A stretch of 64,000 nt of DNA, from assembly GCA_026986005.1 (NCBI GenBank), contig JALSPK010000209.1:1-64000 (forward strand), written 5' to 3'. Shown piece after piece: positions 1 through 64,000 of the stretch. The translations under genes and the position numbers were made by a program. This stretch comes from Saprospiraceae bacterium (GTDB lineage: Bacteria > Bacteroidota > Bacteroidia > Chitinophagales > Saprospiraceae). Each line of letters opens with the position of its first letter. The first letter of the stretch is position 1. Below the pieces are notes generated by a model. That model was not told the DNA's origin. It made no database searches and saw only the letters and a list, made by a program, of their open reading frames with translations.

Positions 1-4
1 CTCT

Positions 5-82
5 ACCATAATGTCGTCCCTTATGGGACTTCTTCCTCTTACTATTCTCTTTCTACCATAATGCCGTCCCTTATGGGACTTT
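5..82. repeat. Two tandem REP-like palindromic units
   Basis: Two copies of CTACCATAATGYCGTCCC followed by TTATGGGACT lie about 51 bases apart. Each contains the perfect hairpin GTCCC-ttat-GGGAC. They sit just beyond the 3' end of the EamA gene. A partial unit (CCTATGGGACTTTATT) recurs near 10190, upstream of susC. The arrangement resembles dispersed extragenic palindromes (REP/BIME type) of Bacteroidota. The repeat is seen directly; the class name is inference. Confidence 0.6.
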
Positions 83-91
83 TATTTCTTC

Positions 92-964
92 TTATTCTTC
101 TTGGCTTGCAAGAATAAACATTGAAATCAATGCTATTACCATTCCAATAACGATTATATTGTGTGGAAAAGTCTTATACAATATCAATGACAATACTATT
201 GTTATCACAGGAGCGACTGCATTGGTCAATGGACTTACCACTATTGCCTTACCGTATCTAAAGGCATATACAATGGTCAAAGCACCGATTGAATTTAAAA
301 GTTGAACACCAAAAGCCATATACAATCCTTTGGCACCATAGTTTATCTCTTGGTTAAAATCCGTCATATAATAGGCTATCGGAGCCAAAAGCAAACCGGT
401 TATTGTCATATAAAAGAAAATACTTTCTGCCTTCATTGTTTGATTGGCAAATCTCATAAAATATGCTTGAATTCCCCATGCTAAAAAAACAATAAGGGCA
501 AAAATAAGCCACGCGTATCCGTGCGAATTACCATCCGGATCTTGGTATGATAAAAAAGGTATGGCCAACAATGCTAAAACAATGCCTACCCACCCCATTA
601 AAGAAGCCTTTTCTTTAAGCAAAAATACCGACAATAAAATTGTCACCACGGGCGACAATGAGATAATCGGAAATATTAAATATGCCGGTCCATTTACAAT
701 TGCCCCTGTAAATAATGCTAATTGTCCTCCTGCCCCTAAAAATCCGATTAATGCCCCAAACATTATTGATTTTGGGTCTATATCAAGTTTCCAATCTATA
801 ATCTTTAATGCAATAATAGCCGGGATAATCATTGTAAATGACCATACTACATAAATCAATGTTCCTGGGAAACCAGCAGTTGCTGACAATTCTGTTAATG
901 CTCCCCATATACCCCAAAATACAGTTGTCACCAATGCATACAATAGCCAAAGCTTCTTATTCAT
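92..964 (-). CDS. EamA/DMT-family inner-membrane transporter
   Basis: The 290-residue product is almost wholly hydrophobic, with about ten predicted membrane segments arranged as two EamA halves (roughly residues 5-140 and 150-287), the standard size and layout of drug/metabolite transporter (DMT) permeases. The substrate cannot be read from sequence. It is the last minus-strand gene after the SusCD/amino-sugar operon. An 11-bp perfect hairpin lies between it and the preceding PKD gene, so it may be only partly co-transcribed. A permease here is suggestive, because the operon otherwise has no inner-membrane sugar transporter and no PTS, but a role in importing the operon's sugar is inference. 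Confidence 0.85.
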   Translation of the reverse strand: MNKKLWLLYALVTTVFWGIWGALTELSATAGFPGTLIYVVWSFTMIIPAIIALKIIDWKLDIDPKSIMFGALIGFLGAGGQLALFTGAIVNGPAYLIFPIISLSPVVTILLSVFLLKEKASLMGWVGIVLALLAIPFLSYQDPDGNSHGYAWLIFALIVFLAWGIQAYFMRFANQTMKAESIFFYMTITGLLLAPIAYYMTDFNQEINYGAKGLYMAFGVQLLNSIGALTIVYAFRYGKAIVVSPLTNAVAPVITIVLSLILYKTFPHNIIVIGMVIALISMFILASQEE

Positions 965-986
965 AATAATATTTTTTTAGTAACCC

Positions 987-1020
987 AAAAGGGAAGAAAG
1001 AAAAAACTATCTTCCCTTTT
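987..1020 (-). terminator. Hairpin terminator-like element between PKD gene and EamA gene
   Basis: AAAAGGGAAGA and TCTTCCCTTTT form a perfect 11-bp stem around a 12-base loop. Read on the minus strand, it follows the PKD lipoprotein gene, and its descending arm ends in a short T run. It probably terminates or attenuates the upstream operon before the EamA gene. The stem is visible; the function is inferred. Confidence 0.6.
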
Positions 1021-1080
1021 TAGGTTTTAACACACTTAAAAACTCTACTTTACATTTTTTTCATATCAATATAATTGATA

Positions 1081-2007
1081 CTACTTCATATCTATTACTA
1101 TACCATCCACATCAGGTTTGTCTTCGCTACCTTTATCCGGCATCCACCCTATTTCATCCCAATCTTGATTGCTTGTCCAAGCTACAACCTTTATTTTTTC
1201 CACATCCTTTAAATCTGCAACTTTTGTTCTTGAGATAGCAAATTCTATTTCTACTACATTTCCTGTTGCCTTATACGTACCATCAACCTGAGCATCTGCT
1301 GTATTTCCTCCATCATATACCCAAATATCATCCCATTCAGTACCATTTTCAGGGTGGTAAGTTGCAAAATCCAACCAGTATTCTTCATTGTTTTCTCTAT
1401 TGGCTGAAAAACTATTCTCAAATAACAATTCTCCTCCTCCAAATTTTGTCCACAAACCGTATGTATAACCGGTAGTCGCATCAGGATCAACATCTATCAA
1501 CATATCAAAAATTGATGCATCTATATAATCTTTTTCTTGTTTTATGTAGAAATAAATATTTTCACTATCAAAGTCATATTTGAATGATTTAATAGATCCT
1601 GCATTATCTCCAATTGCAAATGCATCTGCAATACCATTCCAATCGTCAAAAGATTCATCGTCCAATTTTACAGGAGTACTTTTGTCCACTTTGATTTTTG
1701 TTGTGACTGGATGTGTTCCTCCTTCAGAATCTTTGACTGTCAATGTAACAGAATACTCTCCTTTGGCAGCATAAGTGTGAACAGGGTCTTTTTCTGTTGA
1801 TGTCTCTCCATCACCAAATTCCCAAGCGTAAGTAACAGTTCCTGATACTGTTGATGTATTGGTAAATGTCACTTTGTATCCGTCCACTTGGTATGTAAAC
1901 AAAGCTTCTCCTGTAACAGGAGCAGGTGTATCATCGCCGCAAGAAGTGATGATAAAAACGCCCAATAATAAGGCAAATAAACTCAATACCATTTTTTTAA
2001 TTTCCAT
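1081..2007 (-). CDS. PKD-domain surface lipoprotein, SusE/F-like position (paralogue of the 4700-5605 gene)
   Basis: The 308-residue product begins with a lipoprotein signal ending in ITSC followed by Gly-Asp-Asp, so it is probably lipidated at Cys23 or so and exposed at the surface. A PKD domain occupies about residues 32-110, with the typical WEFGDG and DPVHTY motifs. Residues 115-308 form a beta-rich region with repeated acidic and aromatic patches that resembles CBM9/DOMON-type sugar-binding modules. The gene is distal in the SusC/SusD operon, where surface glycan-binding proteins usually sit. A glycan-binding role is inferred. Its N-terminal half is nearly identical in protein sequence to the paralogue encoded at 4700-5605, while the C-terminal half is clearly divergent. 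Confidence 0.75.
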   Translation of the reverse strand: MEIKKMVLSLFALLLGVFIITSCGDDTPAPVTGEALFTYQVDGYKVTFTNTSTVSGTVTYAWEFGDGETSTEKDPVHTYAAKGEYSVTLTVKDSEGGTHPVTTKIKVDKSTPVKLDDESFDDWNGIADAFAIGDNAGSIKSFKYDFDSENIYFYIKQEKDYIDASIFDMLIDVDPDATTGYTYGLWTKFGGGELLFENSFSANRENNEEYWLDFATYHPENGTEWDDIWVYDGGNTADAQVDGTYKATGNVVEIEFAISRTKVADLKDVEKIKVVAWTSNQDWDEIGWMPDKGSEDKPDVDGIVIDMK

Positions 2008-2023
2008 AATTTTAAATTTAGTT

Positions 2024-4690
2024 TTATAAAATAATTAATTTCAAAGTTTTAATAATAATTCCTTTTTGGCTTATCCTTACAAAATATAGCCCTGATTCTA
2101 AATCTTCCTTTTCTATCTTTATTTTTCTGCCACCTTCAATATGCCCAAAATATAATAATTTAACCATAATTCCGGATACATCATATAACCCTATATTAAA
2201 TACAGCATTTGATTGTGAATTTACATTCAAAAATCCTTCGTCTTTTATTGGATTAGGCACTATGAAAATACTTTTACCCGGTAGTATAACAGAACCGATA
2301 GATGTAGTGCCCAAATGCACTTTTATAGTGTCTGAATAATTTGATTTAATAATATCAGAATAGCCAAACATACGGTAATAATACACTTTGGAACTGTCAA
2401 GATCTTTATCCAAATAATAACTTGATGTTCTTTCGAGATCTTTGATAGGTTCAAAATGCCCTGTATCTCCTGTTGACCGTTCTATTATATATCCTTCGAC
2501 ATTGGGATCGATTTTCCAACTGATTTTTACCTTTGAATATGGTGTGACTACCGATGGCTTTACTTTAAATCTTTCCGGAATATCAATGATTTTATATTTC
2601 AAAAAATATTTGTCTTCTCCTTCACAAACTTCTTGATTATTGATTAAAAGCCCTATGTCTATTATTGCTTTATCTACGCAATCAATGTCTGACAAAAAGA
2701 TAGTACCTTCAACAAAATTTGATTTCTTTGCTAAATTAACGAAGGTAATGAAAGTAAGATTATCGTTGCCAAACTTATACAAACTGTCATTACTTACAAT
2801 GTATCCGGTACTATCATTAAAATTAAGATATATCTTATAATTGTTTATTGTATCACCTTCGATACTATAATGCAATTTTTTATTTGAGTTGCATAGTCTC
2901 AATGCATATAATCCATTCTGATATGTGGTAATAACAGGCGGCACACAACCCCAATCTTCGCTATTTCCATCTATTTCTATTTGTAAAAATTGTTTTGTAT
3001 CAGGATTTTGCTTTTGGACTTGCGCTGACTCAAATGAGGAATATTTATCTCCCGAAATAAATTGTGTTCTGTAAAAAAATGTAGTATTATCATCGAGGTT
3101 CTTATCTATATAGCTGACTTCTTCATTATTTATTACAGCTACTGTCTTAAAATTGGTATTGTCTATTGAACGCAAAACTCTTGTAATTTGATTTTCTGCA
3201 TGACAATTATTTGTCCAATATACTATATTATTTTTGTTGTATTGTGTTATATTTAAAGATTTAGGCGCTTCAAACCCAGGTGAAGGAACCCCTTCTTTTT
3301 TGAAATAATTAACTCCTGTATAACTTGGCACATCATAAGTTGGGGATATTTTTACATTGTGATTTAAGCTATTTATACCATTTTTATTATCCCAAATATC
3401 TTTATTCGCAAACCTGATACTATAATCGGGATTAAAAAAAAGCGTAGTTCTTTTATCTTTTATAGAAAAATCCAATTGATATATTCCTGATTCTATATCG
3501 TCAGGTAATCCGGCATTTACATTTAATATCTTTTCTTGATCAATTTCCCATTTCCGAATATCTTCATCAACTGTAAATACGTATGTGTTTTTGTTTGTTG
3601 TATCTCTTAGAACCAATTGCAAAATATATTCATTTGTCGGGTTTGCCCACCCTTCATTCTTGATTTTTAAAGTAAAATCAACTTTTCCACCCGGTTTGCT
3701 TTCGTTTTGCAAGTTTGCTTCTTGCAAAATATATCTATATCCCAATTTATTTTCAATTTCTTCAAAACAACCTTCATTTCTCCATTGGTTTAACACTCCC
3801 TGATGATAGTCGATATTCAAAAATGACCAATGAAATCTTTTTAATTCTTTAAGGGTATTTTCACAATTGGAATAGGCACTTTTACTGCAAGTTTCTCCAC
3901 CTACAATAGAAAACTCCGAATTCAATTCAAGAAATGCTTTTTCTATATCCAAATTTTGATATGTTCCCCAATCATCATACCCAGCTACAAAACAATCGTT
4001 GTGAAATGCTATTCTGGATTTTTTAGAGCCATTGTATGCTTTTTCTTTAGCTATTGCTTCAAATTCATCTTCTTGATTTATTTTACGCATAAATGTCGGA
4101 GTCCTGAGTTGAATCATCCTATCTCTTGGCAATGACTCCAACAATGCATCGACAACTGAACGCCTATCATTCCAATTTTTCTCTGTTATGTTTCCCGGTG
4201 ATTTTGAAAAATAATCCGTATAATACCATTCTCCCCATGTGCCGATAAAACCTGCTTGAACAGTTAAAATAACATCACTATTTCTTGTCAATATTGGTTT
4301 GAGTTGATTGATATGCATCAATACAATTTCGGGTGGCGCATCACCATAAGGGTTGGTTAATGTTTCCGTATAAGCAAATCTGACAATAATTTTGAAACCC
4401 GCTTTCCTTATCTTATCAAAGTCTTTTTGCAAATCCCTGAGAAAATCGGCAGAAATAGCTTTATTTTTAAAATCTTTTAAAATAAAATTTTTCAGTATCA
4501 ACCTTTTACCCGTTTCTTTATATCCTAAAAGGTTTTCCTCCGAAAAGCTACTGACTTGGTGGTAAAAACCACGTTCAGGATTAGCGATATTATCATCTGA
4601 AATCACATAATCCACCTGTTCAAATGTCTGAGCACTCAAAAAAGCATTAAATGCAATAACAAATGATAATATCAATCTAATCTTGTGCAT
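2024..4690 (-). CDS. T9SS-secreted DUF4874/DUF4832-type protein, probable glycan-active enzyme
   Basis: The 888-residue product has a signal peptide (cleavage near residue 21, after FLSAQ). Next comes a region starting at NPERGFYHQ (residues ~36-200) that matches my recollection of DUF4874, and then a DUF4832-like region to about residue 440. These families are thought to form a glycoside-hydrolase-like TIM barrel; no biochemical role is assumed. Fibronectin III-like segments follow (about 460-560 and 715-790), with a further beta region between them. A type A T9SS sorting domain occupies the end (VPNPIKDEGFLNV to the C-terminus). The protein is therefore probably exported and attached to or released from the cell surface. 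Its place between the two PKD lipoproteins in the SusCD operon suggests it acts on the same glycan. Confidence 0.75.
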   Translation of the reverse strand: MHKIRLILSFVIAFNAFLSAQTFEQVDYVISDDNIANPERGFYHQVSSFSEENLLGYKETGKRLILKNFILKDFKNKAISADFLRDLQKDFDKIRKAGFKIIVRFAYTETLTNPYGDAPPEIVLMHINQLKPILTRNSDVILTVQAGFIGTWGEWYYTDYFSKSPGNITEKNWNDRRSVVDALLESLPRDRMIQLRTPTFMRKINQEDEFEAIAKEKAYNGSKKSRIAFHNDCFVAGYDDWGTYQNLDIEKAFLELNSEFSIVGGETCSKSAYSNCENTLKELKRFHWSFLNIDYHQGVLNQWRNEGCFEEIENKLGYRYILQEANLQNESKPGGKVDFTLKIKNEGWANPTNEYILQLVLRDTTNKNTYVFTVDEDIRKWEIDQEKILNVNAGLPDDIESGIYQLDFSIKDKRTTLFFNPDYSIRFANKDIWDNKNGINSLNHNVKISPTYDVPSYTGVNYFKKEGVPSPGFEAPKSLNITQYNKNNIVYWTNNCHAENQITRVLRSIDNTNFKTVAVINNEEVSYIDKNLDDNTTFFYRTQFISGDKYSSFESAQVQKQNPDTKQFLQIEIDGNSEDWGCVPPVITTYQNGLYALRLCNSNKKLHYSIEGDTINNYKIYLNFNDSTGYIVSNDSLYKFGNDNLTFITFVNLAKKSNFVEGTIFLSDIDCVDKAIIDIGLLINNQEVCEGEDKYFLKYKIIDIPERFKVKPSVVTPYSKVKISWKIDPNVEGYIIERSTGDTGHFEPIKDLERTSSYYLDKDLDSSKVYYYRMFGYSDIIKSNYSDTIKVHLGTTSIGSVILPGKSIFIVPNPIKDEGFLNVNSQSNAVFNIGLYDVSGIMVKLLYFGHIEGGRKIKIEKEDLESGLYFVRISQKGIIIKTLKLIIL

Positions 4691-4699
4691 AAAAAATTA

Positions 4700-5605
4700 T
4701 TAATTCATATTCAATGTAAATCCATCAGTTGGCTCACCACCTTCTTCTGTTTTATCCGGTGCATATCCGATCTCAGCCCATCCTTTATTAGCTAAATATA
4801 AAGAGAATTTAACTTTATCTCCACTCAGACCCGGAACTTTTGATCTTGAAAACCCAACTTCATAGGTTATGGTATTATTGTCAGTAACAAAAGAACCTCC
4901 AAAAACAAAGAAATCAGCCGGTAATGTTCCTGTCAAATCAATCCATCCCCAACCGTGATCCTCTCCTGCATACTCAAAAACACCCATCCAAGCATCTGCT
5001 CCAAGGTCTATTTGACCTTGCCATAAGTAATCACCACCTAATTTAGGCCACAGATGTGATTGGAATCCTGAAGTGTCTGCATCAGAATCTATCAATGCAT
5101 TGAATATTGTACTATCTGTAAGCGTACCTTCAAAAGTCACTAAAAAATAAACAAAATCTGCATCGTAATCACATTTCACAGCTTTAATCACTCCTGAATT
5201 ATCACCTAGAGGTATGATAAATTGTGACTCCGTTACAGCATTCCAATCATCAATAGAATTATCTTCCAAGCTAATTCTTGTCTTTTTATCAACAGAAAGC
5301 TTTGTTGTAACAGGATGAGTTCCTCCTTCTGAATCTGTTACTGTCAATGTCACAGAGTACTCTCCTTTTTTAGCATAAGTATGTACGGGATCTTTTTCAG
5401 TTGATGTACCTCCATCACCAAAATCCCATGCATAAGTAACAGTACCTGAAACGGTAGATGTATTGGTAAATGTAACAGTATAGCCATCTGCAACATAAGT
5501 AAACAATGCTTCACCTGTAACAGGAGCAGGTGTATCATCACCACATGACACGGTGAATACGCCTAATGCTAAAATCGCAAATAAATAAATAAAAGTTTTT
5601 TTCAT
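4700..5605 (-). CDS. PKD-domain surface lipoprotein (paralogue of the 1081-2007 gene)
   Basis: The 301-residue product has a lipoprotein signal (FTVSC, then Gly-Asp-Asp), a PKD domain at about residues 30-108 (WDFGDG, DPVHTY) and a C-terminal beta-rich domain at about 112-301 that resembles a carbohydrate-binding module. It follows susD directly, the usual place for a SusE/F-type glycan-binding partner. The PKD half is almost the same as that of the protein encoded at 1081-2007, whereas the C-terminal halves share only a general pattern (DDWN..., LIDxDxD, GWxEIGxxPDK). The two may bind different parts of one substrate. That role is inferred; the paralogy is directly visible. Confidence 0.75.
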   Translation of the reverse strand: MKKTFIYLFAILALGVFTVSCGDDTPAPVTGEALFTYVADGYTVTFTNTSTVSGTVTYAWDFGDGGTSTEKDPVHTYAKKGEYSVTLTVTDSEGGTHPVTTKLSVDKKTRISLEDNSIDDWNAVTESQFIIPLGDNSGVIKAVKCDYDADFVYFLVTFEGTLTDSTIFNALIDSDADTSGFQSHLWPKLGGDYLWQGQIDLGADAWMGVFEYAGEDHGWGWIDLTGTLPADFFVFGGSFVTDNNTITYEVGFSRSKVPGLSGDKVKFSLYLANKGWAEIGYAPDKTEEGGEPTDGFTLNMN

Positions 5606-5636
5606 AATGTAAAGTTTTAAGTATGTTAAAAAAAAA

Positions 5637-7157
5637 TCAATTCTGCACGCATAGATTATTAGCTATCATCTCGTCAATCGGAATATAATACAATTTTTCC
5701 TTATCATCAAATTTGATAATCAAGTTATCATAACCTGAAGGCTTAGTTGCTAAATCAATTGTACCAATAGTCAAACCCTTGATATGGTAACCCCAATATG
5801 TCCTGTCAATGTCTATTTTATTTCTTGTCAAGTCAAAATACCTGTGTCCTTCAAATGCCAATTCAGCTCTACGTTCATCAAGTACGACACTTAAAATAGT
5901 CTTTCCGTTAGGCACATTATCAAATAAATGTCCATCCAAACCCCTATTTTCTCTAATAATATTCACATTTTCGAGTGCTAAGGATTCATTATTCTGATGA
6001 GCGTAAGCTTCTGCTTTATTGAGATACATCTCAGACAATCTAAACATCACTGGTGAACTTAAATTGGGATCTCCTCCCTGAAAACTAAATTTGGTTATAA
6101 AAAACATTTCCAAACCATTTTTCTTTTGAACTATACTCGGCTCTTTGAATACTGTATCTATATATGCAGTTCTAATATCTTCCGGATAGGTATTTATTAA
6201 GTTCAAATATTTGTATGTAGCAAATTCTTCTCCCCAGCCCGAATTGCCATCGCTATAAATCATGGAAGCGATTGAACCAAATTTTCCTCTGTTGTCCGAA
6301 GGAGTAAAAGCAACTGCCCAAATTGTTTCGCTTCGAGATAATGCATTGGCAAAATATGAGGGATAAGACTCACTTGTCTCAAGAGTAAATCTTCCGGAAT
6401 CTATTACCTTGTCAGCATACTCTATTGACTTATTATAATCTTCCATATACAGATATACTCTCGACAATAATGCCCAAGCCGCCTCTTTTGAAGCAAATTC
6501 TTTTCCTCTCGACTTATTCATCAACTCTGTTGATTGCATAGCGTCTTGCAATATTTGATCATAGGTTTCCTGTACCGTGGCTCTAGCTTTTTCAGCCTTT
6601 TCTGATGTGGATGTTCTCAAAATTATTCCCAAATTAGAATTTGGATCTCCTTGGTTGTATGGAAAAGCATAAAATTTTACGAGATTAAATTCAACAAATG
6701 CTCTTAAAAAATAATTCTCACCTAAAATATTAGATTCCTCATCTGACAAATTTCCTTTTGATTCCAAATATTGGATAACTGTATTTGCTCCATTAATAAT
6801 CTTGTAGGAAATATACCAAAAGAATCTTGAATTTGATTGGTTGGGAGAATGCGTATAGGTAAAACTATAATACAAAGGATCTTCAGTCTTTTGTCCACAA
6901 ACAATATCATCGGCAGCAAAATCCGACATCTGAAAATATTGCCTAAGATAACAATTGTTGTCATCTACTATTCCATTGAACTCCGCTCCGTCTTTTAATA
7001 ATGCATAATTGCCATTAGTGACATTCAATATACCGTCAGAAGAATTGGAAATAGAGCCGGTAGTCAATTGATCGGCAGGAAAAACATCCATGTCACTACA
7101 GGAATGAAATAATAATCCGCCAACTAAGATTGTGATAATGTATATTTTATTTTTCAT
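5637..7157 (-). CDS. susD: SusD/RagB-family outer-membrane glycan-binding lipoprotein
   Basis: The 506-residue product starts with a lipoprotein signal (LLFHSC, then SDMDVFP), as in SusD proteins. The N-terminal SusD-like helical region contains the familiar NFLRAFVEFNLVKFYAFPY-type segment (about residues 150-165), and the C-terminal RagB/SusD region ends with ENRGLDG, LDERRAELAFEGHRYFDLTR and KLYYIPIDE motifs. SusD forms the lid over the SusC channel and captures glycan at the cell surface. The start codon is 5 bases from the susC stop, so the two genes are tightly coupled. The recognised motifs leave little doubt about the family; the substrate is inferred only from the neighbouring sugar enzymes. 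Confidence 0.95.
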   Translation of the reverse strand: MKNKIYIITILVGGLLFHSCSDMDVFPADQLTTGSISNSSDGILNVTNGNYALLKDGAEFNGIVDDNNCYLRQYFQMSDFAADDIVCGQKTEDPLYYSFTYTHSPNQSNSRFFWYISYKIINGANTVIQYLESKGNLSDEESNILGENYFLRAFVEFNLVKFYAFPYNQGDPNSNLGIILRTSTSEKAEKARATVQETYDQILQDAMQSTELMNKSRGKEFASKEAAWALLSRVYLYMEDYNKSIEYADKVIDSGRFTLETSESYPSYFANALSRSETIWAVAFTPSDNRGKFGSIASMIYSDGNSGWGEEFATYKYLNLINTYPEDIRTAYIDTVFKEPSIVQKKNGLEMFFITKFSFQGGDPNLSSPVMFRLSEMYLNKAEAYAHQNNESLALENVNIIRENRGLDGHLFDNVPNGKTILSVVLDERRAELAFEGHRYFDLTRNKIDIDRTYWGYHIKGLTIGTIDLATKPSGYDNLIIKFDDKEKLYYIPIDEMIANNLCVQN

Positions 7158-7161
7158 CGTA

Positions 7162-10128
7162 TTAAAATTTTATATTTACATTAAATAAAAACTGCCTGTT
7201 ATTGGGATATTTAAAGTCCGAAACTCCCGGCATAGACCACGCTTGTTGCTTCAATGTAACTTCGGGATCTTGTCCCCAAAACTGAGTGTAAGTATATAAG
7301 TTAGTAGCACCTAATCCTACTGATAAATTCTGAATATTGATACTTTTAATCCATCTTTGTGGCAGACTATAGCTCAAACTTACCGTTCTTAATTTCACAA
7401 AACTACCGTCTTCCAAATATCTTGATGATGGTTCTTTGGACAATGCATTTTGCTGCATACTGGGGTGAGTTGCATTATCACCTGGCTTTTCCCACCTTGA
7501 CCAGCTGCTTTTTGGCTTCATATTGTTGTAATATGGTTCATGCCCATCATTGTCCATAAATACTCTTGTGAAGTTGTATATATCATTGCCGTATTGAAAT
7601 GCAAGATTTGCAAATAGTGTAAAGTTTTTGTATTGTAAAGTTGAGCTAAAACCTCCTGTAAAATCAGGTAATGCTTTACCTACTTCCTGAGGTTCTGCCT
7701 CTGAATAATTGGTTGTTGGCGAACGACTGATAATATTACCCTCTCCATCTTTTTCTATTTTTTCCCAAAGGGGACCTCCTGTCTCCTTATCAACTCCGAG
7801 CCATTTTGGTAAAACAAAAGTATAAATTTCATTACCATTTCGATATATTTGTGAAATACCGCTTATTGTAGTATAAAATGGTTTTGCGATTCCTGATAAT
7901 TTGTTTTTATTTTTAGCAAAATTAAAATCTGTTGACCAAGAAAAATTTTTCGTTTTAATATTTAAGGTAGATAGAGCCAATTCTATCCCTTTGTTGGTGA
8001 CAGCCCCTGAATTTTCCCATCTGTATTCAAATCCTTGAGACAATGGCTGAGAGACTAAAACAATTAAATCTTTGGTGACATTGTCATATAAATCCAATGT
8101 CAGATTGACCCTATCTTTGAATAGCCCCAAATCAAACCCAATATTGTACTGGTAAGTTTTTTCCCAAGTCAAATCGGGATTTGCCAATTGATAAGGTGTA
8201 GCAGATGGATGGCTATTGTACTGGGTATTTAATGAATATAAGCCCAAAAATCTGCTCGCTCCAATATCAGGATCTCCCGTAATACCAAAACTTGATCTTA
8301 ATTTCAATAAATTAATAGAAGATATATTGCTCATAAACGACATTTTGTTCAACATCCAAGAAGCTGAAATACTCGGAAAATGAGCTGTTCTGTTACCCGA
8401 TGGGAAATTTGAAGTAACGTCTACACGATACGATGCAGTAAGAAAATATTTGTGGTCAAAATTGTAATTGACCTGTGAAATAAACGATCTGAATAGCTCT
8501 TTGTCATGTGAACCGCTTATCTTAAATTCTGATGAAGCCACGGTTGGAACACTAAAGCCCTCGGGTAATCCCTTGCCCTCAAGTGCCAAATCTTCCGTAT
8601 AACCTTGATCTACTTCTGTACCCAACAGACCATCAAATGAATGATTTCCAAAACTTTTATCAAATCTTAGAAGATTTGTGCTAATAGCCCCATACCATAT
8701 ATTTTGATTTTCACTTACAAAGCCCTTATCGTGATAAGTACCGGCAGCGATAGGAGATACAAATCTATGCCCTTTATCAGTATTAAAGCTCAACCTATTT
8801 GAAGAAGAAAATGATAGCCACTCAAGAATTTTAAGATTAAAAACCATATCATAATCAATACCAACTCCCTTGTAATTGTAATCGGAATTATCTATACTGT
8901 GAATCGGATTGATGTGATCTCTTGACCACCATTTCTTGTTTTTTGCATCAACATATTTTGGCGTTCCATCCTCATTGTAAGGATTGTCCCAAGGCACACC
9001 AAGATAAGAGTAATACATATCCAAATAATCATAGCTTGATCCTTTTGAACCACTTATATTTATATTGTTTTTTAAACTAACTCTTGAATTTAACTGTAAA
9101 TCTGTATTTACTCTAAGATTTATTTTTTTGAATCCGGTACTACGATATGTCCCTTTTTCATCATAATACGTACCGCTGATATAATAACCAAATTTCTTTG
9201 TTCTACCACTTGTAGATAAATAATATTTTTGTATCGGGACGGGTTTAAATATTTCACCTACCCAGCTGTAATCTTTTTGAAGCAAATCTTGTGGATAATC
9301 TTTATAAAATTTGATTTTATCAATTTGATGAGTTTCATAATCTCGATATAGTTCAGCGCTAAAATCATTGAAAAATTCAGCACTATTCATCATCTTTACA
9401 TTGCCATGATCAGGAGTATTGTAACCATAACTTGTTTTAAATTCAAATTTTGGTTTATTGCTTTTAGCTTTTTTTGTGGTCACTACAATTACACCTTTAT
9501 TGGCTCTTGCTCCATACATACCCGTAGCACCTGCATCTTTCAAAACAGTAATACTCTCTACATCACTCGGGTCAAACGACCCCCCAATAATACCATCTAC
9601 CACATACAAAGGCTCAGCGTTACCGGGTTTTATAGTAGAAACTCCCCTAATTCTTATCTCAGCCCCACTTCCGGGCTCACCCGAACTATTGACAACCTGT
9701 ACTCCTGATATTTTCCCTTGAAGCAATGTCGCAACATCATTTGCCGGAGCATCGTTAAGTTTTCGCTCATCCAATACCGTGACTGCACTTGATATCTCTG
9801 TCCTCGTCTTTTTGCTATAACCCATAACTACTACATCCTCCATCATCACAGAACTAATTGCCATCTCTATATTGATTTTATTTTCTCCATTCAATGGAAA
9901 TTCAATTGTTTTGTACCCGATAAATTTAAAGACCAAAACATCTCCTTTGTTTGCAGCAATGCTAAAAGCTCCATTTGTATCTGTGATAGTCCCCAAAGTG
10001 GTGCCGGCTTTTGATACGCTGACGCCTATCATCGGTAGTTTCTGTTCGTCAATTACCGTTCCTGTAATCTGGCTCAATCCCTGAAAAATCAGAAATTGTA
10101 CAAATAAAATAGTTAATATATTTTTCAT
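7162..10128 (-). CDS. susC: SusC/RagA-family TonB-dependent glycan importer
   Basis: The 988-residue product has a signal peptide, then a carboxypeptidase-regulatory-like domain (about residues 20-95, ITGTVIDEQKLPMIGVSV), a plug domain (about 105-215, with RIRGVSTIKPGNAEPLYVVD and a VLKDAGATGMYGARANKGV motif), and a long outer-membrane beta-barrel ending in Phe (NVNIKF), the terminal residue expected by the BAM machinery. It imports oligosaccharides through the outer membrane with energy from TonB-ExbBD. It is the centre of the operon and pairs with the following susD gene. It is separated from the upstream aldolase gene by 104 bases that carry a partial REP-like unit. Confidence 0.95.
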   Translation of the reverse strand: MKNILTILFVQFLIFQGLSQITGTVIDEQKLPMIGVSVSKAGTTLGTITDTNGAFSIAANKGDVLVFKFIGYKTIEFPLNGENKINIEMAISSVMMEDVVVMGYSKKTRTEISSAVTVLDERKLNDAPANDVATLLQGKISGVQVVNSSGEPGSGAEIRIRGVSTIKPGNAEPLYVVDGIIGGSFDPSDVESITVLKDAGATGMYGARANKGVIVVTTKKAKSNKPKFEFKTSYGYNTPDHGNVKMMNSAEFFNDFSAELYRDYETHQIDKIKFYKDYPQDLLQKDYSWVGEIFKPVPIQKYYLSTSGRTKKFGYYISGTYYDEKGTYRSTGFKKINLRVNTDLQLNSRVSLKNNINISGSKGSSYDYLDMYYSYLGVPWDNPYNEDGTPKYVDAKNKKWWSRDHINPIHSIDNSDYNYKGVGIDYDMVFNLKILEWLSFSSSNRLSFNTDKGHRFVSPIAAGTYHDKGFVSENQNIWYGAISTNLLRFDKSFGNHSFDGLLGTEVDQGYTEDLALEGKGLPEGFSVPTVASSEFKISGSHDKELFRSFISQVNYNFDHKYFLTASYRVDVTSNFPSGNRTAHFPSISASWMLNKMSFMSNISSINLLKLRSSFGITGDPDIGASRFLGLYSLNTQYNSHPSATPYQLANPDLTWEKTYQYNIGFDLGLFKDRVNLTLDLYDNVTKDLIVLVSQPLSQGFEYRWENSGAVTNKGIELALSTLNIKTKNFSWSTDFNFAKNKNKLSGIAKPFYTTISGISQIYRNGNEIYTFVLPKWLGVDKETGGPLWEKIEKDGEGNIISRSPTTNYSEAEPQEVGKALPDFTGGFSSTLQYKNFTLFANLAFQYGNDIYNFTRVFMDNDGHEPYYNNMKPKSSWSRWEKPGDNATHPSMQQNALSKEPSSRYLEDGSFVKLRTVSLSYSLPQRWIKSINIQNLSVGLGATNLYTYTQFWGQDPEVTLKQQAWSMPGVSDFKYPNNRQFLFNVNIKF

Positions 10129-10232
10129 ATCATTAAAATTTATTTTCTGCTATAATACCGCCCCCAGTACATTATTAGAACCATACTCCTATGGGACTTT
10201 ATTCAATTCCAATCAATATTATTTCAACCTTT

Positions 10233-11048
10233 TCATACTATACTTACCATATCCAGCTTACCTTTCACCAGTTCTTTTACTGCATTGGTAGCTGGAGGAA
10301 AAACCTTTCTTAAATCAATTTCTTCCGTTTCACTAAGCAATTTTTTCAAGGTTTGCATAAAGATATTTTTTATCTCTGTTGCAACATTTACTTTACAAAT
10401 TCCATTTTTTATAGCCATTCTCACATCTTCAACCGGCACTCCAGAGCCACCGTGCAATACCAATGGAATATTAACAGCATCTTTTATTTCTTTTAATCTG
10501 TTAAAATCTAGTTTTGGAGTTTTTTTGTAAAACCCATGCGCCGTGCCAATAGCTACTGCCAATGTATTAACTCCGGTTTCGTCAACAAATAATTTGGCGT
10601 CTTTGGCCGAAGTATATGCAACCTTGTTTTTTGCCTGTCCGAGTTTGGCAATATAACCCAACTCCGCTTCTACATTTACATTGTATTGTGCTGCCAAACT
10701 AACAACTTTACGAGTATTTTCGATATTTTGCTCCAAAGAAAGTTCGCTTCCATCATACATTACAGAATCAAAACCTGCTTTTAGACAAGCTTCTACCAAT
10801 TCAATATTTGGCCCATGATCAAGATGAATCCACCCTTTCACCCCAAAGCTTTTCAACCCTGATTTTGCCATTGCTACAGCATTGTCAAGACCGAGATAGT
10901 CAATTGAGCTTTTGGTCAATTGCAGAATAATACTGCTATTTTTTTCCTGCGCAGCTGTCAACACCCCTTTCAATGTTTCAAAATTGTAAAAGTTTGTTGC
11001 CAACAAGGCTTTATTTTCTTTGTTTATTTGTTCAAATTTGTTCTTCAT
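10233..11048 (-). CDS. kbaY: Class II tagatose/ketose-bisphosphate aldolase, KbaY/GatY-like catalytic subunit
   Basis: The 271-residue product has the zinc-dependent class II aldolase signature: GWIHLDHG (catalytic Asp near 77, zinc His near 78), VEAELGYIAK, GTAHGFYK and LVLHGGSGVP, then NVATEIK. It is somewhat shorter than KbaY/GatY (about 284). These enzymes split tagatose 1,6-bisphosphate to dihydroxyacetone phosphate and glyceraldehyde 3-phosphate. It lies 2 bases from the PfkB kinase gene and two genes from the KbaZ-like subunit gene, which makes the tagatose assignment more likely than a fructose-bisphosphate aldolase, although that alternative is not excluded. Confidence 0.85.
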   Translation of the reverse strand: MKNKFEQINKENKALLATNFYNFETLKGVLTAAQEKNSSIILQLTKSSIDYLGLDNAVAMAKSGLKSFGVKGWIHLDHGPNIELVEACLKAGFDSVMYDGSELSLEQNIENTRKVVSLAAQYNVNVEAELGYIAKLGQAKNKVAYTSAKDAKLFVDETGVNTLAVAIGTAHGFYKKTPKLDFNRLKEIKDAVNIPLVLHGGSGVPVEDVRMAIKNGICKVNVATEIKNIFMQTLKKLLSETEEIDLRKVFPPATNAVKELVKGKLDMVSIV

Positions 11049-11050
11049 CT

Positions 11051-12007
11051 CTATATTTCCAATTTGTAATTGAACTTTGTTTCTGCTATTTTTTTAACCT
11101 TTTCTTTGCTTTCAAAGGCAGCTGTTCCACCTGAAGCCGTTGTATTAATCGCTCCTGTTATTGCTCCTTCTTCAGAGCATTTTGAAAGAGTTTTGCCATT
11201 GATAAATGCATTGATAAAACCTGAATTAAAACTATCTCCTGCCCCAATTGCATCCACCACATCATTGTTTAAAAAAGCAGAAGTTTTGATTGTTTCCTCC
11301 TGATTGTATAAGCTTACTCCTTTTGAGCCTTGTTTAACTATAATATTATTAGAAATTTTTCTTATTTTTTGTATTCCGGCTTCTATTGACTGTGTATAGG
11401 TCATAGCCATCAGCTCTGATTCATTAGGCAAAAACAAATCTACATAAGGAAGCAATCTGCCTAAATCTACATCCCATTTTTCTGTTGGATCCCATTGTGG
11501 GTCGAGCGAAGTTGTCATTCCTAATGATTTTGCTCTTTGAAACAGTATGTGAATATCCGGCAACAAACCTTCTTGAAGAAAAATAGAACTTACGTGCAAA
11601 TGCTTTGCTTTAGATAGCTTATCATCAGTAATATCTATCACTTTCAAATCGCTCATTGCTCCCGGATAAGTTACCATAGCCCTATCTTCACCATAATTCA
11701 TCGCTACAGTAATACCGGTATAATTGTCCGGAGTTTCTATTAAGTTGCTAATATCAACACCTGATTTTTTTAGTGAAGAAACCACCAATTCCCCAAAACT
11801 GTCATTTCCAACCCTTCCTACAAAAGACACTTTTGCACCCAATACACTTAGGTTATTTGCAAAAATAGCCGAACTACTCCCAAGAGTTAAATTCATATCT
11901 CTTGAAAACACTTCTTTTCCAACCTCAGGCGTACCTTCAATACCATTCAATATCAAATCTACATTTAATTCCCCTACTATTATTACATCATATTTTTTAG
12001 AATCCAT
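11051..12007 (-). CDS. PfkB-family carbohydrate kinase, probable tagatose-6-phosphate kinase
   Basis: The 318-residue product matches the ribokinase/PfkB family: an N-terminal GELNVD...G segment, the GRVGNDSFGE motif (about 65-73) and the C-terminal DAIGAGDSF motif with the catalytic base Asp near 258. In the neighbourhood of AgaS- and KbaY/KbaZ-like genes, phosphorylation of tagatose 6-phosphate to the bisphosphate is the expected job, but PfkB specificity cannot be read from sequence. A hexosamine or fructose 6-phosphate substrate remains possible. The gene is tightly packed between the two aldolase-subunit genes, consistent with one transcript. Confidence 0.8.
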   Translation of the reverse strand: MDSKKYDVIIVGELNVDLILNGIEGTPEVGKEVFSRDMNLTLGSSSAIFANNLSVLGAKVSFVGRVGNDSFGELVVSSLKKSGVDISNLIETPDNYTGITVAMNYGEDRAMVTYPGAMSDLKVIDITDDKLSKAKHLHVSSIFLQEGLLPDIHILFQRAKSLGMTTSLDPQWDPTEKWDVDLGRLLPYVDLFLPNESELMAMTYTQSIEAGIQKIRKISNNIIVKQGSKGVSLYNQEETIKTSAFLNNDVVDAIGAGDSFNSGFINAFINGKTLSKCSEEGAITGAINTTASGGTAAFESKEKVKKIAETKFNYKLEI

Positions 12008-12016
12008 ATTGAATAT

Positions 12017-13285
12017 TTATATCAATTCATCATTAAAATTAACCAAATTGAATTTATTAAAATATTTATCCATTGACCTTTCTATATGAGAAAGCAAAAT
12101 TGCTTCTGCATTAATTCCCCAACTTTCAATATTGTCGTACAATGATTTTCTCGCTACTAACACCTCTGAATTTTCCCAAATATATCTACATCCAGTTTTT
12201 ATCAACCAAAGTTGTCTTTCAGGGGTATTAGCGTAAAAATCATTAGGATTTTCATCACTACCCAACCATTTTTGCCAACGATTTGAATCTATTACTGCCT
12301 GCCAAAGTACGTCTTTTATTTCGGAAATTTTAGCAATTTTATTATTATCATACAGCTCTGTCTCAATTTCTGCCAATTCCATTAGCCCGTCATACTCATT
12401 CTCAGTAAACTCCGGACCTACATTGGCTGCTCCCATGCCCGATAAGGGATAGTCTTCCGGATTCTCAACGTTGTCAGAATAATGCCCCTTTATGACACTT
12501 CCGTATTTTTTGCTCACCTCTGTCAATTGTTTTGCTACTTTAGAATCAAATAATGTAGTGTGCAAATCAGTACCGACTTTACCTACGACAAAACAAGGCC
12601 AAACATCCTCAAGTCCCTTGGCTTTCAAACCTTGTTTAAGTAACACAAAAAATCTATTAAAAACTTGCATGTCAGCTAATCCACCATGTACTTCTTCCGT
12701 TCCCACCTCGTAGGCAATTTTATTTATATTTTTGCTTTTTCTGTATTCTTCGGTATGCACTATCAAATCTACTGTTCGCTCAGCCACGATATCTATACTA
12801 ATAGTTTCACCCTCTTTCAAATTGATATCGACAGTCGGATCAACGTGAATCATATCAAATCCCGCATCAACAGATGCTTCAAAAGACTTTTTCACCCAAC
12901 CAATCGCTTTGTCGTAAGACCATTTTTCTTTTTTCTGTATGTCTTTTAGCCAAGGACCTCCGTGATCTACCGCTACAATAACAGACCCGGTAAAGTTAAT
13001 CTTTCGTGCTTCTTGTCTTATTATTTTTACAAATTCTTCTTGGTTCATTCCCGTATATCCTCTATCCAAATCGACCTGATTAAGTGTTGCCGCAAATTTA
13101 ATCGGAGCATTATTTCGTTTAGCAGCATTCAGGGAAGCTCTTATTACTGAGATAGAATTTGGACAAGCTGCAAACAAAGTCCTTTTAATCCCGGTCTTTT
13201 GCTCAGCGTCATCAACTTTTTTTAATATATACTCCAATAATGAAGTATTGTTTTTTGATGCTATATTTCTTAATTCTTTATTCAT
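12017..13285 (-). CDS. kbaZ: Tagatose-bisphosphate aldolase accessory subunit, KbaZ/GatZ/AgaZ-like
   Basis: The 422-residue product matches the KbaZ/GatZ family throughout: ACPNSISVIRA, the AATLNQVDLDRGYTGM segment, DHGGPW, the HVDPTVDI region and YEVGTEEVHGG. The typical length is about 420-430. In E. coli, this protein is needed for full activity and stability of the KbaY/GatY aldolase; in some annotations it is called a tagatose-6-phosphate kinase, so its exact activity is unsettled. A separate PfkB kinase in the same operon argues for the subunit role. It lies 15 bases after the agaS gene. Confidence 0.9.
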   Translation of the reverse strand: MNKELRNIASKNNTSLLEYILKKVDDAEQKTGIKRTLFAACPNSISVIRASLNAAKRNNAPIKFAATLNQVDLDRGYTGMNQEEFVKIIRQEARKINFTGSVIVAVDHGGPWLKDIQKKEKWSYDKAIGWVKKSFEASVDAGFDMIHVDPTVDINLKEGETISIDIVAERTVDLIVHTEEYRKSKNINKIAYEVGTEEVHGGLADMQVFNRFFVLLKQGLKAKGLEDVWPCFVVGKVGTDLHTTLFDSKVAKQLTEVSKKYGSVIKGHYSDNVENPEDYPLSGMGAANVGPEFTENEYDGLMELAEIETELYDNNKIAKISEIKDVLWQAVIDSNRWQKWLGSDENPNDFYANTPERQLWLIKTGCRYIWENSEVLVARKSLYDNIESWGINAEAILLSHIERSMDKYFNKFNLVNFNDELI

Positions 13286-13300
13286 ATTATTACGGCAATA

Positions 13301-14422
13301 TTAATTGTATTCATAAATAGAGACTCCCTGCACTACTCTGTGAATTGCACCGCTTTTTGACGGAGAATCGGGATTGTAACCGAGTGCTTCTGATTTGTAA
13401 AATGCTAATAACTGAATAGGTACCAAGCTGGTTATTGTCCAGATAGCATCATCAATAATAATATCATCAAGCTCTATTCTCAAATCAAAATCCAAACCAT
13501 TCAACGAAGCATTACTTACAGCTACAGTCAAAGCATATTGAGAGGATTCGGATATAGACTTGACCAAATCGTATTCATATTTTCTAATATAAGGATCATT
13601 TGAAAAAAAGTAAACCAATAAAGTTTTATTGTTTACTACTGCCTTTGGCCCGTGCCTAAACCCCATAAAAGAATCAAATTTACTTATTATCTCTCCATCG
13701 GTAAGCTCTTGCAATTTCAAATGCGCCTCATGAGCTACACCCTTCATGGGGCCGGAGCCTAAAAACACCGCTCGCTTGTAATCATTACTGCTTATATCCA
13801 CTAAACTCGATGAAAAACCATTAAAAAAACTAGTAATTGCATGGGAAGCTTTTTCTATTTCTATGGCCATTCGCTCCAAATCATTTAATCTCCCAACCAA
13901 TAGCGCAGCTATTCCCATTGATGTGACACTACTTGTCATCGCAAGACTTTTGTCATTTGCTTCTTCCGGCAATACAATCGAATAAATGTTATCCGCATTA
14001 ATATTGGCTAAAGCTCCATCAATATTACATGTGATAATCAAATGTTTTACATTACCGGACACCTTATTTGCCAAATTAACTGCCGCTACACTTTCAGGAC
14101 TATTTCCCGATCTGGCAAATGACACAAGCAGTGTGTTTTTGTTTTTATTGATAAAATATTCCGGATGTGTTACTATTTCAGTGGTCTCAATTGCCTTTGA
14201 ACTGACTCCGGTATCTTTTTGGAAAAACGGTGCCACCATTTCTCCAATAAAAAAGGAAGAACCTGCTCCTGTAAAAATGATTTCCGAATTATCACCTGAA
14301 ACTACGTCGCTTATAAAAAACTGTATACTTTCTTTTTTATCTCTTACCAGTTCAGAAACTTTTTTCCACAGTGAGGGCTGCTGTTTTATTTCTTTTAATG
14401 TGTATTTTGACTTATCAATCAT
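13301..14422 (-). CDS. agaS: AgaS-like SIS-domain galactosamine-6-phosphate deaminase/isomerase
   Basis: The 373-residue product has two SIS (sugar isomerase) halves, with IIFTGAGSSFFIGE near residue 48 and VFLGSGPMKGVAHEAHLKLQELTDGE in the second half; the FRHGPKAVVN segment is typical of AgaS. AgaS converts galactosamine 6-phosphate to tagatose 6-phosphate, releasing ammonia. It is the first gene of the long minus-strand operon, directly downstream of a TAnnTTTG promoter and CTTTCG repeats. The genes that would supply its substrate (a GalNAc kinase and GalNAc-6-phosphate deacetylase) are absent from the window. Glucosamine-type substrates are possible alternatives. Confidence 0.85.
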   Translation of the reverse strand: MIDKSKYTLKEIKQQPSLWKKVSELVRDKKESIQFFISDVVSGDNSEIIFTGAGSSFFIGEMVAPFFQKDTGVSSKAIETTEIVTHPEYFINKNKNTLLVSFARSGNSPESVAAVNLANKVSGNVKHLIITCNIDGALANINADNIYSIVLPEEANDKSLAMTSSVTSMGIAALLVGRLNDLERMAIEIEKASHAITSFFNGFSSSLVDISSNDYKRAVFLGSGPMKGVAHEAHLKLQELTDGEIISKFDSFMGFRHGPKAVVNNKTLLVYFFSNDPYIRKYEYDLVKSISESSQYALTVAVSNASLNGLDFDLRIELDDIIIDDAIWTITSLVPIQLLAFYKSEALGYNPDSPSKSGAIHRVVQGVSIYEYN

Positions 14423-14452
14423 TATTATTTAATCATTTTGTAGATTATTTAA

Positions 14453-14506
14453 CTTTCGTTTCCTTTCGTTTAAATATTTATCGGCAAATATAATAAGCTT
14501 TCGTAA
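14453..14506. promoter_or_regulatory. Probable DeoR/AgaR operator: CTTTCG repeats
   Basis: Two perfect direct copies of CTTTCGTTT start at 14453 and 14463 (10-base spacing), and a third related site, CTTTCGTAA, starts at 14498. On the minus strand the tandem pair falls just past the -7 box of the agaS promoter, and the third site falls between its -33 and -7 boxes. This is an ideal place for repression. The motif resembles TTTCGTTT-like sites reported for AgaR and other DeoR-family regulators. Binding by the divergent regulator is inferred. Confidence 0.6.
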
Positions 14507-14516
14507 TTTTTGCAAA
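14485..14516 (-). promoter_or_regulatory. agaS operon promoter (Bacteroidota sigma type)
   Basis: On the minus strand, TTTG at 14516-14513 is followed after 20 bases by TATATTTG at 14492-14485. This matches the Bacteroidota consensus TTTG and TAnnTTTG. It would start transcription near 14478, about 55 bases before the agaS start codon. Confidence 0.6.
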
Positions 14517-14555
14517 TAATTTAACAACTTATTTTAATATTTATAATTATTACAG

Positions 14556-14563
14556 TAGATTTG
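14556..14563 (+). promoter_or_regulatory. -7 box for the DeoR-family regulator gene
   Basis: TAGATTTG fits TAnnTTTG and lies about 45 bases upstream of the first possible start codon. No clear TTTG -33 box is seen at the right distance, so the promoter is weak or differently activated. Confidence 0.4.
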
Positions 14564-14607
14564 TAAAAATATCCAAAGTTGCAATAGGGTTTTTTGCTAT
14601 TAAATTT

Positions 14608-15411
14608 ATGTGGGCTAAGCCACAAGACAAAAAAAATATTATGAAAGAAGGGAGGAATACATTGAAAAGAAGATCTGCCATATTAGATATTCTAAAAGAA
14701 AAGGGGAAGATTTCAGTAAATGATCTAAGCACAAAATTTAATATTAGTGTAGTTTCTATTCGGAATGACCTTGCTCATTTGGAAAAAAAAGGTCTGTTAA
14801 TCAAAACCAGAGGAGGAGCCATAAAATCGCAACCTGTAAATTTTGATCTCAGCCTTAATCAAAAATTAAAAATAAATTATGCTGAAAAACAAAGAATAGG
14901 TAAGAAAGCTGCAGAGTATGTAAATAACGGAGATTCTGTGGTTATAGATTCCGGTTCGACAACCTTGGAAGTGGCAAAAAACCTTGAAGAATTCAAAATC
15001 AATCTTATAACAAATTCATTGCCTATTGCTGATCTGTGTGCAGATTTTAAGGAAGTAGATGTGATTATTCCCGGGGGAGAATTGAGAGCTGAAATGCGTT
15101 CATTAATAGGTCCTATTACGGTAAAAACCATCAGTGAGTTTCATTGCGACATTGCTTTTATAGGAGCCGATAGTATATCTGTTGAAGGAGGTATTTATAC
15201 GCCGCTCATATCAGAAGCTTCTATAAGCAGAGCCATGATTAAGATAGCGAAAAAAGTGATCGTAGTAGTGGATTCAAGCAAATTCTCTCGCAAAAGCCTT
15301 GCAAAAATAAGTAGTTTGAAGCACATTGATACTATCATCACCGACCAAAACATATCAAAAAGTGATTTAATAAAACTAAAAGATTTTAATATTGAGATAA
15401 TTCTTGTGTAA
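14608..15411 (+). CDS. agaR: DeoR-family sugar-operon repressor, AgaR-like
   Basis: The product has up to 267 residues, with an N-terminal DeoR helix-turn-helix (RRSAILDILKEKGKISVNDL, then NISVVSIRNDLAHLEKKGLL) and a C-terminal DeoR sensor domain with DSGSTTLEVAKNL and IVVVDSSKFSRKSL, the phosphosugar-binding fold related to ribose-5-phosphate isomerase. The start at 14641 (MKEGRNTLKRRSA) fits the family better than the ATG at 14608. It is transcribed away from the agaS operon and is the natural candidate for control of that operon through the CTTTCG repeats. The inducer, probably a sugar phosphate such as tagatose or galactosamine 6-phosphate, is inferred. Confidence 0.85.
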   Translation: MWAKPQDKKNIMKEGRNTLKRRSAILDILKEKGKISVNDLSTKFNISVVSIRNDLAHLEKKGLLIKTRGGAIKSQPVNFDLSLNQKLKINYAEKQRIGKKAAEYVNNGDSVVIDSGSTTLEVAKNLEEFKINLITNSLPIADLCADFKEVDVIIPGGELRAEMRSLIGPITVKTISEFHCDIAFIGADSISVEGGIYTPLISEASISRAMIKIAKKVIVVVDSSKFSRKSLAKISSLKHIDTIITDQNISKSDLIKLKDFNIEIILV

Positions 15412-15582
15412 TTTTTATACCATACCATTATCAAGATGATGAAATAGAAAAAGAATTAGTTTTTGCTTATTCAATGAAAAAATCTTTGCATAGCCTTACC
15501 AATGGAAAGATTATTTAAAGCTGAAGAAGTAAAAACTAAGCTTTTTATAATCAGAATATTGGTAGCGACTTGGTATTATTAG
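15412..15582. mobile_element. MITE-like repeat, copy A
   Basis: About 170 bases closely match the stretch at 24047-24219 (shared blocks include GATGAAATAGAAAAA, TTTTTGCTTATTCAATG and AATATTGGTAGC). The ends are imperfect inverted repeats (TTTTTATACCATACC at the left; GACTTGGTATTATTAG at the right). The element encodes no protein. It starts immediately after the agaR stop codon, so it could also supply that gene's 3' end. The repeat is visible directly; mobility by a transposase in trans is inferred. Confidence 0.65.
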
Positions 15583-15590
15583 TCTAGGAG

Positions 15591-15851
15591 CTACAAAACA
15601 CCTAATTTTTGCAATAATGGAATATTCAAATTTCCATAAGGCAAATTATTATCTTTTGCATAATTATTCAATGCTTTGTGGATATCTTCAGACCCCTTAG
15701 AAATATATGCATTTGGACTAAGATACTCCAAGGAGATTAACTTAAATGCAATATCCTTGTACAGCTTTGAATTTACATCAGATTGGCAAATAACTTCAAC
15801 CCAATCTTCTCTTTCCGGTTTAAAATTGTAATTTTCATTGATCGGCATCAA
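15591..15851 (-). CDS. Small protein with possible peptidoglycan-binding-like C-terminus
   Basis: The 86-residue product has no signal peptide (MMPINENYNF...). Its last 35 residues (IHKALNNYAKDNNLPYGN and LQKLGVL) resemble the second half of a PG_binding_1 repeat as found at the C-terminus of Bacteroidota envelope proteins. It lies 28 bases after a lipoprotein gene. In some relatives, as I recall, a lipoprotein segment like that one and a peptidoglycan-binding end occur in one polypeptide, so this may be the separated end of a split gene. The family call is tentative. Confidence 0.5.
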   Translation of the reverse strand: MMPINENYNFKPEREDWVEVICQSDVNSKLYKDIAFKLISLEYLSPNAYISKGSEDIHKALNNYAKDNNLPYGNLNIPLLQKLGVL

Positions 15852-15879
15852 TTTAAAATCTTTTATTTAGTTGTGTCTG

Positions 15880-16239
15880 TTACAATAAAATACGTTTCTG
15901 ACTTTTAGGAGTCTCATCCCAACACCATACAAAGCAATCTTCAGGATCAGAAGTTACACAATTTTTGGTTTTTTTCTTTATCCATTTTTTAGAGTAGGCT
16001 TGAATAATAAACTTACGTTTTTCAATAAAAGGAGAATTTACTTTATCTTTTCCTGTAAAAACAGGATACAATTTTGTTAAATGATCAAAAGTGCTTGGAA
16101 ATTTAGCTTTGGCATAGCATTTTCCAGGTTCGGGATTTTTGGGCCTTTCAAAAGACTTTCGGGTTGAGTAATTTCCTGAATATCTAACTCCACAGGATGA
16201 CATAAATATCAATGTTAAAAATAGCAATAGTGATTTCAT
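15880..16239 (-). CDS. Small lipoprotein of unknown function
   Basis: The 119-residue product begins with a clear lipoprotein signal (FMSSCG, Cys near 16). The mature part includes the PEPGKCYAK motif seen in a Bacteroidota envelope family, then a basic stretch (KKWIKKKTKNC) and a cysteine/tryptophan-rich end (DCFVWCWDE). Four mature cysteines (GKCYAK, KNC, DCF, WCW) could form disulfides in the periplasm. No function is assigned. It precedes the small protein gene at 15591-15851 and lies 18 bases after gcvT, on the same strand. Confidence 0.6.
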   Translation of the reverse strand: MKSLLLFLTLIFMSSCGVRYSGNYSTRKSFERPKNPEPGKCYAKAKFPSTFDHLTKLYPVFTGKDKVNSPFIEKRKFIIQAYSKKWIKKKTKNCVTSDPEDCFVWCWDETPKSQKRILL

Positions 16240-16257
16240 ATTTTAGTTTTAATTATT

Positions 16258-17358
16258 TTACCCCTTATAAAAAGGCAATTTAATCACATCTGCTTTCATT
16301 TTCTTTTTTCTGAATTCTACTAATATCTCTGATCCGGCTGTTGCATAATTAGGCTTAACGTATGCCATGCCAATTGGCATATCCAAGGATGGGGAAAAAG
16401 AACCTGATGTCACATATCCAATTTCATCATTTTCTAAATTGTATACTTTATATCCATGTCTCGGTATTCTTTTTCCTTCCATTTTGAAAGCTATAAGTTT
16501 TTTCTCAACACCATTCTTGAATTGGTTTATAAATAATTGTTTTGAGGGGTAATCAGCTTCTTTTTTGAATTTTGTAATCCACTTCAACCCTGCTTCAATA
16601 GGAGATGTTGTCTCGTCAATATCATTACCGTAAAGGCAATAGCCCATTTCAAGTCTCAATGTGTCTCTTGCTCCCAATCCTGCCGGCATTATACCGATAC
16701 TACCACCTTCGTCAAACAATACATCCCACACTATGGGCAAGTCATGATTTTTGACATACAACTCAAATCCCCCTGATCCTGTATATCCCGTAGCAGAGAG
16801 AATCACATTATCAATACCGGCAATATCCCCTATAGTAAAATGATAAAATTTTATTTTTGATAGATCTTTACTTGTAAGTTTTTGCAATAATTCTACTGCT
16901 TTTGGCCCCTGTACTGCCAGTATTCCCATTGTCATTGAATCATCTCGCATTTGCGCATCGAAAGTATTGTGACTTTCTATCCAATTCCAATCCTTTTCTA
17001 TATTGGAGGCATTGACAACCAACATAAATTTAGTCTCGCTAAGTTTGTAAATAATCATATCATCAACAATTCCCCCATTTTCATTTGGCATACAAGTATA
17101 TTGAGCCTGTCCTATTATTAGTTTTGAAGCATCATTTGTAGTAATACTCTGAACTAAATCCAAAGCTTCAGCCCCTTCTACTATAAATTCACCCATATGT
17201 GACACATCAAATACTCCTATGTTGGCACGAACATTTTCATGTTCCTCTTGTATTGTAGTATTATAGTGTACAGGCATCATATAACCTGCAAATTCAACCA
17301 TTTTGCCACCTAAAGCAACATGTTTTTTGTATAATGCTGTGTATTTCAAATTATCCAT
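16258..17358 (-). CDS. gcvT: Aminomethyltransferase, glycine cleavage T protein
   Basis: The 366-residue product is a full-length GcvT: YKKHVALGGKMVEFAGYMMPV, then GVFDVSHMGEF, the DDMIIYKL segment with the folate-binding domain, and TGYTGSGGFELY with GLGARDTLRLE. It transfers the methylene group from the aminomethyl-lipoyl H protein to tetrahydrofolate and releases ammonia. The genes for the H and P proteins are not in the window. It follows msrA by only 2 bases, so the two are probably co-transcribed, although their functions are unrelated. Confidence 0.95.
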   Translation of the reverse strand: MDNLKYTALYKKHVALGGKMVEFAGYMMPVHYNTTIQEEHENVRANIGVFDVSHMGEFIVEGAEALDLVQSITTNDASKLIIGQAQYTCMPNENGGIVDDMIIYKLSETKFMLVVNASNIEKDWNWIESHNTFDAQMRDDSMTMGILAVQGPKAVELLQKLTSKDLSKIKFYHFTIGDIAGIDNVILSATGYTGSGGFELYVKNHDLPIVWDVLFDEGGSIGIMPAGLGARDTLRLEMGYCLYGNDIDETTSPIEAGLKWITKFKKEADYPSKQLFINQFKNGVEKKLIAFKMEGKRIPRHGYKVYNLENDEIGYVTSGSFSPSLDMPIGMAYVKPNYATAGSEILVEFRKKKMKADVIKLPFYKG

Positions 17359-17360
17359 TA

Positions 17361-18008
17361 TTATTTTTTCTTTAATTTATCTTTAAATAATTTTCTAAAT
17401 TTCAAAACTTTTGGTTCGATTACGATTCTACAATAGCCTTGATTAGCATTATTTGCATAGTAATCGTTGTGGTAATCCTCTGCCAAATAAAATTTATCCA
17501 AGGGAGCAATTTCAGTGACTATATCATCAGACCATATCTTTTTGGCTATTGTAGCTTTTGATTCAATGGCGATCTTCTTTTGCGAATCATTATGATAAAA
17601 AATAGCTGAGCGATATTGTGTTCCCACATCATTTCCTTGTCTATTCAATGTAGTAGGGTCATGAGTAGTCCAAAATACCTCCAGCAATTCTTCATACGAA
17701 ATAACGGCAGGATTAAACACTATTTGACATACTTCTGCATATCCGGTATTGCCTGTACACACCATTCTGTAATCAGGATTATCGACATGTCCATTAGCGT
17801 AACCCGGAACAACACTTTCCACGCCATTCAATTCGCTAAAAATAGCTTCTACACACCAAAAACATCCTGCTCCAAAAGTGGCTGTATCCAAATTTACATC
17901 TTGCATAATATTGTTTTTATCTTTACTAATTGGTTTATTTGAATTGCAAGAATACAAATAATTTATTCCAAAAAACAATATAATTATAAAAACTGATTTA
18001 ATCTTCAA
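17361..18008 (-). CDS. msrA: Peptide-methionine (S)-S-oxide reductase, lipoprotein form
   Basis: The 215-residue product carries the MsrA active-site motif GAGCFWCVEAIF, with catalytic Cys49 and Cys52, and the conserved VVPGYANGHVDNPDY and DPTTLNRQGNDVGTQYRS segments. A lipoprotein signal (INYLYSC, Cys21) precedes it, so the enzyme probably repairs oxidised methionine in envelope proteins rather than in the cytoplasm. The start overlaps the end of the upstream antiporter gene by 11 bases. The enzyme class is certain; the cell location is inferred from the lipobox. Confidence 0.93.
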   Translation of the reverse strand: MKIKSVFIIILFFGINYLYSCNSNKPISKDKNNIMQDVNLDTATFGAGCFWCVEAIFSELNGVESVVPGYANGHVDNPDYRMVCTGNTGYAEVCQIVFNPAVISYEELLEVFWTTHDPTTLNRQGNDVGTQYRSAIFYHNDSQKKIAIESKATIAKKIWSDDIVTEIAPLDKFYLAEDYHNDYYANNANQGYCRIVIEPKVLKFRKLFKDKLKKK

Positions 18009-19257
18009 CTTTACTAGATTTATAGTTTAATTTCAATACAAGTTTTTTAACAGATAGACCCTGTACTAAAATTGAAAAAAGAACGATAACATAAGTGATA
18101 GTAACGAATAAATCTCTACTCATATTATCCAAAAGAGATAATGCCAAAGCAATAGAAATACCACCTCTCAGGCCTCCCCAGGTCATTACTATATTCGTGT
18201 GCTTAACAAATTTCAATTTTTTCTTAAATATCAATATAGGAAAATATAATGAAATATATCTTGCTGTCAATACCAAAAGAGTCGCTATCAAACCGATAGC
18301 AATATACTGCGTTTTCCATTCAAGCACCAACATTTCCAAACCTATCATAACAAATAAAATAGCATTGAGAAACATATCTAAAATTTCCCAAAATTTATCT
18401 ATATACAGTTCAACGGTTTTAGACATTGTAGTATCTCTAATAGTATCATGTCCGACTATCAGACCTGTAACGACCATTGCCAACGGACCGGAAGCGTGAA
18501 AATGACTAGCTACCAAATAACCGCCGGTTACTATTGCCAATGTTATCATAACTTCTACTGCATAATTATCTATTGACTTCATCATGATATAAGCCACAAA
18601 TCCAAGCATCAACCCCAAGACTATACCACCTCCCACTTCAACCGCCAACAAATGCAAAACTTCACTAATACCTGAATCAGCTTGTCCTCCTTTTGCAATT
18701 TGAAATATTGTAATAAACACGACAACGGCTATTCCATCATTAAACAATGACTCTCCTACTATTTTTGCCTCCAATTTTTTTGGAACACCTGCTTTTTTTA
18801 ATATCCCCAAAACCGCTATGGGGTCTGTCGGTGATATTAAAGATCCAAATAAAAGACAATATATTAAACTAATATCATATCCTAACAAATGGAGAATAAA
18901 ATGCATAGAATAACCGACAATAAATGTCGAAAGCACTACACCGAATGTAGCAAAAATCAGAATTGGATATCTTTGTATTTTCAATTGATCAAAATTAGTA
19001 TGCATAGCTCCGGCAAAAAGTAAAAAGCTAAGCATTATATCCAATAAAGCTGTTTTAAAATCCAATTTTAACACAAGGGATTTGGCTACTTCTATCATAT
19101 GAGGAGAAAGGCTGCCGAATATTACTATACCAAGAGTAAATAAAATAGTGATCATCATGATTCCAATAGTATCAGGTAATTTAAAAAATTTTTCGTTTAT
19201 AAAACCGAATACTGCAGAAAGAACAATGAGTAATGTTAAAATTGTAAATAAATCCAT
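17998..19257 (-). CDS. CPA1-family Na+/H+ antiporter
   Basis: The 419-residue product has about 12 membrane segments and the CPA1/NhaP signatures SPTDPIAVLGILKKAG (about residues 142-157) and GESLFNDGIAVVVF (about 167-180), whose Asp residues carry the transport site, and TWGGLRGGISIALALS in the C-terminal half. It exchanges cytoplasmic Na+ (or K+) for protons at the inner membrane. The C-terminus stops soon after the last membrane segment, so there is no regulatory cytoplasmic domain. The ion specificity cannot be read from sequence. Confidence 0.9.
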   Translation of the reverse strand: MDLFTILTLLIVLSAVFGFINEKFFKLPDTIGIMMITILFTLGIVIFGSLSPHMIEVAKSLVLKLDFKTALLDIMLSFLLFAGAMHTNFDQLKIQRYPILIFATFGVVLSTFIVGYSMHFILHLLGYDISLIYCLLFGSLISPTDPIAVLGILKKAGVPKKLEAKIVGESLFNDGIAVVVFITIFQIAKGGQADSGISEVLHLLAVEVGGGIVLGLMLGFVAYIMMKSIDNYAVEVMITLAIVTGGYLVASHFHASGPLAMVVTGLIVGHDTIRDTTMSKTVELYIDKFWEILDMFLNAILFVMIGLEMLVLEWKTQYIAIGLIATLLVLTARYISLYFPILIFKKKLKFVKHTNIVMTWGGLRGGISIALALSLLDNMSRDLFVTITYVIVLFSILVQGLSVKKLVLKLNYKSSKVED

Positions 19258-19297
19258 ATTTATAATGTTTGTATTATTTCAGATATATCCATCTGTA

Positions 19298-20575
19298 TTA
19301 TAAAAACATTGTCTTCAAATCATCTACTAAATCCAATTTTTCCCAAGTAAATAATTCAACTTCAAGATTAATAATTTCTTCACCTTTACTCGTATAATCA
19401 AACCTTTTAAATGTTTTCATTACCATTTCATTTTTTCTTCCAAAGTGTCCATATGCAGCTGTTTCAAGGTAAATAGGATTTCTGAGTTTCAATCTCTTCT
19501 CTATGGCAGCAGGGCTTAGATCATAATATTCAGATATCATATCCGCAATGTCAAAATCACTGTAATCCGTATTATTAGTACCGTATGTATTGATATAAAT
19601 ATTTACCGGTTTTGGTACACCAATGGCATATGAAACCTGAATAAGCACTTCATCAGCAACCCCCGCAGCAACCAAGTTTTTTGCTAGATGTCTTGTTGCA
19701 TATGCAGCTGATCTATCCACTTTGCTAGGATCTTTACCTGAGAATGCACCACCACCATGGGCTCCTTTACCCCCGTATGTATCTACTATTATTTTTCTAC
19801 CTGTCAATCCGGTATCTCCGTGTGGACCTCCGATCACAAATTTACCTGTAGGATTGACATAAAGATTATTATCATAGTCAAAATCATCAAAAAGAGATTT
19901 ATTACTATCAGAAAGAGATTCTAATATCCTTGGTATCAATATTTCTTTTACATCATTCTTAATGACGCTCAGCATCCTCTCTGTATTTTTATCAAAATCA
20001 TCATGCTGTGTAGATACGACTAGTGTATCAACCTTTATCGGTTTGTGGTCATCAGAATAATTAACCGTTACTTGGCTCTTGGAATCGGGACGCAGATAAG
20101 TCATTACTTTCCCCTCTTTTCTAATCGCTGCTAATTCACTCATAAGCAAATGTGCAAGATACAAAGGCAATGGCATGTATGTATCAGTTTCATTTGATGC
20201 ATAACCAAACATCATCCCTTGATCACCAGCTCCTTGCTCTTCTTTATTTAGCTTAACCACCCCCATTCTTATATCCTCAGATTGATCGTGAATGGAATTC
20301 ATCACACCTAGAGACTTATGTGAAAAATGGTATTCATCTTTGGTATATCCTATTCTAGCAATTGTCTCTCTTGTCACTTGCTGGATATTTACATAAGTTT
20401 TAGTTTTCACCTCTCCGGCTATAATAACTTGACCGGTTGTAACCAAGGTTTCAATTGCAAGCTTTGAATCATTATCAAAAGCTATAAAACTATCGACTAA
20501 AGCGTCGGAAATCTGATCTGAGACTTTATCAGGATGTCCTTCTGATACAGACTCTGAAGAAAATAAATATGGCAT
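19298..20575 (-). CDS. metK: S-adenosylmethionine synthetase
   Basis: The 425-residue product contains all the hallmark MetK motifs: FSSESVSEGHPDKVSDQISD at the start (ATP-binding His), GAGDQGMMFGYA near 115, GGPHGDTGLTGRK and GGGAFSGKDPSKVDRSAAY (P-loop-like). It makes S-adenosylmethionine from methionine and ATP in the cytoplasm. It is slightly longer than the E. coli enzyme (384), as is usual in Bacteroidota. A promoter with TTG and TATTTTTG boxes lies just upstream. The leader is only about 25-30 bases, too short for a SAM riboswitch. Confidence 0.97.
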   Translation of the reverse strand: MPYLFSSESVSEGHPDKVSDQISDALVDSFIAFDNDSKLAIETLVTTGQVIIAGEVKTKTYVNIQQVTRETIARIGYTKDEYHFSHKSLGVMNSIHDQSEDIRMGVVKLNKEEQGAGDQGMMFGYASNETDTYMPLPLYLAHLLMSELAAIRKEGKVMTYLRPDSKSQVTVNYSDDHKPIKVDTLVVSTQHDDFDKNTERMLSVIKNDVKEILIPRILESLSDSNKSLFDDFDYDNNLYVNPTGKFVIGGPHGDTGLTGRKIIVDTYGGKGAHGGGAFSGKDPSKVDRSAAYATRHLAKNLVAAGVADEVLIQVSYAIGVPKPVNIYINTYGTNNTDYSDFDIADMISEYYDLSPAAIEKRLKLRNPIYLETAAYGHFGRKNEMVMKTFKRFDYTSKGEEIINLEVELFTWEKLDLVDDLKTMFL

Positions 20576-20601
20576 AATAATGTGTTTTATATATTAAGCG
20601 A

Positions 20602-20631
20602 CAAAAATAACAAAAGATTAGGTTAAAACAA
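20602..20631 (-). promoter_or_regulatory. metK promoter
   Basis: On the minus strand TTG (20631-20629) is followed after 19 bases by TATTTTTG (20609-20602), matching the Bacteroidota pattern. Transcription would start around 20596, giving a leader of about 20 bases. Confidence 0.55.
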
Positions 20632-20679
20632 TAGAAAATTTTATTTAGTTTGCCTACTGAACATAAAAAGCACTTTCAA

Positions 20680-21031
20680 CTACTCATAGAATAGCTTTAG
20701 GATTGTATAAAAGGCCGAATACTTAAAAACAGGTCTAATATTACGCCCTGAAAATCTAAAACTAACCGGTACAGTATATAATACACCGACATTTACCCCA
20801 TTTTGTTTTCCAAGTATCCATTTCAACTTTTCTTTTTTCATTTTTTTAAATACTTTTTCAGCAGCTCTACCACATCCTGAACCAATATCGTTTAATATTT
20901 TTATATTTTCTACGTAGATCTTTATTTATCATAAAACTAACAGAAACCATGCCTGAGACCTTATTCTTTTGTGCTCTTAAAGGATATGGTAGATTTTTAT
21001 AAATATAATTATTGTCTGTCCACAAAGTCAT
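20680..21031 (-). pseudogene. Frameshifted TonB C-terminal domain relic
   Basis: Translated on the minus strand, the stretch gives LPYPLRAQKNKVSGMVSVSF, MINKDL, then, after a one-base frame change near 20911-20916, VENIKILNDIGSGCG, AAEKVFKKM, LKWILGKQNGVNV and YTVPVSFRFSGRNI. This is the order of motifs in the TonB C-terminal domain, which contacts the TonB box of outer-membrane receptors. In the first frame a stop codon follows about 15 residues later. No membrane anchor or proline-rich region is left; the relic begins right after a TGTCTGTCC motif that recurs beside other broken genes. The ATG at 21031 overlaps the stop of the next upstream gene, but the stretch is not likely to be functional. 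Confidence 0.75.
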
Positions 21032-22125
21032 CAAGTTTCAATCAAACATTTATCCAAGTCCGTATTTTTACTAATCAATTCAATAGCTTTTTGTACTTTC
21101 CAAGGTGTATGTCTATTAATTTTTACTTCTATTTTTGATATTTTTATGACAGAACTATATGTATCAAGAGCAGTATGAATCACAGGAATTCTATTTTTAT
21201 TTACATACTCTGCAGTCTCTTCATCAAGATGCCCCTCTCCCGTCAATACAATTCCTGACAAAGGACTTTTATCAAGTTTCAGCATATATTCCATCATCTT
21301 TATACGGTCAACTGCTTTGGATATTTGTTTGGTATCAGCTAAAAGGAGTAAATCTTCAGGTTGTTTCATATTGTTATAGTCAATCATAGTACCTGAAATT
21401 ATTTTTGAAACTCTATTATCCAATCTATCCTCATTCAGACACACTTTGCCCTTAATCTTTTTATAAATAGTCTCCATAAGAGGATAAGCAAGAGTCTTGT
21501 CGTAAGGTATGACACCTATAAGAGGAATGTTATTTTCTTCGAGCCATTTCCCGACATAATATGATACTTTATCAAGTTTATCTCTAAGCACTTTATTAAT
21601 AATAACACCGATTATAGGTACTCCCTCCTCTCTAAACAAAGACGTAGTCATATTAAAGCGGTCAATTGTATTACCAATTCCTCCTTCAACCACCATTATA
21701 ACGCCGGCATTTAGCATTTTTGCTACTTTAGCATTGTTGACACCTGTAACAGATCCTACTCCGGGATGCCCCGTACCCTCATAAACTGTCAAGTCATACA
21801 TTTCATTCAATACTTTGTTAGCGTGAATAATTTTCTCCGGAAAATGATAATTTTCAGGTTGATCTATAAATCTTTCTGTTGCACCTTTCCCCAAAATCAC
21901 AGGGCTATGTATCTCAGGATGCATATCAAAACCAAGCAAATCGGAAAAAAGAATAATGTCCTTATCAACCCTAAGATTTCCCAAATCCAAGAACTGTTGA
22001 CCTACGGGTTTTGCATAACCAACATTAATACCCATATTTTTAAATTTATGAACTATTCCCAAAGTAGAAGTGGTTTTGCCAATATGCTGACTAGTCGCTG
22101 CGACATATATATTTTTGTATTTCAT
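21031..22125 (-). CDS. BioD-like/Pta N-terminal-like P-loop ATPase with DRTGG domain
   Basis: From the ATG at 22125 the product has 364 residues. It starts with a dethiobiotin-synthetase-like P-loop (YVAATSQHIGKTTSTLG), has VYEGTGHPGVGSV and VVEGGIGNTIDR motifs, and ends with a DRTGG-type domain (about 210-320, including the SGIVLTGEGHL segment). This layout matches COG0857, the N-terminal part of long phosphotransacetylases, here without the acyltransferase domain. A regulatory or metabolic ATPase role is likely but unproven. A longer frame opens at 22191, but the TACTTTTG promoter box at 22167-22160 lies inside that extension, so 22125 is preferred. Confidence 0.75.
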   Translation of the reverse strand: MKYKNIYVAATSQHIGKTTSTLGIVHKFKNMGINVGYAKPVGQQFLDLGNLRVDKDIILFSDLLGFDMHPEIHSPVILGKGATERFIDQPENYHFPEKIIHANKVLNEMYDLTVYEGTGHPGVGSVTGVNNAKVAKMLNAGVIMVVEGGIGNTIDRFNMTTSLFREEGVPIIGVIINKVLRDKLDKVSYYVGKWLEENNIPLIGVIPYDKTLAYPLMETIYKKIKGKVCLNEDRLDNRVSKIISGTMIDYNNMKQPEDLLLLADTKQISKAVDRIKMMEYMLKLDKSPLSGIVLTGEGHLDEETAEYVNKNRIPVIHTALDTYSSVIKISKIEVKINRHTPWKVQKAIELISKNTDLDKCLIET

Positions 22126-22159
22126 AACAACAAGGAGTTTTATTTTATATTCAATTATA

Positions 22160-22192
22160 CAAAAGTAGTTAATTAATTTTAGCTTACTCAAA
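22160..22192 (-). promoter_or_regulatory. Promoter of the BioD/DRTGG ATPase gene
   Basis: On the minus strand TTTG (22192-22189) and TACTTTTG (22167-22160) are 21 bases apart. They place the transcription start near 22153 and support the start codon at 22125. Confidence 0.45.
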
Positions 22193-22226
22193 TTTTAATG
22201 ATATTATGTACTTATACTTTTTGTTT

Positions 22227-22280
22227 GGCATCACACCCCGGCTAAAATGAGGCTGTGCCTTATACCTACCATTATTTATC
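22227..22280. repeat. Palindromic extragenic element
   Basis: GGCATCACACCCCGGCT is followed after a short loop by GAGGCTGTGCC, with partial inverted symmetry, and then by CCTACCATTATT. The last part resembles the left end of the REP-like unit at the start of the window (CTACCATAATG). It is more GC-rich than its surroundings and encodes nothing recognisable. Probably a REP-type remnant. Confidence 0.4.
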
Positions 22281-22556
22281 TCTAATTGTTGGCATTTGTT
22301 TCTTTATTCTTATTTTATCTTAAATCCATTTTAATTATCAATATTATGGTCTAGTTTTATAATCTTTAGTAAACCATTTATTATCTTAGTAGGCAATAGT
22401 TTTATATAGCTTAATAAAGTTTCTTATCAATACAATTCATATTTTCCACTTTAATAACTATTTCCTATTTAGTGTCTGTATTCCTTTTTTCATTTGGCTC
22501 TAAATCAAAGAAAAACTATAACGTTATTATTGCTTGTTATAGAGCGTCATGTTATG
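22281..22556. other. Intergenic stretch without recognisable gene
   Basis: The region is very AT-rich and broken by stops in all frames. It includes AGTGTCTGT at 22471-22479, one of four dispersed TGTCTGT motifs in the window. No RNA gene or promoter could be supported. Confidence 0.4.
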
Positions 22557-23585
22557 CTATTTTAATAAATCTACCGCAATCCAAAGTAAAAATATATCAT
22601 ATATTGGTTCTTTACCTAGAAGGTAGTATTTCTTTCCAAACAAATTTACCGGTATCCCAATAAAATTCAGAAAATTCCATGTTGATTTTGCTCCTTTAAT
22701 ATTTAAGGTCGCCATAGCCTTAGAGTTCATTATCATTGCAACACTTCCAAATCCAAATAAAATTGGACCAGAATCTATATCTTCAGAGCTGTCATTCTCT
22801 AAATATTCTTTAGTAAAAGAAATACCAATAAACTTTTTTATGAACAAAGGTTTATATTTACGAAAATTTTCTTCAGCTAAATTTTCATTTATATTGGCTA
22901 AAAAGTACGTGATTAAAGCTTGTGACGAACCTCTGATTTCCGAAGGAATTTCACCACAATGATTTATTAATTTTTTGTCTGATTTTGATTTAGTCCATAT
23001 TTTCTCAAGCCATAGTTTCTTTAATTCTTTATTCTTTGAATTTAGTGATGCTATACAAATAAGATTGTCTGCTGGCCAAACTGAATTAGAATATGTTTCT
23101 AATATACGAATTGAATCTCTTTGAACTTCAATAATTTTATTTGAAATTTCATTATATAGATTTATAAATGTATTTTTCCTTGCACTTCTTTTAAAAACCT
23201 CACTTTCAATATACTTTTTTAAAGTAAAATTTGTCCATCCATTATAAAAAGCCCCATATTCAAGAGGTAATTCTTTCGTGAAATTAGTTTTTGCTTCTTG
23301 TGATGTTGTTCTTAGAATAGCATCTTCAATAAGATCTATATCAACTGATTCACATTTTTTAGAATATTCAATTAGTGATAATGCAAAAATCAAATTCCCA
23401 AATAATTCTCCTTCCGGAAACCTACTTTGAAGTTTTTCTCCTAATCCATTTTCAAATTCATTACTTAAGTATGCAATTTGATTTTCAATGCTTCTTATTA
23501 ATAAAAAATTCACATGTGGTGTAATTAGATTAATTAGTGAGATAAATAAAACAATAGATATCAAAATTTTAATTATTTTTTTCAT
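22557..23585 (-). CDS. Membrane-anchored protein of unknown function
   Basis: The 342-residue product has one N-terminal membrane segment (about residues 4-26), and the rest is probably periplasmic. Distinct motifs are LEYGAFYNGWTNFTLKKY (about 99-116), VWPADNLICIASL (about 168-180), IRGSSQALITYFL (about 216-228) and DIDSGPILFGFGSVAMI (about 268-284), followed by a terminal hydrophobic segment (IYDIFLLWIAVDLL). The spacing of Trp/Asp/Gly motifs suggests an alpha/alpha-barrel fold like that of some glycan-active enzymes, but I do not know a named family. It lies on the opposite strand to the exopolysaccharide genes, about 680 bases away, so a shared role is only a guess. Confidence 0.6.
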   Translation of the reverse strand: MKKIIKILISIVLFISLINLITPHVNFLLIRSIENQIAYLSNEFENGLGEKLQSRFPEGELFGNLIFALSLIEYSKKCESVDIDLIEDAILRTTSQEAKTNFTKELPLEYGAFYNGWTNFTLKKYIESEVFKRSARKNTFINLYNEISNKIIEVQRDSIRILETYSNSVWPADNLICIASLNSKNKELKKLWLEKIWTKSKSDKKLINHCGEIPSEIRGSSQALITYFLANINENLAEENFRKYKPLFIKKFIGISFTKEYLENDSSEDIDSGPILFGFGSVAMIMNSKAMATLNIKGAKSTWNFLNFIGIPVNLFGKKYYLLGKEPIYDIFLLWIAVDLLK

Positions 23586-24046
23586 TTCAATTTCTGTTGA
23601 AGAATATTTGTATGTTTTATCAACGTCAATGAAATCATTAATATTTGCAATTTGTATCTTAATGTACTTTTTCTGCGATAAGTAATTATTAAAAATGGTA
23701 GTGGTAATGACCTATAATGATGGCTCGTAAAAATGGCACAAAAATTTGAAAATTAATACGAATTTTTTAATGTATTATAATTTTTTATTAAATTTTTTAA
23801 GCATTAAAATTTTAAACAGATAAATTTTTTGTTTTTCTGAAAATTAGTGATCATAGAAAGTTAAGTTCATTAACTAAAATCAATTAGCTGAAACTCAATA
23901 ACCATTCTAAATACTACCAATTAGAATTATTTAGATTGCTGACTACAAAGAAATTACGTCATATATGTATTTATTACAAATAAATGAACAAACGTTTAAA
24001 CAAAAACCTATAAATGTTGTTTAAACGGACAAAAATGTCAAAATCA
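23586..24046. other. AT-rich intergenic region upstream of the exopolysaccharide genes
   Basis: No gene is visible. The stretch is extremely AT-rich around 23750-23830. It contains a 9-bp perfect inverted repeat, CGTTTAAAC (23993-24001) and GTTTAAACG (24019-24027), described separately. A clear TAnnTTTG box for the plus-strand operon was not found. Confidence 0.4.
23993..24027. promoter_or_regulatory. Inverted repeat CGTTTAAAC/GTTTAAACG upstream of the exopolysaccharide operon
   Basis: Two 9-base arms are perfect inverted copies separated by 17 bases, and each arm is itself based on the palindrome GTTTAAAC. Centres are 26 bases apart, roughly 2.5 helical turns. It could be a regulator-binding site or a stem in RNA. 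It lies about 240 bases from the first exopolysaccharide gene, with the MITE-like copy B in between. Confidence 0.4.
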
Positions 24047-24219
24047 GTCTTTATACCAAACCGTTTTCAAGATGGTGAAATAGAAAAAAAATTAGTTTTT
24101 GCTTATTCAATGAAAAAAATCTTTGAATAGCCTTAGCAATGGAAATATTTTTTGAAAAGGAAGAAGTGAAAACTAAACTTTTTATATTCAGCATATTGGT
24201 AGCAGTTTGATATAAAGAC
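24047..24219. mobile_element. MITE-like repeat, copy B
   Basis: The 173-base element has near-perfect 15-base terminal inverted repeats: GTCTTTATACCAAAC at the left and GTTTGATATAAAGAC at the right. The interior matches copy A at 15412-15582 over nearly its whole length. It encodes no protein. It sits 45 bases before the first exopolysaccharide gene and may have changed the distance between that gene and its control sites. The class (non-autonomous element moved in trans) is inferred; no matching transposase is in the window. Confidence 0.7.
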
Positions 24220-24264
24220 AGGATGAATACGACTCCAAGCAATTGAAGATATCAACAAATAGGG

Positions 24265-25344
24265 ATGAAAACTAAAAACATTATATTATTAACTCTGCTG
24301 ATTATACTTTTAATCATAGGTTACTTTTATATCCAATCAGAAAATAGCTATTCAGTAAAAATATGTAAATGGAAAGATGATAAAGCAGCTGCGATTTCAA
24401 TTTCTTTTGATGATGCATCATATGTACAATACAAATACGCATTGCCCGTACTGGAAGATCTTGGTTTTAAAGCAAGTTTTGGCTTGGTAGGAGAATGGAC
24501 TAAAGAAACTCCAAGTTATTCAGCCGAACCGGGAATATTCGAAATCAAGAAAATGGGGTGGAATGAAATCAGAGAAATATCTAAAAAAGGGCATGAAATA
24601 TGTGCCCATGGTTACAAACACGAAAGGTATAGTAGAAGAATATCAAGTGATTCACTGATTCATCAAATGAAAAAAATTAAAAATCTTATCGAAAAAAATA
24701 TAGGTAGTGAATGCTACACTCTACATTACCCATACTCTCAGACATCTGATACAATAACTTATGCTGCAAAGAAATCCGGATTTTTATTCGCAAGATCAGG
24801 AGAAGAGGCTATAAACCCTTCTACACCAAAAAACATGCAACTTCTTGCGAGTAAGGCAATATACAACAATGAAGTACCTGCACTTAAAGAGTTCAAAAAT
24901 TTTCTTAAAGAAGCTAGTGGAGGATGGCTGATTTTAATGTATCACCACCTATTTCCTGATGACTCCAAAGAAATGGGGATATTGAGATATCACAAAATAA
25001 GAAACACTTACTCTCTACTACCATCTACCTTCAAATCTCAAATGAACTTAATCAAAAACACTAATTATTGGGTAGCTCCCATATCTACTGTAGGTAAATA
25101 TATTGAAGAGAGAGACAATCTAAAAATCGAATCCAAAAAATTTTTCAATATCATAAATATCAAAACAAAAATCAATCTCGACACATCTATTTATGACGAA
25201 AGAGTAACACTAAAAATAGGACTCCCTTGGAAAAAAGCTAGTGTTTTTTTTGAAGACAAAAAGTATATTTTTGATGTAGTAGAGGGGTATATTTTATTGA
25301 ACATTTTACCGGGAGACAACATAATGATAAAGAAAATAATATAA
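24265..25344 (+). CDS. Membrane-anchored NodB-type polysaccharide deacetylase
   Basis: The 359-residue product has one N-terminal membrane segment (about 5-22) and a NodB/CE4 domain facing the periplasm. The metal triad is intact: SISFDDAS (Asp49-Asp50) and HGYKH (His115, His119). The third motif reads HYPYSQ instead of RxPY, and the late His motif is MYHHLFP. After the NodB domain, a beta-rich tail (about 275-359, ending in ILLNILPGDNIMIKKII) recurs at the end of the protein encoded at 28356-31490. It probably removes acetyl groups from a newly made hexosamine polymer, as the N-terminal half of PgaB does. It overlaps the glycosyltransferase gene by one base (TAATG). Confidence 0.88.
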   Translation: MKTKNIILLTLLIILLIIGYFYIQSENSYSVKICKWKDDKAAAISISFDDASYVQYKYALPVLEDLGFKASFGLVGEWTKETPSYSAEPGIFEIKKMGWNEIREISKKGHEICAHGYKHERYSRRISSDSLIHQMKKIKNLIEKNIGSECYTLHYPYSQTSDTITYAAKKSGFLFARSGEEAINPSTPKNMQLLASKAIYNNEVPALKEFKNFLKEASGGWLILMYHHLFPDDSKEMGILRYHKIRNTYSLLPSTFKSQMNLIKNTNYWVAPISTVGKYIEERDNLKIESKKFFNIINIKTKINLDTSIYDERVTLKIGLPWKKASVFFEDKKYIFDVVEGYILLNILPGDNIMIKKII

Positions 25345-26798
25345 TGTACTATACACTTAGAATCATAGAAAAAGTTTTAATAATATATTTCACTTTATAT
25401 TTGGTGGTTGATTTACTTTTGTACTTTAATGCATTATATGATTTTTTCAAGCACAAAAAGGAAGACAGTAAAAATTATAATTTTAAAGAACACCCTATTT
25501 CAATAGTTGTACCTGCTTACAATGAGGAAGTATCAATTATCACTTGCATTGACAATTTACTGAGATTGGATTACCCCAATTATGAAATTGTGTTGGTCAA
25601 TGACGGTTCGAAAGACAAAACAATGGAAGTTTTAAAATCAAATTATTCAATACTTGAATTGGAAAGACATGATCACGAGAAATTTAAATCAAATCCTATT
25701 AAAAATGTATACAAGCTACCTGACACAAACTTGATAATCTTGGACAAAGAAAATGGTGGCAAAGCTGATGCAATAAATGCCGGTATAAATTATGCTACCG
25801 GAGACTATATATGTACAATTGATGCGGATTCGGTTTTGGATCCTGATGCATTACAAGAAGTGATAAAGCCATTCATAAATAACCCTAACACTATCGTATC
25901 CGGAGGTCAGCTAGCAGTAGCAAATGATGTTACTATCACAAATAACAGAGTAATCAGTTCTAGAGTTCCACGAAATATTTGGGTTCAGTGGCAAATCATA
26001 GAATACATAAAATCATTTATGATATCGCGAATTGGTTTGAGCAAAGTAAACGCATTACTAATAATGTCAGGAGCTTTTTCTCTATTTAAAAAAAGTGATT
26101 TACAAAAAGTAGGAGGATTTCTTTCTAAAGTAAATAATCATCCATATATCATTCAAAATATTGGTGACGGAAGACAAACTGTGTGTGAGGATATGGAAAT
26201 AGTTGTAAGATTGTGGAAATACAAAATTGATAACAAAATAAAAGCACAAGCGGTTTTTCTTCCCGAACCAGTTTGTTGGACAGAAGTACCTGATAGTGGT
26301 AAAAATCTTTACAGACAGAGAGCAAGATGGCATCAAGGGCTAGCTGAAACTTTAACAATATACAAGGATACTATATTAGAACCAAAATATGGTGTTACCG
26401 GGATGCTTGCACTTCCGTATTATTTCTTCTTCGAACTACTGTCACCTGTCATAAAGCTGTTTTCTTTAGCATTTATCTTTGCTGCGGGTTATTATGGAGT
26501 ATTCAATACCAAGTGGGTGATATTATTACTTATAAGTATACTACTTACTACAGCAATTATCATGAGTTCGATTACCGTAGTGCTCGAAAGATGGAGTCAA
26601 AGACACACTAAAACGACAAGAAATGCCTTGAGATATAAAACTTTTACTGATTGGTTGTGGCTTGTTTTTTCCGGAATCACAGCAGAATTTACTTATTCCT
26701 TTTTTAAAATAATTGCACAGATTAGAGGAATTAGTGATTATTTAAAGAAAAAAAATGAATGGAATAAATTTGAAAGAAAAGGATTTAAAAATAAATAA
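25344..26798 (+). CDS. Processive family 2 glycosyltransferase, PgaC/IcaA-like polysaccharide synthase
   Basis: The 484-residue product has an N-terminal membrane segment (about 8-30), a GT2 catalytic domain, and about three to four membrane segments after residue 345. The processive synthase motifs are all present: IVVPAYNEE, LVNDGSKDKT, TIDADSVLDPDAL (DAD), VCEDMEIVVRL (ED) and RQRARWHQG (Q-x-x-R-W). This fits PgaC/IcaA, HasA or NodC-type enzymes that polymerise a UDP-sugar and push the chain across the inner membrane. The neighbouring deacetylase and TPR-barrel genes favour a PNAG-like hexosamine polymer. No PgaD-like small partner is visible. Confidence 0.9.
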   Translation: MYYTLRIIEKVLIIYFTLYLVVDLLLYFNALYDFFKHKKEDSKNYNFKEHPISIVVPAYNEEVSIITCIDNLLRLDYPNYEIVLVNDGSKDKTMEVLKSNYSILELERHDHEKFKSNPIKNVYKLPDTNLIILDKENGGKADAINAGINYATGDYICTIDADSVLDPDALQEVIKPFINNPNTIVSGGQLAVANDVTITNNRVISSRVPRNIWVQWQIIEYIKSFMISRIGLSKVNALLIMSGAFSLFKKSDLQKVGGFLSKVNNHPYIIQNIGDGRQTVCEDMEIVVRLWKYKIDNKIKAQAVFLPEPVCWTEVPDSGKNLYRQRARWHQGLAETLTIYKDTILEPKYGVTGMLALPYYFFFELLSPVIKLFSLAFIFAAGYYGVFNTKWVILLLISILLTTAIIMSSITVVLERWSQRHTKTTRNALRYKTFTDWLWLVFSGITAEFTYSFFKIIAQIRGISDYLKKKNEWNKFERKGFKNK

Positions 26799-26813
26799 AA
26801 TTAGAATAAAGCT

Positions 26814-28352
26814 ATGAAATCAAAAAAATCATTATTTGGAGTATTACTTGTCATTTATACAACATTTGGTTTTGCCCAAAGTTTGACTAAATTAAAAACG
26901 GATGCTTCACAAGCGGCAAGTATCCATGAATATAAAACCGCAATCAAGCTCTATAAAAAAGCACTAAGTATCGATCCAAATGATTCTGAAGCACACATGG
27001 CATTGGGTCAATTATATTACGATTCGGAAAATTACACAAAAGCAGTTGTTTTTTTTAATCGGGTATATATGAAAAACAGAAAAAATGAGGATCTAATCTA
27101 TAAGATAGGGAATAGTTATCTTTTATCTGGAAAATTGTATGGCGCTGTCAATTTTTATTTGGCTGCTTTAGAACAATTGCCAAAAAACATTAAGATATAT
27201 TTCCAACTTGCAAAAGCTTATAGTTGGAAGGGGCAAATGAAAAAAGCTATTAAAATATATCAAAAAATATTGGAAATTGACAATACATATGCTGAAGCTT
27301 GGCAAGGAATTGGGAAGATGTATTATTGGATGGGTAAACCATACTCTTCTGCAACAAATTACAAAAAAGCAATCGGTTTTGACCCATCAAACATAGTACT
27401 TAAAACAGAATATGAAAAAGTTAAGAAAAGTATGACTTTTCAAACTTTTGGCAAATGGGATATCGTCAATGAGAATGAAAGACATTATGATATACATGCC
27501 ATCACTCAAAGATATGGCGTATCAAAAATCATAAATGACGACTTAAAACTAAGTGGAAATTTATTAATTGACCATTCCTATAAATATCTAAATCAAAAAG
27601 AATCGGACAAGATTAAGAAAATTTACAATAACACCTTTTTTAGCTTGGACTATTCTCTTGGAAATAGTGATTTTAAAGTATATTCGGGATACTCCTTTTC
27701 TGATAAACAAATGTCTTCATATGGTCTGGAATGGAAATACACATTTAGAGTGAAGTCCATGGAGTTCTCAAATAACCTCACAGGAGGATATGACTATTTT
27801 TATTATTGGAATAATGTAGGTCAACATGCGATTAGCGATCAATTTTACATAAAATACAATAAATTCAAACTATCTCTTAATGTAAAAAGCGGAATAATCG
27901 ACAGTCTAACGGTTTTTGATGAAATAAAAGATGAAGTGAGAGTAGATTTCAATCATAGTTTAGCTGGAGGAGCAACGTTGTCATATGAATTGATGTCAAA
28001 ACCAAAAGTAAGAGTTTCTGCGCATTATTCTTATTTAGACTATAAATACAAATCAAAGCTTTATTATACTCCTTCGAGCAGAAATCTATATGGTTTATCA
28101 ACATCCGTTTTTTATCCTACCAACAACTTCTATTTTTATGGTAGTTTTGGATACAATATTGGTTCAGAGTATTATTTTGACATTAAAAATGATAAGCTAA
28201 CTGCTATCTTTATAGATGTTGATAATTGGGCGGCAAATGCAGAAATAGGATATGAGTTGAATACAATATCATTTTCTTTAGGAGCTAGCAGGTTCTTCAA
28301 TCCGTATTATGCAAATTTTGATGCATATTTTACTTCAAGATTATATTTTTAA
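26814..28352 (+). CDS. TPR plus outer-membrane beta-barrel protein, PgaA/YaiO-like exporter
   Basis: The 512-residue product has a signal peptide (ending near FGFAQ, residue 22), then about five TPR units (roughly 24-195: YKTAIKLYKKALSIDPNDSEAHMAL and similar), then a beta-barrel region (about 210-512) of alternating aromatic strands ending in SRLYF with a terminal Phe, as expected for BAM substrates. The same order, periplasmic TPRs followed by a barrel, is found in PgaA, which guides partly deacetylated polymer out of the cell; the barrel also resembles the YaiO family. It lies 15 bases after the synthase gene. Export of the polymer is the most likely role. Confidence 0.82.
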   Translation: MKSKKSLFGVLLVIYTTFGFAQSLTKLKTDASQAASIHEYKTAIKLYKKALSIDPNDSEAHMALGQLYYDSENYTKAVVFFNRVYMKNRKNEDLIYKIGNSYLLSGKLYGAVNFYLAALEQLPKNIKIYFQLAKAYSWKGQMKKAIKIYQKILEIDNTYAEAWQGIGKMYYWMGKPYSSATNYKKAIGFDPSNIVLKTEYEKVKKSMTFQTFGKWDIVNENERHYDIHAITQRYGVSKIINDDLKLSGNLLIDHSYKYLNQKESDKIKKIYNNTFFSLDYSLGNSDFKVYSGYSFSDKQMSSYGLEWKYTFRVKSMEFSNNLTGGYDYFYYWNNVGQHAISDQFYIKYNKFKLSLNVKSGIIDSLTVFDEIKDEVRVDFNHSLAGGATLSYELMSKPKVRVSAHYSYLDYKYKSKLYYTPSSRNLYGLSTSVFYPTNNFYFYGSFGYNIGSEYYFDIKNDKLTAIFIDVDNWAANAEIGYELNTISFSLGASRFFNPYYANFDAYFTSRLYF

Positions 28353-28355
28353 GCT

Positions 28356-31300
28356 TTGAAGGGGAAAATAATAGTCATATTATCTTTGATAGCAATGCTG
28401 GTTTATACAGTATTCAAGATGATGAAATACGAAGAATCCATTCGTGAGGAACGAATAATTACTAAATATGTCGAGGATGAAAGCAAAGCTTTATTTGAGA
28501 AATCATCTTCAGAAAAACTTGAAAAATATGCAAAACAATCTGAATATAAATTCACAACCGGTAAGGTGTATTTTCAAAAACAGATTATTAACGAAAGAGA
28601 AGTTGTAGACTTCGAGGACTTTTTTTTAAAGGGAGTTAATCTGGGCGTAGCTGTTCCGGGAAAGTTTCCGGCAGAGTTCTCCCTTACATTTGACAAATAC
28701 TTGGAATGGATAGAGATGATAGGTTTGATGAATGCTAATACAATCAGAGTATACACAATACTTCCACCTGAATTCTACAAAGCATTATCGTTTTATAATC
28801 TATACAATGCAGATAATCCAGTATATTTAATGCAAGGAGTTTGGGCTAAAGTTCCAAAATCAGAAGATTATTATGATCCTGAATACACCCGCCAATTTCA
28901 AAAAGAAATAATTGATGTGATAGATGTAATACATGGAAAAGCTGTATTAAAAGAAAAACCGGGTAAAGCTCATGGAGTATATTCTACTGATGTATCAAAA
29001 TACATTGTCGGTATATTACTAGGAAGAGAATGGGAACCCAAAAGTGCATTTGCTACTATAATGAAACATAAACAAAATCATTTTTTGGGTGACTTTATAA
29101 CTATTCAAAATGGTAACCCAATGGAAGTTTGGTTAGCACAACAATTGGATTTTGCTGCAACTTATGAAACGCAAACATACAAATGGCAGCATCCTTTATC
29201 TTTTGTAAATTGGTTGCCACTTGACCCGATGTATCACAATACCGAATTTATTGAAAGCAAAAAAGTAAAAGAATATGACAATGATTTAATAAGCATTGAT
29301 TTTATTAAATTCAATGCTACCAATCTTTTGAAAACCGGCATTTTTGCAGCTTACCATGCTTATCCGTATTATCCTGATTATATTTACTTGCAAGAAAATT
29401 ATGCAAATACTATTAACAATAAAGGTAAAAAAGATAACTATTTAGGATATCTAAAAGATTTGAAAAATCATACGCAAGGAATGCCTTTAGTAATAGCTGA
29501 ATATGGACTGCCTTCAAGTAGAGGCATCAGTCACTTTACCCCTTCGGGATTCAATCAGGGAGGACATTCAGAAGCACAACAGGCTGAATTGTCCTTGACG
29601 CTTACACAAGATATTTTTGAATCTGATTGTGCAGGTGCTATATATTTTGAATGGGCTGATGAGTGGTTCAAACACAATTGGCTTGTTATGGACTTTGAAT
29701 TACCATTTAACAATAGAAAAATATGGCACAATATGGAAAATCCTGAACAAAATTTTGGAATTCTTGCCTTGGAAAATGACAAAACAATCCCGTCAAACAA
29801 GAAAAATGCACTAACAAATTCAATACCATTTAACACAAATGCTAATCCATCATATTTTTATATTACCGCCGAATTACCTAATTTCGACTTTAAAAAGAAT
29901 AATCTCTTTATAGCCATAGACACATATGACAAAAATAAGGGAGATCACAAATTACCTATTTCCAAATATGAATTTGAACATGGATTTGAATTTTTTCTTA
30001 GTTTTAATTCGGATAATAAAGCAAAAATACAAGTGGATGAACCATATTCGGTATATACTGATATTTATAATGATTTCAGACCCATATATGCATCAAAAGA
30101 AAACAAAAACGGAATATTCATAGATCAACTGATGCTGGTAAACAGAGGTAGATCCACCCTTTTAGGAATAAAAACAGACTCCATAATCAACAATCGCAGC
30201 ATTCTTAAAAGCGGTGATTTTACCATACCCTCAACATCAAATGCAGATTGGAATTGGAATAAATCCTCTCATAAATTCAATCTCCGCCTTGATTGGCATT
30301 TGATCAATGTTTCTGATCCATCGCATCGTTTTGTCCTTGATGATAAAGAAGGAACACGAGCTATCGAATACACAAAAACAGATGGTTTCAATATGTATTT
30401 TTTCATCACAGACAAGACAAATAATATAATAGACCAATATCCTGAAAAGAAACCGTACTTCACAACATGGGAAGAATGGGATGCCCCAAAATATACCCAA
30501 AGATTGAAACCATTATACAATACATTGAAAAAATACTTTTCTTCATTAAAAATAAATAAAAGTTTGAAATCAAATGGACATAAAGAAAATTTTATAATAA
30601 CTGATTTCATGCATGATAAAAAAGCAGCTATAAGTATCACGTTTGACAATTCAGGATACTCACAGTACAAGTACGCATTGCCGGAAATAAGCAAATATAA
30701 AATAAATGCAGACTTTAGTATATCACCTAAATTTATGAATGACGTTGCCGGTTTCTCTGACTATGACGAAGGGGTCTTGATAAACAGATTGGGAGTTGAT
30801 GAATATGGGGAAATAAAAGCTCATGGCAATGAAATAGCACTTCAGATTAGCGAGAATGAAAGCATTGATGGCTTTGAACTTAACAATTCCTTTAAAACTA
30901 TCCATTGTCATTATAACAAGACAAGAGAAAAGCCGATTAATGGATTTACATTTATCAGAGGTGAAAGTCTCAAAAAAACCGATAGTTTTACTTATGATGG
31001 GATATCTTACTCCACAATAAAAACAAATATATCCCAAATTGTACTAGACAGTATCTTGAAAGAAAAAATCGGGGAGTGGACAATATTTAATTATCACCAT
31101 ATTTACAAGGATACGCTTGAAGTATGGAAATACGATAAAAAAATAATAGATAACTATTTTATAGAGTTAGAAAAATTTAAGAAACAAATAAGACTTATAA
31201 GAAATTCAGACTATTGGATCGATACAGAGTCTCATATTTCTCAATATATTAAAGAACGTAGTGCAGGTGAAATAATAACCAAAAAATTCGGAAATATAAC

Positions 31301-31490
31301 TTTCTTAACAATTAAGACAAGTTTAGACCAAGATAAATACACTCAACCCCTGACATTAAAATACTTTACGGATTATGAAATGATTAAAATATCTGGTTCC
31401 ATATCTAATGGTATTTATAGAAATTATTCCGGAAGTATAATGTTCGACATATTGCCCAACGATGAGATAAAAATAGAAGTCTTTGAATAA
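28356..31490 (+). CDS. Clan-A glycosidase-like protein fused to a degenerate NodB deacetylase domain
   Basis: The 1044-residue product starts at TTG, 3 bases after the previous stop; an ATG start at residue 14 would cut into the single membrane anchor (about 4-22). Residues ~85-470 look like a TIM-barrel glycosidase, with acid/base and nucleophile candidates in GREWEP (Glu225) and VIAEYGLPS (Glu382), and FEWADEW near 431. A beta-rich middle part follows (~500-720). Residues ~745-970 are clearly homologous to the deacetylase at 24265 (SITFDNSGYSQYKYALPE matches SISFDDASYVQYKYALP), but the second Asp is Asn and the HxxxH motif has become HGNEI, so metal binding is probably lost. The tail (~975-1044) matches that of the deacetylase. 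The two-activity layout recalls PgaB, with the domains in reverse order. Confidence 0.8.
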   Translation: MKGKIIVILSLIAMLVYTVFKMMKYEESIREERIITKYVEDESKALFEKSSSEKLEKYAKQSEYKFTTGKVYFQKQIINEREVVDFEDFFLKGVNLGVAVPGKFPAEFSLTFDKYLEWIEMIGLMNANTIRVYTILPPEFYKALSFYNLYNADNPVYLMQGVWAKVPKSEDYYDPEYTRQFQKEIIDVIDVIHGKAVLKEKPGKAHGVYSTDVSKYIVGILLGREWEPKSAFATIMKHKQNHFLGDFITIQNGNPMEVWLAQQLDFAATYETQTYKWQHPLSFVNWLPLDPMYHNTEFIESKKVKEYDNDLISIDFIKFNATNLLKTGIFAAYHAYPYYPDYIYLQENYANTINNKGKKDNYLGYLKDLKNHTQGMPLVIAEYGLPSSRGISHFTPSGFNQGGHSEAQQAELSLTLTQDIFESDCAGAIYFEWADEWFKHNWLVMDFELPFNNRKIWHNMENPEQNFGILALENDKTIPSNKKNALTNSIPFNTNANPSYFYITAELPNFDFKKNNLFIAIDTYDKNKGDHKLPISKYEFEHGFEFFLSFNSDNKAKIQVDEPYSVYTDIYNDFRPIYASKENKNGIFIDQLMLVNRGRSTLLGIKTDSIINNRSILKSGDFTIPSTSNADWNWNKSSHKFNLRLDWHLINVSDPSHRFVLDDKEGTRAIEYTKTDGFNMYFFITDKTNNIIDQYPEKKPYFTTWEEWDAPKYTQRLKPLYNTLKKYFSSLKINKSLKSNGHKENFIITDFMHDKKAAISITFDNSGYSQYKYALPEISKYKINADFSISPKFMNDVAGFSDYDEGVLINRLGVDEYGEIKAHGNEIALQISENESIDGFELNNSFKTIHCHYNKTREKPINGFTFIRGESLKKTDSFTYDGISYSTIKTNISQIVLDSILKEKIGEWTIFNYHHIYKDTLEVWKYDKKIIDNYFIELEKFKKQIRLIRNSDYWIDTESHISQYIKERSAGEIITKKFGNITFLTIKTSLDQDKYTQPLTLKYFTDYEMIKISGSISNGIYRNYSGSIMFDILPNDEIKIEVFE

Positions 31491-31510
31491 TACATCAAAC
31501 CTAAATTATT

Positions 31511-33343
31511 ATGAAAAACATATACGCTCTTATAGCAATATTTATACTATCGACTTTTATGTCCCAGTGCTATAAAAATGAAACCAAAAGCAGAAAGGAA
31601 AGCAGTTTTGAAAATATTTCTCAATTACCGAATGCATTATTTGTCACTACAGGAATCAACTTTGAAAAACAAGATCCTGCTCTTTCTGAGGCTGTTGTAA
31701 TAGCAATTCAGAGTCTAAACAAAAGGGGAATAAAAGTCAGATTGGAACCAAGAGATGTCCTTTATGAAAAAGAAAAATTATCAAATTTCAGTATAATTAT
31801 ACTATCCTCTTCTTTAGGAATACATGACGCTGACAGAAAATACTCATTGACTTATATGACAGATCATGAATTGAATAATCTAAAAGATTTTGTCAATGCC
31901 GGTGGTGTATTAATAGCAGGAGACAATATTGGGCGAAACTATTTTGACGGTTCTGACAGAATAAAAAAATTCAAGCAATTGACGCCATCCAATTATCCAT
32001 TATCTGAAGTATTTGGAGCAATATTGGAAGAAAAGAATATGAAAGGTTATAGGATAATAGGTAAAAAAGACGCTTTTAAAGACGAATCCCTAAACACATT
32101 TGAATATAATATATGGACATTGGTACCAGACAAGGTAATCTCAAGAGATTTAAAGGTATTGGCATCATGGGAAAATGGAAACAAATCTTATCCCGCCATA
32201 ACTAAAAACAAATATGGAAATGGTACAGGCTATCTACTAGCTTCTTCCGAATTTCTACAACCGGCAAACAACGGAGGATATAGTGGAATAAAACAGATAC
32301 AGAAATTTTACAACTATGTCGTTGATGATTATCTTCACAAAAACAAAATCAACCTTGAATTAAATCCATGGCCAAACGGATATGACCAAGCATTTGCAAT
32401 AAGCTTTAATAGTGGAGGAACATTGAAAAATTACAAATTCGTAACCAACAAAATGAAAAAAAATAAAATAAAACCTATATTTTTTGTGAATGGAAAAACA
32501 GCATCCGATATCAAAAAGTATTTAGTAGAAAATAATATATCAATAGCTTCAAGTGGATACCGATTTCGCAATTATAAAAATATAAATTATTCATTAGCTG
32601 TTAATGATATTCTTAGAAATGAAAATGAATGGGAAAGACACTTTTCGGGCTTTAGATTTCCATATACAACTCCCAATTACTTTGGATTGTTGGCAGCAGA
32701 TTTGCACAATTACAAATACGAATCCAGCATAAGTGTCAACAATATTGATTTTATTCACGGTAGCAATTTCCCCCATAACCTCGTGATTTCTCATCACAAG
32801 TTTTACAAAAGTAGCAACATGCTTGAAATTGCTCCCACTTATCATGATGACTTCTTTTTCCTAGGTAGCCTTGACGGGGCAGAATACAGATCGGAGGAAC
32901 AAATGAAAAAAGACATTATGTTGTACAATCAATATCTACAAAACTTTTGGGAAATTGCGACCTTACCAAATAGTGGACTGATGCTTATTCTTGCTCATCC
33001 CAATCTAATAGGAAAAAATAATAACTCTTTCAAACCGATAAAAAATATCATAAACACAGCCAAAAAGTCAAACACATGGATTACTGATATAGAAACTGTG
33101 GCAAACTACACCAATGATATACAAAACCTAAGATTTTTCATCGATAATAGCGGTGAAAGAACAAAAGTACTTATCAAATCAAAAAATGACAAAGTAATAA
33201 AAGGAGTAACCTTGATATCCAAGTTAAAACCGGTCAGTGCTTCTTGCTTAAAAGGAAATATTTCAATAAAGAAAAACAAAAGTACTTATCTAATTATATT
33301 TGATGCTTTTAATAATCAAGAATTAGAAATTACTAGCCACTAA
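31511..33343 (+). CDS. Lipoprotein with GATase-like domain and degenerate deacetylase domain
   Basis: The 610-residue product has a lipoprotein signal (FMSQC, Cys20). Residues ~40-275 resemble a class I glutamine-amidotransferase-like fold used in some glycan-active or trehalose-utilisation-type proteins (FVNAGGVLIAGDNIG), without an obvious catalytic Cys. Residues ~290-530 align by motif order with NodB domains: AISFNSGG instead of TFDDG, SSGYRF instead of HGYxH, then an intact RFPYT (about 380) and LILAHPNL (about 491). It therefore probably binds rather than deacetylates glycan. It follows the glycosidase-fusion gene by 20 bases and completes the five-gene set; its last 11 bases overlap the convergent gene. 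Confidence 0.72.
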   Translation: MKNIYALIAIFILSTFMSQCYKNETKSRKESSFENISQLPNALFVTTGINFEKQDPALSEAVVIAIQSLNKRGIKVRLEPRDVLYEKEKLSNFSIIILSSSLGIHDADRKYSLTYMTDHELNNLKDFVNAGGVLIAGDNIGRNYFDGSDRIKKFKQLTPSNYPLSEVFGAILEEKNMKGYRIIGKKDAFKDESLNTFEYNIWTLVPDKVISRDLKVLASWENGNKSYPAITKNKYGNGTGYLLASSEFLQPANNGGYSGIKQIQKFYNYVVDDYLHKNKINLELNPWPNGYDQAFAISFNSGGTLKNYKFVTNKMKKNKIKPIFFVNGKTASDIKKYLVENNISIASSGYRFRNYKNINYSLAVNDILRNENEWERHFSGFRFPYTTPNYFGLLAADLHNYKYESSISVNNIDFIHGSNFPHNLVISHHKFYKSSNMLEIAPTYHDDFFFLGSLDGAEYRSEEQMKKDIMLYNQYLQNFWEIATLPNSGLMLILAHPNLIGKNNNSFKPIKNIINTAKKSNTWITDIETVANYTNDIQNLRFFIDNSGERTKVLIKSKNDKVIKGVTLISKLKPVSASCLKGNISIKKNKSTYLIIFDAFNNQELEITSH

Positions 33344-34955
33344 TCTTAACAATCTTTTTGGTAAAAATACTGTTTCTTGTTTTGATTGTAATAAAGTATA
33401 TCCCGGCAGGTATTTCTTCAAGACTAAGATTCAATTTTGAAGTTTTCTTATCAACAATTATTTTCTTTACTTTTCTACCAAACATATCATAGATTGCAAT
33501 TAGCTCGGGATTCCTATTATCACTAAAAGTTAAAGTTATATTGTTAGAAAAAGGGATTGGAAATACATTTACAAAATTAGTATTTGTAAAGTTACCATTG
33601 ATATTTTCCGTACTTGTAGTACAAGAACCTTGAGTCCAAGACTTCACACCATTTCTATACTTAGCAATGCATTCGTTGGTGTAGGTGATACTATCACAGC
33701 CGCAGACAGGATCGTAGATGTCAGAACAATACTTGAATGTATCAATTAAAAACTTGTTGATACATGTAGTATCATCAATACATTCTCCATTATACCATCG
33801 AGTAATACCTGCATGATATTTAGCATAGCATTCATTCGGATAAGTAATAGTGTCACATCCACAAACAGGGTCATAGTCAAAAGAAGGATTACATTCAATT
33901 GAAATATCAACTTGCTGCTCTTCATAACAAGCAGCTCTTTCATAACCCATTACTCCATGTTTATATCTGGCAATACAAGCATTTTTGTATAGCTTACCAT
34001 CACAACCTTTTACTGGCAAATAAATTTCATAACACTCTACACTTAAATCAATTTGTGTTGAATCAATACAATTACAAACGCCATCTGTCCAACTTGCTAC
34101 TCCAAAATAATACTGTGCGACAACATAATTTGTATATGTGATAGAGTCACAGCCACATACCGGGTCATAAAAATAAAACAAAATAGGATTGCGATTCTCA
34201 TAATAAACACTATCACTAAAAATAAGTGTAGAGTCAATACAAGGACATTCTCCCGGGTTTGTGTATTGAACACCATAGTAATTTTCAGCTATGCATTGGT
34301 TCGTATAAGTAATTCTGTCACATCCACATACCGGATCATAAATATCACTACATAAAACCGAAGTATCTATTTCATATTCATCTATACAGGAACACTCTCT
34401 ATTCTTCCAATCTATTACTCCACCATATAAAACAGCTTCATATTTATTTCTGTAATTCCTATTATCACATCCACATACCTGATCATCAGGAAACATACTT
34501 AAATCTATTGTCGTATCAATATATTTTTGCTCAAAGCATGGTATAGAATTACGACTATATGACGTTACCCCTCCTTTTCTTACCGCCATCTCAGGAGATA
34601 AATATACTTTGCCATCGCATCCTCTCACCGGATCCGGATACAGAATTTTTGAGATGTAATAAAAAATATTTTTTGTTGTATCTCTAAAATTTGCAGCTAT
34701 ACAACTACAAGGAGTATTTTCAAACTTAGTTACGCCTGATGCTGATGCACAATATAAATTATTGTAAGTAATGGAATCACATCCACATACCGGCTGAAAA
34801 TCATATTCGTCAAAACGTGAATATTGAATACAGTTATATCTTATACGAATTGAATCAATTTGCAAACTATCAATACAATCATCTTGAGATAAACTTATAC
34901 TAATAAAAATAAAAATTAATATTACAGTATTTAATATTTTGAGACAATTATTCAT
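33333..34955 (-). CDS. T9SS-secreted protein with eight Kazal-like repeats
   Basis: The 540-residue product has a signal peptide (ISISLSQDD, cut near residue 24), then eight units of about 48-58 residues, each with the core DPVCGCDSITYTNECIAKY or a variant, then a type A T9SS sorting domain (VFPIPFSNNITLTF to KIVKISG). The core matches Kazal-type serine protease inhibitors. Several units lack some Kazal cysteines (for example DPVRGCDGKVYLSPEMAV and LPVKGCDGKLYKNACI), so not all can form the normal disulfide set. It may inhibit extracellular proteases or serve as a structural repeat protein. It ends convergently with the lipoprotein gene, overlapping it by 11 bases. Confidence 0.8.
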   Translation of the reverse strand: MNNCLKILNTVILIFIFISISLSQDDCIDSLQIDSIRIRYNCIQYSRFDEYDFQPVCGCDSITYNNLYCASASGVTKFENTPCSCIAANFRDTTKNIFYYISKILYPDPVRGCDGKVYLSPEMAVRKGGVTSYSRNSIPCFEQKYIDTTIDLSMFPDDQVCGCDNRNYRNKYEAVLYGGVIDWKNRECSCIDEYEIDTSVLCSDIYDPVCGCDRITYTNQCIAENYYGVQYTNPGECPCIDSTLIFSDSVYYENRNPILFYFYDPVCGCDSITYTNYVVAQYYFGVASWTDGVCNCIDSTQIDLSVECYEIYLPVKGCDGKLYKNACIARYKHGVMGYERAACYEEQQVDISIECNPSFDYDPVCGCDTITYPNECYAKYHAGITRWYNGECIDDTTCINKFLIDTFKYCSDIYDPVCGCDSITYTNECIAKYRNGVKSWTQGSCTTSTENINGNFTNTNFVNVFPIPFSNNITLTFSDNRNPELIAIYDMFGRKVKKIIVDKKTSKLNLSLEEIPAGIYFITIKTRNSIFTKKIVKISG

Positions 34956-34957
34956 AA

Positions 34958-36436
34958 CTATATTTTTATTACTTTTTTAATAATAATATTATTTTCCCCT
35001 TTCGCTTCAATAACATACAAACCCGATTTGAAATTCTGCATATTTATTTTTACTACCTTCAAATTTTCTTTTATCTTTTTTGAAAATAGGTTTTGACCTG
35101 TAATACTCAAAATTGATATTTGGTTAATATTATTTATATTTGAAATGTCTATATTTAAATAATCACTAATTGGATTAGGATACAAAATGAGTGATTCTGT
35201 AATATGATTGTTTGTATTAACTTGATCACAGTCAATTTCATGAAGATTGAAATTTGCAAAATATGGAACTGTTCTTGCATTTGAAACATGAAGCTTATAT
35301 TGTGTAAATTCAAGTGCATCAGTACCATCCAAAGTTACAATTTCTACAATATATTCACTACTATTGGAATTCAAAACATATATTTTCCCATTAAAAGAAT
35401 TGTAAAATCTATTAAAGTGAAGAGAATATGGTAATTCGTATTCACTAAAAGGTTTTGCTTTTGTACCTATTTCATCAATTGCAACTCGATACATTTTGTT
35501 AATATATGATTTTGAATTAAACCTTCTATGATCTAATTTATTTATAAAAATATATTTAGAATCAGGAGAAAAAACAAAATCAGAAGAAAGATCATCAACA
35601 ATATATCCAACAGATTCGTAAATGAAATTTGATAATAATCCTGAACATCTATTAAAATCAAATAATTGATAACCACATGATCGATTGTACCTTAAATACT
35701 TGTTACCATCTGGTGAAAAAGCAGATAAACCGGCTAATTTACATAGGTTATTAGGCAATTCCCAGCCAATATATTGTGATTCTTTTTCTTCAATTCCATT
35801 TTGATTAAGTAAAAATCTAAAATATCTATTGGTTTGGTATTCCGGTAAAAAGATCCACCAATCAGTACCATTCCCATGTCTTACGACTGCAAATGATTCA
35901 ATATCTTCATTCAATAGAATTTGATTCTTCTCAAGGACTTCAAATTTACCATTAACATGCTCAATAACAGAATAATAAAAAGTCGTATTTTTAATACTAC
36001 TAGTATTATCGTGTTCTGCTCCCAAATGTAAAAGAATATATCTATTATCAATGTTGGGATATGGTATAAACATTGCCCCATTAGGTACAATATAACCGGT
36101 CTTCCCACATACTTGTTCATAAAAATATCCAGGATTCAATCCTCCTCCATTTTTAATTATATCATGGGAAGCATCTGCGATATCACATCCATTTGTGTAA
36201 AGCAATAAGTTACCAGAAGTATCGCTAATGGCAGCCATTGTAGATTCAAAATTGAGTGGAGTTTTAACGAATTCAAATGATATTTCATTTGAATCCTCGT
36301 ACCATATATTTATTCCGCAATTCTCCTTATACAAGGTATCATTGAAACCAAATAACCAATTGCTGTTTTGACTTTGTGAATTTAGATGAACAATATACAG
36401 GCTAAAAACAATGACGACAAAAATATATTTCTTCAT
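34958..36436 (-). CDS. T9SS-secreted beta-propeller-like protein
   Basis: From the ATG at 36436 (MKKYIFVVIVFSLYIV) the product has 492 residues, with a signal peptide cut near NSQSQ. The body has repeated segments with FSPDGNKYLRYN and FSPDSKYIFINK motifs typical of beta-propellers, and ends in a type A T9SS sorting domain (LYPNPISDYLNI to IKKVIKI). It is a clear paralogue of the product of the next gene (36450-37841): both have NWLFGFNDTL or NWVLGIDTL near the start, SDTSGNLLLYTNG, GTDWW and FSPDG motifs. The substrate or partner is unknown. The longer frame opening at 36478 would precede the signal peptide and is rejected. Confidence 0.75.
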   Translation of the reverse strand: MKKYIFVVIVFSLYIVHLNSQSQNSNWLFGFNDTLYKENCGINIWYEDSNEISFEFVKTPLNFESTMAAISDTSGNLLLYTNGCDIADASHDIIKNGGGLNPGYFYEQVCGKTGYIVPNGAMFIPYPNIDNRYILLHLGAEHDNTSSIKNTTFYYSVIEHVNGKFEVLEKNQILLNEDIESFAVVRHGNGTDWWIFLPEYQTNRYFRFLLNQNGIEEKESQYIGWELPNNLCKLAGLSAFSPDGNKYLRYNRSCGYQLFDFNRCSGLLSNFIYESVGYIVDDLSSDFVFSPDSKYIFINKLDHRRFNSKSYINKMYRVAIDEIGTKAKPFSEYELPYSLHFNRFYNSFNGKIYVLNSNSSEYIVEIVTLDGTDALEFTQYKLHVSNARTVPYFANFNLHEIDCDQVNTNNHITESLILYPNPISDYLNIDISNINNINQISILSITGQNLFSKKIKENLKVVKINMQNFKSGLYVIEAKGENNIIIKKVIKI

Positions 36437-36449
36437 AAGCTTATTATTT

Positions 36450-37841
36450 TTATTTGAATAAATCTTTCCAACTTTCATCCGTTATCAATTTATATCTATC
36501 TACTCTTATATAATCCTTATTCTCAACCTTATAATTAATGGCTTCACCATAAGGAATAAATATGGAATCTCGTTCATTACAATTATAATTTGTTTCAATC
36601 CCAAGCCTATAATTAGGAAATTGTGGTAATGCAATATTACTCTCATAAGGTAATTCAATACCAAAAGGTTTGAAGTCACATGATAATCTAGGTAAGTTTG
36701 GTCTGTTTATATACCCCATGTATTTTGATCCTCCAGGCTTATAATATGTGAAATATATTTTCCCATCAGGCCCTAATTCAATTGCACTATATGAAGGTAA
36801 AGTAGTAATAAATATACTATTATTTTCATTATTTGAGCTCTCTAAATCAACTTGATATAAGTTTTTTCCTGAAGTAAAATAGATATATTTGGAATTGGGA
36901 CTAAACTCTAGTTCCAAAGGAGATAGTACATTTTTTATTTTCCTTTTAAAAGTCAACTCTCCTGTACATCTGTCAAAATCATAAATAAATATACCATTAT
37001 GTAACTCATTCCTGATAAATAATTTTCCATCCGGAGAAAAGTTACCATATTGTGTTGATGTTACTTTAACAAAAATAGGAGTGTCACCCGAAGAAGGAGA
37101 TGATGTAATCTCAGGATAAATAATTTGTTTTTGAGGCCCTAAGATCCCATCCCTTGTAATCAAATATTTATAAAAAATATTTTTCATAAACACCGGAGCC
37201 ACAAGCCACCAGTCTATACCATTGGAATGCTGCACCAGTCCAAAACCATCTATATGACTATCCAAAACAAGCTGGTTTTTTTCGATTACTGTCCCAAGTC
37301 CTTCTGACAGATCCATATCAATCCTGATATATGAGAGGACATCATAAGAACTAAATCCTTTAGTATTCCAAACTAATGGGGCAAATACTAAAAATTGATG
37401 TTTATGCCCGGGTAGAGGAATGAATTTTACAGATGTTGGCAAAATTCCTATTGGATTTTCTAAATGCCCAAAAATACAACCACAGTATCTATTTCGTTGT
37501 CTCCAATATCTAGTATCCATAAAATACCCTATACTATCACCGTTGGTCATAACAAGGTTTTCTCTGTTGAAAACTTTTAACCCGTTGAAGTAAAATATCA
37601 GATTGCCAAGACTATCACTAGCACTTAAATTATAAGAACTCATTATCGACTCAATAGATGTTATTTTATTTACATCTAAAGTATTTTCTCCAAATGAAAT
37701 AACATTTTTCCAATAAGGTTTTCTCTCTTTTTTTACCAAAGTATCAATTCCAAGAACCCAATTGTTATCATATTTTTGACATTTGGCATAAATAAGGTAG
37801 AAGAAGAAAAAAAAGAAAACAAAGTATATTTTTTTTGACAT
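36450..37841 (-). CDS. Secreted beta-propeller-like protein without sorting domain
   Basis: From the ATG at 37841 (MSKKIYFVFFFFFFYLIY) the product has 463 residues and a strong signal peptide. It is a paralogue of the protein encoded at 34958-36436, sharing the opening NWVLGIDTL, SDSLGNLIFYFNG, SNGIDWWL and NFSPDGKLFIRN segments. It stops at ESWKDLFK, just where the paralogue continues into its T9SS sorting domain, so it either stays in the periplasm, is exported in another way, or has lost its end. The frame opening at 37898 would add 19 residues before the signal peptide. Confidence 0.68.
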   Translation of the reverse strand: MSKKIYFVFFFFFFYLIYAKCQKYDNNWVLGIDTLVKKERKPYWKNVISFGENTLDVNKITSIESIMSSYNLSASDSLGNLIFYFNGLKVFNRENLVMTNGDSIGYFMDTRYWRQRNRYCGCIFGHLENPIGILPTSVKFIPLPGHKHQFLVFAPLVWNTKGFSSYDVLSYIRIDMDLSEGLGTVIEKNQLVLDSHIDGFGLVQHSNGIDWWLVAPVFMKNIFYKYLITRDGILGPQKQIIYPEITSSPSSGDTPIFVKVTSTQYGNFSPDGKLFIRNELHNGIFIYDFDRCTGELTFKRKIKNVLSPLELEFSPNSKYIYFTSGKNLYQVDLESSNNENNSIFITTLPSYSAIELGPDGKIYFTYYKPGGSKYMGYINRPNLPRLSCDFKPFGIELPYESNIALPQFPNYRLGIETNYNCNERDSIFIPYGEAINYKVENKDYIRVDRYKLITDESWKDLFK

Positions 37842-37906
37842 AAAAGTAATTTTAATGAATAATATAATGATGTGGTGATTCAAAAACCACCACATCATAC
37901 TATAAT

Positions 37907-40573
37907 TTATTTAAGGATTTCCAATTTTCCTGTAAAGACTATCATTTTATCTAATACGATTTGTACAGAATATATACCATTTTTAAGCTTAAATTCTACT
38001 CTTCTTTGGACTTCATTTTTATTCAATTCCAATACTAAGATTTTTTGTCCAATAGAATTGAATATTTCAACTGTTCCTGTTTCAAATTCTTGATTCAAGT
38101 TAATATCAAAATACTCTTTTGCAGGATTTGGAAATAGTACAGCTATATCATGATTATAATTGATAGTACTTCTTTCTTCAATTGTATCACACAGTTCGGT
38201 ATCATTGTACTCTCTAAAATCTTTACCTAATAGTGATCTTGCAATACCAACTCCCTTGCCTCCAGAGGAAGGACATTGTCCGGCGATTGATTCCAACATA
38301 GCAATTTCTTCAGTTGACCAATCACTTCCTGACTTAAATGCTCTAATCCTCAAATTCAAAACTTCTTTGAAATTAGTTTCATATATCTTAGAAGTATTTA
38401 TATTACTTAATACATTTTGAAGTGAGTCAAGTTGAGAAATTGAACTAATTCTCTCCAAAGTTTTATCAATAGAAAACAGTTCTCCTAGAGGAGTATTAAT
38501 TTTATCATTCCAAAACTGTGATGCATTTTCTACTTCATTTAACAATTCCGGATTGTGATATAATGCTGTTAATATATTGAACTGTACATCAAATAATGAA
38601 CCGGCACAGTTTTCTGATTCCTCACTACAGTCTCTTCCTAAATACAAATCAGTCATCGCACCTCTCCAATAATCGTTAAAATCATTTCCTGACACCTCTC
38701 TGGGTGGCTCATATTCACATAATAAACAATAAGTAAAGTCTTCTTTATCTGAAATTTGTCCATTTACAATTTGAATGTTCCCTTCATAAGGATTTGGAAT
38801 TAAATCAATGCCTTGATTCATTGTCCCAGTATTTGTAATAGTGAAGACCGGTCCATTTGGGGCATCCAATTCCAAAGCTGTAGGAATATCATCTTTCCAT
38901 CTGTTGCCATTTTTGTATTGATCTCCAATAATTCCAGGTAAGCCAAAATCTCCAATTTTAACTCCTGCATGAATTATGTTCTTCATACTATTGGCTACCA
39001 AATCTAATGGATCGTTGTCATTAATAATTAAAAAGCTATTTGGAATATCTTTAAGAACATTACATTTTAATACACCAAATGGTGAATTATTACAAAATAT
39101 TCCAAAATCTATATTTCCCGAAGCTAAACCAGCACCAAAAATGTTGTTGTGAGCAACTCTATATCCTTCACAGTCAATTTGAGATATAGACCACTGCCAA
39201 ATTGGTGGATTTGTGAGATAATGCTCTATGTAATTATTTTCAATTGTATAATTTTCAGATAAACTTATTCTAAATCCATCTCCATATGTTTCAATGTTAT
39301 TTTCTGAAAACAGAAAACCATTGCAAATATTATTAGTGAAACAAAGTCCTAAATCAGTATTATTAAAGATATTGTCAGAGACTCTGCCTTCTAGTCCAAT
39401 ACAGTCTTTAATTTCAAATCCCTTGGTATTAAATGTTTCATTATCTGTTATTTCAACAATATTACTATTTGCAACATAAAAGCTTGATGCATTATTATCT
39501 TCATCACTCCAATAGAATTTATTATATGAAACATATACTTCATTACCATTAGTAAATATATATGGGAGATCTACAGTAGGGTGACTAAAATCACAATCTG
39601 TAATTGTAAGATGATTTAGTCCATCTGCTTTTATTGAAGCATGACTAAATTCACAATTTGTAATATAAACTTCATCTTCCCTACTCAAATCAGAATTAAT
39701 ATTTATTTCACTATCTACCAATAGTATAAAATCAGAATTGACAATTTCAATATTTGTTTGATTTGTTCCACTAAAATCATTAAAGTCAATTTGAATACAG
39801 GCTTTGTTTTCTTTGCCATTATAATTCTCAAAGTGATTTTGAGCTTTCGCAGGATTTCCAATTGTGAAATTATCTACATTTTTGAGTTTAAAGGCAATTC
39901 CAATATCATCATTGTAGGCATAAGGAGGACCAATAGTCCCACCTATGAAAGTATTTCCAAAGATATCAGTTGTAACATCTGTTATACCATCAGTAACAAC
40001 TACATATTTATTATTTTCAAAAATGTTGTTTTCGAGAGTTACCGTTTGCCCACTTCCTCCTGTCATATAAAAAACTCTATAAAAATTATAAATATTAGAA
40101 TTTTTTATCGTCACAACACCTCCTCCTTCCATATAAATTCCTCTCATTAGTTTATTACATCCATGTAGTTGTGCACCATCAATTGTTAAATGTCTATTTC
40201 CTGAAATAAATATTTTTCCATTTTGATCCCCAATAATATCACTATGTGAAGCAAAGTCATAATCAATATCAATAGCAAGCTCACTAGTTAAAACAACGTA
40301 CTGAGCTGTTGTCTTGGCTTGATTTGCAGGTAATAACAGCCCCTGTGAAATAGCTGTTGTAACAGACATATAGGAATCAATAACTTTGTAATCATGAACC
40401 CCATCAGTACACTCTTGTTGTGCATTTAGTATTAAAGTTGATCCGAAAATGATAATAAACAAAAGCATTACAATCTTTAAATGTTTAAGAATAAAACTGT
40501 CTTGTATTGCACTCTTTGAGCGACTTGTTAAAATATTGGTTGCGACTTGCGACTTTTTTCTAATATTTTTCAT
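37907..40573 (-). CDS. T9SS-secreted right-handed beta-helix protein
   Basis: From the ATG at 40573 the product has 888 residues; a later start at 40468 (MLLFIIIFGSTLILNAQQ) would give a more normal signal peptide, and the first possible ATG is at 40633. The body from about residue 60 to 580 is made of short repeats such as VTIKNSNIYNF, VTLENNIFENN and LTITDCDFSH, the pattern of a parallel beta-helix found in pectate-lyase-like folds and adhesins. A type A T9SS sorting domain closes the protein (LFPNPAKEYFDI to GKLEILK). No catalytic residues can be named. It is upstream of the two beta-propeller genes. Confidence 0.75.
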   Translation of the reverse strand: MKNIRKKSQVATNILTSRSKSAIQDSFILKHLKIVMLLFIIIFGSTLILNAQQECTDGVHDYKVIDSYMSVTTAISQGLLLPANQAKTTAQYVVLTSELAIDIDYDFASHSDIIGDQNGKIFISGNRHLTIDGAQLHGCNKLMRGIYMEGGGVVTIKNSNIYNFYRVFYMTGGSGQTVTLENNIFENNKYVVVTDGITDVTTDIFGNTFIGGTIGPPYAYNDDIGIAFKLKNVDNFTIGNPAKAQNHFENYNGKENKACIQIDFNDFSGTNQTNIEIVNSDFILLVDSEININSDLSREDEVYITNCEFSHASIKADGLNHLTITDCDFSHPTVDLPYIFTNGNEVYVSYNKFYWSDEDNNASSFYVANSNIVEITDNETFNTKGFEIKDCIGLEGRVSDNIFNNTDLGLCFTNNICNGFLFSENNIETYGDGFRISLSENYTIENNYIEHYLTNPPIWQWSISQIDCEGYRVAHNNIFGAGLASGNIDFGIFCNNSPFGVLKCNVLKDIPNSFLIINDNDPLDLVANSMKNIIHAGVKIGDFGLPGIIGDQYKNGNRWKDDIPTALELDAPNGPVFTITNTGTMNQGIDLIPNPYEGNIQIVNGQISDKEDFTYCLLCEYEPPREVSGNDFNDYWRGAMTDLYLGRDCSEESENCAGSLFDVQFNILTALYHNPELLNEVENASQFWNDKINTPLGELFSIDKTLERISSISQLDSLQNVLSNINTSKIYETNFKEVLNLRIRAFKSGSDWSTEEIAMLESIAGQCPSSGGKGVGIARSLLGKDFREYNDTELCDTIEERSTINYNHDIAVLFPNPAKEYFDINLNQEFETGTVEIFNSIGQKILVLELNKNEVQRRVEFKLKNGIYSVQIVLDKMIVFTGKLEILK

Positions 40574-40640
40574 ATTATTATACGAGTTTGTAAAACTAAT
40601 AATAATTGTTTGAAAACACAAGTTTCTCCACATTTCTTAT

Positions 40641-40648
40641 TAATTTTG
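40641..40648 (+). promoter_or_regulatory. -7 box upstream of candidate small RNA
   Basis: TAATTTTG matches TAnnTTTG on the plus strand, 9 bases before the first hairpin of the putative small RNA. No canonical TTTG at the -33 position was found. Confidence 0.35.
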
Positions 40649-40652
40649 TGGT

Positions 40653-40734
40653 TAGTCTTCTCTTATCTTGTTTGTAGCTAAATAAAGAGAAGAAATTGGG
40701 CACTGTCCCTTCCAGCAAAGGACAGTGCTTTTTT
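40653..40734 (+). ncRNA. Candidate small RNA with two hairpins and intrinsic terminator
   Basis: Two perfect stems lie in line: CTTCTCTT (40657-40664) with AAGAGAAG (40685-40692), and GCACTGTCC (40700-40708) with GGACAGTGC (40720-40728), the latter followed at once by TTTTTT. A TAnnTTTG box lies just upstream, and no plus-strand gene ends nearby, so the terminator is hard to explain unless it ends a short transcript of about 80 bases. The flanking protein genes (beta-helix protein and hutI) both lie on the minus strand. The structure is directly visible; expression and role are inferred. Confidence 0.5.
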
Positions 40735-41534
40735 CCATATCTTTTCGGTAAGGACAGAGGCTGGAACTAACTACCCGGATTGATGCAAATCTCATGCATT
40801 CAAGAGCCATTGTTAATTGTACATTATCTTTTAATTTAGTTATTTATAATTTAATACCGCTTACCGATTCTTCACTTTGTTCAGGCTCAGCAATCGGAGT
40901 ACTTTAGTTGCAAATAGCAATTAGTCTTTTAAATTCAATTTATAATTTTTATCTCACAACAACAATATCACAGCCTAACTAAACATTGTTTATTTGCTTT
41001 ATTTCTTAATCAGAATACCACATACTTTTTATACTAAAAATAATTATGCCAACAAATCAACTTATTGCGTATTTTACTATATATATATATTGCTTTTCAA
41101 TATATTGCCATAACATATAGACGCAATATTATTGCGAAACGCTGCAAGAAAAGTGAATTTAATTAAAAAATAATAAATAAAGAGGGTAAATGGGTAGAAT
41201 TTATATAGAATTTAGACGTATTTAACACAAAACTTGCCATTTTAAGACATTTACGGCATATTGGAGCGAATTATCATATTAACAGGTATTATAATATTGA
41301 TTTTATATTACCTCGCGTAGAAGTAAAAAGTACATGTGAAAAATAGAATAAGACGATACTAACATCCCTCGTCTTCTTCCTCTTCCTATACAGGTTGAAC
41401 TACTGCTTTTATTGGGTTTTTTGCTGCAAATTTCTTTTTTTCTTCTTCAAGTTTTATGATATTATCAGATTTAAGTTTTTTATACTTATCATCTTGGCAA
41501 AATCCATTACAGCTATTTCATCATCCATAATAAA
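40735..41534. other. Long intergenic region beyond hutI
   Basis: About 800 bases carry no convincing gene. On the minus strand, a short open stretch at about 41391-41517 ends KLEEEKKKFAAKNPIKAVVQPV, which looks protein-like but lacks a start codon; it may be the worn end of a former gene. The stretch around 41080-41140 is extremely AT-rich. Confidence 0.35.
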
Positions 41535-42773
41535 TCATAAGATTTTAATTCCTTTCAAGTATACACTCTCTATCTGATTATTACCAAAAGAATACGGTAT
41601 AAAACCGTAGGAATTTATTGGCTTTGTGAGAATAATATTTGCTTGTTTACCAACAGTAATAGAACCATAATCTCTCTCCAACCCCATCGCATATGCACCG
41701 TTGATAGTAGCTGCATTGATAGCTTCTTCGGGTGTCAATTTCATTTTAATACAAGCAGTAGATACAACAAAATTCATATTTCCGGATGGGGTTGATCCCG
41801 GATTATAATCCGTTGCCAAAGCCAATGGAAGCCCCGAATCTATTATTTGCCTGCCGGGAGTATACGGAATTCCTAAAAAAAACGAACAACTAGGCAATGC
41901 AACAGGCATTGTTTTAGAACCTTTTAATATTTCAATATCTTCTTTTGGCATCACTTCCAAATGATCAACAGACAAGGCGTTGTACTTTACTCCGGCTTCA
42001 ACACCTCCGATTGCATTAAATTGATTAACATGAATCTTTGGTAATAGTCCGTGTTTCAAGCCTGCTTGCAGAACAAATTCAGTATCTTCTACCGTAAAAT
42101 ATCCTGCTTCGCAGAAGATATCCACATACTCCGCCAAGCGTTCTTTTTCAATCCGCGGCATTAATTCATTTACAAGCATGTTCAAATAACCTTGTTTGTT
42201 ATTTTTATAATCTTGAGGGATAGCATGAGCACCCAAGAAAGTGGCTTTTACAGCAATCGGGTAATTCCTTTTTAGCCTGTCTATTACTCTCAGCATTTTT
42301 AGCTCTGCTTCTATTGTCAATCCATACCCGGATTTTATCTCAACCGCACCTGTCCCCAATAGCATAATCTCCTCCAGCCTTACTTTACTTTGTTCATACA
42401 ATTCTTCTTCAGATATTTCTTGTAGCTTTTTAGCAGAATTCAATATTCCTCCACCTCTTGCAGCTATTTCTTCGTATGATAATCCTTTAATTCTATCTAC
42501 AAATTCCCCTTCTCTATTTCCCGCATAAACCAAATGAGTATGTGAATCACACCAAGTGGGAAGTATCATTTTTCCAGTCGCATCTATTTCTTTATCCACG
42601 TTCACTTCAGGACATGCTTTCATTTCCCCAAAATTACTAATGATACCGTCTTCTATCAATAGGAAAGCATTAGATATAACCGGCAATTTCTTCATATCCT
42701 TTCCTGAAACAAAAAGTTCCTGTTTTGTCCTGACTTGAATTAGTTCTTTAATATTTTTAAAAAGCAATCTCAT
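41535..42773 (-). CDS. hutI: Imidazolonepropionase
   Basis: From the ATG at 42773 (MRLLFKNIKELIQ) the product has 412 residues, the usual size. It shows the amidohydrolase motif CDSHTHLVYAGNREGEF (metal-binding His pair), GILNSAKKLQE, KSGYGL, FLGAHAIPQDY and ATDYNPGST. It hydrolyses 4-imidazolone-5-propionate to N-formimino-glutamate, the third step of histidine breakdown. The start at 42818 gives 15 extra residues that overlap the hutU end and do not match the family. It is the last gene of hutH-hutU-hutI. Confidence 0.95.
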   Translation of the reverse strand: MRLLFKNIKELIQVRTKQELFVSGKDMKKLPVISNAFLLIEDGIISNFGEMKACPEVNVDKEIDATGKMILPTWCDSHTHLVYAGNREGEFVDRIKGLSYEEIAARGGGILNSAKKLQEISEEELYEQSKVRLEEIMLLGTGAVEIKSGYGLTIEAELKMLRVIDRLKRNYPIAVKATFLGAHAIPQDYKNNKQGYLNMLVNELMPRIEKERLAEYVDIFCEAGYFTVEDTEFVLQAGLKHGLLPKIHVNQFNAIGGVEAGVKYNALSVDHLEVMPKEDIEILKGSKTMPVALPSCSFFLGIPYTPGRQIIDSGLPLALATDYNPGSTPSGNMNFVVSTACIKMKLTPEEAINAATINGAYAMGLERDYGSITVGKQANIILTKPINSYGFIPYSFGNNQIESVYLKGIKIL

Positions 42774-42810
42774 TTTAATAATTTTATCTATTTCAACTCC
42801 TTGAGTTAAA

Positions 42811-44811
42811 TCAATCAAACAACCTCAATAAAATATCATCTTCCACTAGATTGGGTAAGGTCACTTTCAAAGATGAAGTCCTTTCCAATTCCCTTCTTAT
42901 AGCAAATAATGCCTCTTTATTTCTCGCCCAACTGCGTCTGGCAATACCGTTATTTACATCATAGAAAATCATGTTTTTTAGCTTTCTTTCTGTTTCTCTC
43001 GTGCCATCAAGGAGCATTCCAAACCCACTGTTTATGACTTCACCCCATCCAACACCTCCTCCATTGTGGATAGATACCCAAGTTGCACCTCTAAAGCTAT
43101 CACCAATTACATTTTGTATCGCCATATCTGCTGTAAATTTACTCCCGTCATAGATATTGGAAGTCTCTCTATAAGGCGAATCCGTACCACTAACATCATG
43201 GTGATCTCTACCGATTACAACAGGCCCTATAGTATTGTTTTTCACCGCATCATTAAATGCTGTTGCTATCTTAGCTCTCCCTTCTGCATCAGCGTACAAT
43301 ATCCTTGCTTGAGAACCTACTACCATTTTATTTTTTTTTGCATTTTTTATCCAAGTGATATTATCGTTCATCTGTAATTGAATCTCCTCAGGAGAATTTT
43401 CCATTATTTGTTGCAATACATCCATTGCTATCATATCGGTTTTATCCAAATCTTCCGATTTCCCTGATGTACAAACCCAACGAAAAGGACCAAAACCATA
43501 ATCAAAACACATCGGACCTAGTATGTCTTGAACATAAGATTTGTATCTAAAGTCAATACCGTTTTTATCCATTATGTCTGCTCCTGCCCTTGATGCTTCA
43601 AGTAAAAATGCATTGCCATAGTCAAAGAAATATGTACCTTTTGCCGTATGCTTATTTATAGCTTTTACATGTCTTCTCAAAGACCCTTTAACTCTTAACT
43701 TAAATTCTTCAGGGTTCTCTCTAATCAAAGTATTTGATTTTTCATAAGATATCCCAACTGGGTAATATCCTCCTGTCCAAGGGATATGCAATGATGTCTG
43801 ATCTGAACCCACATGAATAAAAATATTCTCTTTGTCAAACTGTTCCCAAACATCAACCACATTTCCAACATATGCAATGGAAACAACCTCTTTAATGCGT
43901 TGAGCTTCCCTGACCCTATTAATTAACGCCTCCATATTGTCCACAAGCACATCAACCCAGCCTTGCTCATACCTTTTTTGAGCAGCTTTTTGATTCACTT
44001 CTGCTGCAACAGTGATACATCCTGCTATATTACCAGCTTTGGGTTGAGCACCACTCATCCCTCCAAGACCCGCCGTCAGAAATATCTTCCCGGCTGGTGA
44101 TTCGCCTTTTTTTAATATCTTACGAAAAGCATTCATTACAGTAATCGTTGTCCCATGCACTATCCCCTGCGGACCGATATACATAAATGAACCTGCTGTC
44201 ATCTGCCCATATTGTGTAACCCCCAAAGCATTGAATCGCTCCCAATCATCAGGTTTAGAGTAGTTAGGAATCATCATCCCATTTGAAACAACAACTCTTG
44301 GAGCTTCTTTGGATGATGGAAACAAGCCCATCGGATGTCCGGAGTACAGATGAAGTGTTTGTTCATCCGTCATCTCAGACAGATACTGCATTGTCAAGAG
44401 ATATTGAGCCCAATTTTGAAATACTGCTCCATTACCCCCGTATGTTATCAGTTCTTCAGGATGTTGAGCAACCGCAGGATTTAGATTATTTTGTATCATC
44501 AACATAATTGATGCAGCTTTTAATGATTTAGCTGGGTATTCCGATATTGGCCTAGCATAAAATTCATAATCCGGCTTGAATCTATACATATAAATTCTAC
44601 CAAAATCACTTAGCTCTTTAGCAAATTCAGTAGCGAGCTCTATATGCCATTCTTTTGGAAAATAACGCAAAGCATTACGTACGGCCAATCGTTTTTCGTC
44701 ATTAGACAAAATATCTTTTCTTTTTGGGGCTCTATTTGCATCAATAGGATACTCTTTTTTAACAGGAATTACTTTTGGTATCCCTTGTTTTATTTGTTCT
44801 TGAAATGTCAT
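42811..44811 (-). CDS. hutU: Urocanate hydratase
   Basis: The 666-residue product is a long-form urocanase with the NAD-binding and family motifs LITYGGNGAVFQNWAQY, LYSGHPMGLFPS, FLTAGLGGMSGAQPKA and GRDHHDVSGTDSPYRET. It converts urocanate to imidazolonepropionate. Long forms of around 660-680 residues are common in Bacteroidota, compared with about 555 in Enterobacteria and Pseudomonas. It lies 12 bases after hutH. Confidence 0.95.
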   Translation of the reverse strand: MTFQEQIKQGIPKVIPVKKEYPIDANRAPKRKDILSNDEKRLAVRNALRYFPKEWHIELATEFAKELSDFGRIYMYRFKPDYEFYARPISEYPAKSLKAASIMLMIQNNLNPAVAQHPEELITYGGNGAVFQNWAQYLLTMQYLSEMTDEQTLHLYSGHPMGLFPSSKEAPRVVVSNGMMIPNYSKPDDWERFNALGVTQYGQMTAGSFMYIGPQGIVHGTTITVMNAFRKILKKGESPAGKIFLTAGLGGMSGAQPKAGNIAGCITVAAEVNQKAAQKRYEQGWVDVLVDNMEALINRVREAQRIKEVVSIAYVGNVVDVWEQFDKENIFIHVGSDQTSLHIPWTGGYYPVGISYEKSNTLIRENPEEFKLRVKGSLRRHVKAINKHTAKGTYFFDYGNAFLLEASRAGADIMDKNGIDFRYKSYVQDILGPMCFDYGFGPFRWVCTSGKSEDLDKTDMIAMDVLQQIMENSPEEIQLQMNDNITWIKNAKKNKMVVGSQARILYADAEGRAKIATAFNDAVKNNTIGPVVIGRDHHDVSGTDSPYRETSNIYDGSKFTADMAIQNVIGDSFRGATWVSIHNGGGVGWGEVINSGFGMLLDGTRETERKLKNMIFYDVNNGIARRSWARNKEALFAIRRELERTSSLKVTLPNLVEDDILLRLFD

Positions 44812-44823
44812 AGATCTTTAGAT

Positions 44824-46314
44824 TTAATATACTTTAAATACTCTTTTTCTTACCATATCAATCATCGCATTTATATCGTCTTTCAATAATCTGTCTTCTT
44901 CCAACCTATTTACTTTACCTCTGATTATCTCAAAGTTGTTCTCGATAATATTTGAAAACTTATGAGGTCTTCTAAATTCAATTGCCTGTGCTGCATACAT
45001 CAGTTCAATCGCTAATATCTTTTCTATATTATCAAGTATTTGATTGAATTTCCTCCCTGAAATGCTACCCATTGATACATGATCTTCTTGTCCCAATGAT
45101 GTAGGGATACTATCTGCTGAAGGAGGAAAACACAATGATTTATTTTCCGATACTAAGGCTGCTGTTGTATATTGAGGAATCATGAAACCCGAATTCAAAC
45201 CTCCTGACTGCGTCAAAAGCCGTGGCAATCCAAATTTGCCTTCAAGCAGTAGATACGATCTCCTATCTGAAATATTTCCTATTTCAGAAGCAGCAAGCGC
45301 TCCGTAATCCAAAGCCATCGCAAGGGGTTGTCCGTGAAAATTACCTCCTGATATAGCTTCGGTATCACTCAATACTATTGGGTTATCAGTAACTGAATTC
45401 ATCTCAATTTCTGTAAGTTCCTTGAGGTGATAAAATGCATTTCTTGAAGCTCCATGAACTTGAGGAATACATCTCATCGAATAGGGGTCTTGAACTCTTG
45501 AACAACTGGCATGAGAGACAATATTTTCAGAACCTTTAAATAAATATCTCATATGTACTGCTACTTCTATATTACCCCTAAAAGGTCTAATCGCATGTAG
45601 TTGTGCCATAAATGGTGATGAACTCCCTTGATATCCTTCTATGCTCATCGCCCCGGCTACATCTGCAAGATTGAGCAAGTAATCCATTTTATCAAGACCT
45701 ACTATCGCATGAGCCAATATGAATTGTGTCCCGTTTATAAGAGCCAACCCTTCCTTTGCTTGCAGCTTGATTGTTTTAAGATTGTGCTCTTCCAATACTT
45801 CAGCAGCATGGACAATCTCTTCTTCCTGCCAAAAATCTCCTTCTCCTAAAAGAGGCAAAAATAGATGAGACAATGGAGCTAAATCTCCTGAAGCTCCTAC
45901 TGAACCTTGTTCCGGTACAACAGGCAATAAATCATTTTCTATAAAATATATAATACGTTCAATCACCTCAAGCCTTATTCCCGAATAACCTTGGCATAAT
46001 GCATGAACCTTACAAATCATCATTATTTTTGAAAGCTTCTTATCAATAGGCTTGCCTACTCCTACGGCATGAGTCTTCAAAAGATTCTCTTGCAAAAGAC
46101 TTGTCTCAGCAGGAGTTATTTGTACATCACACAATGGGCCAAATCCTGTATTGATTCCATAAACAGGCTTTTTACCTCTAGCCATCATCTCAACTTTGTA
46201 TCTACAAACTTTAACCTTGTCTTTAGCCGCTTTTGTCAAAACACCCTTAATTTCTCCTTTTGACAATGCCAATACCTTGTCAATTGTCAATCTATCTATC
46301 CCGTAGCTGAACAT
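44824..46314 (-). CDS. hutH: Histidine ammonia-lyase
   Basis: The 496-residue product has the MIO-forming triad Ala141-Ser142-Gly143 in GSVGASGDLAPLSHL, a catalytic Tyr in YGINTGFGPL, and GNFHGQPLAMALD and QEDHVSMG, all typical of HutH. It deaminates histidine to urocanate, the first step of the pathway. It is the first gene of the operon and has a strong promoter with TTG and TATCTTTG boxes. Confidence 0.96.
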   Translation of the reverse strand: MFSYGIDRLTIDKVLALSKGEIKGVLTKAAKDKVKVCRYKVEMMARGKKPVYGINTGFGPLCDVQITPAETSLLQENLLKTHAVGVGKPIDKKLSKIMMICKVHALCQGYSGIRLEVIERIIYFIENDLLPVVPEQGSVGASGDLAPLSHLFLPLLGEGDFWQEEEIVHAAEVLEEHNLKTIKLQAKEGLALINGTQFILAHAIVGLDKMDYLLNLADVAGAMSIEGYQGSSSPFMAQLHAIRPFRGNIEVAVHMRYLFKGSENIVSHASCSRVQDPYSMRCIPQVHGASRNAFYHLKELTEIEMNSVTDNPIVLSDTEAISGGNFHGQPLAMALDYGALAASEIGNISDRRSYLLLEGKFGLPRLLTQSGGLNSGFMIPQYTTAALVSENKSLCFPPSADSIPTSLGQEDHVSMGSISGRKFNQILDNIEKILAIELMYAAQAIEFRRPHKFSNIIENNFEIIRGKVNRLEEDRLLKDDINAMIDMVRKRVFKVY

Positions 46315-46329
46315 ATTTTAATTATTATT

Positions 46330-46359
46330 TTGTTTGCTACAAAGATATGATTACTTTTG
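46330..46359 (+). promoter_or_regulatory. Promoter of the LysR gene, overlapping the hutH promoter
   Basis: On the plus strand, TTG at 46330-46332 and TACTTTTG at 46352-46359 are 19 bases apart, an exact Bacteroidota-type spacing. It overlaps the opposite-facing hutH promoter, so RNA polymerase cannot use both at once. Confidence 0.5.
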
Positions 46360-46370
46360 ATGCTTAACAA
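46340..46370 (-). promoter_or_regulatory. hutH operon promoter
   Basis: On the minus strand TTG (46370-46368) and TATCTTTG (46347-46340) are 20 bases apart. The expected start of transcription is near 46334, about 20 bases before hutH. Confidence 0.55.
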
Positions 46371-46397
46371 GACTATTTGTATTAGAAATTAATAACT

Positions 46398-47285
46398 ATG
46401 AAGCATCAATTAGAAATACGTCATTTTAAATACTTTTTAGCTGTTGCAGAAGAATTACATTTCAGAAAAGCAGCAGATCGATTATTTATATCACAACCGG
46501 GGCTTAGTCGTCAAATAAAGCAGATGGAAAATGAACTGGGGATTATTTTATTTGAGAGAAATAGCAGAAAAGTTAAATTAACCGCTGCAGGCGTCTTTTT
46601 GCAAGAAGAACTTAAATCTCATCTTCAAAACCTAGACAATATTTTGAATCGGGCAAATCATATAAGTAGTGGTTTACAAGGGAAATTAAAACTTGGTTAT
46701 GTCGGATCAGCAATGCATGGAATAATTCCTGAGCTTTTACCCAAATTCAAAGATAAATATCCTGAAGTTGTATTTAGCTTAAGTGAAATGGACAATAAGG
46801 CGCAAATTAAATCATTATTAGACCATAATCTGGATATAGGCTTTGTGAGAATAGAAAGAGTGCCGCGCAATATTGAAATAAGACCGATTTTTAATGACAC
46901 CTTTTCGTTAGTGCTGCCTAAAAATCATGTACTAAACAGTTCTAATTTCAAGGAGCTTAATCAGGTAAAAGACGAACCGTTTATACTATTTGAAGGTACG
47001 TACAGCAATTCGTATTACGAAAAGGTAATGCAAATCTTTGATGATAGCGGATTTATTCCTTTAGTATCACATTATACTGTAAATGCCAGTTCAATATATA
47101 GACTGGTAGAAAATAATTTTGGGTTGTCTATTGTGCCTACATCCTTAAAACGCGGATATGACATGGACATCAAATTTATAGAGTTAAAAAACATTACGCA
47201 AAGGACTACCTTGAGAATTGTATGGAATAGTCAAAACTCAAATCCGGTATTGACCAATTTTTTAAAAGTTAATAATATCTTATAG
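46398..47285 (+). CDS. LysR-family regulator, probable controller of the hut operon
   Basis: The 295-residue product has an N-terminal LysR helix-turn-helix (HFKYFLAVAEELHFRKAADRL and SQPGLSRQIKQMENELG) and a C-terminal periplasmic-binding-type sensor domain from about residue 92. It is divergent from hutH with overlapping promoters, so it probably controls the hut operon. In many bacteria the repressor is HutC (GntR family), so a LysR activator, with urocanate or histidine as inducer, is a plausible alternative arrangement. The regulatory link is inferred from position. Its last 6 bases overlap the convergent NifX-like gene. Confidence 0.88.
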   Translation: MKHQLEIRHFKYFLAVAEELHFRKAADRLFISQPGLSRQIKQMENELGIILFERNSRKVKLTAAGVFLQEELKSHLQNLDNILNRANHISSGLQGKLKLGYVGSAMHGIIPELLPKFKDKYPEVVFSLSEMDNKAQIKSLLDHNLDIGFVRIERVPRNIEIRPIFNDTFSLVLPKNHVLNSSNFKELNQVKDEPFILFEGTYSNSYYEKVMQIFDDSGFIPLVSHYTVNASSIYRLVENNFGLSIVPTSLKRGYDMDIKFIELKNITQRTTLRIVWNSQNSNPVLTNFLKVNNIL

Positions 47286-47597
47286 AATTGCTATGATCTC
47301 CTCTATATTTTCAAGCTTAGTTTTCTTATATTTAATATTAGCTTTTTCCACATCGCGTTTAAAGTGTTTCCCTATTGCTCTAACTATTAACAAGTCAGTC
47401 CCCTCTAACAGATCGACAATCTCTTTATGGGAATGCTCCTGACCGTCTTTGTGTTCATGGTCATGTTTATGAGAGTTTTCTTTGTATTCAGTATTTACAA
47501 TTACTGAATCTATTATTTCATGAATCACAAATTCTTTAGCTCTTCCTGTTCGTTGCGCTATAGTTTTTCTATCATTAGTTGCGACTGCTATTTTCAT
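47280..47597 (-). CDS. NifX/NafY-like small metal-cluster-binding protein with His-rich insert
   Basis: The 105-residue product matches the dinitrogenase iron-molybdenum cofactor-binding fold: MKIAVATNDRKTIAQRTGRAKEFVI at the start, and LLEGTDLLIVRAIGKHFKRDVEKANI in the second half. Between them is the insert SHKHDHEHKDGQEHSHKE (about 42-59), with six His, suited to binding nickel, zinc or copper. No nitrogenase genes are present, so the role is some other metal-related task. It lies 10 bases after the PBP gene and converges on the LysR gene with a 6-base overlap. Confidence 0.7.
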   Translation of the reverse strand: MKIAVATNDRKTIAQRTGRAKEFVIHEIIDSVIVNTEYKENSHKHDHEHKDGQEHSHKEIVDLLEGTDLLIVRAIGKHFKRDVEKANIKYKKTKLENIEEIIAIL

Positions 47598-47607
47598 TTG
47601 GTAATAT

Positions 47608-50196
47608 TTATTCTTCCAAAGTGTCTATATCCTCTTCGAACTCTTCTTCCTCAAACTCATCCATTTGCAATTTATTCTCAAGTCGCATCTCTTGTTCATC
47701 TTCAGGTTTTACTTGTTTGTATTTGGCACAGTCGATCATATCCAGATATTTTTTATTTTCAGGAATTTTAAATCTCATGCTCACATTTAGATTGACTGTA
47801 GTATCACGTTCAAGATTATAAAGATATTTTTGCACAATAGGCCTTGCCATTACATACCCCTGTCCATCTTGAAGGGTATAAAACCTAACCCATTTTTCAT
47901 CTCCTCCTGTCCAAACACCTGTAACCACGTTTGGGGTAATTGACATAAACCATCCATCATTATAATCGTTAGTTGTCCCTGTTTTTCCACCTATTTCAGA
48001 TTTAATTCCATTAAGCAAAAACCTGCCTGCAACATTATTTTTAAGCATATCAACCATAATATAATTGTACATTGAGTTCAAAGCTCTTTTTTGCTTAGGA
48101 ACAGAAGTATAAATAGTTTTCCCTTTACTGTCTTCAATTCTCGTGACAAAAATCGGTTCTGTATACACACCATCATTTGCAAAAGTACCATAAGCGCCTA
48201 CCATCTCCATAACTGACAAATCGGCGGCTCCTAATGCTATCGCTGGAACTTTTGGTAGCAGTAGTCCTCCATTGACCTTTTTATCTTTGTCAATTCCCAT
48301 ATTGTATGCCAAATCTCTAACCACTTCAATGTTGCCAAGTTCTTTAACAAGTTTTACTGTTATTGAATTTTTTGAATACAAGAGCCCTTGATAGAGATTA
48401 TATTTATTGCCTGTAAATTTTTCATTGGCATTTGCTGGAGACCATACGTCTTTTAGGTAAAATGTTCCTTCTCCCGGAACAATGCTATATTGTATATCTT
48501 CAAACTCTTGACAAGGGGATAACCCTTGCACAGATATTGCCGTAGCATATACGATCGGTTTAAATGTTGAGCCAACTTGACGCCTGCTATTTATATGATC
48601 ATATTTGAAGTATTTGAATCCTATTCCCCCAACCCATGCTTTTATATGTCCTGATCCCGGTTCCATAGACAATACTCCGGTTTGTAAATGTCTCAAGTGA
48701 TAAATAACAGAATCTCTGGGTGACATGATGGTATCAACATCCATTTTATCATAATTAAATGCAAAAACTTTCATTTTTGTTTTAGTATCAAACTGTTTAT
48801 TCTTTTCTTTTTGAAAAAACTGCCATTTCCTTTGATATTCATCCCATGTACTATCGTTTAAAAGCTTATTTAACTTTGAAATACTTGAGTCTTTGACTAT
48901 TCCTTCTTGGATCAAATCACGTAATGTTTTTTCCCTTTTTCTCACTTTTACTAAACCAAAAGAAGCCTTTTCATTCAACACGAGTCCATTAAACTTGGAT
49001 TTGATTTTTTCTAAGATATCTCCTAGTATTTTATTCTTCAAACTTTGATATCTTGGAGAATTTATTATCCTGTTTTCTATTGAAAACTCTCTTAATTCAA
49101 GTTGCCTATCATTTTCTATTTGGTATTTAATAGGATTCATCCCTTTCCATACTTTCCAATACCTTTTCTGCAAGTCCTTCATGTGTTCAAAGACCGCTTT
49201 TTCAGCATTTCGTTGGTAGTCTAGGTCTATTGTTGAGTATATCTTAAGTCCATCTGTATATATATTGTACTCTGTACCGTCAGACTTTTTTATAGCCTTT
49301 TCTTTAAAAAGATTTTTGAGCCACTTTGTAAGTTCCATCCTAAAATACGGAGCAGGTCCAACATCATGACTTTCTTTGTTAAAATTACTTATATCCATAG
49401 GTATATTTGTCAATGAATCCAAAATATCATTAGATATTTTTTCATATTTTTTCATTTGAGACAATACTATGTTTCGTCTCTTTGTCGCGATAGCTGTAAA
49501 TCGTTTTGGATTATACAGTGCAGGATTCTTAAGCATACCTATTAAAGTGGCGGCTTCTTCAACAGTTAGATATTTTTGATCTTTTCCAAAGTAAATATGG
49601 GATGCTGCCTGTACACCGTGAGCACCATAAATAAAATCGAATTTATTAAGATACATAGCGATAATCTCTTCTTTAGTATAACTTTTTTCGAGTTTTATAG
49701 CGGTAAGCCATTCCTTAAATTTTACTTTCACAAGCTCCTTGGCCCTACTTATTTTGGATAACCCCTTAAGGTTTGGTCTTCTGAATAATAGTTTTGAAAG
49801 TTGTTGAGTTATAGTACTGCCACCTCCGGAACTTTCCCTTCTCATTAATACTGTCTTGGAAATCACTCTCAACAATGCTCGCAAATCTATCCCCGCATGG
49901 CTAAAGAAACGAGAATCTTCAGTAGAGACAAGAGCATTTACTAGATTCTTATTGATCGAATCAAAAGGAATATTTTCTCTATTTTCAATATAATATTTTC
50001 CAAACTCTCTTCCCTTGGTATCATAAACCAAGGAAGCAAGCTTATACTTAGGATTTTCCAATTGCTCAAAAGTAGGAAGATCATCTTTCGATAATGTATA
50101 AAATAAAAATGCTAAAGCTATAAACATTAAAACCGATAATACCCAAAGGCTAATTATTAGTTTTCTGCGCCAACCATGTAATTTTTCTAAAAACAT
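47608..50196 (-). CDS. mrcA: Class A penicillin-binding protein (PBP1A-like)
   Basis: The 862-residue product has an N-terminal membrane anchor (about 12-34), a glycosyltransferase 51 domain (catalytic Glu93 in TEDSRFFSHAG, then GGSTITQQLSKLLFR), and a transpeptidase domain with the nucleophile motif GSTFKP (about 543), the YSKNSITVK motif and GGKTGTTNDYNDGW. It polymerises and cross-links peptidoglycan. The acidic tail (EEEFEEDIDTLEE) is a mild oddity. On the minus strand, the -7 box TATCTTTG ends 5 bases before the ATG, so the mRNA may be leaderless. Confidence 0.95.
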   Translation of the reverse strand: MFLEKLHGWRRKLIISLWVLSVLMFIALAFLFYTLSKDDLPTFEQLENPKYKLASLVYDTKGREFGKYYIENRENIPFDSINKNLVNALVSTEDSRFFSHAGIDLRALLRVISKTVLMRRESSGGGSTITQQLSKLLFRRPNLKGLSKISRAKELVKVKFKEWLTAIKLEKSYTKEEIIAMYLNKFDFIYGAHGVQAASHIYFGKDQKYLTVEEAATLIGMLKNPALYNPKRFTAIATKRRNIVLSQMKKYEKISNDILDSLTNIPMDISNFNKESHDVGPAPYFRMELTKWLKNLFKEKAIKKSDGTEYNIYTDGLKIYSTIDLDYQRNAEKAVFEHMKDLQKRYWKVWKGMNPIKYQIENDRQLELREFSIENRIINSPRYQSLKNKILGDILEKIKSKFNGLVLNEKASFGLVKVRKREKTLRDLIQEGIVKDSSISKLNKLLNDSTWDEYQRKWQFFQKEKNKQFDTKTKMKVFAFNYDKMDVDTIMSPRDSVIYHLRHLQTGVLSMEPGSGHIKAWVGGIGFKYFKYDHINSRRQVGSTFKPIVYATAISVQGLSPCQEFEDIQYSIVPGEGTFYLKDVWSPANANEKFTGNKYNLYQGLLYSKNSITVKLVKELGNIEVVRDLAYNMGIDKDKKVNGGLLLPKVPAIALGAADLSVMEMVGAYGTFANDGVYTEPIFVTRIEDSKGKTIYTSVPKQKRALNSMYNYIMVDMLKNNVAGRFLLNGIKSEIGGKTGTTNDYNDGWFMSITPNVVTGVWTGGDEKWVRFYTLQDGQGYVMARPIVQKYLYNLERDTTVNLNVSMRFKIPENKKYLDMIDCAKYKQVKPEDEQEMRLENKLQMDEFEEEEFEEDIDTLEE

Positions 50197-50201
50197 GAGC
50201 G

Positions 50202-50209
50202 CAAAGATA
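50202..50209 (-). promoter_or_regulatory. -7 box of the PBP1A gene (possible leaderless start)
   Basis: TATCTTTG on the minus strand lies only 5 bases before the ATG at 50196. With the usual 5-8 bases between box and transcription start, the mRNA would begin at or near the start codon. No TTTG is visible at -33. Confidence 0.45.
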
Positions 50210-50304
50210 CTTTATTGCTATTGATTAATCATAAATTTTTATGAATTATTACTTTAAAAAGTATTGTCCACCTATTTTGTGTCTGTACAAAAAGCCCTCT
50301 ACAT

Positions 50305-50772
50305 TTACCTATAAAACCAATTCATCTCATCGACTGCTTGTCTAAATAAATTGGCATCAGTTTTTTTAACTTTGACTTTTGAATTATTCACTTTGTATTT
50401 CTTCAATGCCAATGGATATACCGCATAAACATTGTCATCAACGATAAGAGCATGATTAACGTAACTGGATACAACAAATGGTCTTGAATCGACATCTAAA
50501 TCAAAAATATTTTTACCTGAGCTATATGTAGAGACACTATCTTTCAAATTAAAAACTCCACGCAAAATAGTAGGAATAATATCAATATGAGAAGTGGCTT
50601 CAGATACAATAGCCGGACTTTTATCCGGAAAAAACATTATTAAAGGCACACTAGACTGATATTTGGTAAAGTTGCTCCCATGTCCCCAATAATTTTCTTT
50701 ATTGTCATTAAATTCTTCGCCATGATCTGAAGTCAAAACAATAATGGTGCTTTTATTTAGATTCAGACCAAC
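50305..50772 (-). pseudogene. Truncated sulfatase/phosphoethanolamine-transferase-like C-terminus
   Basis: Only the last 140-155 codons of an alkaline-phosphatase-superfamily enzyme remain: STIIVLTSDHGEEFND with the metal-binding SDHGEE motif, WGHGSNF, YQSSVPLIMFFPD and SHIDIIPTIL. The first 300 or more codons, with the nucleophile Ser/Thr and other metal ligands, are missing. Homology stops abruptly near 50770, where an unrelated sequence with two GGGTCA copies begins. An internal ATG at 50736 allows a 143-residue reading frame, but a functional enzyme is not possible. Confidence 0.75.
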
Positions 50773-51576
50773 TGACCCGTTGGGAATTAAGGTGACCCAA
50801 AAATTAATAAAATCATTTTATTAAAAATATTTTCATTTTTTGCCTTGATGCATGACTGAACGATCTTGACGAAGGAGAGAACCAAAAGAGTAAACCTCTT
50901 TTGATAATGAAGGAACCGCTACCTCAGTAGCGGGTGGGTTGATAAAATCATGACAGATTAATGCTGCTGGTATTTGCTTGGCTTCATGATTAATCATCTT
51001 TTCAAATTTAATCTCTTTGGAAGGATATTAAAATAGCCCGCTGTAAATCATTTTTCGATAATTGAAGGTAGGACTTGAAAGCATGCGATAGCATGACTTC
51101 AAAGCCGGCTTATTATTGCTTCACTTCATTTGTTAATTTGTTACTATTAATTAAAATCATACCACAAATAATCATAAAAAGTATACCAGTTAAGATAAAA
51201 AATTATTTGTAAATTTCGTGATTTTTAGTTCCTTATCACTTTTGTTTTATCACTATTTTTGCTTTGCTTCGCTGCAAAAATACCGCCAAAACACCGAGGG
51301 GACTACTTTTTACCCCGTACTTACCATCAAATTTACTGTGAAATTCGAGATTATTAAAAATAGTAGCAATTAGTTTAAATCTTTTAAAATTGGAGTGTGA
51401 AAATAATCCAAAAGAATAGTGACAGCATATTACTCGCTCTATCCTTCATCATAATACCAGATTTATATAAATATCCGTAAAGTTAAAAAAATATTGTTTT
51501 ATGCCGTTAACCTATCTAAAATACATTACTCTGTCCTCAAAATTAGTTGCTTTAAAGAGACTAAGCATACATCCTA
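50773..51576. other. Scar region with hairpins and no supported gene
   Basis: About 800 bases follow the truncated sulfatase. Perfect hairpins are CCGCTAC-ctca-GTAGCGG (50916-50933) and CATGC-gata-GCATG around 51082-51095; TTTTTGC and GCAAAAA bracket a short loop at about 51258-51282. Parts are clearly more GC-rich than the neighbourhood. A 54-codon open frame at 50833-50997 (minus) overlaps the first hairpin and is probably chance. It looks like debris of a mobile element or repeat, but no transposase remnant was identified. Confidence 0.45.
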
Positions 51577-53490
51577 CTATAGCACCTTCACTTCGGTTCT
51601 TCTGTTAACAGCATGCTCTGCATCAGAGCATTTTACTCCATCAGAACAATGATTCTTCAGTCTAGATTCACCATAACCGACAGCTTTGATGCGTTTTTTT
51701 GCTATTCCTTTTCGTATCAAATACTTTTTTACACTCTGAGACCTCCTTTCTGATAGTTTTTGATTGTAGTCTCTTCTACCTCTAGAATCGGTATAAGAGC
51801 TAAGCTCAATTTCCAGTTTAGGATGAGATTTTAGATGATTGACAAGTTTGTCCAATTCTTTTTTAGCTTTACGGGTCAATTTATCTGAATCGTACTTATA
51901 AAGGATATCTTTCAATATCATAATTTCCCCGGTAGTAGTAGGTAGATATTTTACATATTTTTTGACTTTGTCCATTAATATATCAAAATTACCTGGTGTT
52001 ATTCCATATTCGATAATCAACTCCTTATTTATGTAACCTTCAGCACCTGCTATCATTTTTATGCGATTTCCTCGCAGCAAACTCAAAATATACTTTCCCC
52101 CTTTTTCATTCAACAAATCAATAGAGTCCCCCCCCTCTAATTCTATCTTAATATCTTTTATCGGCTTTTTTGTCTCTGAATCCAAAAATGCAAATACGAA
52201 TCTATCCTTAACACTAGGTTTCAATTTTATGTCAAAAAACCTGCTGTTTTTCTCCGTATTAACCACACTTGAATAGGGGATAAACCCATTTTTGACAACT
52301 TTTACTATATATGAGCCGGCAGATAATTTTACTTGGCTATTTCCATTTTTATCTGTATAAATGGGTGAGCTTTCTACAATCGTTGATGGATCAATTGTAT
52401 AGATAATCTCTTTTTCTATACCTTTAATTTTTGCTATTTTCGGACTTTCTTTTGCTACCAATTTATACTTAGAAAAAGTTATTTTAGCATTGTCAATCTT
52501 CTCTCCTGTATTGTTGTCGGATACATTTACTGTATAATATGTATTAAAAACTCTAAAAACAGATTTATTACAAGAAAATCTATATAAATCATCTTTTCCT
52601 TTTCCTCCTTGTCTATTTGAAGTAAAATATCCATCTAAAGCATCAGGACTCAATATCAGACCAAAATCATCATTTTCTGAATTAAACTTATCTCCTAAAT
52701 TTATTTTTGGCAAATACTTATCTTCAGCTTTATACGACACATATAAGTCAAAGCCCCCCTTTCCTCCATCAGCATCAGAAGCATAAAACAGATATTTAGA
52801 ATCATATATAAATGGGAAAGCTTCCTTTTTATCTGTATTTACAGTAGAGCCCAAATTCATCAATTCAATCCACCTTCCATTGACATATTTAATTGAGTAC
52901 AAGTCTGTTTTACCGTAGCCTCCCGGCATATCTGACGCAAAAATCAATTTTTTATTTGCTTCATCCCAAGTAGGATGAAAAACATTATACGTATTAGAAT
53001 TTAACGGAAACTCACTGTCCAATTTCCAAAATCCATTTTTGTACTTATAAATATATATCCCGAAAGTATTTACATTTTCTTCCTTGTCATGTCTTTTAAC
53101 TACTCCTTTTTTATTTCTGCTTAAAAACATAGTATTCTCATCAATGCTAAATGCGCACGGTCCAAAATGATTTTTCAATTTCAAATTATAGGAAAACAAA
53201 TCGTCATTCGAATATATTCCATTGCTATCTACCTCGCAAAATCTCAGCGTAAAAAAAGCTTCATCTATCTCTTTATCAAATTTTCTTTTTGCCCCTGGTC
53301 TAGACGAAACGTATACTATTCCGCTATCATAAAACATTGGCGAAAATTCTAAATATTTTGTATTTATTGCATCTATCCCAACAAATTTTAATGTATCTAA
53401 AACACCTTTGTCGATCAATTCTTTATAACCAAATTGAGCAAATAGGAAGTTGCTCATGAATATAAATAAAATAAAGATATATTTTTTCAT
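51577..53490 (-). CDS. OmpA-family envelope protein with PD40 propeller, T9SS-associated
   Basis: The 637-residue product has a signal peptide (NFLFAQ, near residue 19), PD40/WD40-like propeller repeats (about 40-310, including HPTWDEANKKLIFASDMPGGYGKTDLY), a carboxypeptidase-regulatory-like region (about 320-510) and an OmpA C-terminal domain (about 525-637: LEIELSSYTDSRGRRDYNQKLSERRSQSVKKYL) with the peptidoglycan-binding Asp/Arg pattern. This build resembles PorE-type proteins, which link T9SS parts to the cell wall. It follows porP in the same direction and probably works with it and the giant adhesin. Confidence 0.85.
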   Translation of the reverse strand: MKKYIFILFIFMSNFLFAQFGYKELIDKGVLDTLKFVGIDAINTKYLEFSPMFYDSGIVYVSSRPGAKRKFDKEIDEAFFTLRFCEVDSNGIYSNDDLFSYNLKLKNHFGPCAFSIDENTMFLSRNKKGVVKRHDKEENVNTFGIYIYKYKNGFWKLDSEFPLNSNTYNVFHPTWDEANKKLIFASDMPGGYGKTDLYSIKYVNGRWIELMNLGSTVNTDKKEAFPFIYDSKYLFYASDADGGKGGFDLYVSYKAEDKYLPKINLGDKFNSENDDFGLILSPDALDGYFTSNRQGGKGKDDLYRFSCNKSVFRVFNTYYTVNVSDNNTGEKIDNAKITFSKYKLVAKESPKIAKIKGIEKEIIYTIDPSTIVESSPIYTDKNGNSQVKLSAGSYIVKVVKNGFIPYSSVVNTEKNSRFFDIKLKPSVKDRFVFAFLDSETKKPIKDIKIELEGGDSIDLLNEKGGKYILSLLRGNRIKMIAGAEGYINKELIIEYGITPGNFDILMDKVKKYVKYLPTTTGEIMILKDILYKYDSDKLTRKAKKELDKLVNHLKSHPKLEIELSSYTDSRGRRDYNQKLSERRSQSVKKYLIRKGIAKKRIKAVGYGESRLKNHCSDGVKCSDAEHAVNRRTEVKVL

Positions 53491-53533
53491 ATGTTAAAAT
53501 TTAAAGCCAATCAAAAACTGACAAATTAAATAT

Positions 53534-54487
53534 TTAAAAAAATCTTGGATTAATTACCCTAACAGCTTTATCCTCTTTCCCAAAACAATATTGCAACAAT
53601 AACTCAACACTACCATTTTCATATTTTCTCAAAGGGGAAAGAGTCACATCATAAGCAGTTGCCATAAACAACCTGTTACTTATATGAAATCCAAGCAAAA
53701 AATCTATTGATTCAAACCAATTATCAGTAGTTCCCCCTGTTCTCAAAGTAGTAGCTGCATAAAATTTATCATAGAATAAAAACCCCAAATTCAAATCCAA
53801 GTTATAAGGCGAGTTTTCCGCCCATCTAAATAGTATTTGAGGCATTAATACAAGATTTTTTCTTATGTCCATAGCTCCCCCGGACATCAAATAAACATGA
53901 CGTACTTCAAAACTCTTCCTCTCCCCTACTTTCACATCAATATCAGCTCTCATCAATCTTGGCACAGCTGCCCCTACATAAAATCTGTTACTAGAATAAT
54001 AAACACCAAACCCAAGATTAAAAACCGATGTTTTATAGATTCCATGATCAATAGCCCCATCTTCAGATATAGACCTTATTATACTCAATCGAGGATCAGC
54101 AAAATCTTTTTTATAAGAACGCCCGGAAAATGACATCCCCATACTTAAACTTCCACTATTTATCTTAAATCTATAAGCATAAATACCTTCTATCGTCATC
54201 TTTTCACTTACTCCAATCGAATGTCTTGAAATATTGAGCCCTAGTCCAACTTTACCAAATAACGGAAAATTCACACTCAAGGATTGAGCTTTGGGCGATC
54301 CGTCAAACCCGGTCCACTGGTCTCTAATAATTCCAGTTATACATAATGCTTCATCATTTCCCGCATATGCCGGATTTATTCCCAATTTATTATACATAAA
54401 CTGAGTATACAAATTATCTTGTTGAGCTGATATCCCAGAGACGACAACACCTATTACAATCAACACTTTTAAATATTTTAATATCAT
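53534..54487 (-). CDS. PorP/SprF-family type IX secretion outer-membrane protein
   Basis: The 317-residue product has a signal peptide ending near GISAQ, then QDNLYTQFMYNKLGINPAYAG, the signature opening of PorP/SprF proteins, and GIIRDQWTGFDGSPKAQSLSVNFP. It ends in Phe (NPRFF), as outer-membrane barrels do. SprF-like proteins are needed for secretion of the type B sorting-domain adhesin encoded next to them. Here the upstream neighbour is exactly such an adhesin, and the downstream neighbour is an OmpA protein. Confidence 0.93.
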   Translation of the reverse strand: MILKYLKVLIVIGVVVSGISAQQDNLYTQFMYNKLGINPAYAGNDEALCITGIIRDQWTGFDGSPKAQSLSVNFPLFGKVGLGLNISRHSIGVSEKMTIEGIYAYRFKINSGSLSMGMSFSGRSYKKDFADPRLSIIRSISEDGAIDHGIYKTSVFNLGFGVYYSSNRFYVGAAVPRLMRADIDVKVGERKSFEVRHVYLMSGGAMDIRKNLVLMPQILFRWAENSPYNLDLNLGFLFYDKFYAATTLRTGGTTDNWFESIDFLLGFHISNRLFMATAYDVTLSPLRKYENGSVELLLQYCFGKEDKAVRVINPRFF

Positions 54488-54523
54488 AATTCTTTATTTA
54501 TCATTAATAGAAGTTGAATTTAC

Positions 54524-57500
54524 CTATCTTTCAATTACAAAAAAACCTTTTATTGCCTTTCCATTACTACCAAATGGATACAAAATATAGTAATAAGTAC
54601 CGACAGGCAAATCTTTCTGATTGTAAGTACCATGCCAATCATTTTTATAATCAAATGATCTATAAACTTGACTACCCCATTCATTAAATACTATCAATTC
54701 ACTTTTTTGATGACCTTCCGATTCTAAACACGGAAAAACCAATTCATCATTGACACCATCGCCATTGGGAGTAATGACATTCACTCCAAAACAATCATCA
54801 CTATCCCCAACATTTATAATAATTGTTCCTTCATCTTGATTCTCAGCACATGATAATTTAGCAACACTATATTTCAGTAGAACCTTGCCTATAAATTCAG
54901 GAAAAGGCGTATATGTAAAGCTTCCGGCTCCATTATCTATCAATTCTCCATGAATATCTCCAATTCCGGAAATTGTGATTTTTGTATCTTCTATCTGAAG
55001 GTCATTCTCCATGGGTTCAAAATCCAGTTCAGAATTATATGGTGTTGAATATTCATCATCATTAACTTCTGGTACATACTCTAAATACACTGTACTCGTA
55101 TCTCTTGAATAATCCAAACATACACCATGCGACAAGCTCCATACAAAATAATTATTACCAAAATCTAAATTGAATACTTTTGTCTTAGCTTTTTCCGGAT
55201 GTTCAATAGAAGTAATTGTACCAATGGAATACCATCTTCCGTTCGGATCAGGATTCGCTACAATCTCAACCTCATTTTGATTACATACGAAAACATCTTT
55301 CACCACTTCGGCTTTCCTATTAGGTGCAATATTAACTATAAACCTTGTAATGCCTGATTCATCTGATTCACATCCCTGTTTTTCTGCAACTACAAATATA
55401 CTATTTTCTCCATCAATAAAATCTTTAAAATCATTAATAGAGACACATCTTTCTTTACTCGAAACCAAAAGTATTGGCACCGAATTATTCAGATACCATG
55501 AATACATAGTATTCGCTTCCACCTCTTCCAAGCACAAATTTACTACATCATCTCCCTGACTGACACAAAACGAAGTGTCCACAGGAATAATATTAGGTAT
55601 ATTGGGTCGCTCTACTACATCCACTACAAAGCCGTCAGATTGAACAGACTCACATCCATTAACAATAACAGTTAGCACATAAACTCCTGCACTACTAACA
55701 CTAGCAGGAAATATAATAGGCTCTCTAGCATTTGAAACAAAATGGTTTGGACCGACCCAACTAAATTCAGCATTTGGCCCATAGTTCGTTATCAACTTCA
55801 GTTCAATCTTTTCTCCTTCACATATCTGATTTGTTCCTGTAATAAATGGCTGATTTGGTCTTGAAAATACAGATATTTCTATTTTCTCTGACAAATCAGA
55901 TACACACCCATTTTCTTCAATATAAACTGAAAACTCTCCTGTCTTATCAATATTAGCAAATGGGATTATAAAATATGGCTTTTTTGTATCATATTCTCCA
56001 TCCTTTGGCGTTACCCAATGAAAAATAACATCTTTACCATAACTATTTTCAACATAAAGCATGATTGAATCTCCTTCACACACTACACTAGCATCAACTT
56101 TCAATTCCGGTACTCTCGGCCTTTTATTAACACTAACTGAAGTAGATTCAATTTTTGATTCACAAAATCCATCTGATATAACAAGCTCGTACAAGCCATT
56201 ATCTATTGTATCAAAATCACAAATCTCTGCAATGCTGTCTTGCGAAACAAAACTATTTGGACCTGTCCAACTATAATTGAAAGCTATATTGTTAGGAAAA
56301 ACAGAAGGATAAAAATTAACACATTCACCTTCTCCTATACAGTTTGCGGCATCGTTACTCAATGCAGTTATCTTTGGTCTCCTCCTGACTTCTACATTGG
56401 TTGAAGAGTAGTACTCACATGAGGATTCAGTCGTCACTACCAATTGGTAATCTCCGGACATCGAAGCTACAAAATTAGGGTTCTGAATTTTTGACTCATA
56501 CCCATTTGGCCCTGTCCATAAGTAGTCAGCATTCTGAATTGACGGAGCAAACAATGATATAGTATCCCCTTCACATACAGGCCCATTATTAGATGCATCA
56601 ACACTATATGCACCTTCGACCTTTATATTACTTACGAGTGATGTGTCTGAATAGCAATTACCGTTCTTTACCACTACTTTCCATTCCCCATTATATTCTG
56701 TCAATGCATCTTCTATGACAAGTGAATTTGATATTTCACTTTTAAATAATACTCCATTGTGAAACCAAATATAATTATCTGCATTTGTAATATTATTTAT
56801 ACTTAAAACAATATCCGCACCTTCACAAAACAAGGTATCACTCTCAATAACCGGCGTGATTGGTCTAGGCAATACTACCAACTCAACCTTTGCCGTATCT
56901 GTACAAATCCCATTGCTGACAGCTAAATAATATGTCCCTTGATTTAATGCATTTATATTATCAAAAACAGGAGGATTCTGTTGTGAATTATCAAATCCAT
57001 TTGGTCCCCACCAGTGATAATCCGTACCTTCGGATTCAGTCATCAATTGAAATATATCTCCTTCACACAGACTGACAAAACTTCGTTCCACCTCAGCATT
57101 TGGTTGCTTAAGCACTTCTATAAGTAGCGAAGTCGATGCTAATGACTCGCAATTAGAACTTTTAACAACTACATAATAATAATGCTCACCGGATGACGGG
57201 GTCAAATTAAAACTTGCATTTGTCGTTGAGTCTATTAAACTCCCGGTTGGATATGAACCCTCATACCAATAATACTTTACCGCACTTGAATAAGTATTTG
57301 TTTCTAAAACAAGCCCTTCGTTTGAGCATATTTTTAATTTACTACTAGTCAACTCCGGCTTACTCAAGTCTTCAAAGGAAACTTCTACAAATCCGGTACT
57401 TGTACAACCATTTAATCCGGTAGCTGTCACAGAATAAGTCCCCGAATAAGTATCGTCGGCATTTGGTCTAACCGGATTCTCCAAATTAGAAGCAAATCCT

Positions 57501-60500
57501 AATGGACCATTCCAGTCAATAGTCCATGTACCATCCGGCTCGTCAGGCAAATTTGCAAACAACTTCAAAGTATCATGAAAGCAAATTCCTGCTTTGTATG
57601 TAGGTTCAAGTGGAGCGAGGTCTATCTTAATGTTCAAACTACATGAATCAACCAATCCGGATTTATCCCAAACAAATAATTTCACGTTTTCAGTATTCCC
57701 GCTTTGGGAACAATCAAATGAATTGGGAAATACAGCCATAGAATCTATTTCACAGTTATCGAAACTATTGTACCCTATACTTTGTGGATCTAAAATTGTT
57801 TTTGATACTCCATTTGGATTCACAAACAAAACATAAAACTCTTCACATACAGCAGTCGGTGCTTGTTTATCAATTACCTCCACATTAAATGAACAGGTGT
57901 CTTTGTTTTCCGAACCATCATCTACTATATAATAAACCTTAGATAGCCCTCCCTTAAAATCTATAAAATGCGGAATTTCACTATCTCCATATGAAGTATA
58001 TTCTTTGTGTGTTGCTCCTGTTATATAATATGACAAATCAATTTTGTCGTATTCCAAAGTAAAAAACATTTTGCTTATACCATCATTATCTCCATCATCG
58101 GCTACGGCAGAATTATCACATGGATTAATGCTATTCGTATTTATCACAGGTCTGGCAGTAAACATAATAACTCCATCCCCCGCCCATTGGCTAACTTTCG
58201 AACTATCAAGTTTGATAGTAGTAAATGAAGGAGAAGAACAATCTCCGGCAATAGTGTTATTATTTGCACTAGATGTATTGCCAATCACTAAACCATCTTC
58301 GCTCAATATCTCAAAATACTCATCAACTTCATCTATATCACCAACAATCTTCACTTTCAAAAATGGATTGGAGATTAATCTGTCCGCACTTATACCTTTA
58401 AATGTATAGACCTTGCTATTGGCAACAAACTCATTTAATCCGGTATTAAAGCTAAATGAGATTAATGCATCATTTGTATTATCAGGAATTGTCTGCTTCA
58501 CACCAAAAGTTGAACCACAATTATCGCTCACTTCAATATCCAAAGGCAATGGCAATAAGTATGAGCAAGTGTCATCATTTAATTCAACTGATATATTTGC
58601 AGGGCATCTAACTTCTGGTTGTTGCTCATCAAAAATATTGATCTGTTGTGTACATATTGCTGCATTATTACCGCAATCCAATACTCTGTAATTTAGAGTA
58701 TGATTGCCTATCGACAACAAGGAATCAATGCTTTCTCCTCCACTTATTATTTCATATTCTCCTTCATCTATTTTCAAAGAATATCTTAGAGAATTGGGAT
58801 TATCTCTTGTGTATAACAAATCTACTGATACACTACTACCTCCACAGATATCATTTATTGATAAATCTCCGTATCCAACAATTTGATTTGGAATTAATGT
58901 CAATGTCAAAGAACCATCCAATATCCAACTTTTGAACTGATCAAGAGGTAATTTATCTGCAATATCCATCACTAATTGTGAACATTCGGTCTCAATCTGC
59001 TCAGTGGTATCCAATACAACCCCATTTTCCCCATATATGACAAAAAACTCTGTAGCACCATTTGCATCCAGTTTATTAAAGTCTAAAATCAATGACAATA
59101 TCTCAACTGCATTGACCTCATTTGGGTTAAAAGGCCCTATCTCCAAAACAACAGGATCCACAGGTATAGTCTTGCTTCCTGCAACAGGAGATGTTATTGT
59201 TTTTACTATATGTTTATTGACCTCAATATTTGAGCCCGCACAGTTATCCGTAACATCAGGCATTACCAACTTTACATTCATCTCACAAGCATCAGCAGGT
59301 AACACAAATGACGTATCTTTGGGGCAAGAATGCAACTTCGGTTTGACTATATCTACCATTGCAAACCTCCTTGTAAAAGATACCGTATTGAAACACCTAT
59401 CAAAAAACACGAAGTCTACATCTTTGTAGTACAACACAGTATCATTAGCACAGACAAGTGTATCAGGCATATCAAATTTAACTAAATCACCAGGATAAGT
59501 ACTTCTGTCTCCAGGAGTATAAGTGCCGGGAACCCAAGCAACTTGATATACTTTATTACAATTATCAGTCACTTGAGCATTGCCTTTTGTAGATATCCAT
59601 TCATTGAATGCATCTTCAAATAATACATTGTCATCACAGCTAAGGGTAATATTGGACGGTTCATGAATAACAACAGGATAAATACTATCAATTACAGTTA
59701 TATCTTGTGTTTTTACATTGCTATTACCACAAGCATCTGTTAGCGTCCACGTCCTAAGTATATGATATTGGCAGCCTGTACCCACTTGTTCATCTTCATA
59801 ACTAATTATCACAGTATTATCACAATTATCCAAAACATTCTCCGGACTACCCGTAATATTAAAATCATCTACATCGGTACATTCCACTTCGATATCAGCC
59901 GGGACCTCAAAATAAGGTCTTGTAGTATCTATCACCGTTATTGTCCTGGTATGAACAATATAATTATCGCATTCATCATCAGTTTCCCATTTTTGATTAA
60001 TTGTATAATTATAATAACTACAAGAATCAGGATTATCGCTTTTGTCAACGTCTAATTCGCTAAACAAAACTATTAATTCTCCCTTACAATCATCAAATGC
60101 TCTCACTTCAGGTCTTGGTATTTCCGCCGAACAATCAATGATAGTATCTTGCGGTAAAACAGAAAAAACCGGCTCTGAATCATCATAAGATTTGTATGTC
60201 GTTCCAGTCGGAGAAGCATGTGTATTGCCACATTCATCCTCAGCAATAAAAAAGACAGTTACAGCATAATTGCAATATTCTTTAGCTGACAATTTATAGG
60301 GCTTATCACCCACCTCTTCAAATCCTCCTCCTCCTTTATCATCTGACCAGTTAAATTTCCACACTATGTCTTCTGTATCTGTGCAATTATCCTCAACTCT
60401 AGCTCCCCCTCTATCATCTATCCACGCTTCCAACAACGAATCCGAATCTACATTACAAACAATTTCCAACGAACTTGGATTTTTAGTAAATTCAGGTCTG

Positions 60501-61147
60501 TCATTATCATAAGTGAAAAAACTAGCAGAAAATGTATCAATAGCAGCATTCCCGTATTGATCTTCCGCACTAAATTTAACAGTAACATTTCGCGTGTTAC
60601 CACAATTATCGTTTACAGATTGATTGAATTCTGTTTCAGTCTCCTGTAATGTTTTATTGGCAACGTAAACAATATTATCACAATTATCTTCAGCAACCAT
60701 TCCTCCGTGATTATTGTACCAGACGTGCAATTTTGTAGTAATAGCTCCCTCTTCAGTCTGGCATGGATAAGATTCATCTTGGGGCTCAACTGTTATAACC
60801 GGAATCAATGTATCAACAATATCAATATCAAATGAAAAGTAATCCACATTACCTTGATCGTCTACAGCTTTGTATATCACTAAAATCGTCTGTCCTGCGT
60901 TTACATTTTGTCCTATCACATAGTTATTGCTTATACTATCAACATCAAACGACACAATTGTCGCACCAATTGTCGAACTTACCGTTGGAGTATTGGGATG
61001 TCCCCAATCCAAGGGTACTTCACAATTTGAGTCAACATACAATGTATCCGGACCTGTGTATTCAAAGCTAAATTGTCCCGAAACCTGACAAAGAGCAAAT
61101 ACCCACAAAACAATTATTATTACGATTCTAAATGTAAAATTCATCAT
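54524..61147 (-). CDS. Giant T9SS adhesin with HYR/Ig-like repeats and type B sorting domain
   Basis: The 2207-residue product has a signal peptide (CQVSGQ, near residue 24). Residues ~30-1130 carry repeated HYR-like units with CDN, DECGN and VIDxxxP motifs; ~1190-1960 carry about nine Ig/PKD-like units with the recurring GPNGF/GPNSF/GPNHF and SGxYxLxV pattern; a region with the motif FTYTPFPEFIGKVLLKYSV follows. The end (about 2115-2207: GVNVITPNGDGVNDELVFP, VFNEWGSQVYRS, LPVGTYYYIL) is a type B gliding-motility-associated sorting domain. It is probably a cell-surface adhesin used in attachment or gliding, secreted with the PorP-type partner encoded next. Confidence 0.92.
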   Translation of the reverse strand: MMNFTFRIVIIIVLWVFALCQVSGQFSFEYTGPDTLYVDSNCEVPLDWGHPNTPTVSSTIGATIVSFDVDSISNNYVIGQNVNAGQTILVIYKAVDDQGNVDYFSFDIDIVDTLIPVITVEPQDESYPCQTEEGAITTKLHVWYNNHGGMVAEDNCDNIVYVANKTLQETETEFNQSVNDNCGNTRNVTVKFSAEDQYGNAAIDTFSASFFTYDNDRPEFTKNPSSLEIVCNVDSDSLLEAWIDDRGGARVEDNCTDTEDIVWKFNWSDDKGGGGFEEVGDKPYKLSAKEYCNYAVTVFFIAEDECGNTHASPTGTTYKSYDDSEPVFSVLPQDTIIDCSAEIPRPEVRAFDDCKGELIVLFSELDVDKSDNPDSCSYYNYTINQKWETDDECDNYIVHTRTITVIDTTRPYFEVPADIEVECTDVDDFNITGSPENVLDNCDNTVIISYEDEQVGTGCQYHILRTWTLTDACGNSNVKTQDITVIDSIYPVVIHEPSNITLSCDDNVLFEDAFNEWISTKGNAQVTDNCNKVYQVAWVPGTYTPGDRSTYPGDLVKFDMPDTLVCANDTVLYYKDVDFVFFDRCFNTVSFTRRFAMVDIVKPKLHSCPKDTSFVLPADACEMNVKLVMPDVTDNCAGSNIEVNKHIVKTITSPVAGSKTIPVDPVVLEIGPFNPNEVNAVEILSLILDFNKLDANGATEFFVIYGENGVVLDTTEQIETECSQLVMDIADKLPLDQFKSWILDGSLTLTLIPNQIVGYGDLSINDICGGSSVSVDLLYTRDNPNSLRYSLKIDEGEYEIISGGESIDSLLSIGNHTLNYRVLDCGNNAAICTQQINIFDEQQPEVRCPANISVELNDDTCSYLLPLPLDIEVSDNCGSTFGVKQTIPDNTNDALISFSFNTGLNEFVANSKVYTFKGISADRLISNPFLKVKIVGDIDEVDEYFEILSEDGLVIGNTSSANNNTIAGDCSSPSFTTIKLDSSKVSQWAGDGVIMFTARPVINTNSINPCDNSAVADDGDNDGISKMFFTLEYDKIDLSYYITGATHKEYTSYGDSEIPHFIDFKGGLSKVYYIVDDGSENKDTCSFNVEVIDKQAPTAVCEEFYVLFVNPNGVSKTILDPQSIGYNSFDNCEIDSMAVFPNSFDCSQSGNTENVKLFVWDKSGLVDSCSLNIKIDLAPLEPTYKAGICFHDTLKLFANLPDEPDGTWTIDWNGPLGFASNLENPVRPNADDTYSGTYSVTATGLNGCTSTGFVEVSFEDLSKPELTSSKLKICSNEGLVLETNTYSSAVKYYWYEGSYPTGSLIDSTTNASFNLTPSSGEHYYYVVVKSSNCESLASTSLLIEVLKQPNAEVERSFVSLCEGDIFQLMTESEGTDYHWWGPNGFDNSQQNPPVFDNINALNQGTYYLAVSNGICTDTAKVELVVLPRPITPVIESDTLFCEGADIVLSINNITNADNYIWFHNGVLFKSEISNSLVIEDALTEYNGEWKVVVKNGNCYSDTSLVSNIKVEGAYSVDASNNGPVCEGDTISLFAPSIQNADYLWTGPNGYESKIQNPNFVASMSGDYQLVVTTESSCEYYSSTNVEVRRRPKITALSNDAANCIGEGECVNFYPSVFPNNIAFNYSWTGPNSFVSQDSIAEICDFDTIDNGLYELVISDGFCESKIESTSVSVNKRPRVPELKVDASVVCEGDSIMLYVENSYGKDVIFHWVTPKDGEYDTKKPYFIIPFANIDKTGEFSVYIEENGCVSDLSEKIEISVFSRPNQPFITGTNQICEGEKIELKLITNYGPNAEFSWVGPNHFVSNAREPIIFPASVSSAGVYVLTVIVNGCESVQSDGFVVDVVERPNIPNIIPVDTSFCVSQGDDVVNLCLEEVEANTMYSWYLNNSVPILLVSSKERCVSINDFKDFIDGENSIFVVAEKQGCESDESGITRFIVNIAPNRKAEVVKDVFVCNQNEVEIVANPDPNGRWYSIGTITSIEHPEKAKTKVFNLDFGNNYFVWSLSHGVCLDYSRDTSTVYLEYVPEVNDDEYSTPYNSELDFEPMENDLQIEDTKITISGIGDIHGELIDNGAGSFTYTPFPEFIGKVLLKYSVAKLSCAENQDEGTIIINVGDSDDCFGVNVITPNGDGVNDELVFPCLESEGHQKSELIVFNEWGSQVYRSFDYKNDWHGTYNQKDLPVGTYYYILYPFGSNGKAIKGFFVIER

Positions 61148-61158
61148 TTTAATACTTT

Positions 61159-62709
61159 TTAATTAGTTGTCTTACCCTTAATGATTACATCAAAGCTATC
61201 AAACGCTACATCAAATCTCGATAATGTTTTATTTTTTTTCAAAACCTCCATTGTTTCAAACAAATCAGGACCCTTTGTTGTGCCTGTAACAGCTACTCTC
61301 AACAAAGGAAATATATTTCCAAAACTCAATTCATTTGACTCTATATAGTTTTTTATTAATTCTTCGATATTTTCTTTATTAAAATTCTTCAGACTACTTA
61401 ATTCCTCTTTTATCTTTTTTACATGTCCGGCATTTGGCTCTTTCCACTTCTTTCTGACAATCTTTTCCTGATAATTAAAGTTATCCGTAAAGAAAAATAC
61501 TCCTGATTCAAGTATATCAGGTAAAAGTTCAATACGAGCCTTCATCAAACTAACAACACGCTTCAAATAATCCATATCTATCTCGTATCCTTCTTCTTCA
61601 ATCAAAGGCATTATCAATTCAGCAAGCTCTTCATCTTTCTTAGCCAAAATATATTGTTGATTAAACCATTTTGCCTTGTCTATATTGAATCGTGCTCCCG
61701 ATTTCACAATCTTTTCAATCGAAAATGATTTAATCAAATCAGATAGAACAAAAATCTCCTGCTCTGTTCCGGGATTCCAACCCAACAGAGCTAAAAAATT
61801 GATCGTAGCATCAGGTAAGAACCCAAATTCTTTAAATCCTATAAAACTATCTTCAGGATTATCTGAATTCCAACTCAAAGGGAAAACTGGAAATCCAAAC
61901 TTTGCTCCATCCCTTTTACTTAATTTACCCTTTCCCACCGGTTTTAGAATCAAAGGTAAGTGTGCAAATTGTGGCATGGAATCTTCCCAACATAAATATT
62001 TGTACAAAAGTACATGGTGAGCAGTACTCGGCAGCCATTCCTCACCCCTGATAACATGTGTTATTTTCATCAAATGATCATCTACAATATTAGCTAAATG
62101 ATATGTGGGCATTCCATCTGTTTTTAACATCACTTTGTCATCAAGTTCGCTAGTATCAAAGCTTACCTCTCCCCTAACCATGTCGGTAAAAGTTATTTTT
62201 TCATTTTCAGGTACTTTAATCCTTATCACAAAAGGAGTTCCATTAGCAATCAGCTCTTTGCTTTTTGCTTTACCCAATACAAGACTATTATTCATGCTCA
62301 TCCTGGTAGAATAATCATATTTGGGGGAATGAACTCCTTGAGATTTCATATCTGCTCTCCACATTTCCAATTCTTGAGCTGTGTCAAATGCATAATATGC
62401 ATAATCCATGCTTACCAATTTTTCTGCATATTTGGCATAAATAGCCTTCCTTTCACTTTGTCTGTAAGGTCCAAATTCTCCTCCTGATTCAGGACTCTCA
62501 TCAAATCCCAGCCCAAGCCACTCTAAAGATTTTTTAATATAATCTTCCGCCCCTTCTACATATCTAGTCTGATCAGTATCCTCTATTCTCAATACAAATG
62601 TTCCTTTGTTTTTCTTTGCAAACAAATAATTGTATAACGCTGTTCGTACCCCACCAATATGTAACGGCCCTGTAGGACTAGGAGCAAATCTCACTCTAAC
62701 ATTTCCCAT
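61159..62709 (-). CDS. gltX: Glutamyl-tRNA synthetase
   Basis: From the ATG at 62709 (MGNVRVRFAPSPTG) the product has 516 residues. It shows RFAPSPTGPLHIGGVRTALYN (HIGH-type motif), VLRIEDTDQTRYVEG and the KLSKRDG motif (KMSKS type) near residue 255. It charges tRNA-Glu in the cytoplasm. The longer frame from 62754 adds 15 residues with no match to the family, and a TATCTTTG box lies upstream at 62795-62788. The adhesin gene starts 11 bases after its stop, an unusual close link between a housekeeping gene and a surface protein. Confidence 0.96.
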   Translation of the reverse strand: MGNVRVRFAPSPTGPLHIGGVRTALYNYLFAKKNKGTFVLRIEDTDQTRYVEGAEDYIKKSLEWLGLGFDESPESGGEFGPYRQSERKAIYAKYAEKLVSMDYAYYAFDTAQELEMWRADMKSQGVHSPKYDYSTRMSMNNSLVLGKAKSKELIANGTPFVIRIKVPENEKITFTDMVRGEVSFDTSELDDKVMLKTDGMPTYHLANIVDDHLMKITHVIRGEEWLPSTAHHVLLYKYLCWEDSMPQFAHLPLILKPVGKGKLSKRDGAKFGFPVFPLSWNSDNPEDSFIGFKEFGFLPDATINFLALLGWNPGTEQEIFVLSDLIKSFSIEKIVKSGARFNIDKAKWFNQQYILAKKDEELAELIMPLIEEEGYEIDMDYLKRVVSLMKARIELLPDILESGVFFFTDNFNYQEKIVRKKWKEPNAGHVKKIKEELSSLKNFNKENIEELIKNYIESNELSFGNIFPLLRVAVTGTTKGPDLFETMEVLKKNKTLSRFDVAFDSFDVIIKGKTTN

Positions 62710-62787
62710 ATTCTTGTATTTAATTATTTTTTTATATCTATAATAAACTATCATCCTGACACAATCATTTCAAATGTGCAGAAATAA

Positions 62788-62795
62788 CAAAGATA
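62788..62795 (-). promoter_or_regulatory. -7 box of gltX
   Basis: TATCTTTG on the minus strand fits TAnnTTTG. It would start transcription near 62781, about 70 bases before the preferred ATG at 62709. Confidence 0.45.
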
Positions 62796-62853
62796 ATAAA
62801 CATATTGAAAAAATTAGTATATATAGTGAAACAAATCGTTACAAAATATTTAG

Positions 62854-62993
62854 TGTCTGTCTATAAAGTGCTTGATTTTGGAAAAATAAAGATTTTTGAT
62901 GAGATTTTTTAAAAAATATACATAGCCATCTATGCTTAAATTACGGTTTTCATTACAAAATCCTATGATGGCATAGTATATATAAAAAAATAC
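62854..62993. other. Intergenic region with TGTCTGT motif and imperfect inverted repeat
   Basis: TGTCTGTCTATAAAGT at 62854 closely matches TGTCTGTCCACAAAGT at 21013, next to the TonB relic. Downstream, CATAGCCATCTATG and CCTATGATGGCATAG form an imperfect inverted pair about 30 bases apart. No gene is visible. It may be the remnant of an insertion sequence end. Confidence 0.35.
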
Positions 62994-63001
62994 TATCTTT
63001 G
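62994..63001 (+). promoter_or_regulatory. -7 box of argS
   Basis: TATCTTTG on the plus strand fits TAnnTTTG and lies 26 bases before the ATG. No TTTG was found at the expected -33 distance. Confidence 0.45.
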
Positions 63002-63027
63002 CACTCATAATATAAAAAACAAGCTAA

Positions 63028-64000
63028 ATGAGTGCATTGAATAAATTGAAGATTGAAATTTCAGAAGCAATAAAGAAACTTACACAACAAAAAATTGATC
63101 CGGAATCTCTAACTATTTCTTCTACCAGAAAAGAATTTATAGGAGATTATACGCTTTTAGTTTTCCCTTTAATAAGACATTTCGGGAAAAAACCTGAAGA
63201 AGTAGGACAATTAATCGGAGAGGAATTAAAATCAAATTCTGAAATAGTCAATGATTTTAATACAATCAAAGGCTTTTTGAATTTGTCGTTTTCTCCTCAA
63301 TACTGGACTAATACTCTTCAAGATATTCAATCTACACCAGATTTTGGTCGAGGCAAAGCCAAAGATAAAAAAGTAATGGTTGAATTTTCTTCACCTAATA
63401 CTAATAAACCTCTACACTTAGGTCATATCCGAAATATTCTATTGGGCTGGTCAGTATCTAAGATAATGGATGCAGCCGGTTATGAGGTCATCACTACTCA
63501 AGTCGTAAATGATAGAGGGATAGCAATATGCAAATCTATGCTTGCATGGAAAAAATGGGGCGATGGCATAACTCCTGAAAACAGTAATAGAAAAGGAGAC
63601 TTTTTGGTAGGTGATTTCTATGTAAAATTCAATACCGAGTTTAATAATGAATACGCCAAATGGCAAAAAACTAAAACTGCACAAACCATTTTCATCAATC
63701 AAAACAAATATGAAAATGAAAATGATTTTTTTGCTGATTATAAAAATGATTACTTCAACGATTATAGTAAATTAGGCAAAGAAGCACGTGAAATGCTATT
63801 GAAATGGGAAAACAAAGATCCTAAAACAATGGAGCTTTGGAAAAAAATGAATAATTGGGTTTTGACAGGTTTTGATGAAACTTATAAAGAACTTGGTGTA
63901 AGTTTTACAAAATCTTACTTTGAGTCTAAAACATATATTCTTGGCAGAAAGATTGTAGAAGAAGGTCTTAAAAATAATGTTTTTTACACAGAAAAAGACG
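63028..64000 (+). CDS. argS: Arginyl-tRNA synthetase, 5' part
   Basis: The frame is open from the ATG at 63028 to the window end (324 codons), so the gene is cut by the window. The N-terminal Arg-tRNA synthetase domain (about residues 1-85) is followed by VEFSSPNTNKPLHLGHIRNILLG with the HIGH-type motif HLGH (about 131-134) and VNDRGIAICKSMLAW. It charges tRNA-Arg in the cytoplasm. It is divergent from gltX, with about 320 bases between the start codons. Confidence 0.95.
   Translation, partial: MSALNKLKIEISEAIKKLTQQKIDPESLTISSTRKEFIGDYTLLVFPLIRHFGKKPEEVGQLIGEELKSNSEIVNDFNTIKGFLNLSFSPQYWTNTLQDIQSTPDFGRGKAKDKKVMVEFSSPNTNKPLHLGHIRNILLGWSVSKIMDAAGYEVITTQVVNDRGIAICKSMLAWKKWGDGITPENSNRKGDFLVGDFYVKFNTEFNNEYAKWQKTKTAQTIFINQNKYENENDFFADYKNDYFNDYSKLGKEAREMLLKWENKDPKTMELWKKMNNWVLTGFDETYKELGVSFTKSYFESKTYILGRKIVEEGLKNNVFYTEKD

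What the first reader, a model, noticed from the sequence alone, without database searches (positions are those of the whole stretch)
24265..33343. PNAG-like exopolysaccharide locus with an unusual set of three deacetylase-type domains
Seen: five consecutive plus-strand genes encode a NodB deacetylase, a processive GT2 synthase (DAD, ED, QxxRW motifs), a TPR plus beta-barrel protein ending in Phe, a glycosidase fused to a degenerate NodB domain, and a GATase-like lipoprotein with another degenerate NodB domain. Known: PgaA (TPR-barrel), PgaB (deacetylase plus hydrolase), PgaC and PgaD make and export PNAG. Inference: this is a Bacteroidota synthase-dependent exopolysaccharide system in which PgaB's roles are split over three proteins, with one active deacetylase and two probable glycan-binding relatives. 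No PgaD-like protein is present.
Basis: partly seen in the sequence, partly recalled or inferred. Interest (0 to 1): 0.85.

Follow-up and report, generated by a model that had tools for sequence, protein, structure and literature searches.

The report
Polysaccharide export operon with inactive deacetylases
This is a five-gene bacterial machine that most likely builds, trims and exports a sugar polymer, in which two of its three deacetylase-type domains have lost the metal site needed for catalysis but have been kept, probably as polymer-handling parts.

Summary
The five genes are present as described and form a tight operon. PNAG membership is not supported: the GT2s form their own clade apart from PgaC/IcaA; the glycosidase has a clan GH-A-type barrel without a Pfam match, not GH153; the last protein has PelA/PelADA architecture. 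The three-deacetylase observation becomes a pattern. In 27 scored genomes the stand-alone NodB (P0001) and an intact NodB in the fusion never occur together: 11 have P0001 with a degenerate fusion, 7 an intact fusion without P0001, 9 neither. In the tree the fused active site was lost once. The last protein is degenerate in 26 of 27 loci yet keeps the R-x-P core of a substrate-side motif; an intact paralogue exists in 9 of the 11 P0001 genomes, not in the window's. I read it as a synthase-dependent exopolysaccharide system, hybrid in parts between Pga and Pel, with retained pseudo-deacetylases. Polymer identity is unknown; activity and binding are inferred, and drift towards loss remains a rival.

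The parts
24265..25344 (+). P0001: membrane-anchored (by sequence) NodB/CE4 deacetylase, intact metal site (FDD, HGYKH), plus small C-terminal domain homologous to the P0004 C-terminus
   Evidence: family profile finds PgaB/IcaB-type deacetylases among its PDB matches (4u10 1.3e-12 first; 5bu6, 3vus, 4wcj)
25344..26798 (+). P0002: processive-type GT2 synthase, DAD/ED/QxxRW
   Evidence: (PgaC_IcaA 127.5 bits, cut-off 422.3)
26814..28352 (+). P0003: signal peptide, TPR array (to about residue 205), then a C-terminal domain read as a beta-barrel ending in Phe
   Evidence: C-terminal part has no Pfam or NCBIfam match in 6 of 6 members given; barrel inferred from sequence, not modelled
28356..31490 (+). 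P0004: N-terminal membrane anchor (by sequence), clan GH-A-type TIM barrel, beta-rich middle, degenerate NodB, C-terminal beta domain
28608..29780 (+). GH domain of P0004 (about residues 85-475); candidate catalytic E225 or E227 (GREWEP) and E382 (AEYG)
   Evidence: R224, E225, E227, E382 identical in 23 of 23; fold match LaGH157 Z 28.6, rmsd 3.1, 311 aligned
30597..31265 (+). degenerate NodB domain of P0004 (about residues 748-970)
   Evidence: motifs; homologous to P0001 at 32% identity, E 5e-25
31511..33343 (+). P0005: likely lipoprotein with PelA/PelADA-like three-domain architecture, degenerate NodB that keeps GFRFPY and the late LxH motif
   Evidence: pLDDT 91.4; PelA 9cgy Z 17.5, rmsd 4.2, 467 aligned, model 28-610
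32366..33124 (+). degenerate NodB domain of P0005 (about residues 286-538)

Best explanation
A synthase-dependent exopolysaccharide machine. The GT2 polymerises an N-acetylated, probably beta-linked sugar and passes it through the inner membrane. P0001, anchored in that membrane, removes some acetyl groups in the periplasm. The GH of P0004 cuts chains, clearing stalled polymer or setting length. P0003's TPRs gather the partners and its barrel exports the chain. The two NodB-like domains without a metal site (P0004 C-terminus, P0005) bind and steer polymer or dock the TPR scaffold instead of deacetylating. In this lineage the intact deacetylases are separate proteins (P0001, and a P0005 paralogue that most relatives with P0001 have and the window lacks), while the fused copy lost catalysis once. 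Shown by sequence: genes, order, motifs, pattern across genomes, fold matches of models. Inferred: polymer chemistry, enzyme activity, membrane topology, binding role.
For: Order GT2-TPR-P0004-P0005 in 22 of 23 relatives in which all four are seen. Intact GT2 motifs. GH Glu residues identical in 23 of 23. Of 27 scored genomes: P0001 with degenerate fusion 11, intact fusion without P0001 7, neither 9, both intact 0. Degenerate fusion domains form one clade, 18 rows, 100/100. The downstream or sole P0005 is degenerate in 26 of 27 loci, in several phyla, but R382 and P384 are invariant in 28 of 28 aligned; an intact paralogue is present in 9 of 11 P0001 genomes. TPR domains of PgaA and PelB work with their deacetylase partners (PMC9384988, passages; PMC12022489, abstract).
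Against: The fused degenerate domain evolves fast (C-terminal to GH identity ratio 0.52, against 0.73 when intact), which also fits relaxed constraint on the way to loss. Nine genomes have neither intact family member, so deacetylation is not essential to the system, or another enzyme does it. The fused domain degenerated once, so the 27 genomes are not independent. In the P0005 tree intact and degenerate copies need two changes, so degeneracy there may have arisen twice.
Confidence: 0.65

Rival explanations
1. A true PNAG (pga/ica-type) system with PgaB redistributed over three proteins, as first proposed.
For: PgaC_IcaA is the best NCBIfam model for P0002 (127.5 bits) and the first PDB match of the P0001 family is a PgaB-type deacetylase; a TPR gene with a probable barrel is present.
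Against: GT2 is outside the PgaC/IcaA clade and far below the curated cut-off (422.3); no GH Pfam match in 23 of 23 P0004 members; P0005 is PelA-like; no PgaD in the operon; A3 against E. coli PgaA gives 3% probability.
Confidence: 0.12
2. The degenerate NodB domains are decaying leftovers without function, carried because they are fused to or operonic with needed parts.
For: The P0004 C-terminus is much less conserved than the GH part in the degenerate set, 33% against 63% mean identity; P0001 itself is missing in 16 of 27 genomes, 9 of them with a degenerate fusion.
Against: Degenerate P0005 is a separate gene kept in 26 of 27 loci across several phyla with invariant R382 and P384; no stop was seen inside any match listed in the genome searches with the GH profile.
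Confidence: 0.17
3. A system for another polymer handled mainly by the GH, for example a beta-1,3-linked or uronic glycan, where deacetylation is an optional addition.
For: Best GH fold match is GH157, solved in complex with laminaribiose and laminaritriose, next GH2 beta-galacturonidase and beta-glucuronidases; GH-only relatives without NodB have a GT2 close by in 3 of 8 loci read, and GH homologues stand beside HEAT and GT2 genes in Deinococcus and Planococcus; 9 of 27 loci lack an intact deacetylase of these families.
Against: Fold does not tell substrate; 18 of 27 genomes do hold an intact NodB of the P0001 type; no glycan was tested.
Confidence: 0.25

Closest known systems
Pga (PNAG) system, PgaABCD/IcaABC
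   Same: GT2 synthase, TPR exporter gene, PgaB/IcaB-type deacetylase, a hydrolase coupled to a deacetylase domain
   Different: GT2 in its own clade; hydrolase fold is clan GH-A-like, not GH153; domain order reversed (GH first, NodB last); no PgaD in the operon; extra PelA-like protein; two NodB domains degenerate
Pel system: PelA (CE21) and Bacillus cereus PelADA
   Same: P0005 has the same three-domain plan (mixed alpha/beta, CE, beta-rich) as PelADA and as PelA without its hydrolase; PelADA and P0005 both end at residue 610
   Different: No other Pel gene in the operon; P0005 lacks the metal residues and PelA's hydrolase domain
HEAT-repeat-associated GT2 loci (HEAT, GT2, in some records a response regulator or a YaiO-annotated barrel)
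   Same: Nearest GT2s by tblastn among plasmid records; GH homologue beside them in Deinococcus and Planococcus
   Different: No HEAT gene in the window operon; no NodB or PelA-like gene annotated beside them in the stretches seen; function unknown to me
BA3943 CE4 pseudoenzyme (PDB 7bkf)
   Same: A NodB fold described as pseudoenzyme (fold match Z 18.4 with P0005)
   Different: Context not examined; other family
Heparan sulfate N-deacetylase-N-sulfotransferase NDST1
   Same: Fold match to P0005 over model 40-540, Z 15.7
   Different: rmsd 11.4; human sulfotransferase fusion; no shared pathway implied

Membership tests
PNAG system (pga/ica) | GT2 belongs to the PgaC/IcaA family | tested here: not met
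   127.5 bits against cut-off 422.3; separate clade, PgaC+IcaA 99/92, own 21 rows 98/97 (long branches warned)
PNAG system (pga/ica) | PgaB-type CE4 deacetylase | tested here: inconclusive
   P0001 profile finds a PgaB structure first but TIGR03938 scores 40.7, cut-off 321.9
PNAG system (pga/ica) | GH153 hydrolase fused C-terminal to the deacetylase | tested here: not met
   no GH Pfam match in 23 of 23; GH lies N-terminal of the NodB domain; best fold rows GH157, GH2, GH5
PNAG system (pga/ica) | PgaA exporter with TPR and porin | tested here: inconclusive
   PGA_TPR_OMP 25.5 bits, cut-off 366.65, TPR part; hhalign with E. coli PgaA 3%
PNAG system (pga/ica) | PgaD in the operon (Gram-negative) | tested here: not met
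   only five sense-strand ORFs of 90 aa or more in the operon, none of this kind; rest of genome not searched
PNAG system (pga/ica) | polymer is beta-1,6-GlcNAc/GlcN | not testable with these tools
   needs chemistry
Pel system | PelA/PelADA three-domain deacetylase protein | tested here: inconclusive
   P0005 fold matches PelA 9cgy over 467 residues, Z 17.5, rmsd 4.2, 7% identity; no PelA among sequence-profile hits at E 0.01 or below; catalytic residues absent
Pel system | other pel genes in the operon | tested here: not met
   the five genes are NodB, GT2, TPR, GH-NodB and P0005 by Pfam/NCBIfam and fold; rest of genome not searched
CE4 active deacetylase (P0001) | D and two H metal site in MT1/MT2 | tested here: met
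   FDD and HGYxH in 9 of 9 P0001 proteins aligned
CE4 active deacetylase (P0004 C-terminus, P0005) | D and two H metal site | tested here: not met
   window P0004 FDN without HxxxH; P0005 FNS without His pair
GH157 | sequence membership | tested here: inconclusive
   fold only; GH profile finds four PDB chains at E up to 1, best 0.036, none a glycosidase
Cellulose or hyaluronan synthase | GT2 groups with BcsA or HAS | tested here: inconclusive
   CelA 42.5 bits, cut-off 699.1; BcsA used as outgroup on a very long branch; HAS not tested

The most novel reading that the evidence does not exclude
A distinct class of synthase-dependent polysaccharide secretion in which deacetylase folds became dedicated non-catalytic export parts: a nearly constant PelA-like pseudo-deacetylase and, in one Bacteroidota lineage, a second pseudo-deacetylase fused to a new family of glycosidase, with catalysis left to separate upstream genes; some lineages then dropped these active enzymes and kept both pseudo-domains.
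Probability: 0.35. Interest if true: 0.78.

Novelty: new variant of a known kind. Interest (0 to 1): 0.6.

Why it matters
In Pga and Pel systems it is hard to separate the catalytic from the structural role of the deacetylase. Here relatives seem to have done the separation: intact fused, split active plus inactive, and neither. That makes the question whether these folds are needed for export without catalysis directly testable. It would also add a glycosidase family without a Pfam model and an exopolysaccharide machine spread over several little-studied phyla.

Tried and rejected
PNAG membership: tested and rejected on GT2 clade, GH family and PgaD in the operon. P0003 as a PgaA or YaiO member: C-terminal parts of six members have no family match; hhalign with PgaA 3%, with a YaiO-annotated Mesorhizobium protein 98% but over the TPR part only, which shows only TPRs. 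A simple rule 'the fusion is degenerate only where P0001 exists' is false: nine genomes have neither. The hypergeometric value of 0.013 for the exclusion is not used as proof because the tree shows a single degeneration. Rooting the NodB tree with E. coli PgaB failed (end branch 3.78), so whether P0001 came from the fusion or the reverse is open. The GT2 tree has meeting long branches. NDST1 and GH42 matches of P0005 span the model but with rmsd 11-12 or few aligned residues. PelADA (9ZAU, named in the paper) is not among the 50 rows shown for P0005; absence there means nothing. Paper searches: among the papers listed I recognised none on this operon; searches listed none. The operon survey PMC7112194 (passages) reports divergent PgaB clades but the main text has no word beginning with Bacteroid; PMC12419801 (passages) gave nothing relevant. 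Most subscription papers and bioRxiv are not held.

Rows dropped before the 27-genome count: of 31 loci, ten were left out: L004, L005, L012, L018, L026 (cut, status not resolved) and L028, L029, L031, L032, L033 (the match to P0004 ends before the NodB part or the gene lacks it). L011 and L143 are cut upstream and rest on the genome-wide search. G698's P0005 is in two contig-end pieces, both degenerate. For the gene-order count, loci cut inside the operon (L004, L005, L008, L011, L012, L018, L026, L143) and the five without NodB were not counted.
Full report
What is there. Five plus-strand ORFs at 24265-33343 match the description. P0001 and P0002 share one base; later gaps are 15, 3 and 20 bases; P0005 overlaps the convergent next gene by 11 bases. 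P0004 begins at TTG; the first residue is a start in at least 90% of the 23 aligned. The window is contig 209 of a 3.8 Mb, 220-contig genome. A same-genus genome, G396, carries the locus on a contig of 28,993 bases, the length of the contig of L007, titled a Saprospiraceae MAG, so the window is probably Saprospiraceae (inference). Of five genomes of this genus examined, own included, two have the GH domain; of 100 relatives examined, own included, two.

Families. P0001 is a CE4 deacetylase; with the family profile its first PDB match is a PgaB-type deacetylase (4u10, 1.3e-12), with further PgaB entries and 4wcj (an IcaB; name recalled) below. P0002 is a GT2 with PgaC_IcaA as best NCBIfam model, far below that model's cut-off. 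P0003 has TPRs and a C-terminal domain without any family match; I call it a barrel from sequence and the terminal Phe only. P0004 has no Pfam or NCBIfam match; over 23 members the one widely recurrent Pfam match is the deacetylase domain, 13 of 23. P0005 shows a GATase-like (GH42M) and a weak NodB match.

Folds. The P0005 model (pLDDT 91.4) matches many CE4 structures in its NodB part (best Z 26.4), but PelA of Pseudomonas thermotolerans (9cgy) aligns the most residues, 467, over model 28-610, Z 17.5, rmsd 4.2, 7% identity. PelA's last three domains are a mixed alpha/beta domain, the deacetylase and a beta-rich domain (PMC12022489: abstract, part 1 of section 4, section 8). Bacillus cereus PelADA, crystallised as residues 27-610, has the same plan (PMC13254593: section 4 and passages). 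The P0004 model (pLDDT 81.2) matches LaGH157 best (Z 28.6, rmsd 3.1, 311 aligned), then GH2 enzymes near Z 25. Arg 224 and Glu 225, 227 and 382 are identical in 23 of 23. The GH profile finds no glycosidase among PDB sequences (best E 0.036).

Relatives. One scan with P0004 in genome contigs gave 31 loci. With five more loci fetched later, GT2, TPR gene, P0004 and P0005 can all be seen in 23 relatives with a NodB-bearing P0004; in 22 they stand in this order on one strand (two of these, L009 and L142, have a small ORF between P0004 and P0005), and in WOR-3 (L027) P0005 comes first. The record titles name Bacteroidota, Delongbacteria, Calditrichota, Electryonea and WOR-3 MAGs. L022, L025 and L030 have a gene between GT2 and TPR gene, L027 one before the GT2; the two scanned (L022, L027) have Big_7 Ig domains. 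The GH family was found in 9 of 395 genomes of the phylum draw, own included, 22 of 393 and 8 of 395 in two order draws, 3 of 39 and 1 of 5 in two further groups; apart from the first these draws were centred on genomes already known to have it. Many finds are GH-only proteins (about 840-900 aa); in the 8 GH-only loci read, 3 have a GT2 close by and none a P0005. GH homologues lie beside HEAT and GT2 genes in Deinococcus and Planococcus and some 4 kb from a GT2 in Paenibacillus.

The deacetylase pattern. I scored 27 genomes (21 loci, the window, and five loci). Group A, P0001 present and fused NodB degenerate: window, L003, L006, L007, L008, L010, L017, L019, L020, L023, L024 = 11; for L003 and L008 P0001 lies on another contig. 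Group B, no P0001 and fused NodB intact: L009, L016, L022, L025, L027, L030, L139 = 7. Group C, no P0001 and fused NodB degenerate: L011, L013, L014, L015, L021, L140, L141, L142, L143 = 9. Both intact: 0 of 27. For groups B and C absence of P0001 was checked in the whole held genome at E 1e-8; these genomes may be incomplete. L139 to L143 were found after the pattern had been noticed: one fits group B, four enlarged group C, so they did not break the exclusion but weakened the idea of simple complementation.

Trees. Degenerate fused domains form one clade (18 rows, 100/100); P0001 proteins form one side of a branch (11 rows, 97/98); intact fused domains of L016 and L009 (Bacteroidota) branch next to the degenerate clade, the four from other phyla form a clade of their own. 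L139 to L143 were not in this tree. So the fused active site was lost once, and P0001 was probably lost later in the L011/L013-L015 lineage and in L021. The root is unreliable. For P0005 (38 rows, quick tree, SH-aLRT only), 24 degenerate Bacteroidota copies form a clade (98) beside the clade of 10 intact copies (99); three degenerate copies from other phyla lie with the intact L027. The tree needs two changes, so degeneracy is old and may have arisen twice. Intact P0005 paralogues exist in 9 of 11 group A genomes: directly upstream of P0001 in seven (L003 by L089, L007, L008 by L090, L010, L017, L020, L024) and on other contigs in the genomes of L006 and L023; none was found in the window's genome or that of L019. 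No group B or C genome has a second P0005 besides the pieces of G698. R382 and P384 of the MT3 region are invariant in 28 of 28 P0005 proteins, and G380, F381 and F383 nearly so; the late LxH motif is kept in the rows that reach it.

GT2 placement. PgaC and IcaA pair (99/92) apart from the 21 GT2s of this operon type (98/97); twelve other GT2s, several with HEAT neighbours, group loosely (92/80). The program warns of long branches, so I claim only that the GT2 is not inside PgaC/IcaA. Among plasmid records the best tblastn hits reach 284 bits, the best IcaA listed 130.

Mechanism. The most likely reading is synthesis by the GT2, partial deacetylation by P0001, cutting by the GH, gathering by the TPRs and export by P0003, with the two inactive NodB domains as binding or docking parts. 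PgaA's TPR domain acts as such a scaffold for PgaB (PMC9384988, passages), and PgaB's hydrolase cleaves deacetylated, not fully acetylated, polymer (PMC5933820, passages). In B. cereus, PelADA mutated in MT1 or MT2 gives no detectable Pel (PMC13254593, passages), whereas here nine loci have no intact member of these families: either another enzyme serves, or this system does not need deacetylation. This is the most informative difference from known systems. Against the reading: the fused degenerate domain changes fast (mean identity 33% against 63% in the GH part of the same 17 proteins; the 6 intact ones 35% against 49%), which drift would also give.

Verdict. Real operon, correctly read as exopolysaccharide type with one intact and two degenerate deacetylase domains; not a PNAG system by membership; a new variant that mixes Pga-like and Pel-like parts.

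Noticed in passing
window 33333-34955 (-): 540-residue protein with several Kazal-type inhibitor repeats and a Por_Secre_tail sorting domain, convergent with the operon.
   Followed up: partly
window 37907-40633 (-): Right-handed beta-helix protein with Por_Secre_tail.
   Followed up: partly
window 22557-23585 (-): 342-residue protein without a convincing family match upstream of the operon.
   Followed up: no
L080, L082, L087: GH-only relative near a GT2, with a response regulator (Pfam-confirmed in L080, the one scanned) and a HEAT-like protein (Pfam HEAT_2 in 1 of 3 scanned).
   Followed up: partly
L096 (Planococcus plasmid) 2390-9825: GH homologue with HEAT and GT2 genes beside genes annotated CotH kinase, polyphosphate polymerase domain and DUF4956.
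   Followed up: no
L022 7486-8442, L027 2234-3151: Ig-repeat (Big_7) proteins beside the GT2 in non-Bacteroidota loci.
   Followed up: partly
L091, L178 (G506): One MAG holds two further intact P0005 copies on other contigs, suggesting a second locus or mixed strains.
   Followed up: no
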